A stretch of DNA of 37,722 nt from a virus. The stretch is from the IMG/VR virus record IMGVR_UViG_3300006923_000065, positions 1-37,722 of that record; one strand, given 5' to 3'. Positions 1 through 37,722 of the stretch are shown in pieces (the stretch's first letter is position 1; every line of letters starts with the position of its first letter). Position numbers and translations under genes: made by a program. The notes beneath the pieces are model-generated. The model was not told where the DNA came from and made no database searches. It saw only the letters and a program-made list of their open reading frames with translations.

Positions 1-317
1 CCAAGCATACGAACATATGTAACGGGACCTACCTGTGCGTCTAAATAAGCTTGTGCAGCATAAACCGCATAAGTGGGACCAGCGATGTTTCCTTCGCGGA
101 AATAATCACCGCCGCTTCCCCCGGCGACTGGCGTTCCAAACACATCAACAAACTCGCTGAATGATTCAACTTTATATGGTCTGTTGGCTGGACCTTTGCG
201 TGCTCTCCCGACAAAAACAGGACCGACTTCCGGCGCAACTGACGGCAGTTGCGAATTGTCAATCTCTCTTAGAAAGATACCGGGGGAAACAAACTTAAAT
301 TTTCTTACTTCTGACAT
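1..317 (-). CDS. gp18: Tail sheath protein, N-terminal part (runs off left edge)
   Basis: The first 105 codons of a gene that continues past the left edge. The translation begins MSEVRKFKFVSPGIFLREID and continues with LPSVAPEVGPVFVGRARKGP and a Gly-rich stretch before TYAVYAAQAYLDAQ. This is the opening of T4-type contractile tail sheath proteins: the SPG-[IV]-x-x-x-E-I-D segment followed by a strand of the VGPVFVGRA type. Sheath subunits polymerise around the tail tube and contract to drive it through the host envelope. The ATG at 315-317 has a strong AAAGGAG ribosome site (328-334). It is the fourth gene of a set in T4 order after gp13-, gp14- and gp15-like genes. Only the N terminus can be judged, so the total length is unknown. 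Confidence 0.85.
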   Translation of the reverse strand, partial: MSEVRKFKFVSPGIFLREIDNSQLPSVAPEVGPVFVGRARKGPANRPYKVESFSEFVDVFGTPVAGGSGGDYFREGNIAGPTYAVYAAQAYLDAQVGPVTYVRML

Positions 318-366
318 TACTTCTGGTCTCCTTTAGAATTATAACAAAGATTCCAAGTTTCGTAAA

Positions 367-374
367 TAAATAGT
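367..374 (-). promoter_or_regulatory. ACTATTTA motif, putative late promoter for tail sheath
   Basis: On the coding strand the octamer ACTATTTA is followed by TTTACG. It lies in the 79-base gap before the sheath gene, 49 bases upstream of its ATG. The same octamer stands before six other structural or lysis genes in this window. A TATAAT hexamer at 338-343 is also present, with a poor -35 match (TTTACG, 361-366) 17 bp upstream. Its start point would fall inside the ribosome site, so I favour the octamer as the functional element. Confidence 0.55.
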
Positions 375-396
375 GTATCAAAAGACGAATCTCTCT

Positions 397-1263
397 TTAC
401 GATCTATAAAATCCTTTCTTTAAGTATTCGTTTATATCTCCAAAGACAACGTGTTCACGAGGGGTCCTAACTTCCACTGCATTCTCCCTAATTGCTATCT
501 TTGGGCGAGCATCATTTTTTCCTTCGCCTATGAGATACCCAAGAACCTTGATATCAAAGTTGTTTAAGTAGAAACGACGCTCTTCCCCCATGTTGACCGA
601 GTTGCTGCTGTCTGTTATCTCATTTTGTACAAACCCTTCGTACTTATGTCCATCCCTGGTCATAAAAAAGTTATTAATTTGCCCAGTTCTCGTCAGGAAG
701 GGCTGAACAATCTCGTTCATCTGCTGAATATACTCGGTTCTGATCGATACTGTGTAAGATCCGACGATGTAAACCGGAATAGGGAAAGTCTTTGTCTGGT
801 AAACAACTTTCTTGTTGCCAAATGGAAAAGTTGACTGATTGTAAAGACGCTTAGCAGTTGCATTTGCAAACTTAGAGGTTTTTACTTGCTCTATTCGACG
901 AGAAACAGTAAGGCTTCTAACCCCTCCTTTCGCGTCATTGACGCTGGGGATGTGTGCCCATGCAACGCCCTTCATGGCGGGGTCTTTCTGAAACCCTGTT
1001 CTGTACATGGTTATCATAGGCAGAATGATTCGGCTACTTCCATCTCTGATATCTCGGTCTTCCTTAATCTGCCAACTTCTTTCACCGCTGACCCAGCGAA
1101 CATCAACCTTCTCCCACCCCTTATTTGTGGTTGCGAATGGGTTAACAATTTCATCAACCCAGTTGTGAAGGGCGTAGTCAATCGTCTCAATGGTGGACGG
1201 AAGCATCGTGATATCACGAACACGTTTGTTGTCGACCCCTGCTGTAGTTTCATCACTGGGCAT
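397..1263 (-). CDS. gp15: Tail completion / sheath terminator protein, gp15-like
   Basis: A 288-aa protein that I assign to the T4 gp15 family, which caps the proximal end of the tail and joins it to the head. The support is partial pattern similarity. The segment YTVSIRTEYIQQMNEIVQPF parallels the T4 gp15 stretch in which an aromatic-rich strand precedes a helix ending IVEQILPYF. Further on, RRFYLNNFDIKVLGYLIG parallels its RRIEWSLTFEVNGWMY. Context is strong: it follows gp13- and gp14-like genes and precedes the sheath, as in T4. The ATG overlaps the end of the upstream gene by 11 bases and has a GGGAGG ribosome site 8 bases before it, which fixes the start. Confidence 0.65.
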   Translation of the reverse strand: MPSDETTAGVDNKRVRDITMLPSTIETIDYALHNWVDEIVNPFATTNKGWEKVDVRWVSGERSWQIKEDRDIRDGSSRIILPMITMYRTGFQKDPAMKGVAWAHIPSVNDAKGGVRSLTVSRRIEQVKTSKFANATAKRLYNQSTFPFGNKKVVYQTKTFPIPVYIVGSYTVSIRTEYIQQMNEIVQPFLTRTGQINNFFMTRDGHKYEGFVQNEITDSSNSVNMGEERRFYLNNFDIKVLGYLIGEGKNDARPKIAIRENAVEVRTPREHVVFGDINEYLKKGFYRS

Positions 1264-1744
1264 TAAAAGTCCCCTCCCTAACCGCTGTACAGTGTGCAGC
1301 TATTTCCATTCTGTGGTCTATCTGACCGAATAGCCGAGATTCAGTTAACTTGACGATCTCATAGTATATATCCCCATACAAGACGAAATCACCCTGACGA
1401 ACATACAAATCCTGATCTTCTGTCAACCTTCTGCGATGGAAGTGAATATTAATGTTTGCTTCGAAATCTAAACCAATATTATCCGTGTATGATGTCTGGT
1501 AATCTATCATCTCGATAAGAGCCATTACACGGACGGGTGGCAAAAAGTTTTTTACTATCGCTTCCCCGTATAAATCATGAAAATTCGTTCTATCAACGTC
1601 GATAGGGTAGTAGACAACAGCCTGACCTATTACTTTTTCAATTAATTCGTCGTTTACTTGCTTTACTAAGTCCCTCTCCTTTTTCCCTGTGAAAAGCGGA
1701 GGGGGAGGCTGTGCAGGCTGTGACCATTTATTGTTCGTAGACAT
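1253..1744 (-). CDS. gp14: Neck protein, gp14-like head-to-tail connector
   Basis: A 163-aa protein with a Pro-rich N terminus (QPAQPPPPLF) and then an alpha/beta body. Segments such as DLYGEAIVK, NINIHFHRRRL, RQGDFVLYGDIYYEIVKL and LFGQIDHRMEIAAHC recall T4 gp14, where a 'GDLIYFPMDNSLFEI..V' strand pair precedes 'YQLGQNAIRKITAGKF'. Gp14 helps close the filled head before tail docking. At 163 residues it is shorter than T4 gp14 (about 256), mainly because the C-terminal extension is missing. It sits between gp13- and gp15-like genes. The ribosome site is weak (AAGG about 10 bases before ATG), so translation may be coupled to the gene 6 bases upstream. Confidence 0.6.
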   Translation of the reverse strand: MSTNNKWSQPAQPPPPLFTGKKERDLVKQVNDELIEKVIGQAVVYYPIDVDRTNFHDLYGEAIVKNFLPPVRVMALIEMIDYQTSYTDNIGLDFEANINIHFHRRRLTEDQDLYVRQGDFVLYGDIYYEIVKLTESRLFGQIDHRMEIAAHCTAVREGTFNAQ

Positions 1745-1750
1745 GTTGTT

Positions 1751-3028
1751 TTAGCCTTGATAGATTAAGAGCGGCACATATTTGTTGGAGGTGTTGACGC
1801 TCGACATTAAATTAGCTTCCTGTTCCGCTATCTTCGCGTAAGTCATCTCATCCAAGGTTGTTTTAAGCTCTTCCCTCAGCTTTTCTTGCTCATCTTTAGA
1901 TTGTGAGAGCAAATCCGAACCGTTTAAGTTAACTGTCTCTCCGGGAATCGGTATACTGCCGAACTTACTCCTTACTTGACCCAAGGTTTCTTTTGTGAGC
2001 GCCAGCGCGAATCTTCGAATCCATTGCTTACCTATTGAGTTTATGGAGCTATAAGGGATGTTTGTGAACGGGATCGTATTCATATTGTTGATGCCTCTTG
2101 TCCCGGTATCCTGCCCCGTTTGATCATCCCAAGCGTTTTCCTGATTATTTATTGTGAAAGTAACCCATATGTTTTCAACGATATCAGCATCGGGCTCAGG
2201 AAATATTCTTAATTTGTTATTGTGTATCTCATAAGAATAGTGTGACAACCTAGTATAAAGGTGGTCTTCATAAGCCGCAGCCTGCATCTTGTTCTGCCAT
2301 ACTGGAACAATCTCGAAGGTAGAGTCATCCGTATACTGCCCATAGCCATAAATGGAGCCGTTGCCGACAACATTTAATCCGCCATAGTAGCCAAAGAAAC
2401 GCCACATAGACTGAGGTGTCTTATAGAAGACTCTCTCAATTGTAAGCCTATTGTTGCCGACCTGTAACGCATAAGGCTTCCCAGAGTCCGAAACCGCAGC
2501 AGAGCTTGAAATAAGAGTCTGTAGGTCATAATCTTGGACCCCGTTTTGCAGAGCTATGGAAGCTGAATAGAAAGGTTTCATCCCTCCGAAGCCAGCGTAG
2601 CCAGCCACGGCGGGTCCGACACGTTTGGGGTATCTCAGATCAAATTTGGGATACTTTAACTCTATGTTGCTCCCGCTTAAAGTATCGCCGCCCGTCATAA
2701 TCCCGTTATGATCAAAGCTGGCTGTGGCGTGCCCCAGAACATCACCAATGATGTTTTTAGCCTGATGTGTGTTAATGATGTAGGAGTATTCTAAACAGGC
2801 TTCTTCGTAGTTGGCATAAACAGAGCCAGACGTAACCTCAATATCCAGAATATCCCCGCCAAGTTTCTGATACGTGTAGGCGACCTGATCAGAAGCCCCT
2901 GACAAGAAGTCAGTGGATCCAGTATAGATTCCTAACGGGCAAGCAGACGAAACATCGGTAGTTGTACCAACAGATGGAAGTACAACCGCACTCGTCTGGC
3001 TTACGGGGCTTAATTTAGGTATAGCCAT
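1751..3028 (-). CDS. gp13: Neck protein, gp13-like head completion protein
   Basis: A 425-aa protein. Its N-terminal part has YQKLGGDILDIEVTSGSVYA followed by a helix with EEACLEYSYI, matching the T4 gp13 pattern 'LGAPVVHIEVTDKQLDDCI..ALELFGEYHY'. The C-terminal part has WIRRFALALTKETLGQVRSK, then IPIPGETVNLNGSDLL and a charged helix. This matches gp13 'WVKDYTTALAKTLNGTVLSR', 'GGVTIDGDRLIQEAQ' and the KLKEEL helix. Both ends and their order agree, so the family call is good. Gp13 binds the portal after packaging. It is longer than T4 gp13 (about 309 aa) through a Gly/Ser/Tyr-rich middle. The ATG has a TAGGAGG ribosome site and a putative late promoter close upstream. Confidence 0.75.
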   Translation of the reverse strand: MAIPKLSPVSQTSAVVLPSVGTTTDVSSACPLGIYTGSTDFLSGASDQVAYTYQKLGGDILDIEVTSGSVYANYEEACLEYSYIINTHQAKNIIGDVLGHATASFDHNGIMTGGDTLSGSNIELKYPKFDLRYPKRVGPAVAGYAGFGGMKPFYSASIALQNGVQDYDLQTLISSSAAVSDSGKPYALQVGNNRLTIERVFYKTPQSMWRFFGYYGGLNVVGNGSIYGYGQYTDDSTFEIVPVWQNKMQAAAYEDHLYTRLSHYSYEIHNNKLRIFPEPDADIVENIWVTFTINNQENAWDDQTGQDTGTRGINNMNTIPFTNIPYSSINSIGKQWIRRFALALTKETLGQVRSKFGSIPIPGETVNLNGSDLLSQSKDEQEKLREELKTTLDEMTYAKIAEQEANLMSSVNTSNKYVPLLIYQG

Positions 3029-3046
3029 GCAGGGTTCCTCCTATCG

Positions 3047-3054
3047 TAAATAGT
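3047..3054 (-). promoter_or_regulatory. ACTATTTA motif, putative late promoter for gp13-like gene
   Basis: ACTATTTA on the coding strand lies 18 bases before the ATG of the gp13-like gene, in a 47-base gap. The sequence continues CGATAGGAGG, so the ribosome site follows directly and the leader would be only about a dozen bases. T4 late promoters, whose core ends near -6, allow equally short leaders. Confidence 0.55.
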
Positions 3055-3075
3055 CAGCCACACCACAAAAGAGCG

Positions 3076-3339
3076 CTACTTCTTAGAAGTTGTCTTTTTA
3101 GCTCTCGGCTTAACAGTCCTAGATCTGGTAGCAACCCTCTTCTTGGGAACAGCGGCTGTCTTGGGCTTAGGAGCCAACTCCTCTTTCGCGGCTTTTAACA
3201 CCGGAGTGGGAGTCTCGGCAACAACGGCAGGCAATTCCTCTGCTTGTTCCTGATTAGTAACTCTGCTCAAAGCGGGATGTGACGCAAACTTTCTTCCGTA
3301 TTTCTCCGGATGTGCGATCATTCTTCTTTTCTTTCCCAT
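3076..3339 (-). CDS. Small basic protein with lysine-rich tail, unknown
   Basis: An 87-aa protein with no family I can name. The N terminus, MGKKRRMIAHPEKYGRKFAS, is compact and basic. The middle is acidic and Pro-rich (EQAEELPAVVAETPTPV). The last 35 residues are a histone-H1-like run of Lys, Arg, Pro and Ala ending KKTTSKK. It is probably disordered at the C terminus and able to bind nucleic acid, but that is inference from composition. It stands alone between the capsid terminator and the gp13-like gene, with its own putative late promoter and a GAGGAG ribosome site. It could be a packaged DNA-associated protein or a small virion protein. Confidence 0.7.
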   Translation of the reverse strand: MGKKRRMIAHPEKYGRKFASHPALSRVTNQEQAEELPAVVAETPTPVLKAAKEELAPKPKTAAVPKKRVATRSRTVKPRAKKTTSKK

Positions 3340-3371
3340 GTTTGTCTCCTCATAATTCTAAATGGATATTA

Positions 3372-3379
3372 TAAATAGT
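3372..3379 (-). promoter_or_regulatory. ACTATTTA motif, putative late promoter after capsid terminator
   Basis: ACTATTTA followed by TAATATCC on the coding strand, 32 bases before the ATG of the 87-aa gene. It is 28 bases beyond the terminator stem of the major capsid gene, so transcription appears to stop and restart here. The overlapping TATAAT (3368-3373) has no -35 hexamer at 16 to 18 bp. Confidence 0.6.
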
Positions 3380-3407
3380 TTTCAATGTTCCAACTAAACA
3401 ATTAAAA

Positions 3408-3439
3408 GTAAAAAACCCGCCCTCCGAAGAGAGCGGGTT
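3408..3439 (-). terminator. Rho-independent terminator after the major capsid gene
   Basis: On the minus strand AACCCGCTCTC, loop TTCG and GAGGGCGGGTT form an 11-bp stem with one G-U pair, followed by a T run (six T in a row at 3410-3415, two of them within the stem). The loop is the very stable C(UUCG)G tetraloop. The stem begins 33 bases after the capsid stop codon and no gene intervenes. It is the only clear intrinsic terminator in the window. Confidence 0.92.
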
Positions 3440-3471
3440 GGTTTTGTTCGTACTTTATGAATTAGTAGCTA

Positions 3472-5256
3472 TTAAGCTCCAGACTCACCAAGCAATCCGC
3501 GAACGATGACCAGACCGTACATGTCAGGGCGCACCATTTTCTTGGCGTACCGAGTCATGACACCCTTACGGGGCACGAAGTCCTCGACACCGAAGATAGT
3601 CGGCGTGACCTGGAGGGGTACATACGGAGCGTAAACATAGCCGCTCTCAAGGAAGCTACCACCCTTACGACCAACAAGAACAACGTTCCGTGGGAAGTAG
3701 GGGTCGACGAACACGTCGAACTTCTTAGAGAGAGAACCGGTGTTCACAGCACCAATGGAACCCTTGTCCTGATCAGCAGTGACACTAGCGCGGAATCCAG
3801 CAGTGAACTCAAGGATGTTGGCAACCTCGGGTGAAACCACCACGAAGTTAGCACCACCACGGAGAGTCTTCCGATGGATCTGAGCCGACACATCATTGAT
3901 CGTCTCGGCAAGAGTCTCATACCACTCAGAAACAGTACCCGTGAAGTCCGGAGCAGCCGCACTTGCGCCAACCTCGGCACCAGTAGTTCGATTAACGAAC
4001 AGACCCGGCGAACGAGACCAGTAGTAAGTACCAGCAGTCGCACCCTTAATGAGATCCTCAAGAATCTCACGGTCGATCTCAAGGGCAATCTGCTCAGACA
4101 GGATGCTTGTAAGCTCAACCTCGGCATCCAAGTTGTGATAGGCATTCAGATCCTGTCCCAACTCAGGCGTCCACTTGGCTTTCAGCTTCTTGGTCATAGC
4201 CGTGACACTCACAGAGTCAACCTTGATGTCGATCTCGGGAATGGCAGATTGGTCCTCAAGACCCCAGGTGGTGGTCGCTCTCACTGCACCAACAGCTTGA
4301 GACGCTCCAGCCGTTGCCGTTCCAGTGAAGTTGTCTCCAATGACGAAGCCAAAGTTCTTAACGTGCGAACCGGTGACTATACTCAAGAGAGAAGTTGCAC
4401 CAGCCGCGCCAGCATCGAGAACCTGCGAACCAGTTGCTTCGAAGACAAGCTGTACCTTGTAGGAAGTACTGCCAGGGGCAGCACCAACCGAGCCAGAGTT
4501 AATCTGGGTCAAGTGGCGGACAAGCCGACCAGGAGCCGCAGCACCATCAGTCGAAGCAAACCCAACAAAGTCACGCACGTTCCACTGCCCTAGATCACCC
4601 GAACCGGTGGCAATGACAACAACAACATCCGAACCGGAAAGATCAGGATCCCACCGAGTGAGCTTGTTGAGGGTGTCCATAGCCGTCTGCGTAATCGGGT
4701 AGCTGCCTGCACCTGCGGCACCAACGGTACCAGAAGCAACAAGCTCCATGGTCGTGATAACGGCGCTACCTGTTGCGGAAGCAAACCCGTTATTGAGGTT
4801 ATACGGTCCCTTGTCGATGCTATCGCCGGTAAGAGAGACGCCGCCAGTTAACTGCTGACCGACAACCCCGCCACCATATAACGAGTCACCGAGATCCTGA
4901 CCCAGCTTGGTATCACCAAACGTGAAGTCAAGGAAAAAGATCAGACCAGACGGCAAGCTCATAGGCTGCACACTGACCAGATCATTGGCAATTAAACCAC
5001 CGAAAACGCGACGAACGATTGGGAACGCCACTGCTGCGAAGCCCTCAACATCACCCTGAGCCATCGAAGACCCAGCGGCTTCTTTGAGAAGCTGCTTAGC
5101 TTGGTTTTCCAGCAAACGTGCCATCGTTTCTTTCTTACGGTCATCGCCGAGACCTTCCAGAAGTCCTGTTCTTTCCCACTTGGAGAGAAGAGCAGTACCT
5201 TCTTGACGGAGATCTCTACTAACAATACCTTCTGTTAATTTTTCTAAAATAGACAT
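3472..5256 (-). CDS. gp23: Major capsid protein, gp23-like
   Basis: A 594-aa major head protein of the T4 gp23 type. The N-terminal 59 residues form a charged helical prodomain. LLKE (56-59) followed by AAGSS is a good L-x-E site for the prohead protease, and after it comes VEGFAAVAFPIVRRVFGGLI, a signature of gp23 homologues. The C-terminal half carries the HK97-type core, with ALEIDREILEDLIKGA, a long helix around VSAQIHRKTLRGGANFVVVS, and FLESGYVYAPYVPL near the end. It is longer than T4 gp23 (521 aa), with extra Gly/Ala/Ser-rich segments between about residues 150 and 330. Codon use looks more GC-rich and regular than its neighbours, as for a very highly expressed gene. It follows the scaffold gene by 18 bases and ends at a strong terminator. 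Confidence 0.95.
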   Translation of the reverse strand: MSILEKLTEGIVSRDLRQEGTALLSKWERTGLLEGLGDDRKKETMARLLENQAKQLLKEAAGSSMAQGDVEGFAAVAFPIVRRVFGGLIANDLVSVQPMSLPSGLIFFLDFTFGDTKLGQDLGDSLYGGGVVGQQLTGGVSLTGDSIDKGPYNLNNGFASATGSAVITTMELVASGTVGAAGAGSYPITQTAMDTLNKLTRWDPDLSGSDVVVVIATGSGDLGQWNVRDFVGFASTDGAAAPGRLVRHLTQINSGSVGAAPGSTSYKVQLVFEATGSQVLDAGAAGATSLLSIVTGSHVKNFGFVIGDNFTGTATAGASQAVGAVRATTTWGLEDQSAIPEIDIKVDSVSVTAMTKKLKAKWTPELGQDLNAYHNLDAEVELTSILSEQIALEIDREILEDLIKGATAGTYYWSRSPGLFVNRTTGAEVGASAAAPDFTGTVSEWYETLAETINDVSAQIHRKTLRGGANFVVVSPEVANILEFTAGFRASVTADQDKGSIGAVNTGSLSKKFDVFVDPYFPRNVVLVGRKGGSFLESGYVYAPYVPLQVTPTIFGVEDFVPRKGVMTRYAKKMVRPDMYGLVIVRGLLGESGA

Positions 5257-5265
5257 TTTATTAGT

Positions 5266-5272
5266 CCTCCTT
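5266..5272 (-). promoter_or_regulatory. Strong ribosome binding site of the capsid gene
   Basis: AAGGAGG, a full anti-Shine-Dalgarno match, lies 9 bases before the capsid ATG, directly after the scaffold stop codon and an A-rich stretch. It fits the very high translation needed for the major head protein and confirms the start codon. Confidence 0.9.
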
Positions 5273-5274
5273 TT

Positions 5275-6618
5275 TTATTTTTTAGAAATGCCTGCTAATC
5301 TTTGCATACGCTGGACAGCAGACGTATCAGCACTGCTTGACGACTCTCTGCGAGCCATCAAAGGGGAATTTCGATTAATTGCTTCACTCAGTGATTTTGG
5401 TCCCTTCTTTGTAGAAGAAGGACCCACTGCGTTTTGAAGAGTCTCATAAACGATCTTCGCCTCATTTACAGAACGAGAATCCGAAATAGCTTCGGCAATT
5501 TTTAACTTTTGCCGCTCATTCAGGGAGCTACTACTCAGTACACGATTCGTGTAAAATAATCTAGCATTAGAAAGGTGTACTTCTTCAAGTTTCCCCTTCA
5601 TACTAGAAAGTGTTTTAACAAGCTTCTTGTTTTTGGAATGTGCTTTCTTCAAACTTTCGTTCATTTGGGCATAATCCTTCTTGATATTACCAAGAGCTTG
5701 TTTCATAATTTTAATTTCTTCCTGAGCTTCAGTAGACGCCAGACGGGCGAGTTCAAGCTCAGCATAATGGTTCGAAACGGTTGCAGGTGTTCCTGCCCAA
5801 CCGCTCTTTTCTGGTCTGATATCCACGACCAATTCTTCAAGGATTGCATCGATGTTCTCTTCGGTGAGTTCGACTTCGGTCTGTTCGTTGTAACGCCTCG
5901 CTCTTTTAAGGCATTCCAGGTACTCCTTTTCAGTCAGCCCACCGGCTCTGTATTCCTTGACACAATCGGATCCCTCTTCCTCCAGCACCTCTTCATCCAG
6001 TGTTGGGTCAATTTCATCGAAGGTAGAAGGAATCTCGTCAAACGAGGGACGCCGCCCATCGCGACCGCGTTTCTGACAGAACTTTTCGGCTTGTTCCCAG
6101 GTCATCCCTGCGTCGTTGTACGCCCGCTCAACGCATTCTTCGTCATAGTCGGGGCGCTTGCGGTACCCATATTCGTTGATGGTGGTGCCGCGACGGCGAT
6201 CATCACAGCGTGCGGCTTCTTCAATGGCTTCCAGAAGCGCCTCTGTCAACTCAAGTTCGTCTTCGTCGCCCCCTTCTTCTGCTACTTCGCTCCCTAAGTC
6301 CACAGGATCGCCCTCGGGCACCTCGTCCATCAGAGTTTGAAGGTATTCGAAATCGACGTTGACCACCTCATCGTCATCAGGGCACGGGCAAAGCTTCTCG
6401 CCTTCTTCGGCTCCAAGGCTAAGGTCATGTTCAGAGCCCTCTTCGGTGCCAGCTTCCATATCGAAATCATCCAAAGCTTCGTCCTGTTCCAGTAAAGAAG
6501 CCACGGCGTTCCTGACTTCGGGAGCATACTTCTCAAGAATGGAATTCTCTGCGCTTTTAAGTGCGGCTTCTTTCAAAGCTGTTGCATCTATAATCGCTTG
6601 CTCTAATAGTGCTGACAT
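5275..6618 (-). CDS. gp22: Prohead core scaffolding protein, gp22-like
   Basis: A 447-aa protein directly upstream of the capsid gene, where T4 has gp22. Its architecture fits a scaffold: an Ala/Glu-rich helical N terminus, a very acidic segment (45-135), a coiled coil at about 285-350, and a basic Ser-rich tail ending RMQRLAGISKK. Several L-x-E sites (for example SLLE at 41-44) could let the prohead protease degrade it after assembly. It is much longer than T4 gp22 (about 269 aa). The excess is an Arg/Cys-rich insert at 137-245 with two similar Cys-bounded hairpins (C162-C181 and C219-C236). The ATG follows a TGGAG ribosome site. The family call rests on position and architecture, not on a detailed sequence match. 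Confidence 0.75.
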   Translation of the reverse strand: MSALLEQAIIDATALKEAALKSAENSILEKYAPEVRNAVASLLEQDEALDDFDMEAGTEEGSEHDLSLGAEEGEKLCPCPDDDEVVNVDFEYLQTLMDEVPEGDPVDLGSEVAEEGGDEDELELTEALLEAIEEAARCDDRRRGTTINEYGYRKRPDYDEECVERAYNDAGMTWEQAEKFCQKRGRDGRRPSFDEIPSTFDEIDPTLDEEVLEEEGSDCVKEYRAGGLTEKEYLECLKRARRYNEQTEVELTEENIDAILEELVVDIRPEKSGWAGTPATVSNHYAELELARLASTEAQEEIKIMKQALGNIKKDYAQMNESLKKAHSKNKKLVKTLSSMKGKLEEVHLSNARLFYTNRVLSSSSLNERQKLKIAEAISDSRSVNEAKIVYETLQNAVGPSSTKKGPKSLSEAINRNSPLMARRESSSSADTSAVQRMQRLAGISKK

Positions 6619-6655
6619 TTATCTATTTCTCCAAAAGAAGATTCTTTTTCACAAA

Positions 6656-6663
6656 TAAGTAGT
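6656..6663 (-). promoter_or_regulatory. Variant late-promoter-like octamer before scaffold gene
   Basis: ACTACTTA, one base from ACTATTTA, lies 37 bases before the scaffold ATG in the 99-base gap after the bS21-like gene. Position and spacing fit the other seven motifs, but a single-mismatch copy is weak evidence. The rest of the gap is AT-rich and holds no gene or terminator that I can see. Confidence 0.25.
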
Positions 6664-6717
6664 ATGTAAAAATTACAAATTCCCGTATTAATCTCATTGT
6701 TTTCACTCTCGTACACC

Positions 6718-6960
6718 TTAAGCTGCCTGATCAGCCAATTTTTTCAAAACTCTTTCACGCTGTAGTCGTTTTTTTCTTCGTTTGGCAGATGGTTTTTCAT
6801 AAAATCTCCTGTCTCGCACCTCTTCTAGAATGCGTGATTTCTTCACCTTTCTTAAAAACCTTTTTATTAATCTTTCAGGATGCTCATTTCTCTTTGGGGT
6901 GACCGTAACATGAGACGGCTTGTTGCCGTTTGCCACGAACTTCCTATCTCTATAAGACAT
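6718..6960 (-). CDS. rpsU: Ribosomal protein bS21 homologue
   Basis: An 80-aa, strongly basic protein. Residues 27-70 match the bS21 core: HPERLIKRFLRKVKKSRILE followed by RRFYEKPSAKRRKK. E. coli bS21 has a '[25 protein letters not shown]' core, and the R-x-FYEKP-[ST]-x-[KR] signature is clear. Bacterial bS21 sits on the 30S platform next to the anti-Shine-Dalgarno end of 16S rRNA and assists initiation. Phage bS21 genes are known, notably in pelagiphage HTVC008M. A phage copy may replace the host protein on ribosomes and favour phage mRNA; that role is inference here. It lies inside the head gene run, 11 bases after a structural gene, with an AAGGAAG ribosome site, so it is probably made late. 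The N-terminal 20 residues are an extension relative to the E. coli protein. Confidence 0.88.
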   Translation of the reverse strand: MSYRDRKFVANGNKPSHVTVTPKRNEHPERLIKRFLRKVKKSRILEEVRDRRFYEKPSAKRRKKRLQRERVLKKLADQAA

Positions 6961-6971
6961 TATTCTTCCTT

Positions 6972-7676
6972 TTAAAAATTACCAAATCCGTTTGTTCCTC
7001 TTGCTTTTACACTCCCGTTGCTGAATCCGCCGCCGAGAGCCTTGCGCCCTTGACGGAGTGTATATGATAGAGTAAACTCGGGCTTCAGTGCCGGTGTGCC
7101 GTATGTCGGGCTCCGACATGCAGCATAGTTGTTCCCAGAAGGGTCAGTGCCGCCGACATCATTGAAGTTCCGTATCATTAGATACAGATCTTCTCTTCTT
7201 TTAATCTTTGTTTCAATCCACTTGAGGAGCCTGCCACCGATAATATCGCAGTTTAGTGTTCCGGTACCAGTTACTTCGAAATCAGCAGAGGACACGTTGT
7301 TGTGGAAATTAACGTAATCATTGATATGAGGGTTGAAGCCGGCGGTGGCGGGATCCATAGCAAAGATTCTGAACTTATGAGCATTGGCTTGTGATCCGCT
7401 TTTAGAAGAAACAGTTAAGGTTAGCCGAGCTTTTCTTAGCTTAATAAATTTTGTATAAGATGGTAAAGCAGTCCCTTCGAGATCAAAGTACATAAAACCG
7501 CGACTGCAATGAAAAGTAGATCCCTGCAAACGCGCCTGAAACATAATATCCGTAGTTCCTGCATCGACCACGGATGATGCTTTATTAAACCCGGTGACTG
7601 TAGCCCAGGGAGCGCCCTGTCTGAGAAGGGCAGCAAAGGAAGAATCCCCTGCCGGTGTAAAAGAGTTCTGTGGCAT
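6972..7676 (-). CDS. Virion structural protein, unknown (234 aa)
   Basis: A 234-aa protein with no family I recognise. It is rich in Gly, Ser, Thr and aromatic residues and appears to be mostly beta strand (for example LRKARLTLTVSSKSGS and PALKPEFTLSYTLRQGRKAL), with a flexible Gly/Asn-rich C terminus ending GTNGFGNF. No signal peptide or membrane segment is visible. Its ATG overlaps the stop of the upstream gene by one base (TGATG), so the two are translationally coupled and probably act in the same structure. Lying between prohead and scaffold/capsid genes, a head-surface or fibre-like role is likely but not shown. Confidence 0.7.
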   Translation of the reverse strand: MPQNSFTPAGDSSFAALLRQGAPWATVTGFNKASSVVDAGTTDIMFQARLQGSTFHCSRGFMYFDLEGTALPSYTKFIKLRKARLTLTVSSKSGSQANAHKFRIFAMDPATAGFNPHINDYVNFHNNVSSADFEVTGTGTLNCDIIGGRLLKWIETKIKRREDLYLMIRNFNDVGGTDPSGNNYAACRSPTYGTPALKPEFTLSYTLRQGRKALGGGFSNGSVKARGTNGFGNF

Positions 7677-8122
7677 CAGTCAGAAGGTCCAACACCATCC
7701 CAGCCTTCCCAGCTATCAACAAGGTGCGAAGAAGAGATGTTAGTCAAACCAGCAATAACAGTAGCTTTGCCAATATAGTTTCCTGCACCGTTACCGTGAT
7801 TCATAAGATAAATTTTAGTTACCCTGAAGTCGGCAGTGTAAGAAGAAGAAGGCTCCAGGGTTACATAGTTGCTCGATGGTCCGAGACCTCCCGAGGAAAA
7901 CGCAAAGCGCATATCCGACATATTCGCATCAGAATATGTATCATTGCCATCGTGCCTAATAGTTACAAACCTGCTAACACTTGGAAGCGATACCTCAAAG
8001 GCAAGTGCCATATTAGTGCCTGATGCCGGAACGTCACACGAAGCCGTGGTGTAAGGTCTCGAACTCGCCTGATATGAGCCGACGTGGTTTAAGCCGACGG
8101 TGTATTTATTAAATGTTGACAT
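7676..8122 (-). CDS. Virion structural protein, unknown (148 aa)
   Basis: A 148-aa, Ser/Gly/Thr-rich and probably beta-sandwich protein. Segments such as NMALAFEVSLPSVSRFVTIR and SSSYTADFRVTKIYLMNHG look like alternating strands and turns, and the C terminus is aromatic and acidic (WEGWDGVGPSD). I do not recognise the family. A putative late promoter and an AGAGG ribosome site lie directly before its ATG, and the next gene is coupled to it by a TGATG overlap. A head decoration or head fibre protein would fit its size, fold class and place before the scaffold and capsid genes. This is inference from context. Confidence 0.7.
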   Translation of the reverse strand: MSTFNKYTVGLNHVGSYQASSRPYTTASCDVPASGTNMALAFEVSLPSVSRFVTIRHDGNDTYSDANMSDMRFAFSSGGLGPSSNYVTLEPSSSYTADFRVTKIYLMNHGNGAGNYIGKATVIAGLTNISSSHLVDSWEGWDGVGPSD

Positions 8123-8138
8123 TTTTTCCTCTTTCTTT

Positions 8139-8146
8139 TAAATAGT
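8139..8146 (-). promoter_or_regulatory. ACTATTTA motif, putative late promoter for 148-aa gene
   Basis: ACTATTTA on the coding strand, 16 bases before the ATG and only 2 bases after the stop codon of the preceding gene. The sequence runs on through AAAGAAAGAGG to the start codon, so the leader would be very short and consist of the ribosome site. Confidence 0.55.
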
Positions 8147-8148
8147 CC

Positions 8149-8559
8149 CTAGCCCATGAAAGCTTTCCATTTTTTTCCTCCAAGCGCAACAATACCAGAG
8201 ATATCCACACCGGGGTCAGCGGGTGCCACACCCCCTAACGGATTCGACGCCGCGTCCTGTGGCGATAACTGCGGAGGTAGGGGTGCCATACCTTCAAAAA
8301 TATCGACGCCACCATATGAATCTTTCCCAATCGCATCGAGCAATTTACGCTTTTGCTCCCTAAGAACATTATTTCTTCTGGGGGGCGGGGAGGGCGCAAC
8401 AGACACAACAGGTGTAGCCCTCTCTTGTATGACAGCGCCATTCATACCTTTTACAACCTCTGATATGACGGAAGAAAGAACGCCTTCTTCATGAAGGCAT
8501 TCTTTGATACACTCTTTAACCAATGGCTTCAAGAGCCTTTTTAATTCTGCCTTCTTCAC
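8149..8559 (-). CDS. Small head-region protein with N-terminal prohead-targeting-like helix
   Basis: About 136 aa, starting with GTG. Two GTG codons are adjacent (8562 and 8559). The second lies 5 bases from the AGGAG ribosome site and the first only 2, so I choose the second. The N terminus (KKAELKRLLKPLVKECIKE, then CLHEEG) is an amphipathic helix closed by an L-x-E site. It resembles the N termini of the 906-aa and 114-aa proteins nearby. The middle is Pro-rich (SVAPSPPPRR) and the C terminus ends DISGIVALGGKKWKAFMG. It follows the 906-aa gene by 11 bases. I infer a head-internal or core protein trimmed by the prohead protease. The mature function is unknown. Confidence 0.7.
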   Translation of the reverse strand: MKKAELKRLLKPLVKECIKECLHEEGVLSSVISEVVKGMNGAVIQERATPVVSVAPSPPPRRNNVLREQKRKLLDAIGKDSYGGVDIFEGMAPLPPQLSPQDAASNPLGGVAPADPGVDISGIVALGGKKWKAFMG

Positions 8560-8570
8560 CACTACTCCTG

Positions 8571-11291
8571 CTAGAAAAGTCCATTAATAAGTTTTTCAAA
8601 TTTCTCTTCGCTTGCCTTCGAGCGGCATTCTTGAATTGATTCATCCACTGATTCGCCCATTCGACCGAACCCCTTGGCTGATTTTTGGTCTCGACGGTCG
8701 CGCTGCCTTTGGCGTCTATCAAGCTTGGAGCCGGAACTGCGTGGCTTAGCCGCCGAAGCCTTAACGGGCTCCCCCTCCTTGCCAGTCTCTGGAGACCAGA
8801 CGGGACCATGTGGCTTAGCCGAAGCTTTCTTGCCAGGCTTCTTACCCTTCTTCACTGTCTTCTTCGTCTTCTTCTTCGCTACCTGAGCAAGTTCGCCTTC
8901 AACAACCTTATACGCTCTTAAAATTTCGATTGCCTCCTTGATGCTGAGACCCTTCATGCCAGTGCCTCCGCCTCCCTTCCTCTTGATGGCGTAGTATGCT
9001 TCTTCTGGAGTTAAAGCCTTGTTGCCTTTGTTCTTAACTGCCGCAATCGCCTTTCTAAGAACACGACTAACGAAGTGATTAAACTTAGCCCCTGTGCCCA
9101 GCTTATCTAGATCACCCTGGATTGATTTGTCGAAGACATAGTAGAAGACTGGTTTTGTTCTGGCACCGCTCCTCAGCTTACGCCGACGACCCGTCTTTTG
9201 AATGGCAATCTTCAGATTATCAGCACGGGTGCCGCGACCAAATTCTCTCTCAAAGCTGTCTGTGTTCTGAAGGCTGCCTGCTTCCTCTTCGTGAAGGTCG
9301 GACGAAAGCTCGAATAACTGCATAAATGCCTCGCTCTCCTGCAATTCACGCCCTATCACTGTGCTGTTTTCCATAGCCTTGAGGGCTTCCTCCGCTTTTT
9401 CCCTATTTCCTTGCTTGTTGAGATACCTCGCGTTAAGCTTGTAATACTTTATATCATCGTCGTCGAAACGAATAAGAACAGGAATCTTAAATTCCGGCAC
9501 GCCGGGTGGTGGCGGGGGCGGGGGTGGCTGAATGCCAGGAGGATCAGTGCCAGGAGGATCAGTGCCAGGAGGATCAGTGCCAGGAGGATCAGTGCCTGGA
9601 TCGCCACCGATAACTGGTTCCCTGTTCCCTTCCCTATCCAAGTAGTCTAAGCTCTGCAATAAATCGTCAAGGACTTGAGCACGAGAAGAGTGTAGACCCT
9701 TCATCCGTAATGCCTTAACACCTACAGCCGCTGCGACCAAGGTAATTCCAAGCGGAGCAAGGTAGGGGGATAACATGGCTCCAACCTTGCCTGCCACTGT
9801 GGTTTTGAGCACAGATTCCCCAGCAGCCCTGATGACTGGCTTGAGGGTTTTCATAATAATTGATTTCCCGAGCATAAGACCAAGTGCGCCGGGACCACCC
9901 GCGCCGGCGATAGAAGTCGGGGCTCCACCGGCAGCAAATTCCTGCATTGCCACGTTCATAGCGACCAAGGAAGGGTTTCCACCCAACATGTTGGTGTCGG
10001 CATGAGCCGATGCATTAGAAATAATAGTTTGTATGCTTCTGCCTGTGAAGTTGGGAGGGTCGACCCCCGGCTCAAGAGCGCCAGCTAATTCCGAAGCCCT
10101 TGCCGCCACCGTATTAAGATCGGCATCAGATAGTTCGCCTGCGTATTGTGCGAAATCGCCCACGCTCGTACCTACCTCGGAAGATGCAAACTCTGCTATA
10201 TCTGTCGGGCTGAGATCGAGAGATTCCATCGGGAACATTTCTCCCAGTGTGTCAGCACCTCCACTAACTGCGCTCTTCCAAGCGTCCAAAAAGGCACCAG
10301 AATCATCAGAAAGTTCCGAAAGCTGTTGCGGGGTTATCCCAGCCTCCTTCATTTCGCCAAACATCTCTGCCGGGTTGGCATCTGATCCAAAATGGCTTAC
10401 ATCACCGTGGAGGACTCGCCCAAGCATCTGTGTAACACCTTCGCCCTCTTGAGGTGTCAATTTACCAACTATCTCTTCTTTGTATTCGATAAAAGAAACA
10501 TCACGGTTTATCACCCGCGTTGTCGCCTCCTTGAACCACTCGGAGTCAACAAGCCACTTGCCTAACAGGGTAGCCGCACCGATAGCCGCTAAAACAGCCG
10601 GAAGGGTGTTGGCTTTCAGACCCCCAATAACTGTAGAGTCTTTATCAGAACCGATGGGTCCTTCGTCTTCCTCCTGTTCTTGCCCATCAGAGTCATCGCC
10701 TCCCTCATCTTCCTTTTCTAGGCGAGCCAACTCCTTTTCCCAGCCTCGGGCTTCTGTGATGATAGACTCTAGGATTAACTCATCCTGATCTCGATCAACT
10801 TCCTTCATAAAGTGTTTATATTTATCCCATAGATCATAATCAAGAAACTTTTTAACAATTATCCTTAACTGTTTAATAAGCTCGTTTGCAACAACGACTT
10901 CCATTTCGTCGCCTTCAACCGCTTTCTTCAGTGACTCATAGAAGTCGCCCATCTCCATGGTCTGTTCGAGAAACTCGTGCTTGTTTTCTTGGTTCGGGTA
11001 GCCAGCCTTTTTAAAGTCGCCCTGTAGCTTTCTGATTAGCCCTGCCGAGTGCTTCGCCGCCACTTTTGCAAGTTTTGTCATTGACTGCATGTATTGTTCT
11101 TGAGCGGCTTCGTCCCTTTTGCCACGACCACGAATCTTGCCACCCTTTTCCCAAGTTCCAATAGTCTTGGCGACGAAATGGTTGAACTTGCTCCAAATCT
11201 CTTCAACCCCTTCTTGCAAGACCATTTCATTAACGGCTGATCTCGTCTCTTCTTCTACGATTTCTCTCAACCGTGCTTTGTTTATAGACAT
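8571..11291 (-). CDS. Large multi-domain head-region protein (906 aa), unknown
   Basis: A 906-aa protein with no family I can name. In order it has an N-terminal targeting-like helix (3-24) ending in L-Q-E-G (25-28), then KFNHFV (35-40), an acidic helical region to about 215, and a hydrophobic stretch (about 226-247, LPAVLAAIGAATLLGKWLV). A long Ala/Gly/Ser-rich region follows, with a second hydrophobic stretch at about 504-528. Next come a GTDPP-repeat and polyproline linker (about 564-595), an alpha/beta domain (about 598-790) that holds a second KFNHFV (about 735-741), and a very Lys/Arg-rich tail. The hydrophobic stretches and basic tail suggest an internal head protein that contacts DNA or membrane, possibly ejected; this is inference. 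The ATG is preceded by a GGGAG ribosome site and a putative late promoter. Confidence 0.75.
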   Translation of the reverse strand: MSINKARLREIVEEETRSAVNEMVLQEGVEEIWSKFNHFVAKTIGTWEKGGKIRGRGKRDEAAQEQYMQSMTKLAKVAAKHSAGLIRKLQGDFKKAGYPNQENKHEFLEQTMEMGDFYESLKKAVEGDEMEVVVANELIKQLRIIVKKFLDYDLWDKYKHFMKEVDRDQDELILESIITEARGWEKELARLEKEDEGGDDSDGQEQEEDEGPIGSDKDSTVIGGLKANTLPAVLAAIGAATLLGKWLVDSEWFKEATTRVINRDVSFIEYKEEIVGKLTPQEGEGVTQMLGRVLHGDVSHFGSDANPAEMFGEMKEAGITPQQLSELSDDSGAFLDAWKSAVSGGADTLGEMFPMESLDLSPTDIAEFASSEVGTSVGDFAQYAGELSDADLNTVAARASELAGALEPGVDPPNFTGRSIQTIISNASAHADTNMLGGNPSLVAMNVAMQEFAAGGAPTSIAGAGGPGALGLMLGKSIIMKTLKPVIRAAGESVLKTTVAGKVGAMLSPYLAPLGITLVAAAVGVKALRMKGLHSSRAQVLDDLLQSLDYLDREGNREPVIGGDPGTDPPGTDPPGTDPPGTDPPGIQPPPPPPPPGVPEFKIPVLIRFDDDDIKYYKLNARYLNKQGNREKAEEALKAMENSTVIGRELQESEAFMQLFELSSDLHEEEAGSLQNTDSFEREFGRGTRADNLKIAIQKTGRRRKLRSGARTKPVFYYVFDKSIQGDLDKLGTGAKFNHFVSRVLRKAIAAVKNKGNKALTPEEAYYAIKRKGGGGTGMKGLSIKEAIEILRAYKVVEGELAQVAKKKTKKTVKKGKKPGKKASAKPHGPVWSPETGKEGEPVKASAAKPRSSGSKLDRRQRQRDRRDQKSAKGFGRMGESVDESIQECRSKASEEKFEKLINGLF
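9541..9600 (-). repeat. Four tandem 15-bp repeats coding for GTDPP linker
   Basis: Four adjacent 15-base units (plus strand ggatcagtgccagga, the last with one change) inside the 906-aa gene. Each encodes five residues of a GTDPP repeat, which runs into a polyproline stretch. The units are almost identical at the DNA level, so they probably expand and contract by slippage or recombination and set the length of a stiff linker between domains. Confidence 0.95.
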
Positions 11292-11324
11292 CTAATGTTT
11301 TCTCCCTTAAACCCAAGAATATAA

Positions 11325-11332
11325 TAAATAGT
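11325..11332 (-). promoter_or_regulatory. ACTATTTA motif, putative late promoter for 906-aa gene
   Basis: ACTATTTA followed by TTATATTC on the coding strand, 33 bases before the ATG of the 906-aa gene in a 52-base gap after the 114-aa gene. It would start a transcript covering the 906- and 137-aa genes. Confidence 0.6.
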
Positions 11333-11343
11333 TACCTGCAACC

Positions 11344-11688
11344 TCAAACCTTCCCGGCTCCTCTTAAAAGTTGGGACAATTCCCCGATAGAGAGAACATT
11401 TTTATTCTTCCCGTCCGAGGAAACACTAACCGGTCTTCCACGGTAATCGATTTCATTACCGGTAGCACGCCAAATCTTTATAAGTTCTGTATAAGTCTTT
11501 CCCGTTTCTTCGTCCTTTTCTGATGCGCCGGGGACGCCATGAGACGAAGGTGCATCGGTGGCGGGTGGGGCGAGACCACGCTTTCTAAGAACTTTTAACC
11601 TTGTTTTACGAGCCCTGTCCATAAAGCCTTCCTGAAGGAATAGACGAAGCTCTTCCTTTATCATGGACTCAAGCTCTTCCTTCTTCAT
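11344..11688 (-). CDS. Small head-region protein with N-terminal prohead-targeting-like helix (114 aa)
   Basis: A 114-aa protein coupled to the prohead protease gene by an ATGA overlap. The first 21 residues, KKEELESMIKEELRLFLQEG after Met1, form an amphipathic helix closed by an L-Q-E site, as in the next two genes. A basic segment (DRARKTRLKVLRKRG) and a Ser/Pro/Gly-rich stretch follow, then a small domain ending with KNVLSIGELSQLLRGAG. I know no family for the mature part. Its position and N terminus suggest a prohead core or internal protein cleaved after Glu20. In T4, small core and internal proteins of similar size are processed by gp21. Confidence 0.7.
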   Translation of the reverse strand: MKKEELESMIKEELRLFLQEGFMDRARKTRLKVLRKRGLAPPATDAPSSHGVPGASEKDEETGKTYTELIKIWRATGNEIDYRGRPVSVSSDGKNKNVLSIGELSQLLRGAGKV

Positions 11689-12296
11689 GGAACAAAATCC
11701 TTAACGATATCGTTAAGCAATCTGTTTATACCGTCAGCCTTCGTAAAAATATTAGGCTGCTTTTTTGTTTCTTGAAGAGACATGAACCCGTGTGGTGTGG
11801 ATGGCTCGTTCACAAAATCGAAACATATCAACTGCAAATCATCCTGAACGACTGCATCGCCGCCGCGCTCGTCCAAAGACCCCAACGCCCTCGAAGAAAT
11901 ACCGAGTTTGCAGCCATCATTTACAAGATTCTGAAGTATTTTACCGGATGGTGTGTTTAGAACTTTGACCTTGCCCATCACAGAAGGTCCATCCCACCAA
12001 ACATCGATAACCATGTGCGAAGCATTCTTAAGATTGATGACTGAATCATCTGGGTGGTCCAGTTCACCAAGGGCGCGGTTTTCTTTGACGAGTTTGGCGT
12101 AATTCTTCATTTCCCTTTCGAGAATCTTTTGAGGATAAACCCGACCGTTACCATTGCGGCAATCGGCTTCTTGAAGCTTCCCAGACAAAATCATACCACC
12201 GTCAGCCACATACTTCTTTTCCGATTCGGTCAGAAGATCTTGACAAACACCGCCGTCGCATAATTCATAATATTCTCTTAATAATACTTTAGACAT
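11685..12296 (-). CDS. gp21: Prohead core protease, gp21-like
   Basis: A 203-aa serine protease of the T4 gp21 family (MEROPS S80, herpesvirus-protease-like fold), which cleaves scaffold, capsid and core proteins after L/I-x-E during head maturation. The family landmarks are present: GGMILSGKLQEADCRNGNGR near the N terminus, GELDHPDD with the catalytic His81, LGISSRALGS with the catalytic Ser (134 or 135), and LICFDFVNEPST, where Asp160 is the likely third residue. Its length is close to T4 gp21 (212 aa). It is followed by three proteins with apparent L-x-E cleavage peptides and by the scaffold and capsid genes. The ribosome site is AAGGAA, and a GC-rich hairpin lies directly upstream of it. 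Confidence 0.93.
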   Translation of the reverse strand: MSKVLLREYYELCDGGVCQDLLTESEKKYVADGGMILSGKLQEADCRNGNGRVYPQKILEREMKNYAKLVKENRALGELDHPDDSVINLKNASHMVIDVWWDGPSVMGKVKVLNTPSGKILQNLVNDGCKLGISSRALGSLDERGGDAVVQDDLQLICFDFVNEPSTPHGFMSLQETKKQPNIFTKADGINRLLNDIVKDFVP

Positions 12297-12313
12297 TTAT
12301 TAATTCCTTAAAT

Positions 12314-12332
12314 GAGCGGGCACCACCCGCCC
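12314..12332 (-). other. GC-rich hairpin before the prohead protease ribosome site
   Basis: On the minus strand GGGCGGG, loop TGGTG and CCCGCTC give a 7-bp stem with one G-U pair. It is followed by ATTTAAGGAATTAATAAATG, which holds the ribosome site and start codon of the protease gene. There is no proper T run, so it is at best a weak terminator or attenuator. It could also influence translation of the protease or protect the mRNA end. The rest of the 100-base gap holds no gene that I can see. Confidence 0.6.
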
Positions 12333-12396
12333 GAGCTACGCCCCTTTGCAACAACGTGCGACAGGTCGCAAATACCAACTTCTCTTTGCTATAAGT

Positions 12397-12726
12397 CTAG
12401 TGTGCGTCATCATGTGCCTCCAATTTCTGAATTTTAATCCCGCAGTCTCCAAAAAGCATGTTTAAAACATAGGAGGTGCCGGAACTTAAACACCCCAAAA
12501 CAAAATAATTTGCAGCGGTGTGTTCAAAAGTAAATAGTTCTGTGCAGTCGTTTATGCCACACAAAAATACACCAACCCAAAAGCCCATACACATAGGGCA
12601 ATGAAATAGTTCTCCAAAACCAGACAACCATTCTTTTGAAGGGCGGACACTATCAAAGATTGATGCATAAACAATAAGCTGCGTCATTCCATACGCGCTC
12701 AGAACAAAATATAGAAGATCCACCAC
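12397..12726 (-). CDS. Small membrane protein, DUF1360-like
   Basis: A 109-aa protein with three hydrophobic stretches: about 4-25, about 47-57 after the Cys motif, and about 72-92. Between the first two is HCPMCMGFWVGVF, the C-x2-C-x-GFW signature that I associate with the DUF1360 family of small phage and bacterial membrane proteins, whose function is not known. The C terminus is polar and His/Asp-rich (EAHDDAH). It lies between the 189-aa gene, 8 bases upstream, and the prohead protease. A membrane protein among head genes is odd. It may act at the inner membrane during infection rather than in the virion. The family assignment is from memory of the motif. Confidence 0.7.
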   Translation of the reverse strand: MVDLLYFVLSAYGMTQLIVYASIFDSVRPSKEWLSGFGELFHCPMCMGFWVGVFLCGINDCTELFTFEHTAANYFVLGCLSSGTSYVLNMLFGDCGIKIQKLEAHDDAH

Positions 12727-12734
12727 GAGCCTCC

Positions 12735-13304
12735 TTACAGCATGTAGCTCAAGAAATAAGGGCTGACCCTTCCATAGCCGGGACGGATGCCGCCTTTCTC
12801 CCCGGCTTGGGGAACCTCACCAAGTTCAGTAGAATCCGCCGGGTCTGGGTCGAGAAACTCATCTTCCTCCATTTGGTTATATTTTTCGATATATTCAAAA
12901 TATGGTCTCTCCTCGTCGATAAACTTAGAAATGTTAAGCACGACGAGAGGAAGAAAGTTCTCTTCTTGTTCGGGTCCGCCCAGGAGATTGCCTTCCATTG
13001 AACCATAAGAATTCCCACCTCGAACGCTATCCGGATCTACAATCCCCTTTTTTCTCATATATCGAAAAAAACGATTCTGTGTATCATACACCAAATCATT
13101 TATTATTTCCTTGGGAAACAGAACGAGCTTCTTCTTGGCAAGTACGACAACAATGTCGACATCATGATGGTCTGAAATTGTTAAGTTACCATCCATGGTC
13201 CTTCTGATGTCTAAGTCCATTGATATCGAAGGTGCGGTGGTACCTTCTTGTGCTTCTTCAGAAACATCTTCGGAAGCTTTGCCAATCTTTATAGAAATAG
13301 CCAT
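12735..13304 (-). CDS. Unknown protein between portal and protease (189 aa)
   Basis: A 189-aa acidic protein without a family I recognise. It begins MAISIKIGKASEDVSEEAQE, has a strand/helix core (DIVVVLAKKKLVLFPKEIIN, then a basic helix with RFFRYMRKKG), and a Glu/Asp/Pro-rich segment (EEDEFLDPDPADSTELGE) before an aromatic C terminus (RVSPYFLSYML). No signal peptide or membrane segment is visible. Its ATG overlaps the stop of the preceding gene (TGATG). In T4 the small core proteins gp67 and gp68 lie between portal and protease. That positional parallel is the only hint of function. Confidence 0.7.
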   Translation of the reverse strand: MAISIKIGKASEDVSEEAQEGTTAPSISMDLDIRRTMDGNLTISDHHDVDIVVVLAKKKLVLFPKEIINDLVYDTQNRFFRYMRKKGIVDPDSVRGGNSYGSMEGNLLGGPEQEENFLPLVVLNISKFIDEERPYFEYIEKYNQMEEDEFLDPDPADSTELGEVPQAGEKGGIRPGYGRVSPYFLSYML

Positions 13305-14122
13305 CAGCTATCAAGCTCCTGCACTAGATGCTGTATTTTCAAGAGCGCCTGGATCATACCAGTATCGATTTGCTTTTTCGCATAACCATTAAGCTCCGAA
13401 ATTATTCTTTCGGTGTTTTCTCTCATGACTTTATCTTCTGCAATCTCTTTTGCTTTCAAGCTCTCGTCCAGAGAACCTTTGAGCCTGCCGATCTCTTCAT
13501 TGAGAAATATCTTAAGTTCCAAGCCATTGTTTGAGAAAGAAGAAATATATTTCTGCAACAGACGCCTCTGCTCTTTGAGAAGGGTGTTTGAGTATTTTTC
13601 ATTAAATTTCTGGACAAAAGTTTTATAGGTAAAATTATCAATTGGCTGCATCTTATCTTCCGACTGCTTTTCTTCGGAAACCAAATACTCAATCACCCTA
13701 CCTTCCAGAAGAACTTTTTCTTTCACGGACATGTCAGAATTAAAAAGTTGCGCCAATGTTGCTAGATCCTTATAATTTGGAACAAAATTTGCGAAGATAC
13801 CTTTGGTGTACTCCTGGTTCATATCGCTGATTAGCTCAGATTGCTCCTGAAACACCTCACTATCTAAAATGTATCTCCTTTGTGCCTTAACCTCAAAGAT
13901 CAATTTCTCTGCTAAAATCCTATCGAGCCCTCTCGTATCGACAATAGCCCGATATAGCTGCAACTCTTTGTATAAGGAAGACCCCTTACGAAAGTGCTTA
14001 GAGATTATTTTTCTCGTTACGGCTTGCTTTTTGAGATCGCCATGGACAACTGCCTTTGTCATTTCGTTTATAAGAGTTTCAAACAAAAAAGCTGTATTTC
14101 TTTTTTTATTGTGCTTCATCAT
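13304..14122 (-). CDS. Helical head-region protein (272 aa), unknown
   Basis: A 272-aa, almost wholly alpha-helical, charged protein. It starts MMKHNKKRNTAFLFETLINE and carries long coiled-coil-like helices over the C-terminal half (for example ISSFSNNGLELKIFLNEEIG, then a run rich in Lys and Glu to IISELNGYAKKQIDTGM). I recognise no family. The start overlaps the end of the portal gene by 17 bases and the stop overlaps the next start, so it is coupled on both sides. It sits where T4 encodes the prohead core proteins, so a core or portal-vertex assembly factor is possible; this is inference from position only. Confidence 0.72.
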   Translation of the reverse strand: MMKHNKKRNTAFLFETLINEMTKAVVHGDLKKQAVTRKIISKHFRKGSSLYKELQLYRAIVDTRGLDRILAEKLIFEVKAQRRYILDSEVFQEQSELISDMNQEYTKGIFANFVPNYKDLATLAQLFNSDMSVKEKVLLEGRVIEYLVSEEKQSEDKMQPIDNFTYKTFVQKFNEKYSNTLLKEQRRLLQKYISSFSNNGLELKIFLNEEIGRLKGSLDESLKAKEIAEDKVMRENTERIISELNGYAKKQIDTGMIQALLKIQHLVQELDS

Positions 14123-16097
14123 CGTTTTCCTTTGTTTCTAGCCCTTCGATCAGCTTTTCGATTTCGTGACCAGTTTTCCAAAGCCGTCGCTCTTGTAAAT
14201 CTTGGCTCTTATGATAATTAGAACGCTGATCTTCCATATGCACATTTCTTAGCTGATTCATGCCAGTCGAGCCCTTCCAGCCAGGATAAAAGGTTCTAGG
14301 ACTAATTTCGGGCATTGTTGCCCGTTTATAGTTCTTAGTTCTTCCAGCAGCATCTTTACGTTTATCCCGCTTTGCCGGTGTATACCGCTTACCCTTTGCA
14401 CCAGCGGTCAGATAGGAGCCATCTTCCTCCAAGTCCCTTTTGGCGGGCGGCTCAGCTAGGAGAACGCTATCGTCCTCTTCTTCAGCGGGTGCCTCTTCGC
14501 CACCCAGATCTAGTTCGTCGCCGCCCTCATCCCCGCCGGGTTCACCACCGAGGTCTCCCATAAGGTCTTCGCCAGCCCCATCTCCACCGAGGAGATCGTC
14601 CATGCCACCACCTCCGCCGCCGCCGACGGCAGCCTCTGCTTCGCCTGCTGCCTCGGCTGCTGCATTAAGCTGAGCATCGTATTTACGATCATAAAACATC
14701 TCTCTTTGGTTTCTGAGGAATTCTTCTTCCGACATGTTAAACAGGTGCTCCGCGACCCAGCGGCGACTAAAGAACCCTTCTGTTGCTGAAGCCGCAATAT
14801 CAAATTTCGTCTTCCAGTGCTCAAGTTCTTGAAGTTCGGCAAGTTTCGACGGGTTATTTAAATACAAATTAAAGTTTAAGAGATCGTCTCCGCGAAAGCC
14901 AAGAGTATAGAGATGAATGATTCCTATCTTTTCTAGCTCCGAGATCACCGCTCTTTGCAGTCTCTGAATCGTTCTGGCGAATCGGATGTCTTTTTGTGCG
15001 AGAGTTGTCTTATCCTCGCTTCCCTCCTCGCCCTGTGTTAGATAAGAAGCCGGCACCTTGAGGGCAGAGAACAGTTTATCCCTAAGATACTTAACATCGT
15101 CTATGTCGCTTGTGTTCTGTCCACCCGCAAGACTTTCAACCTTAGAAGAAGTATCGCCACGTACAGGGATAAAATAATCCTCTTCCACACTCATTGGGTT
15201 GTAACGAAGATCAACGCGCCCAGTTGCGGAATTCACCAACTGATTCCTCTTCATAGAAGTCATGACTTTTTGCATATATTGCTCAACGTCGGAAGGAGGG
15301 ATGTTACCAACGTCAACATAAAAAACTCTTCTCTCTGGAGCCCTAACGACGCGGTATGCCATCATGGCGTCCTCCATGAGGATTAGCTGTCTCCATATGC
15401 GACGGGCAGCTTCGAGAATGGAAGTTCCATAGGGGGCATACTTATCATTCCCAAGAATCCTAAAATGACCCACCTGCCAATTTTCAAAAGTCATGGCGGC
15501 TGAATTCCACTGATACTGGATATAACTTGGGTTTGTCTTGTCTTCGCCCTCAAGGCGCTCAACTTCAGGTGACGGTAACCCAATGACAGTTTTGACGCCA
15601 AGGCTCTCATCTATGTCCAGGTACAAGAAAAAATCTCCATACTTACACATCGTCCGGCACCAACCAAAAAGATTATACTCAATATTTAAGATGTTTTGGT
15701 ACAGGGTTGACAACACTGCCTTGATTTCTGCATTGGGGCACTTTATTGATAACATTGGCTGTAAAGAAGAATGCGTCGTCATCTCATCGGCGTAGATATC
15801 TAAAGCAGAAGCGATCTCCGGAGTGTATTCCATTTGATCAAAATCGGTATACCTCTCCGACCTTCTCTGGTTAGCCATTGCCGAGGTGTTGATTTGATCA
15901 AACGGGTTATAGCCGCTTCTCTTGAACTGCTGTCCCGAGGTGCTTTTAAACTTTGTTGAAAAGTAATCTAACTGACTTCGCTTATAGTCCCTCGTCATCT
16001 GCGACCGATAATTTGTAATCGGTCCAGAGAAAAGACGTGTCAGTCTTCTGAATAATGTAGATTCTGAATTTCTTGGATTCTTTGTTTGATCAGCCAT
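14106..16097 (-). CDS. gp20: Portal protein, gp20-like
   Basis: A 663-aa portal vertex protein of the T4 gp20 family; twelve copies form the DNA gate at one head vertex. Clear family segments are EIASALDIYADEMTTHS (about 94-110), MAYRVVRAPERRVFYVDVGN with the following PPSDVEQYMQKVM helix, and NTSDIDDVKYLRDKLFSAL followed by KVPASYL. The gene lies directly after the large terminase, 4 bases away, with an AAAGGAT ribosome site. T4 gp20 is 524 aa. The excess here is a C-terminal extension with a Gly run and a very acidic Gly/Asp/Glu segment (about 472-545), then a basic region ending in a charged helix. That tail is low in complexity and GC-rich compared with the rest of the gene. Confidence 0.95.
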   Translation of the reverse strand: MADQTKNPRNSESTLFRRLTRLFSGPITNYRSQMTRDYKRSQLDYFSTKFKSTSGQQFKRSGYNPFDQINTSAMANQRRSERYTDFDQMEYTPEIASALDIYADEMTTHSSLQPMLSIKCPNAEIKAVLSTLYQNILNIEYNLFGWCRTMCKYGDFFLYLDIDESLGVKTVIGLPSPEVERLEGEDKTNPSYIQYQWNSAAMTFENWQVGHFRILGNDKYAPYGTSILEAARRIWRQLILMEDAMMAYRVVRAPERRVFYVDVGNIPPSDVEQYMQKVMTSMKRNQLVNSATGRVDLRYNPMSVEEDYFIPVRGDTSSKVESLAGGQNTSDIDDVKYLRDKLFSALKVPASYLTQGEEGSEDKTTLAQKDIRFARTIQRLQRAVISELEKIGIIHLYTLGFRGDDLLNFNLYLNNPSKLAELQELEHWKTKFDIAASATEGFFSRRWVAEHLFNMSEEEFLRNQREMFYDRKYDAQLNAAAEAAGEAEAAVGGGGGGGMDDLLGGDGAGEDLMGDLGGEPGGDEGGDELDLGGEEAPAEEEDDSVLLAEPPAKRDLEEDGSYLTAGAKGKRYTPAKRDKRKDAAGRTKNYKRATMPEISPRTFYPGWKGSTGMNQLRNVHMEDQRSNYHKSQDLQERRLWKTGHEIEKLIEGLETKENDDEAQ

Positions 16098-16101
16098 TTA
16101 T

Positions 16102-17685
16102 TTATCCTTTTAAGAGCCATGAATATTCTTGATATTCGGTCATCTGTTCCACCGCCTTTTGAACATAATCTTTGTCGTAACCTTCCTGCCCCGCTATCTG
16201 TGTGCTCATCCTGGTCGTGGACACAAACATTGAATCCAGACAAGCTTTTTTATAATTCATCTTTCGTCGATTAACTGTCAGGGCTGTGTCCCTAACCCAG
16301 CACCCAATCGCCAAGGACATGACCAAATCATCGTGATAGCTTCGCATTGCTTGTGGCTTCCCATTGTTCCAGATAAAAGTTGTAAATTCGTTATGCAGGC
16401 GACTAGAATACAAAGTAATTAGTTTGTTTCTAACGAATTCTTCCAACTTAGCCACAATTAATGGTCGTGTCTTGGAAGAGGTGGTGAAGCCGGCAATAAC
16501 ATTTTTTGATGCCTCGGCAACCTCAGAATCAATAAACTCGTGTGTGCCCTTAGCCGAGTAATAGAGGTTAGGATACTCAAGATCAATCAACTTCTCTAAA
16601 ACAGAGATTCCAATACCAACGTTCTCAACTATCAATAAAGCATCACCATACTCGCTGCCAACTTGCTTAAGTATGTTCGAGTACATATCTAGGCTTGGTT
16701 TGCCCTGATATTCAGCTACCACCTCCATGGTCTCAAGCTTGAAAACGTGAAAAACAGAATAGTCTGCTCCGTCTCCTCTCGCGACATCTGCGACCACCAT
16801 ATAACTATTGTCCTGTTGGTGTTCTTCCCAGATCCAATAATTTCTGTCATAACCTGTTCGATACTTTGGCTCTCTCACAGTCTGCTTGAGACGGTCAAGA
16901 TCATCAGGATGGATCACGGTTTCGCCAGACGTATTGAAGTTGCACTCCAATTCCTGTGCAATCTGGCGGCGAGACATATTCTTGGTCTCTTTAACAAACC
17001 ACTCTTGATCGCGCTCAGGGTGGACCTCCCAGGGTAAACAAACTGGCTTAAAATCATTCTCTTCTAATTCGGCATCAACATATGTCTTGTGGAACCAATT
17101 GCCAACGCCATTCGGTGTCGAAAGAGAAATACAGCGACCACCAGTTGACAAGGTAGGATACAAGCCAGTCCACAGTTCAGTCAATCCTTCAACATGTGCA
17201 GCTTCGTCTATCACTAAAAGAGACAGTGCCTCCGAGCGACCCGCGTCTCCCGATGTAGAGGTCGCCTTAATCTCAGAACCATTAGACAACTCGAAGCTAG
17301 TTCTATTGTCGATTGTAATATCGGCGATACGAAGCCAAGGAGGTAAGGTACGCATAATTGCCTTGACTTTCTTAACAAGGTTAGCAGCAGTGCTAAACTT
17401 GGTTGCCATAACCATGATGTTCTTATCTCGATGGAACAACATGAGCCATACAACATATGCTCCCACGATTGTCGAAATACCAAGCTGGCGCGCTTTTAAA
17501 ATAACCACGAAACGGTGGTCGTTAAAATCCCTCAGTAGGTCGTCCTGATAATCAAATGTCCTGAATGGGACGGAACCTCTGAGGGGGTGGGAGATTTTAC
17601 AGTAGTTGTTAATAAAATAAGCCGGGTCTTTGCCCGACCTAACCACTTCCTTGACAATCTCTTTTTTGGACAGCTCGTGTACCAT
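16102..17685 (-). CDS. gp17: Terminase large subunit, gp17-like
   Basis: A 527-aa packaging motor of the T4 gp17 family. The N-terminal ATPase has an adenine-binding region, a Walker A variant KARQLGIST (64-72), Walker B LLVIDE (156-161) with the catalytic Glu, and a coupling motif SLSTPNG (187-193). The C-terminal RNase-H-like nuclease has VVADVARGDGADYS with Asp299 or Asp300, ENVGIG (354-359), and SYHDDLVMSLAIG with Asp452 and Asp453. It cuts concatemeric DNA and pumps it through the portal. Its length is slightly below T4 gp17 (610 aa). Its ATG overlaps the upstream stop by one base (TAATG), coupling it to the 179-aa gene, and the portal gene follows directly. Confidence 0.96.
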   Translation of the reverse strand: MVHELSKKEIVKEVVRSGKDPAYFINNYCKISHPLRGSVPFRTFDYQDDLLRDFNDHRFVVILKARQLGISTIVGAYVVWLMLFHRDKNIMVMATKFSTAANLVKKVKAIMRTLPPWLRIADITIDNRTSFELSNGSEIKATSTSGDAGRSEALSLLVIDEAAHVEGLTELWTGLYPTLSTGGRCISLSTPNGVGNWFHKTYVDAELEENDFKPVCLPWEVHPERDQEWFVKETKNMSRRQIAQELECNFNTSGETVIHPDDLDRLKQTVREPKYRTGYDRNYWIWEEHQQDNSYMVVADVARGDGADYSVFHVFKLETMEVVAEYQGKPSLDMYSNILKQVGSEYGDALLIVENVGIGISVLEKLIDLEYPNLYYSAKGTHEFIDSEVAEASKNVIAGFTTSSKTRPLIVAKLEEFVRNKLITLYSSRLHNEFTTFIWNNGKPQAMRSYHDDLVMSLAIGCWVRDTALTVNRRKMNYKKACLDSMFVSTTRMSTQIAGQEGYDKDYVQKAVEQMTEYQEYSWLLKG

Positions 17686-18224
17686 TAGGCACTTTTGCGT
17701 GAATCGTTATCTGGACGTTTACCGCCCCAGCCGCCTTGATCTAGGAACTTCTGGAAACCATCTTGCAGATCTCCTGAGCTTGGCTCTTTGATATCTTCCA
17801 CGCCCTCAAGACTTGTAATCTTATAGTGTCGGTGGGCTTGTACCCAAGTGCGGACACGACTCGTATTTTGCACGATTGCGTAAAGCTCTCCGTCGGGTTT
17901 GAGAGACACACTTTCGCTAGTAATCTTCCTATATTCCTTCTTTAAGAAAGACACAATATCTTCAATCCTTTGCTCTACTTCGCTCTCGAAACCACCCTTG
18001 TATACCTCTTTGAGCGTTATCTCTGCTTGATACTTGATTGTCATATTCGAACCTTGAAACGTAACCTTAAAACCATCGAGTGTACGAGAGTCGTTAACAA
18101 GGTGTCCCTCTTCCCGCTTTAGACCAATCTCAAGGGGGTTTCCTTCTCTGTCAAGAGCGCCATCGTAAGCGTTGGCAGCAGCCTGCGCGAGCCCTCTTAT
18201 AGTTTTTAATGATTCTGCTGACAT
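17685..18224 (-). CDS. Unknown protein coupled to terminase (179 aa)
   Basis: A 179-aa protein, probably alpha/beta, starting MSAESLKTIRGLAQAAANAY. The middle alternates strands (FKVTFQGSNMTIKYQAEITL) with a charged helix (VEQRIEDIVSFLKKEYRKI). The C terminus is Gly/Asp/Lys-rich and likely disordered. I know no family. It precedes the large terminase and is translationally coupled to it, the place where many phages keep a small terminase subunit, but I see no DNA-binding helix-turn-helix and do not make that call. The start has a GGAG ribosome site and overlaps the preceding gene by 19 bases. Confidence 0.72.
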   Translation of the reverse strand: MSAESLKTIRGLAQAAANAYDGALDREGNPLEIGLKREEGHLVNDSRTLDGFKVTFQGSNMTIKYQAEITLKEVYKGGFESEVEQRIEDIVSFLKKEYRKITSESVSLKPDGELYAIVQNTSRVRTWVQAHRHYKITSLEGVEDIKEPSSGDLQDGFQKFLDQGGWGGKRPDNDSRKSA

Positions 18225-18616
18225 TTATTTTCTCCTTTTGTAGGTCTCCACCCACTATCCCATCTTTCCTCTCTTCCATCGATCCATCGTATGTAACATT
18301 TTTTGCAACAGTCAAACTTGATCATGTATACGTCGTCCTGTATACTAAAGGAAAAAGAATCGCAGATTGGGCACACTCTACTATGTTCTCTAATAAGTAG
18401 TTTTTTATTAACAAAAACACCATCGACTTCTATCTTCTCGTCTTTTTCTCGAAAGCGGTCCTCCTTCGCCATCATTTTACGAAGCTGTTCTTTGTATTCT
18501 TGCTCCTTTTCTTCGGTCCAGTTACCACGCGGATTTTGTATAGTCTCGTGACCATATTTTTTGGCTATAGCTCTTTCGACCCTAACAATATAATTTGGGT
18601 CTTTATACTTCTTCAT
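18206..18616 (-). CDS. Zinc-ribbon-like protein (136 aa), unknown
   Basis: A 136-aa hydrophilic protein. The N-terminal half is a charged helix-rich region (KDPNYIVRVERAIAKKYGHE, WTEEKEQEYKEQLRKMM). The C-terminal half has VCPIC (Cys82, Cys85) and, 18 residues on, CCKKC (Cys103 or 104, Cys107), a four-cysteine zinc ribbon around a short strand pair, then an aromatic basic stretch (YIRWIDGREERWDSGWR). Zinc ribbons of this kind usually bind nucleic acid or protein. Its start overlaps the upstream stop (TGATG) and its end overlaps the next gene, so it belongs to the run leading to the terminase. A packaging or late-transcription accessory role is possible but not shown. Confidence 0.72.
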   Translation of the reverse strand: MKKYKDPNYIVRVERAIAKKYGHETIQNPRGNWTEEKEQEYKEQLRKMMAKEDRFREKDEKIEVDGVFVNKKLLIREHSRVCPICDSFSFSIQDDVYMIKFDCCKKCYIRWIDGREERWDSGWRPTKGENKCQQNH

Positions 18617-19062
18617 CAGTTCAAAGCCTGGTTGATAGCGTATGCTGACCCGAATCCGATAAAGACCCCGGCAGCCACGCTCCCAGCAATGATCGCGGGA
18701 ATATTCTTTTTTCGATCCTTCTTGATGATCGACCTAAGCTCGGTCAGTTCCGCGTCCTTCTGGTCCAGTTGGCTACCAAATCTTATCTGTGTCTCCTCTA
18801 GGGTTATCTCTAGCTGACCGATTCTTAGGTCGTACATTTCTCGTGTCTTGGTCAGTTCAAATTCTAACCGTCTATCAAATTCTATTTCCGTAAATTGTTT
18901 CCAAGTCAAGATCTGTGCTGTCGCCACATCATTAAAGCATGTTGCCTCAAATGGCACCTTGCCCCCCATGGGCAACAGCGTAAATTGAGCGGCGTCCCCA
19001 GCGTGTGCAGCCCCACACAAAACTAAACTAAAAGTTAACATTCGTGTGATTCTATTTAACAT
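18616..19062 (-). CDS. Exported coiled-coil protein with C-terminal membrane segment, candidate spanin partner
   Basis: About 148 aa from the chosen ATG at 19062, which overlaps the stop of the spanin gene. A TTG farther upstream (19098) is less likely. The N terminus, MLNRITRMLTFSLVLCGAAH, looks like a signal peptide with a possible cut after AAHA. The body is a periplasmic-type coiled coil (about 55-115). The C terminus has a hydrophobic helix with small-residue spacing (IPAIIAGSVAAGVFIGFGSA). The overlap with an inner-membrane spanin gene suggests an outer-membrane spanin partner. Classical o-spanins are lipoproteins, and here the only Cys stands in LVLCG, a poor lipobox. The role is inference; another periplasmic envelope function cannot be excluded. 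Confidence 0.65.
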   Translation of the reverse strand: MLNRITRMLTFSLVLCGAAHAGDAAQFTLLPMGGKVPFEATCFNDVATAQILTWKQFTEIEFDRRLEFELTKTREMYDLRIGQLEITLEETQIRFGSQLDQKDAELTELRSIIKKDRKKNIPAIIAGSVAAGVFIGFGSAYAINQALN

Positions 19063-19423
19063 ACTCAAACCCAAATGTATTTTCAACTTCTTCAACAATT
19101 CTGTCTGGATTGCTGTGTCTGACTCCCGTCAGCTCTTCAACTCTTTCGCTCTTTTGCAACTCTATAGACTCACGAAAATCAGAATATTCTCTTTCTATTT
19201 CTTCAATCTTCTCCTGGTATTGTCGAAGGGCTTCTTTCTTCCTTTCCTCTTCCCTCTGGAAGCTTTCATTTAGTTCGCGGATTTGTTCTTCATAGCTATT
19301 GACCGCAGCATCATAAGCCTTAATTAAAGACTTATGATCCTGTGACCAAGCTACGGAAACCCCCGTTATCAATAAGATAATTAGAATTTCACGCCAATAT
19401 TTGATAGCTATATCGCCCAACAT
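19052..19423 (-). CDS. Rz: Inner-membrane spanin, Rz-like
   Basis: A 123-aa protein with one N-terminal membrane helix (about 11-27, EILIILLITGVSVAWSQ) followed by a long Glu/Lys/Arg-rich coiled coil (about 35-95) and a short C-terminal tail. This is the plan of lambda Rz-type i-spanins, which sit in the inner membrane, reach across the periplasm and, with an outer-membrane partner, fuse the membranes in the last step of lysis. The start overlaps the stop of the 63-aa membrane protein (TAATG), and the next gene starts within its 3' end. The call rests on topology and context, since spanins share little sequence. Confidence 0.7.
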   Translation of the reverse strand: MLGDIAIKYWREILIILLITGVSVAWSQDHKSLIKAYDAAVNSYEEQIRELNESFQREEERKKEALRQYQEKIEEIEREYSDFRESIELQKSERVEELTGVRHSNPDRIVEEVENTFGFEYVK

Positions 19424-19614
19424 TACGCTGCCTTGAGCTTAGCTATAGCGTCGATGACGCTCTGACCGCCTAAATAAAGGGCACTTATCGTGACCCAATC
19501 TGTGCTGGTTAGAAACCCCGCGCCCGCGAGTGCAGTCGCAGTTGTCCATACTAACAGCTTCCGAGAAAGAACCTTCTCCAAACCCTTGTCTAAAAATGCT
19601 TTTGCCATTGTCAT
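19423..19614 (-). CDS. Small membrane protein, candidate holin
   Basis: A 63-aa protein: a basic amphipathic start (AKAFLDKGLEKVLSRK), a hydrophobic helix (about 20-36, LLVWTTATALAGAGFL), a short turn, a second moderately hydrophobic stretch (about 38-54, WVTISALYLGGQSVIDA) and a Lys-tipped C terminus. Size, two possible membrane segments, charged ends and position before a spanin gene fit a class II-type holin that permeabilises the inner membrane. Holins lack sequence signatures, so this remains a candidate. Two ATGs are possible (19614 and 19608) behind an AGGAGG ribosome site; the second has the more usual spacing. A late-type promoter motif lies 34 bases upstream. Confidence 0.6.
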   Translation of the reverse strand: MTMAKAFLDKGLEKVLSRKLLVWTTATALAGAGFLTSTDWVTISALYLGGQSVIDAIAKLKAA

Positions 19615-19648
19615 ATCTCCTCCTGTTCGGCTTTCCGCCTACTGTTAG

Positions 19649-19656
19649 TAAATAGT
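19649..19656 (-). promoter_or_regulatory. ACTATTTA motif, putative late promoter for lysis genes
   Basis: ACTATTTA on the coding strand directly after the stop codon of the Mre11-Rad50 fusion gene and 34 bases before the candidate holin ATG. It marks the change from DNA-metabolism genes back to late genes, where a separate late promoter for lysis and packaging would be expected. Confidence 0.6.
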
Positions 19657-22600
19657 TTACTGGCTCACAAAAGCATAGCCATCGACTTTATCAATTGTAA
19701 TCTGAGTGTCAACACAATCTTTTAAAGATTCAAGGTGAGTGATGAGAAGGACCGTCTTGAAGTACGATTTGACAACCTCCAAAATTCGAACAAACCCCTC
19801 CATGTTCTCCGCGTCCAAAGCAGTTCCCGGCTCATCAAGAATAAATATGTCTCCCTTGGGAAGGCTGGAAACAGAAAGAAGAGCCAGACGGATTGCCATA
19901 GCAGCTATCGTTTTCTCTGCCCCCGATCCCATCTCTAAAGGTCGAGGGTCGTGGCTCGGGTGTTTTATAAAGATGTTCAGCCTTTTCCCGTCATCTTCGA
20001 AAAAGATTTCAAAATCAACTATGTTGGCAAGGACTTTTGCGACCTCTTCGTTGATCGCCGGAAGTCTTTTCTTGATAACATCGTAAGCAATTCCATTGTT
20101 ATGCATACACCGCATAAATAAATCATAAGCTGAATATTCCTGTCTTAAGCCCTCAAGTTCATCCTGTAGGCTAACTAGTGTGTTTAACTTTTCTTCATAA
20201 GAGCCGTGAATCTTGTATAGACTCATTATTTCTTCTTGGCACTGGTCAAAGCTTTTCTTGGCTTTGACCAGATCTTTTTCTGTTCTTTTTCTGTCGAGCA
20301 AGAAAGACTCTAGATTATCCAGTGCCTCTTTGTTTTCTTGATACTGCTCTTTTTTGTCTATTAGGTCTTGTATTTCTCTGTCGAGATTTTCAGTATTATT
20401 TTTATTCTTCTCGATAAATAGTTTCAACTTTGCTATACGACCAGACAACTCAGAAGACCTTTCCAAGAGTTGATTATACTTCTTGATGTATTCTTCGACT
20501 TCTTTGGGGTTTAGGTCTTCAATCTTTTTTACAATTTCAGAAACACTCTCCTGCTTCGATAACTTGTTCAGAAGCGCCTTGTTCGCATCACATATGAACT
20601 TACAATTTCGATAAGTATTCCCACACGGGATACCCTCAAGAAGTTCTTCTTTCTTTTCTATATTTCGTAATTCTCTTTGGAGCAACTTCGATTCTTGCCG
20701 CAAAGACGAAATCGTCTCCTTCTTATCTCTGATGTCTTCAATATTAAAGTTGTCGATGAATCTTTCAATTTTTCCATGAAGTTCATTTTTGAGAAGAAAT
20801 TCTTTCTCATACTCTGCCATCAAAGTCTGAAGTGATTGAACTTTGTTTCTCTTCTCTTCGATAAGACTTAGAACCTCGGCAATATCAATAACCTCCAGGG
20901 GGATAGAATCAATTTTCTGGTTTAGGATGGAAAGCTTGTCAGATACATCTGAGATGTCCGCCTTAAAGCCTTCACAGCTTTCTTGTTGCTCTTTAAGCTG
21001 TTTTTCACTATCATCGAAAAAATCTTGTGCTTCTTTGATCTCTTCATCAAAGTCGCGCCCCTCAAGCCGCTTCACGGCTCCTCGCAGATCTGCTGCATCA
21101 CTCTTGGCAAGCCTAAACTTCTTTTCAAAAACTTCAAGGTCCAAGAATTTAGCAAAGATCTCCTTGCGCTTGGTAGACCCCTCTTTCAAGAACGACAAAG
21201 CATCAAGCTGCGATGACATGGATGAAATCAAGAAGTCTTCAAGCGAGCCAAACACTTTTCGAACATTCTTGTCTGTCTCGTTTCTCGTCATCCCGTTGAG
21301 GCTTGTCGTTTCTCGTGTGACCTTATCATAGCATGAAAAGTTAATGTTAGTTTTTGCCTCGATGGTTTCGTTACCCTGGAGTTTTTTAACATACTTTTCC
21401 GAACTTCTGGAGATGGTATACTCTTTATTACCTACAGAAATCTGAACTGTGCCGGAACCTTCCTCTTTGTTTTGGTTAATAATATTGAGGTTCTTCCTCT
21501 CGTTCTTAGAAGTGGAATTCCAAACGGTGTATAGAATACTATCAATTACCGAAGATTTCCCAGAGTAATTCTTTCCAAAGATCCCAACAATGCCGTTGAG
21601 CTTAGAAAAGTCAATACGGTTATCATCGCCATAGTTGAAGAGGCTACTCCAAGTGGCGTTCCTAAGATTCCAATTAATGTTTCTGGCAACCTCTTCTTTC
21701 TCTTCGGCAACCTTGTTGTATCTAAGGTTGAGTTCATACACTTTCCCCATCACCTTGTCCGGCACCTCATAGTCTTTTAAGTATTCAGATATCAGCCTTT
21801 CCTGAACTGTGATGTCTCGTAAGTTTTCCTGTTTAATGTTTTGGGCAAGGTCGCCGATATCTCCCCTTTGACCAGCAGCGCGATTCAAAAAAGTAATAGC
21901 CTCTGGCTTGAAGCGGTGCTTGGCAATTTCGATAGCCCTCCTCATCTTAATCAACGACAAGCTATTATTAGATACGATACGCAAACGAGCACCAGCAGGA
22001 GCCGAAGCTTTCTTTGGAATTTTGCCAGCCTTGGTCAATTCAATAGTTACAAAAGGCTTGGGGTTCAATAGCTCATGGTGTTTGCAAGCAAAATCGTCTT
22101 TACTGTTAATCTCCCAAATCAAAAATCCCTTATCGTTGGTCTCCCCGTGGTTCTGCTGAACTGTTGAGCCGGGGTACCTTACCCTTCCTTCTGTATCGAC
22201 AATCTGGTTTGTCTTATGGATATCGCCTAGAAACGCAAAATCATGATTTTTAAAAATCTCTGGTGTGTGGTCTCCATATTCCATAACCCAGCCAGAGTCT
22301 GTCTCGACGCCAGCGATGGAACCATGATACAAGGCAATATTTATCTTCTCGTTGTCAGAAGGGCTAACCCAGTTGTCCTCATCAAAGACAGAAAGCACGT
22401 TAAAACAGAAACCGTTCCCCAAGCCAACCTCACCAGAGTTCTTTATCAAGTGCAAGCTGGGGAGATTTAGTGCCTCCACAATTGGTGTTAGGGCGTCTTG
22501 TCGGCTACTGTTCCTTAGATTACCATCGTGATTCCCAAGAATGATGTACGTCGGAGCAATCGCCCCTAAATTGCGAAAGAAGTCAGAACACAACTCAACA

Positions 22601-22767
22601 AATTCTGGTGAAATCTGTGTCTTGGTGTGAGCGATATCGCCGCAGTGGACAATGTAGTCTACCTTCTCTTCTTTTAAGATCTCATATAATCTTTCAAAAA
22701 CTACACGATATTCTTTTTGATATTTCAAATTACGGATATGGGTGTCCGCTATATGCGCGAATTTCAA
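19657..22767 (-). CDS. sbcDC (gp47-gp46): Single-chain Mre11/SbcD nuclease and Rad50/SbcC ATPase fusion
   Basis: A protein of about 1036 aa that joins two subunits usually made separately (T4 gp47 and gp46; SbcD and SbcC). The N-terminal phosphodiesterase has all metal motifs: IADTH (8-12), HCGDIAH (43-49), LGNHDG (79-84), YHGS (149-152) and GDIHKTN (183-189), numbered from the GTG two codons upstream. At about 397-408 GIFGKNYSGKSS is the Rad50 Walker A. Two coiled-coil arms flank a Cys-rich apex near 715-726, and the C-terminal lobe carries the signature EMGSGAEKT (about 945) and Walker B IFILDEPGTALD (about 974). It processes DNA ends for recombination-dependent replication or host DNA breakdown. 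I choose TTG at 22767: it gives the usual MKFAHIADTH start 5 bases after AGAGAGG, while the GTG would touch the ribosome site. Confidence 0.93.
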   Translation of the reverse strand: MKFAHIADTHIRNLKYQKEYRVVFERLYEILKEEKVDYIVHCGDIAHTKTQISPEFVELCSDFFRNLGAIAPTYIILGNHDGNLRNSSRQDALTPIVEALNLPSLHLIKNSGEVGLGNGFCFNVLSVFDEDNWVSPSDNEKINIALYHGSIAGVETDSGWVMEYGDHTPEIFKNHDFAFLGDIHKTNQIVDTEGRVRYPGSTVQQNHGETNDKGFLIWEINSKDDFACKHHELLNPKPFVTIELTKAGKIPKKASAPAGARLRIVSNNSLSLIKMRRAIEIAKHRFKPEAITFLNRAAGQRGDIGDLAQNIKQENLRDITVQERLISEYLKDYEVPDKVMGKVYELNLRYNKVAEEKEEVARNINWNLRNATWSSLFNYGDDNRIDFSKLNGIVGIFGKNYSGKSSVIDSILYTVWNSTSKNERKNLNIINQNKEEGSGTVQISVGNKEYTISRSSEKYVKKLQGNETIEAKTNINFSCYDKVTRETTSLNGMTRNETDKNVRKVFGSLEDFLISSMSSQLDALSFLKEGSTKRKEIFAKFLDLEVFEKKFRLAKSDAADLRGAVKRLEGRDFDEEIKEAQDFFDDSEKQLKEQQESCEGFKADISDVSDKLSILNQKIDSIPLEVIDIAEVLSLIEEKRNKVQSLQTLMAEYEKEFLLKNELHGKIERFIDNFNIEDIRDKKETISSLRQESKLLQRELRNIEKKEELLEGIPCGNTYRNCKFICDANKALLNKLSKQESVSEIVKKIEDLNPKEVEEYIKKYNQLLERSSELSGRIAKLKLFIEKNKNNTENLDREIQDLIDKKEQYQENKEALDNLESFLLDRKRTEKDLVKAKKSFDQCQEEIMSLYKIHGSYEEKLNTLVSLQDELEGLRQEYSAYDLFMRCMHNNGIAYDVIKKRLPAINEEVAKVLANIVDFEIFFEDDGKRLNIFIKHPSHDPRPLEMGSGAEKTIAAMAIRLALLSVSSLPKGDIFILDEPGTALDAENMEGFVRILEVVKSYFKTVLLITHLESLKDCVDTQITIDKVDGYAFVSQ

Positions 22768-22792
22768 GCACACCTCTCTTAATGTTCTGTTA

Positions 22793-22820
22793 ATTATAAC
22801 ACGCTGACACTAGAAGTCAA
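22793..22820 (-). promoter_or_regulatory. Sigma-70-type promoter for the Mre11-Rad50 gene
   Basis: On the minus strand TTGACT (22815-22820), a 16-bp spacer and a perfect TATAAT (22793-22798). It lies in the 63-base gap between the primase stop and the start of the nuclease-ATPase gene. Start-codon distance is about 25 bases, which leaves room for the AGAGAGG ribosome site. Its flanks (CTTGACTT and GTTATAAT) match the resolvase promoter 1.5 kb upstream. Confidence 0.85.
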
Positions 22821-22830
22821 GAGCCTCCCA

Positions 22831-23763
22831 CTAGATGGACGCCAACCTCTCCAACAAGTGGCTATCCGAATTCATGTAGATCGCCTCGCTTTTTCTTTCT
22901 AAAAACTTACCAAACGACATTTCTGCTATATCTTCATACCCAGAAGTATCAATCTTGGACACGTCAACACCATAGGACATAAGGTTCCAGATAATCTTGT
23001 CTGCCTTGGCACCGGCATCCTCATCGAGGGCTAAGAAGATTTTAGCATCACTGTTTACAATAGCCCTGAAGAGTTTTCCTCCTTCCCGGATAGTTGATCC
23101 AAGAATTGGGATGCCATTGCCAGCCTTGATCGCATCAAAGATGCCCTCTACAATTACTATATCTTCGTCCCAATCGACGAACAATTCATTAAAGACGATA
23201 TCTTTACTTGCAGGAGGATTCTTATACTTTTTCCAATCGTCTACAATAGTACGAGCTACATAATAATTTACATGCCCTTCTTCGTTGAACGAAGGAATGA
23301 TTACTCGATTCCTGTAATCTCCCTCTGTGCAATATCCAATCTTCCATTTTACTATTTGTTCTCGCCCAACGCCACGGCGGGCGAGATATCGAAGAAAGGG
23401 CTTAGCCGACATTGGCAAACCTTTGTTGGCGAGCGAACGGAACTCGGCAGGCAATCTCAAGATCGCCTCTGGTTCTTTCTCAGCCTTCCCGCCGAAGAGG
23501 TCGTCAAACTCGCCAAGGTCGACCTTTCCAACAAGCTCTTGCCATTCGCGAAAATGGGTAAGCGAACCAAAGTACCGGATCACACGACCAACATTCCTTC
23601 CCCGCTTATCACAGACCCAGCACTTGTAATAGTTTTTCTCGATGTTTACCGAAAATTTACGCTTGTGATGGCGACAATACGGGCAACTGAACAAAAGCTC
23701 GTCACCTCGGTCGTAGGGAGACCCAAGAACATTTCTTAGGATTCTAACTTTTTCACTTCGCAT
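22831..23763 (-). CDS. DNA primase, zinc ribbon plus TOPRIM
   Basis: A 310-aa primase of the DnaG/gp61 class, which makes RNA primers for lagging-strand synthesis. A zinc ribbon occupies the N terminus: CPYC (27-30) and CWVC (48-51) around KRKFSVNIEKNYYK. A linker follows, then RVIIPSFNEEGHVNYYVAR of the catalytic core (about 153-171), and the TOPRIM motifs IVIVEGIFDA with Glu206 and LALDEDAG with Asp247 and Asp249. It has no helicase domain and is shorter than DnaG (581 aa), close to T4 gp61 (342 aa). The ATG lies inside the 3' end of the resolvase gene (28-base overlap) behind a G-rich site, so the two are co-transcribed. No separate helicase is in the window. Confidence 0.92.
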   Translation of the reverse strand: MRSEKVRILRNVLGSPYDRGDELLFSCPYCRHHKRKFSVNIEKNYYKCWVCDKRGRNVGRVIRYFGSLTHFREWQELVGKVDLGEFDDLFGGKAEKEPEAILRLPAEFRSLANKGLPMSAKPFLRYLARRGVGREQIVKWKIGYCTEGDYRNRVIIPSFNEEGHVNYYVARTIVDDWKKYKNPPASKDIVFNELFVDWDEDIVIVEGIFDAIKAGNGIPILGSTIREGGKLFRAIVNSDAKIFLALDEDAGAKADKIIWNLMSYGVDVSKIDTSGYEDIAEMSFGKFLERKSEAIYMNSDSHLLERLASI

Positions 23764-24269
23764 ATAGCCCCCGCTCTTGCTACAACAATGGAGTCAGCCA
23801 TGTCGTATGACGCTGGCTTTGGATTTCCGTAACGAGTGTATTCTATCACGAAACCCGGCTCGTTGTCAAGTAAAAATTTCAACACAACTGGCTTGGCTTT
23901 TTCTCCTCTAGGGATTTTAATCCCACAGATCCTTCGAGCACTTGTCGCTGCGATGTATTCTGGCTTAATCTGAAATAGATCGTAAACAAGCCAAGACACA
24001 ATCCCATTAAAGCGAGACAGGCTTGAAAGAGTCTTTGCAGATGAAAAACCTGAACGGAACGTCTGTAGTGACTGTTCAACATAAACGTGCTGTATTTGTC
24101 CATCATATTTTCTGTGTATTTCTGTAACACCTTTTCTCACTGCCTCCGCTTTCTCAAAGAAATCTTTGTATTTCCTAGTATCCCAAGCCCCATATTCAAC
24201 AACCTCTCCTTGAAGCTTGATAACGGTATAGCCTGTGATACTGGTGGATATGTCCAAGCCAAGAATCAT
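23736..24269 (-). CDS. ruvC: RuvC-type Holliday junction resolvase
   Basis: A 177-aa protein with a RuvC/RNase-H fold. MILGLDISTSITGYTVIKL gives the first strand with Asp6 and the T-G-Y turn. HVYVEQSLQTF has Glu65, and SYDMADSIVVARAG has Asp156 and Asp159, so the four acidic residues match the D-E-D-D set of E. coli RuvC (Asp7, Glu66, Asp138, Asp141). It would cut branched DNA before packaging or during recombination, and so complements the Mre11-Rad50 protein two genes on. T4 uses the unrelated endonuclease VII (gp49) for this. The ATG lies 6 bases after the -10 box of a strong sigma-70-type promoter and has no ribosome site, so the mRNA is probably leaderless. A later start would remove the catalytic Asp6. 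Confidence 0.9.
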   Translation of the reverse strand: MILGLDISTSITGYTVIKLQGEVVEYGAWDTRKYKDFFEKAEAVRKGVTEIHRKYDGQIQHVYVEQSLQTFRSGFSSAKTLSSLSRFNGIVSWLVYDLFQIKPEYIAATSARRICGIKIPRGEKAKPVVLKFLLDNEPGFVIEYTRYGNPKPASYDMADSIVVARAGAICEVKKLES

Positions 24270-24275
24270 ATAATT

Positions 24276-24304
24276 ATTATAACCGCTTATATTTCAAAAG
24301 TCAA
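24276..24304 (-). promoter_or_regulatory. Sigma-70-type promoter for the resolvase-primase genes
   Basis: On the minus strand TTGACT (24299-24304), a spacer of exactly 17 bp and a perfect TATAAT (24276-24281). The -35 box overlaps the last codons of the 409-aa virion gene. With the usual start 7 bases after the -10 box, transcription begins at or next to the ATG of the resolvase gene. This is the best host-type promoter in the window and marks the start of the DNA-metabolism island. Confidence 0.88.
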
Positions 24305-25523
24305 GTTTTAGTTTAAATGTAAAATCTCTTTCTTCGGTCTTTTTGACAGGGGTCGCCAAGTTTGCTATTCCAATCATGTTCCTGTTCTCATCATATATCG
24401 CTATCCGGGTAATATAAGTTTCGTTGTCAAAACTTGCGGTCGGAAATGCAAAAGAGGAGCTTACTACATTTTTAACTTTTAGCTGATTCTCAATATAGTA
24501 ACTCGATCCAGTCTGCGGGTTTGCTATGGCTCCGCTCTGTTCCCACTCGATATAAGTGGGGTTTCCTGAATAATTTAGCTCCCCCTTGTTGGCATGAGCC
24601 AGCATTGTCAGAGTCGGCACTTCTTGGGTTCCCTCAAAAGAAAGAACATAGCTGGAAGATGGCGCGATGGAAGATGGTATGCCATCGTTCGCCCCTGCTC
24701 CGAAATAAAGCCAAGATGGGTTTTTCTTGTTCGTTGAATCATCAATGTAGTCACGGGTATCAGGGGCGAGGTTCCAACTCCCTGTTAGGAGCACAAAGCC
24801 TTCTTTATAGAGGACAACCCCGCCAATTGACCCAGACCCTTCAGCCTGGGAATAAGCTGTGCCACTTACTTGTGTCAACTCACCATTCTGTGCTTTGTCT
24901 TGCAATTCTCCTATCAAGTTCCCAGAGATATAGAACTGTAACTTTACAGAGCCTTTTTTAATCTCTGACCCGTAAAAAATAGAAGGTATAGAAATCAAGT
25001 TTATTGCCTGGGTTGCCTTATCCCATTGACTTGAGCCACGATTAGAAGAAAAAGAATAGGAGTGACCCATGGGTTTGTAGTTGTTCAGCGTGACTCTCAA
25101 TGCCGTTATTCTAGATCGTGTAGCGTCAGTGTCATAGAACTGCCTTACAATACTAGCCGAAAGCGGATAGCTGCCACTGAGGACATCTCCGTAAGAAAAA
25201 TCAGAACTATACTGTGAAGTGGAGATTGTTTTAAAAGCGGTTGTTGTGCCTTGCTTGGTGACAAAAGGATAAATTATTGCCTTATTCTCGGCATTGTCTG
25301 TCCCTATGAGTCTTCCGGTGTCCTCCTCGATCCTGTCGGTATTAAGCTCATAAAGGCTTACGTTGCCGGGAGAAACATTCGGAACCCACTTATAAAAACT
25401 CCCGGACTCTTCAGACCGGTTGTTTAAGAACACTTGACCGTCATAGATGACAAATTCTGTTTTTGGATGAGTTTTTAAAACATTAAAAAATTTGTCTGAT
25501 TCTTTAAACTCGTACAGAGGCAT
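24294..25523 (-). CDS. Virion structural protein, paralogue B (409 aa)
   Basis: A 409-aa, Ser/Gly/Tyr-rich, probably beta-rich virion protein; no named family. It starts MPLYEFKESDKFFNVLKTHP. The second half resembles the upstream 367-aa protein: EIKKGS, a GGVVLYKEGFVLLTGS segment, LNYSGNPTYI, and the C-terminal block YITRIAIYDENRNMIGIANL followed by PVKKT and a last strand ending KLDF. The pair probably arose by duplication and may form one hetero-oligomeric tail, baseplate or fibre part. The ATG follows a very strong GGGGAGG ribosome site 12 bases after the upstream stop. Its last codons double as the -35 box of the resolvase promoter. Confidence 0.75.
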   Translation of the reverse strand: MPLYEFKESDKFFNVLKTHPKTEFVIYDGQVFLNNRSEESGSFYKWVPNVSPGNVSLYELNTDRIEEDTGRLIGTDNAENKAIIYPFVTKQGTTTAFKTISTSQYSSDFSYGDVLSGSYPLSASIVRQFYDTDATRSRITALRVTLNNYKPMGHSYSFSSNRGSSQWDKATQAINLISIPSIFYGSEIKKGSVKLQFYISGNLIGELQDKAQNGELTQVSGTAYSQAEGSGSIGGVVLYKEGFVLLTGSWNLAPDTRDYIDDSTNKKNPSWLYFGAGANDGIPSSIAPSSSYVLSFEGTQEVPTLTMLAHANKGELNYSGNPTYIEWEQSGAIANPQTGSSYYIENQLKVKNVVSSSFAFPTASFDNETYITRIAIYDENRNMIGIANLATPVKKTEERDFTFKLKLDF

Positions 25524-25535
25524 CGACCACCTCCC

Positions 25536-26639
25536 CTAATAGTCGAGTCGGACACGCAAAGTCAACTCATTCGTGGGAGTCTTTTTAAGAGGCTCTGACA
25601 GCTTGGCTACAGCGAGCAACTCGTTGTCAGCCGAATAAAGCCCAACAGAAGTAAGGTAAGACACCGGCATATCGCTGCTCTTGTTTTTCACCACAAGCTT
25701 GCTGGAGCTTAAGTAAGTAGGATTAGAAGAATAGTTGAACTCATTATGTGCAGCCCTACAGAAATAAATTGTTGAGTTCAGTTCTGTAGTGTTGTTGAAC
25801 GAAAGCGTCTGTAGTGCATTACGGAATCCATCACATGCGCCCGAGATCGACGACCCAGAAAGCATTGCGTTGACAGAGGCGCTGTGCGAAGCAAAGTTAT
25901 AAGAGCCAGAACCGGGGGGTCCAAACTGGTTGAGAGGGTGGGCGGCTGTCCCGACGGGATATCCGCCTTGAAAAAGTGACGATGTTATAACAACAATCCC
26001 TGCCTGATAATAAATCAAGCCTGCCTTGTGGGTATCGACATCCCCGCCACCCCGATTAACATACAGGATGCCATATTCGCCAGCGGGAGAGTTAACCCTA
26101 TAATCTGTATTGGATCCAGAATCAACAATCGTAATAGTGTCTAGCGTCTCTGCGCGGCGGGGTGGCTCTCCTCCGGTCATAAAAGTCATTGAGAACGACC
26201 CTTTCTTGATTTCATCTTTGCCAAGAAGCCTAGCAAAACTAACAAAGAAACATGCATCTGCCTTTGTGCCGCCGGAAAAATCCCCATCCTCATCAAATTC
26301 TCTGATTGCTCCGGTATCGTCATAGCCGGCAAGAGTCTGTGCCATTTGGTTGTATATGTTTATCTTCTTGGACTGCTGGGCATAGGTGGTCGCCGAGGAC
26401 TGAGACAAGGCAGAATTAGAGGAATACCCGACCGTAAGGTCGAAAACGTGGTTTGCCGAAGAGCTTAAATATGGATAATCATAAACACTCTGGAACATGC
26501 CATGAGCATAGTTCTTAACATTCGCTTCCGCGAGATAAGTTCCAGAAACAATGGTCCCGGTTAACGGGACAGCTTCGTGGAGTAGTGTGCGAGTGGTCGC
26601 AACATCGTTATTTAAAAAGTTCTTAAATATTGTAGCCAT
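25536..26639 (-). CDS. Virion structural protein, paralogue A (367 aa)
   Basis: A 367-aa virion protein starting MATIFKNFLNNDVATTRTLL, rich in Ser, Gly, Asn and Tyr; no named family. It shares with the next gene EIKKGS, a 'GLIYYQAGIVVITSS' segment, FNYSSNPTYL and the C-terminal block YLTSVGLYSADNELLAVAKL with EPLKKT and a final strand RVRLDY. The N-terminal thirds differ. No signal peptide or membrane helix is visible, as expected for a particle component. The ATG follows AAAGGAT. It lies 23 bases after the 311-aa gene and 12 before its paralogue, apparently in one transcript from the late motif at 27.6 kb. Confidence 0.75.
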   Translation of the reverse strand: MATIFKNFLNNDVATTRTLLHEAVPLTGTIVSGTYLAEANVKNYAHGMFQSVYDYPYLSSSANHVFDLTVGYSSNSALSQSSATTYAQQSKKINIYNQMAQTLAGYDDTGAIREFDEDGDFSGGTKADACFFVSFARLLGKDEIKKGSFSMTFMTGGEPPRRAETLDTITIVDSGSNTDYRVNSPAGEYGILYVNRGGGDVDTHKAGLIYYQAGIVVITSSLFQGGYPVGTAAHPLNQFGPPGSGSYNFASHSASVNAMLSGSSISGACDGFRNALQTLSFNNTTELNSTIYFCRAAHNEFNYSSNPTYLSSSKLVVKNKSSDMPVSYLTSVGLYSADNELLAVAKLSEPLKKTPTNELTLRVRLDY

Positions 26640-26662
26640 TTTTTATCCTTTCTGTGGTCGTT

Positions 26663-27598
26663 CTATGACTTATACTTTGTATAGCGGATTGGAATATCAA
26701 TCCTATACCCAGTTGTCGCCCCTGTCACACGAATCGTAGTATCGATATAATAATAGTTAACCGTGGTACCAGACGTAATAGTGAACTCAGAACCTAACTC
26801 TGTGAACAGAAAGGTACTAGAATTCAAATCAATCGAAGCATTAATTTTAAATCTCAGCGTTGTGCCTCTGGGACCGGCGATTGTTTCAGTTGCAGACGCA
26901 GCCGAGCCGGCGCTGTTCGATCTAACAAACTGATTATCTGTCCCAAGAGACAAATAGTAAGTAGCGATGCTGTCATCATCGACAAACGATACTGCTGCAC
27001 CAGTGCCCGTGCTGGAGACTAGGCTACCAAGTCTGTTGTCCATTTCAACTATGTACTGTGTCTCAACGAGATCAGCGTCCAAGACGTTATCAGCAGAAAT
27101 AGCCGTCGTATCGAGACCTTGATCGAGGCGGACAGAGGTTCCGCCATCTAGGGTTGAGCCCATTATCCAACCATCCCCAAGGCTTTGCCCAGTAATACTC
27201 GCGGCTGTGTCTCCGCCACCAACATATTTTTCAGTATCGCTATCCACAGCCACGCCAAAATAGTTACCGCCATATTTGGCATTCCCTGCATTCAGGGTGT
27301 TCAACTCTAAGACAGGGAGATAAAGAAGGTTAGTTCTTGAGATCGAAAGAAGCTTTGTTTTCATAGAGGAGGCGTTGTTCGTGAAAGCTTCAAGAACGGG
27401 TGTCTGTAAGATTTCTAAATCATAATAAGCAGATCCACTTGCGTGATTCTTATCGTAATTACTATAGTCTACTTCGTCGTCTGCGAATGCAAATTTTGCG
27501 ATCTTAAAACTGCCGTCGCCTCGCGCCAAGCGCATTCTTCCGGTATCCGTTAAGACGGCATCCAAAATGATGTCGCCACTGTTATCTAAAAAAGCCAT
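26663..27598 (-). CDS. Virion structural protein (311 aa) with shared N-terminal module
   Basis: A 311-aa virion protein. The N terminus has DIILDAVLTDTGRMRLARGD followed by GSFKIAKFAFADDEVDYSNY. It resembles the start of the 362-aa protein encoded at 34.3-35.4 kb. I remember similar openings from uncharacterised structural proteins of marine T4-like phages. After it come Thr/Ser/Gly-rich strands, including DIPIRYTKYKS at the end. The module may be a docking domain with different distal parts; this is inference. The ATG has an AGGAG site and a late-promoter motif 20 bases upstream, and the gene starts the run 311-367-409. Confidence 0.75.
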   Translation of the reverse strand: MAFLDNSGDIILDAVLTDTGRMRLARGDGSFKIAKFAFADDEVDYSNYDKNHASGSAYYDLEILQTPVLEAFTNNASSMKTKLLSISRTNLLYLPVLELNTLNAGNAKYGGNYFGVAVDSDTEKYVGGGDTAASITGQSLGDGWIMGSTLDGGTSVRLDQGLDTTAISADNVLDADLVETQYIVEMDNRLGSLVSSTGTGAAVSFVDDDSIATYYLSLGTDNQFVRSNSAGSAASATETIAGPRGTTLRFKINASIDLNSSTFLFTELGSEFTITSGTTVNYYYIDTTIRVTGATTGYRIDIPIRYTKYKS

Positions 27599-27618
27599 TG
27601 TCTGTCCCTACTCCTATA

Positions 27619-27626
27619 AATAGTCT
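27619..27626 (-). promoter_or_regulatory. ACTATTTA motif, putative late promoter for 311-367-409 genes
   Basis: ACTATTTA followed by TAGGAG on the coding strand, 20 bases before the 311-aa ATG, in a 66-base gap with no gene. The ribosome site follows the motif directly. Confidence 0.6.
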
Positions 27627-27664
27627 TCAATCTAATTAGTCTCCTTTTTATATTTAACCACACA

Positions 27665-30484
27665 TCACAGTAATCGAAGTATATCGCCACCCTGTTCCTC
27701 CAGGGGATCCTGCGGGGGATCCTGCGGGGGAGATGGTGCTTTTCGCAATTCTTCTTCTTCCGCTGTTACTTCGTGCCTTCTCTTGTAAGTAACGTTTAAA
27801 TCTATTTTTCTACCCGTTGACTTGGAAATAAAACGTATTTTAAACTTTTTACCCCAAATACTCTCTTCCTCGACACCAAGAGCATAAGATCTAGTGTCCA
27901 AAGCAGAGCCTGCGTCCTGAAGACCTGACTTAGCTTTGTTGAACAGCCCCTGTGTTATTCTGGGCACCACCTGCACATACCGACCTAATTCTTTAACAGG
28001 GTCGTAAGGTTCAAAAATCTCTTCCAAAGCTATGATGTTTGTGATCATATAAACCGCACCATCATTGTCTACCAACTCTATTTCAAAAACTTTGGTAGGG
28101 TTGGACTTTTTGCCATGAACATCCGACGTTCTAAAGGTGTAATAATACTTTTGGTTAGGAAGAACGGTGTCGACCATGGATACGGCTGAGGCTCTCTTCG
28201 AGGATTCTGGCTCGATTAACGTTGTCAGGGAAGCGCGCTGATTATTGGCAAAATCAGAATATCTCTCTGGCTTCTCGGAGAGTCTCAGAACCTCAAAAGA
28301 GTCGGCGTTGTCATCAGAACGATATGTAATTTTGTCTGTTGGGCTTAAAAACTTATTCCTTCTCAAATCCCAAATGTGCTTTCTATCTGATTTATAAATT
28401 GGAATTGGATACAATTCCTGCTCGCCCACGGTAGAATTCAGCATTAACAAAATCTTGTTGTTTTCTCCACGGTAAGGAACAATGCTGACATCGGGGGGCA
28501 ATGGCGGGGAATCTACCATGACCCCCGTATGTGTGAAAAAGGGCACTTCTACCAATCTAACACAAGGATAGCTCATCGTTTGAACACAAGCTGTGTATTG
28601 ACTCTCTTCAGTTGGTACCTGTATAGAGGGCACCGTTATTTCATCGATCTCGCCAATAGCGTAGTTATTAATTGCCCGAAGCACCAATCTTGAAAAACTT
28701 GCTGATTCAAAACCGTACTTAGAGGCTATCGTTGTCATTATAATTTCAAAATAATTAAAATCTTTCAATGAAGGGAGCGTACCGGAAAAAACATAAATAG
28801 CGACAAGATCTGTAGCCACGTTGTTCATGATGGTGGTATCTGTGCCAAGGGTAGTGAACATGTCTGCAACCATAGAAGCATCAGCGGCGGCAGAAAGCAC
28901 ATCGCCACTAAGAGGAGGATATTCTATATCAGGGCACGTTTCGAGAGGTGTTCGCTCTGCACCGCATGACATGTCCCAAGTTCCGTACATATACTCGGAC
29001 CCGATAACTAACTGATAAGCATATATCTTGTAAGTGTACCGGCTATTATATTTTACCTGCGTATCTACCAGATCAATCACGTCGATGTTATTTGAATTCG
29101 GGAACCAGTAATTCTGAATTGGCTGATTGTTTTCTGAACTTCCCTTGTATTTCGCAATTCGATAAATAATAGTTTCTGTGTGGCACTCGCCGCCCTCAAT
29201 TATTTGCTCAATAGAACGTGTCTTATCTTTGATTATGTTTTGTAACTTGCCAGAGAATACCAACAAGCTCAGAGCCTGAGAGAGGTTGTTTTTCTGTACG
29301 CCCGAACTTATATACACAGAGCGTGTGTCGGGACCAACAAACGTTTGGTTTGCATAGACCGAAGGTACAGAGCCCGAGGCGTACCTTTTCCACCAAGTCA
29401 TGAGGTCAAGGTACTTATACCTACCAACATGAGCCTCCATACTTCCGTGCCTGCTGGGGAAGTAGGAAAGATTCTCCTTAGACACATAATAATTCTCAAC
29501 ACCACCGCCCAACAAGTTTAAGAGAGATGTGTCCATCGACCCACACCCGGCTGCGACGTGCCTTTGTAAGGAAGTAGATAAATCAGCATCCTCTAATATT
29601 TGAGCTATCTCCGTCACACTATCTGTTGAAAACTTGACTTCCACAAACATGGGGAAGGATTCCTTCAGGGTGGTATCAGAAACAAGGCTTAAATTCTCAA
29701 ACGGAACGATAAGGTTTTGAAACCTTATATAGAAACCTCTCATAAGCCGTGCTTTAGCTTCTTTGTATGCTTTCGACAGAAGATTAAAATATATCCACTC
29801 CGTCCCAAGTAGTGGATTGATGATATTTGCTTCTCTCCAGCTATCCCTTCTTATTCGTGCCTTTTGCCCCTCAATGCGACCTTGTAGAGTTTTCAAGTGA
29901 TACATATTTCTTGATATATCGTCTGAAATGAAGGCGTACAGATTTGGCAATAATTCTTCTCTTATTGAGATGATAGATTGTTCATAAATTTCGTTGTTGT
30001 AGTTGTATTTAAAATCCACATCCACAAATCCTAAACCCGAAATATCTCCTATCTTCTTCCTCTCGCCCTGGTCAAATGGAGTATCAATTCTAAAAGAATA
30101 ATCCTTCAGCAGCCCCTTGTCGGGGGTCATCTCGGTGAGCATGTCGTACCAGTCCTGAGTGGTGCCATGCACATCGCCATCAGCGCCCCAGAAAGCCTCG
30201 TCGCCTACAAAATATATTTTCTGCTGCTTGGAGATAAAAGGGGGATTACGGAGAAGGCGAGTTACCGTTTTCCCATAAGAAATATTTAAATGATTGTCAG
30301 CTAAAAATCTTTCGTACTTTTGATCATCACCATATTCTGACTCTGCCCCAACCCACGCGATCCAATGTTTGCCTATACTTCTTCTAAAGGTATCCTTGAC
30401 CCTATCAGGGATATCAAGTAGCTCGTCATAAGGGGTTCCGACTATTTCGCTTAAAACATACGTGTTCTTCTTTCCTGATTGCAT
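27665..30484 (-). CDS. Large virion protein with fibronectin-III-like domains (939 aa)
   Basis: A 939-aa structural protein. The open frame extends upstream, but I place the start at the ATG at 30484: GGAGGG lies 10 bases before it and the upstream gene's TAA is 1 base away. A longer start would overlap that gene by up to 140 bases. The N-terminal half is helical and charged, with no family I know. Around residues 435-500 and again about 655-805 are segments with the fibronectin type III look: a charged start, then KYNSRYTYKIYAYQL, and later PNQKYYYTFRTSDVHGKKS before VFEIEL. The C terminus is Pro/Gln-rich with a repeated PPQD. Likely a tail, baseplate or adhesin-linked protein. Confidence 0.75.
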   Translation of the reverse strand: MQSGKKNTYVLSEIVGTPYDELLDIPDRVKDTFRRSIGKHWIAWVGAESEYGDDQKYERFLADNHLNISYGKTVTRLLRNPPFISKQQKIYFVGDEAFWGADGDVHGTTQDWYDMLTEMTPDKGLLKDYSFRIDTPFDQGERKKIGDISGLGFVDVDFKYNYNNEIYEQSIISIREELLPNLYAFISDDISRNMYHLKTLQGRIEGQKARIRRDSWREANIINPLLGTEWIYFNLLSKAYKEAKARLMRGFYIRFQNLIVPFENLSLVSDTTLKESFPMFVEVKFSTDSVTEIAQILEDADLSTSLQRHVAAGCGSMDTSLLNLLGGGVENYYVSKENLSYFPSRHGSMEAHVGRYKYLDLMTWWKRYASGSVPSVYANQTFVGPDTRSVYISSGVQKNNLSQALSLLVFSGKLQNIIKDKTRSIEQIIEGGECHTETIIYRIAKYKGSSENNQPIQNYWFPNSNNIDVIDLVDTQVKYNSRYTYKIYAYQLVIGSEYMYGTWDMSCGAERTPLETCPDIEYPPLSGDVLSAAADASMVADMFTTLGTDTTIMNNVATDLVAIYVFSGTLPSLKDFNYFEIIMTTIASKYGFESASFSRLVLRAINNYAIGEIDEITVPSIQVPTEESQYTACVQTMSYPCVRLVEVPFFTHTGVMVDSPPLPPDVSIVPYRGENNKILLMLNSTVGEQELYPIPIYKSDRKHIWDLRRNKFLSPTDKITYRSDDNADSFEVLRLSEKPERYSDFANNQRASLTTLIEPESSKRASAVSMVDTVLPNQKYYYTFRTSDVHGKKSNPTKVFEIELVDNDGAVYMITNIIALEEIFEPYDPVKELGRYVQVVPRITQGLFNKAKSGLQDAGSALDTRSYALGVEEESIWGKKFKIRFISKSTGRKIDLNVTYKRRHEVTAEEEELRKAPSPPQDPPQDPLEEQGGDILRLL
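27704..27727 (-). repeat. Two 12-bp tandem repeats coding for PPQD
   Basis: Two adjacent identical 12-base units (plus strand gggatcctgcgg) near the 3' end of the 939-aa gene, encoding a repeated PPQD in the disordered C-terminal tail. A shorter parallel to the GTDPP repeat in the 906-aa head protein. Confidence 0.85.
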
Positions 30485-30485
30485 C

Positions 30486-33400
30486 TTAGTTTTTCCCTCC
30501 GGTGCCCGTGCCACTGTCGCCATCCTTTGATTTCGCCTGTGAATCGTCACCGCCAGGTGGCGGTGTCCCTTCTCCCTCTGGCGGCTTGCCAGGAATATCA
30601 TAAACCATATCAACATATTGCTCAAGTAAGAGATTTCTTTTCTGTGGATCTTCTATCTTTGGCTCGCTAGGCGCATCTTTCTGTGTTGGACCACTTGCTT
30701 TCATCCTATCTTGAAACTTCTTCACAATTCTATCATGATCTTTCTCAGCCTGAAGACCATAGTCGGGTGGTGCGGCAGGAGGAGGGATTGTTGCAAGAGC
30801 ACCGGGGCTTGGCTTGTCGGGTGATACAAAAATAAAACTATCATCTTGCCCAGGTGCTCCTCCAGCAAACAGTGTAGCGCCAGGACCCTTGATAGACGGG
30901 TCAATATATTCCTGTTCATCAGCCGGACCTTGTTCCCGCTGCGAGGCGTCTTGCTGCGGCAGTCGAAACTGCTCGGGTGGACGTGGTATTGCTGCTGTGC
31001 AGCAGCCTCCCGCCTCATCTAATAACAAATCTATGCTATTGGAAATTATTAGTTGATCTGGAATGTTTTTGTTCGGAGCGAGAACATCTCCAGAACCATT
31101 TTTCGGCTTCTTCTGTTTCAAAACAGTCTTTAATACATTTCTCGGCACATTAAGCTGTGATGCTCCTAGCAGGATGCCTACATTTAAAAGCATCTTATAA
31201 GCGCTTGCCCTCTTCTTCCTCCGAGGCTGCCGCTTCTTTATTCTGCCTGCTATCGTGCTGTTTGAAGCAATGTGAAAATATGCATTATAATATGGCATCT
31301 TTGAAAAACTAGAATGACCAATTTTATACACTCCGTCAGTATACTCTGCCATTCTGCACAACATAATGCTATTCTCTTTCTTAAGAGCCTCCAGGGCTAC
31401 ATACGTCAACGGCTTCCAAACGGGGGAAGAAAGCTGGGAGCCCTCGGAAGAACCTCCTCGGGCAAACCCACTCAAGTATTCAACTTTAGAAATAATCTGA
31501 TAGTTCCATATAAACATCATAGCAGTTTTAAAAGATTTTGCTACATCATTCCGACGGTCGAACCAGTTTGTTTTAGAAATTTCCGAATCCTGCGAAAAGA
31601 AAAGAGATTTGATTTGATTTGGTATTTGTCTTATCCTTTCCAAATCTGTGCTCTGAGTTCCAGAATCAATATATCTCCCGTAGATACCACAAGAATCTCC
31701 CGCAATACTGAAACATTCAATAGATATCTGACTGTTTGCGCCCGCGCCTTCTTCGTATCCGTGGGTTAGGGCTGCATCCATGCCAAAAATTGCAGCAAGG
31801 TTTTGTATACCCTGGCTCTCTGGCGGGACAGTTGGCGCGTTGCTATAATCAATTTCGGCTTGCGCGAAAGGGCTCTCCTCCCCTAGTTTTGGTCTCAAGT
31901 CATCCAAACCAAGGGATTCGGCTCCACGGACATCCCACGACGGCAGTGAGACGCCTTGGAGCCCCAAGAAGTTCCTGTTAGCTAATTCGCTTTGCCCTGG
32001 TCGTATCTCTGATTCAGACCCCTGCATCGCTATGAGAGCCGAGGTGCCAAACCTCGTGTAGCTGCTAATGTTCGACTCCATTTCAGCACCCGGCAGGGAC
32101 CTCAAAGAATCAGACCCCGCATAAGCGACTGAAGGGGATAGGTAGGTCGCGCCGTATGTTAACACATCCCCAAACTCTGCAACAGGAACGGCACCGGCAC
32201 CAGTGCCCAAAGGAGCCATTTTTGGTGAGTCATTAACGAAGTATTTGCCGTTTTCCTGCTCTAGCCTTGCCATATAATCGCCAACTGTTATTGTAAACGG
32301 ACCAGAATAATCATTTCTATTTGCAAGATCTAAAAAGTTTATTCCATATTTGTGGGGCGTCTCGGCGTTATAAAGACTAGAAAAAACTTGCCTGTCAGTT
32401 AAGATAAACTTTTCAAAAGAGGAAGTTTTCCCAGACTTCTCAGAAACATCAACAGAAACACCCTTCTTGTCCCCCAACAAATTCGCCAAAATATCTTCCA
32501 CTTTCGACATCAAAGACAAAACTGCGGATACGCCTGCTGGCGTGCCAGATGTGGCATTTGATAAGCCATATAATTTCCGGCACATTGTTTGTGTCTTCAC
32601 AGCGCTAGTACCGCTCAAGAGACCTAGCAAAAAACAAAATCTTGCGGGGGCTTCAACCCACGGGTACTTGCCGGGATTAACGGAACTGTTTCTGCTGCGC
32701 TGTGTGATGTCGTAGTGCCTTTGCAGCCCGTCCGTAAAAGACTTGCTTTTGTGGTCATAATAGTCCGAAGTAGAACAAATATTGTTATACGATTCAAAGT
32801 TTTTTACGGACTTTGTAAACTCCAAAAATTGTGATTTAAGATAATCTATCGAGCCATCTTGTATTTTTAATTCTGCTGTGTACTGATATAAACCGCCTGT
32901 CTGCTCCCCGACCTCGGCATCCGTAACCATAAAAGTTCTTAAATTAGATGCATTTTTAAGCTGTACCTCTCTAATCGATCCGATGGCGCTTTTCTTGCTC
33001 TGTAGAATGCCTCGCACATCAGAGGATTTGATAACAAGAACAGGGGCTTTTTGGCTTCCGGTATAAGAATTCTCTTTAAAGATCGCACCTCGAACTGGGG
33101 ATCCCAATCTGTTGTAGGATACAGAGTCCTCTGCTCTGTTCCGATAAATCTTAAGAGATAAAATATTCGAGCGTTGCAATATTTCTTGCATGACCTGGGC
33201 GTCTTTAAGGGATTCGAACAACTTCCCAAATTCACTGTTTTGCTTAAAAAATTCCCTATAATCGAAGGAGAACGTGAAGCTGCACCTTCTTTTGGAATCA
33301 ACCAAATCACTGCTCATAAACGCTTCTGTAAGATATGCCATCTTATCTTCTAGTTTTATTTCAGTTGCGCTCGTCTTTTGTCCGAGCCTTTTTATTGCCG

Positions 33401-34304
33401 CCTCAATTGGTTGTAGATTTATCGAATGTTCGAGTGGCTCGTCAATATCCCTGAAGTCTTGAATTTTAGAGTTTATAACAGTTTCCCGAGTTAAGATTAT
33501 ATGAGGACGGTTCGAGTGTTTAGCGCCCGCCATCCAAATACCAGCATTTTTATGAACAGATCCAGTCCATATTTTACCTGACGGGGTGTAAAAAACGTAT
33601 GCCTCTGAAACAACCTCTCCTTTGCGTATCACAATTTCAGATGTTATATTTTTTGAAATAATCCCGTGCTTCTTGTTGTACCCGTATAAACTTAAATTGT
33701 AGTCCTGTATCAATTCTTTGATGTCGAAGAAGCAAAAGGCGAAATAAGATAGGTGCTGTGGCTGTGAGTCTGCCAATTGAAAACTGGTTTCGTATGTGAT
33801 ATCCGCCACCGAGCCACGACCAGATTCAGCGGAAGAGTAAAATTCCTTTGTACTTTCGTAATGTTTCTCAAGAGACAAGACTTTTTCCTTGTAAAGAGAA
33901 AGATTTTTCTTTTCTTGTAAGGAAGCCATATCCCCGTTTATTAAGCGGTTTGTCAATACTTCGTCCGAGCTTTGGATCACTCTTATGTGCATGTATTTCA
34001 AAAGCTCTGCATCATAAAACCACGAACTAAGCTCGGTGCTTTCAATCATATCTCTAACGATTAAATCGATTGTTGCCAGACAACCTTTTCCAGAGCTATT
34101 TTTTTGAGGAGTGCCCTGCCTGTACAGCACAGCCCTTTGTTCGTCTGTCTTGACTTGATAGTCAACAATGTGCGGATTATCAGATTTAGGTGGCGTGACA
34201 GAATTATTCTCTAACGTCACCTTGCTCACAGAGACCACGGGCATTAGGCGCTGTTCGTAGCTACCATTCCCAAAAATTCCTTCATACTCCAAGGCTGTCG
34301 GCAC
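30486..34304 (-). CDS. Very large virion structural protein (1272 aa), unknown
   Basis: A protein of about 1272 aa with no family I recognise. The open frame reaches back to 34412, but I place the start at GTG 34304. It lies 1 base after the upstream stop behind a GGGGGTGG site and gives VPTALEYEGIFGNGSYEQRL, whereas earlier starts overlap the upstream gene by 50-107 bases. The body is mixed alpha/beta with many Ser, Lys and Tyr. Near residue 1060 is a very basic segment (IKKRQPRRKKRASAYKM). The last 190 residues are Pro/Gly/Gln-rich and disordered, ending SGTGTGGKN. With its large neighbours it is probably a baseplate hub, tail spike or other tail-tip part; this is inference from size and context. 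Confidence 0.72.
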   Translation of the reverse strand: MPTALEYEGIFGNGSYEQRLMPVVSVSKVTLENNSVTPPKSDNPHIVDYQVKTDEQRAVLYRQGTPQKNSSGKGCLATIDLIVRDMIESTELSSWFYDAELLKYMHIRVIQSSDEVLTNRLINGDMASLQEKKNLSLYKEKVLSLEKHYESTKEFYSSAESGRGSVADITYETSFQLADSQPQHLSYFAFCFFDIKELIQDYNLSLYGYNKKHGIISKNITSEIVIRKGEVVSEAYVFYTPSGKIWTGSVHKNAGIWMAGAKHSNRPHIILTRETVINSKIQDFRDIDEPLEHSINLQPIEAAIKRLGQKTSATEIKLEDKMAYLTEAFMSSDLVDSKRRCSFTFSFDYREFFKQNSEFGKLFESLKDAQVMQEILQRSNILSLKIYRNRAEDSVSYNRLGSPVRGAIFKENSYTGSQKAPVLVIKSSDVRGILQSKKSAIGSIREVQLKNASNLRTFMVTDAEVGEQTGGLYQYTAELKIQDGSIDYLKSQFLEFTKSVKNFESYNNICSTSDYYDHKSKSFTDGLQRHYDITQRSRNSSVNPGKYPWVEAPARFCFLLGLLSGTSAVKTQTMCRKLYGLSNATSGTPAGVSAVLSLMSKVEDILANLLGDKKGVSVDVSEKSGKTSSFEKFILTDRQVFSSLYNAETPHKYGINFLDLANRNDYSGPFTITVGDYMARLEQENGKYFVNDSPKMAPLGTGAGAVPVAEFGDVLTYGATYLSPSVAYAGSDSLRSLPGAEMESNISSYTRFGTSALIAMQGSESEIRPGQSELANRNFLGLQGVSLPSWDVRGAESLGLDDLRPKLGEESPFAQAEIDYSNAPTVPPESQGIQNLAAIFGMDAALTHGYEEGAGANSQISIECFSIAGDSCGIYGRYIDSGTQSTDLERIRQIPNQIKSLFFSQDSEISKTNWFDRRNDVAKSFKTAMMFIWNYQIISKVEYLSGFARGGSSEGSQLSSPVWKPLTYVALEALKKENSIMLCRMAEYTDGVYKIGHSSFSKMPYYNAYFHIASNSTIAGRIKKRQPRRKKRASAYKMLLNVGILLGASQLNVPRNVLKTVLKQKKPKNGSGDVLAPNKNIPDQLIISNSIDLLLDEAGGCCTAAIPRPPEQFRLPQQDASQREQGPADEQEYIDPSIKGPGATLFAGGAPGQDDSFIFVSPDKPSPGALATIPPPAAPPDYGLQAEKDHDRIVKKFQDRMKASGPTQKDAPSEPKIEDPQKRNLLLEQYVDMVYDIPGKPPEGEGTPPPGGDDSQAKSKDGDSGTGTGGKN

Positions 34305-34305
34305 T

Positions 34306-35394
34306 TTAATCCACCCCCAAAGGACTATCTGCTTCGCATTTGGTCCGTTCAGACCCATCCTCTGCATAAAGGTCGGCTGTCGAAGAATAAGAAGGGATAT
34401 CTGGACAAACAAACTCTGTCTCTATGAGCACCCCTTTCGACTTCATCTCCTGAATCGACCTACAAATCACCGCGTCGTCTATCCCGCTGTCTGTGAAAAT
34501 ATCAAAGAAATATTCTACATAACTTGGGTCAAGCTCAATATCCTTTTTTTCCACATCGACCAACAGACCGTCTACAATTGAACGCGCTTTTTTCTTAAAT
34601 TTCATGGGCAAGAACTCATCTCTTGACTCGCCATTCGGTAAAACCTCTGTCTTGATTTCATAAACTTCAATATCAAAATTTTCTCTTTCATACGGAGCGT
34701 TTTTCTCTTGTAGATCCAGAAGAATATAATCCGCGTCGACAGCAACGAAGGTACCGTCTGAAAAGATTCCTTCTCTCAAAACCGGCTCTGACTCGACTGG
34801 CTGATAGATACCGCCAGGAACCAAGAAGCCGTCTTCATCGTAAACCGGGGGTGCCCCTGGTAGTTGCGGTGGCTTGTTCTCTGTGCTTTTGATTTTTGTT
34901 TTGTAAGTGATGGAAGCCTCTATCTGTGGTATGTTGCGAGAAGCGTGGCTCCCCGTATAAGTTGTTGACCAATTTAGCATCTCATTGTAATAAAATTGCA
35001 CATTCCATGCCGGTGCTTTTTTAGCATTTAAATCAGAATTGCCAAGCGGCGAGTGAAGGGCAGTAAAATGCTTGTCAACTGTTGAAGGAAACCTGACCTT
35101 CTGGTCCTCCCTAAGATGGAAAGCGTCATTTATAAACTTGTTGTAGGTCATAATTTGCTCGCCGCGACCCTCAAAAGAATGCTGCGTTCTCAGAGACGGA
35201 GTTTCGTCTTGAATTCTAGATTCGTTATCGTTTTGCGAACTAGAATATGCAGCATATCTTGTATCGTAGATGACTCCATTGTCAAAGAACGAATAATAAA
35301 CCGGTTTGAATTTACCCAAAGAAAGTAAATACTCGCCATACTTGGTAAGCTCAACGTCTATTACGTCCTGCTTTTGATCAAAAAAAGTTGCCAT
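34306..35394 (-). CDS. Virion structural protein (362 aa) with shared N-terminal module
   Basis: A 362-aa protein starting MATFFDQKQDVIDVELTKYG, then EYLLSLGKFKPVYYSFFDNG and VIYDTRYA. The opening matches the 311-aa protein in pattern: D-[VI]-I, L-T-x-x-G, L-x-x-G-x-F-K, and F-x-D-x-x-V-x-Y. I recall such N termini from uncharacterised virion proteins of marine T4-like phages. A long linker with Pro-rich parts (PPQLPGAPPVYDEDGF) and a C-terminal alpha/beta part (DPSYVEYFFDIFTDSGIDDA) follow. No clear ribosome site precedes the ATG (ATTAATATAATG), and the gap to the previous gene is 39 bases. Likely a tail or baseplate component. Confidence 0.75.
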   Translation of the reverse strand: MATFFDQKQDVIDVELTKYGEYLLSLGKFKPVYYSFFDNGVIYDTRYAAYSSSQNDNESRIQDETPSLRTQHSFEGRGEQIMTYNKFINDAFHLREDQKVRFPSTVDKHFTALHSPLGNSDLNAKKAPAWNVQFYYNEMLNWSTTYTGSHASRNIPQIEASITYKTKIKSTENKPPQLPGAPPVYDEDGFLVPGGIYQPVESEPVLREGIFSDGTFVAVDADYILLDLQEKNAPYERENFDIEVYEIKTEVLPNGESRDEFLPMKFKKKARSIVDGLLVDVEKKDIELDPSYVEYFFDIFTDSGIDDAVICRSIQEMKSKGVLIETEFVCPDIPSYSSTADLYAEDGSERTKCEADSPLGVD

Positions 35395-35433
35395 TATATT
35401 AATTAGGATCCTGCAATGTTTTTAGTATCTGTT

Positions 35434-37722
35434 TTATAGTGGGTCTTCAAACGATTCAGCAATCGTGTCAAAACTATCTTCGATTGACTCGGCAGCGTCA
35501 GACAAACCTTCGGATAAAGAATCATAAAAGGCTTCCTGCTTTGAGGTCATTTCTGGTAAGTAATCTTTATTTGGAACCTGTGGTGGGTTTTCAAAAGAAA
35601 CCTCACTCTCTATGTTGGCAAACTCAACAAGCGAAAAGAAATCATATGGCCAGTTGTATGAATATTTAATATCCTCCAACGAATGTGGCGTACCGCCCAT
35701 CGTGAACTTAAAACCCAGACTGGTATCAGTCCCGACACGAGTCAGGAGCTTGTCGTAATAATTCTTATTTGCCTTCTGCTTGACCTTGAAGACCATCCAT
35801 TTTAGCTCTTCTTGTATTGCGCGACCCGTTTCCGCGCCTCTTCTCCCCATCAACTCGTTGGCTAACAACGGGTGAGATATGGTACTTTCCGATAGCTCAA
35901 TTTCGGTGGAGGCTTTTGGCGGCAAGTTCTGCCAAATATATGACAAATCTTCTCTATCAAGCGTGTGTTTAAATTCAAAAATATACATTGCCATGGGATC
36001 TACTTCTGGATAATCCAAGAAGTTAAACGTAGGCGGCATTACATACTTCTGCATCAATTGGACCTGGCTCTTAATAGAATCACCGGGGTCAAACTCTGGA
36101 TTCCCAACCATGTTCGTTCCAGCAAGCGCCCTATCGACGGTGGTTTTATCGATTTTGAAAAACTTTCTACTTCCCCCGTCTATGACAAACGGCACAGCAA
36201 CAATCGCCTCGCTTATAACAAACCCATCTCTAACTTCCCCGAGCCGTGTGGAGCCTCTTGAAAATTTTATTTGATCAGCAAGGCTTAGATAGCTCTCCTG
36301 GGAGGCAAGCTCGTCTTTGTAGTATGTCTCTGCAAAATCTCCCGTTCCAACAGATACCCTATTTTTGGTCCATTGCTTCGGGATATCAGCTATCTCCATG
36401 AAAACCCCTTCATCGGGTGTAGAAGGTGGTAGCCCAAATTGGTGCCACATGCCGCGAGGTACTGTGGTTTTTCCATTTGCTGGCATCGTTAAGTTGCCAT
36501 CGGCTTCCGTGATCGGTCTAACGGCTCCAGATGTGGGCGTAAAGTTAAACATCGGAGTTTCAAATTTTGGTTCAATAACCCAAACAGACTCTCTGGAGGC
36601 AGGGTCGTCTGTGATTAGCACGGGTCTTCCGGTATCCGGGTCGTAATCAATTGAATTTACTTGTGCCTCTCCGAAGATATTCAAAGAAGCAGTTATTTGC
36701 ATCGCATATTTCCCAACAGCCCCCCTGTCATATGGCTTTGTATAATCAACCGCGCTGGCTCCAGCCTTTGTCCAAGCAAGGTTATCAATCCTGAAATGAC
36801 CAACTCTTGCTTTCGATTGAATATCAGCGAGTGTGTGTGTATCAGCCTCTGCCTTAAACAAGATATCACACCACGCCTCACCATCATAATACGGAGGAGT
36901 ATAAGCCGGGTTATAACCCCGTAGCGGATCTCCTTTTTGTGTTCCGATGTTGACAGGAGCGCCCGTATCAAAAGTTCTGCCAGCCAAGGGAGGACCAAAT
37001 GCCGAAGGTCTGCTGTACATCGTGAACGTCTCTCTTAGCCCATCTGCGATTTCTTCCGGTCTGACATTTGGGAAAGGATAGCTTGCCTTGGCATTTGCTG
37101 TGGTGGTGGCGTTATAAGTTCTTGGCTGGTTAAAGCTTTTTCGTAATTTAATCCTCATCGCATACACTTTGTCGATTTCAAAACTTTCAAATTCGCTCTC
37201 TTTGGACGAGACAAAAGACGACATTTGCCCGTTCGGGAGGAACATGTTAATGCTCTCAGCTAAAAAGTTGTTCATCATCATTGAGTAAAGAGGATCCCCC
37301 TGACCATCCCAAGATGCGGTTAAATTCATTGAAGCGCTTGGGTGTGGCTCCATGTCAACAAAGCTTTCGTTCGCTATATAATCACGAGGAGCGACCAAGG
37401 CTTCAAACGGAATTCTCTTATCAAAGCCTTCGGCATAGCCGCTTGCACCTCGACCAGCGCCGTCAACCGAAATCGGGCGACCAACAAAGAATAATTCTGC
37501 CCCACATGTAGTAAGTGGTTGTCCGGTGTTGCTACCACTATTGTTAACCACCTCGTAAGAGCCAGTATAGACACCATAGTCGACAGCTATCCCAGACTTA
37601 ATAGTGTTATACATAATGCCTGGCGCGAAGAGCGGAGCTATAAAGGGTCTTATAGCAGCTTTAGGATATGTCGACCCTTCCGAGGCAAAGCCGTCGATGC
37701 CACCGCCGGTATCCACGAATCG
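35434..37722 (-). CDS. Large virion structural protein, C-terminal part (runs off right edge)
   Basis: At least 762 codons of a gene whose 5' end lies beyond the right edge. The frame is open to the last base, and the GTG at 37716 is not a convincing start. The protein is rich in Pro, Tyr, Phe and Gly with many short beta segments. The C-terminal part has YVMPPTFNFLDYPEVDPMAM, then a stretch with FEFKHTLDREDLSYIWQNLP, and SYNWPYDFFSLVEFANIESE. It ends in an acidic Ser-rich helix (FDTIAESFEDPL). The WPYDFFSLVE block recalls giant structural proteins of marine T4-like phages, which is memory rather than a checked match. It is probably part of the tail or baseplate with the genes that follow. 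Confidence 0.75.
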   Translation of the reverse strand, partial: RFVDTGGGIDGFASEGSTYPKAAIRPFIAPLFAPGIMYNTIKSGIAVDYGVYTGSYEVVNNSGSNTGQPLTTCGAELFFVGRPISVDGAGRGASGYAEGFDKRIPFEALVAPRDYIANESFVDMEPHPSASMNLTASWDGQGDPLYSMMMNNFLAESINMFLPNGQMSSFVSSKESEFESFEIDKVYAMRIKLRKSFNQPRTYNATTTANAKASYPFPNVRPEEIADGLRETFTMYSRPSAFGPPLAGRTFDTGAPVNIGTQKGDPLRGYNPAYTPPYYDGEAWCDILFKAEADTHTLADIQSKARVGHFRIDNLAWTKAGASAVDYTKPYDRGAVGKYAMQITASLNIFGEAQVNSIDYDPDTGRPVLITDDPASRESVWVIEPKFETPMFNFTPTSGAVRPITEADGNLTMPANGKTTVPRGMWHQFGLPPSTPDEGVFMEIADIPKQWTKNRVSVGTGDFAETYYKDELASQESYLSLADQIKFSRGSTRLGEVRDGFVISEAIVAVPFVIDGGSRKFFKIDKTTVDRALAGTNMVGNPEFDPGDSIKSQVQLMQKYVMPPTFNFLDYPEVDPMAMYIFEFKHTLDREDLSYIWQNLPPKASTEIELSESTISHPLLANELMGRRGAETGRAIQEELKWMVFKVKQKANKNYYDKLLTRVGTDTSLGFKFTMGGTPHSLEDIKYSYNWPYDFFSLVEFANIESEVSFENPPQVPNKDYLPEMTSKQEAFYDSLSEGLSDAAESIEDSFDTIAESFEDPL

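Follow-up and report, generated by a model that had tools for sequence, protein, structure and literature searches.

The Locus and Its Genomic Setting

The window, i.e., the whole stretch of DNA analysed, is a linear IMG/VR fragment of 37,722 bases in which every gene matched to a known family lies on the minus strand. These genes encode a head–tail adaptor, a capsid protein (phrog_138), a head maturation protease, a T4-like portal protein, a terminase, a fused Mre11–Rad50 protein, a primase, and a RuvC-like resolvase. The features considered first are the following:

14106..16097, minus strand: T4-like portal protein (Pfam Portal_T4, 6e-79)
16102..17685, minus strand: terminase large subunit, downstream neighbour (PHROG 2, 5e-51; 84 loci)
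19657..22767, minus strand: fused Mre11/SbcD–Rad50/SbcC gene, 1036 aa, TTG start (Pfam and PHROG matches)
22773..22779, minus strand: Shine–Dalgarno-like AGAGAGG upstream of TTG 22767
22831..23763, minus strand: DnaG-like primase, upstream neighbour (PHROG 47, 2.7e-40; neighbour in 116 loci)
23736..24269, minus strand: RuvC-like Holliday junction resolvase, neighbour (PHROG 827/159; 102 loci)

The fused gene occupies exactly the interval 19657–22767 given in an earlier note on this DNA, which left the strand unstated; it is the minus strand. The frame read from 22767 to 19657 is open over 1036 codons plus a stop, with no internal stop codon, and the plus-strand frame over the same interval is full of stops. 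Thus, the claim of one unbroken frame of about 1036 codons carrying both domains is borne out by the open frame and by the Pfam and PHROG matches. The AGAGAGG motif (22779–22773) ends five bases before TTG 22767, and close relatives of the gene likewise have a TTG start and a similar GAGAGG or GAGG. TTG 22767 is the better start, since the alternative GTG 22773 lies inside the motif.

The order resolvase, primase, and fusion recurs across loci, usually with the terminase and portal genes downstream, and is partly kept in the Microcystis phage Mel-JY01. A RecA-family gene is present in 7/7 large relatives tested and in Mel-JY01; this recombinase is seen only in the relatives, as the window spans only a 37.7 kb fragment. 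Elsewhere in the window, the minus-strand ORFs at positions 27665–37722, three in number and very large (986, 1308, and 762+ aa), match nothing in PHROG or Pfam and are probably virion or tail proteins, and positions 8571–11291, within the head gene cluster, hold a 906-aa ORF that is likewise unmatched in both.

Domain Architecture and Predicted Structure

The protein carries an SbcD/Mre11-type phosphoesterase N-terminal to an SbcC/Rad50-type ABC ATPase in a single chain. Pfam places Metallophos at residues 1–184 (6e-14) and AAA_23 at residues 379–612 (5e-8), the PHROG SbcD and SbcC profiles cover residues 2–377 (6e-30) and 209–1031 (1e-51), respectively, and sequence matches in the PDB are to Mre11 for the N-terminal part and to Rad50 for the C-terminal part. 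The AlphaFold model of the fused protein has a mean pLDDT of 81.5 and a pTM of 0.48, the latter too low to fix how the Mre11 and Rad50 halves sit against each other. Taken separately, model residues 1–296 align with the nuclease and capping domain of Staphylococcus aureus SbcD (7dog, VIA-align Z 24.9) and residues 366–1036 with Escherichia coli SbcC (7yzo_D, VIA-align Z 30.9), and a fold search of BFVD ranks giant-virus proteins of fused length first. The parts are, from the N-terminus:

22072..22767, minus strand: Mre11-type phosphoesterase (nuclease) domain, residues 1–232 (Pfam Metallophos; VIA-align to 7dog)
21880..22071, minus strand: capping domain, approximately residues 233–296 (AlphaFold model; 7dog alignment over 1–296)
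21700..21813, minus strand: helices 319–333 and 337–356, at the position of the Mre11 helix-loop-helix (model secondary structure)
21676..21699, minus strand: linker of about 8 residues, 357–364 (in the model, the last Mre11 helix ends at 356 and the first Rad50 strand begins at 365)
21136..21675, minus strand: Rad50 N-terminal ATPase lobe, residues 365–544 (Pfam AAA_23; 7yzo_D alignment)
20635..21135, minus strand: outgoing coiled-coil arm, residues 545–711 (model helices)
20029..20601, minus strand: returning coiled-coil arm, residues 723–913 (model helices)

From their order in the chain and from the published description of viral fusions (Yoshida, Claverie and Ogata 2011, PMC3175470), helices 319–333 and 337–356 could be the equivalent of the helix-loop-helix through which Mre11 binds Rad50. 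The linker had been placed at about residues 330–395, a span which does contain it; however, in the model, this span is made up of helix, the linker of about 8 residues, and the first Rad50 strands.

Conserved Motifs and Departures from the Canonical Forms

An alignment of 30 relatives and a set of about 107 distinct family members both show conservation of the catalytic motifs of the nuclease and the ATPase, whereas the apex of the coiled coil is variable. The motifs are located as follows, invariance referring to the 30 aligned relatives:

22738..22746, minus strand: nuclease motif I, D8-T-H10 (D8 and H10 invariant)
22627..22641, minus strand: nuclease motif II, G43-D44-I-A-H47 (G43, D44, and H47 invariant)
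22525..22536, minus strand: nuclease motif III, GNHD 78–81 (invariant; 107/107 distinct members)
22321..22326, minus strand: nuclease motif IV, H148-G149 (invariant)
22216..22227, minus strand: nuclease motif V, G181-D182-I-H184, GDxH for GHxH (GDIH in 106/106 family members)
21553..21576, minus strand: Walker A, GKNYSGKS 398–405 (G398 and G403–S405 invariant)
20602..20625, minus strand: apex C715-x6-C722, zinc-hook position with non-canonical spacing (alignments of relatives)
19912..19929, minus strand: ABC signature, GSGAEK 947–952 (S948–K952 invariant)
19831..19848, minus strand: Walker B, ending in LDE, 974–979 (D978–E979 invariant)

H184, Q520 of the Q-loop, and H1011 of the H-loop are also invariant in the same relatives. 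Thus, all five nuclease motifs, Walker A, the signature, and Walker B are present, as the earlier note had recognized, but motif V reads GDxH instead of GHxH and the apex does not conform to CxxC. D182 stands where GHxH has its first His (H206 of Pyrococcus furiosus Mre11), a substitution at one of the seven metal ligands expected. The same Asp is found in every fused viral protein read, i.e., the 106 family members, Mel-JY01, LR756508, LR756501, and the Tenacibaculum phage pT24, in contrast to the 12/12 separate Mre11 homologues read, which have GHxH; given that the fused proteins are relatives of one another, the switch amounts to a single change and not to many. With regard to the apex, the window protein has C-x6-C and lacks the canonical CxxC zinc hook, and 106 distinct family members are distributed among C-x6/7-C (94), CxxC (6), and CKC (6).

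Owing to the Asp at a metal ligand in motif V, nuclease activity of the window protein is not to be taken for granted. The nuclease half could be degenerate or changed in specificity, leaving a protein that acts mainly as a DNA-end tether and ATPase. In agreement with such a change, GDxH is constant in the family and recurs in the remaining viral fusions read as well as, according to PMC3175470, in Mimivirus R555. However, all of the other metal ligands are invariant over a large divergence, which suggests selection for catalysis. Moreover, Asp is itself able to bind metal, and the reading as mainly a tether and ATPase seems unlikely. The Asp-for-His switch and the varied apex offer testable points on how metal sites and zinc hooks change, and they hold the remaining interest of this protein.

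The Fused State across Relatives

Searching phage genomes for the same domain order, as the earlier note had proposed, recovers fused relatives in abundance. A scan of IMG/VR proteins gave 56 loci, most of them full length, and a profile scan gave at least 552 encoding stretches among the first 600 pattern matches listed; identity within an aligned sample of fused relatives ranges from 43 to 76%. Both domains lie in one open frame in 127/127 long relatives from IMG/VR and MAG contigs, a count that covers the long open frames that could be read, the shorter pieces being contig ends or part of a chimeric MAG. Moreover, besides the fused gene, no strong Mre11 match occurs in five large relatives (172–204 kb) and no strong Rad50 match in seven (159–204 kb).

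These data bear on whether two adjacent genes were joined by an error of sequencing or assembly, an idea favoured by the separate neighbouring sbcD and sbcC genes that are the rule in T4, E. coli, and other phages. The earlier note had named such an error, or relatives with two genes, as grounds for rejecting the fusion. Neither is found: the 127 long relatives, on independent contigs, are all fused with no stop in the linker, and so is the isolated phage Mel-JY01 with its 190 kb genome. An error would have to recur in the contig of every relative, and this explanation can be considered refuted. A second possibility is that the single gene yields two products, an internal start near the linker providing a free Rad50-like protein as well. 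The window does contain in-frame GTG and ATG codons, located 26 to 18 codons ahead of ARNINW, and a weak GAGG lies upstream of one of them. However, a start preceded by a Shine–Dalgarno-like motif occurs within about 85 codons in only 36/106 relatives, the commonest single position is shared by 7/106, and no start from which a free Rad50 could be made is conserved in the linker region of these 106 relatives, which makes a second product very improbable.

Matches in bacterial genomes comprise two phage-like MAG contigs, for one of which phage neighbour genes were seen, a chimeric MAG, and a weak match in Methanobrevibacter. In CP070664.1, the 'chromosome' of a WOR-3 MAG, positions 6876–6976 of the stretch taken from it carry a phage fusion gene that breaks off at a run of N after its 5′ part, which suggests that this assembly is chimeric or contaminated. 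Candidate plasmid relatives were discarded, as three Burkholderia records match only 8–9% of the query and the two that were read have separate sbcD and sbcC genes with GHxH. Rfam gave no matches on the window or on the locus of LR756508.1, a 484 kb uncultured phage, and no intron at the split found in the latter. There, a 305-aa ORF (positions 3665–4582 of the stretch taken from that genome) splits the fused gene just after motif V (GDIHKRQ), and its Cys-rich and endonuclease-like features give it the appearance of a homing element.

Proposed Function

The most probable reading, to which a probability of about 85% can be assigned, is that the window protein is a single-chain SbcCD/Mre11–Rad50 nuclease of a marine tailed phage with a T4-type portal, performing ATP-gated end processing for recombination-dependent replication. 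The assignment of this role, which is likely, follows the analogy with T4 gp46/gp47, whose roles are taken from PMC3175470 and the T4 record. By analogy with the two protein families, two fused chains would dimerize by way of both the ATPase heads and the nuclease domains, giving the usual M2R2 core, in which ATP binding would close the heads over the nuclease site, and ATP hydrolysis together with DNA-end binding would let the nuclease trim or nick DNA ends. The resulting 3′ single strand could then feed a phage recombinase of the RecA/UvsX type, sustaining recombination-dependent replication and repair, and the protein might also aid host DNA degradation, as T4 gp46/gp47 do. No biochemical study of any viral Mre11–Rad50 fusion was found in the literature searched.

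Ordinary Mre11–Rad50 is already a 1:1 complex (M2R2). For this reason, and because the predicted order is one that has been argued to mimic the ordinary complex (PMC3175470), the proposal that fusion alters the assembly of the head complex lacks support. Encoded by one gene and about 1040 residues long, a fused Mre11–Rad50 packs a universal DNA-repair machine into a compact format, which could suit structural work.

Known Fusions and Evolution of the Viral Proteins

The notion that the fusion is remarkable cannot be upheld, since such fusions have been known since 2011 and are common in ocean viruses. Besides Mel-JY01 and phage pT24, huge phages have them too. Mre11/Rad50 fusions have been described in Mimivirus R555, bacteria, plasmids, eukaryotes, and a Bacillus phage, with the Bacillus phage 0305phi8-36 and a Clostridium kluyveri plasmid among those named, and the cellular ones are not monophyletic (PMC3175470). 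In the same study, R555-like sequences were found to be abundant in marine viral fractions and to share scaffolds with phage primases and endonucleases, many of them were proposed to be phage-borne, the fusion itself was confirmed in a few long metagenomic sequences only, and the fused order was argued to suit the geometry of the ordinary complex (PMC3175470). This expectation of phage-borne fusions (PMC3175470) is closely matched by the window protein and its relatives. Thus, the fusion is already published, as is the finding that such genes abound in marine viruses, and what is added here is the clade of viral fusions, the GDxH in every fused protein read, and the mostly C-x6-C apex.

Mimivirus R555 resembles the window protein in having an Mre11-like followed by a Rad50-like part in one chain, a GDxxH motif II, and, in motif V, Asp where P. 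furiosus Mre11 has H206 (PMC3175470), and its marine homologues also lie beside phage primases and endonucleases. R555-type traits found in the window protein are the capping and helix-loop-helix region, the short interdomain linker predicted by the model, and D182. However, R555 has 1351 aa, a longer coiled coil, and a giant virus of amoebae as its source, compared with 1036 aa and a tailed phage for the window protein. The Mel-JY01 protein (WWT39521.1, 'AAA domain containing protein') is fused over its full length, 30% identical, carries GDIH, and shares some neighbours including the primase, but it is distant in sequence and has a CxxC-type hook (CKHC). In turn, T4 gp47/gp46 and E. coli SbcD/SbcC have the same two folds and motif set and, presumably, the same reaction, but they differ in their GHxH motif V, CxxC hook, and two separate genes, a contrast that the earlier note had drawn correctly.

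In trees of Mre11 and of Rad50, the fused proteins make up one side of a branch, with SH-aLRT values of 94, which is below the threshold of the tool, and 100, respectively. Both trees are small and long-branched, comprising 12 fused and 9 separate homologues and leaving out R555 and the cellular fusions; within this sampling, the trees suggest that the viral fusions included group together as a single clade, apart from the separately encoded pairs. More tentatively, and with more doubt than credence, the fusions of tailed phages and giant viruses might all descend from one ancient event marked by a switch from GHxH to GDxH tied to the fused state, in which case metal use or ATP gating would differ from that of the two-gene relatives.

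At the distant end of the comparison, the 1311-aa protein of phage pT24 has Mre11 followed by Rad50 in one chain and a GDIH motif V, but only the first approximately 410 profile positions were matched, and neither the phrog_100 nor the phrog_77 profile detects it. A 1009-aa protein of fused length is also listed for Listeria phage LMTA-57 in BFVD, the entry from which it is known here.
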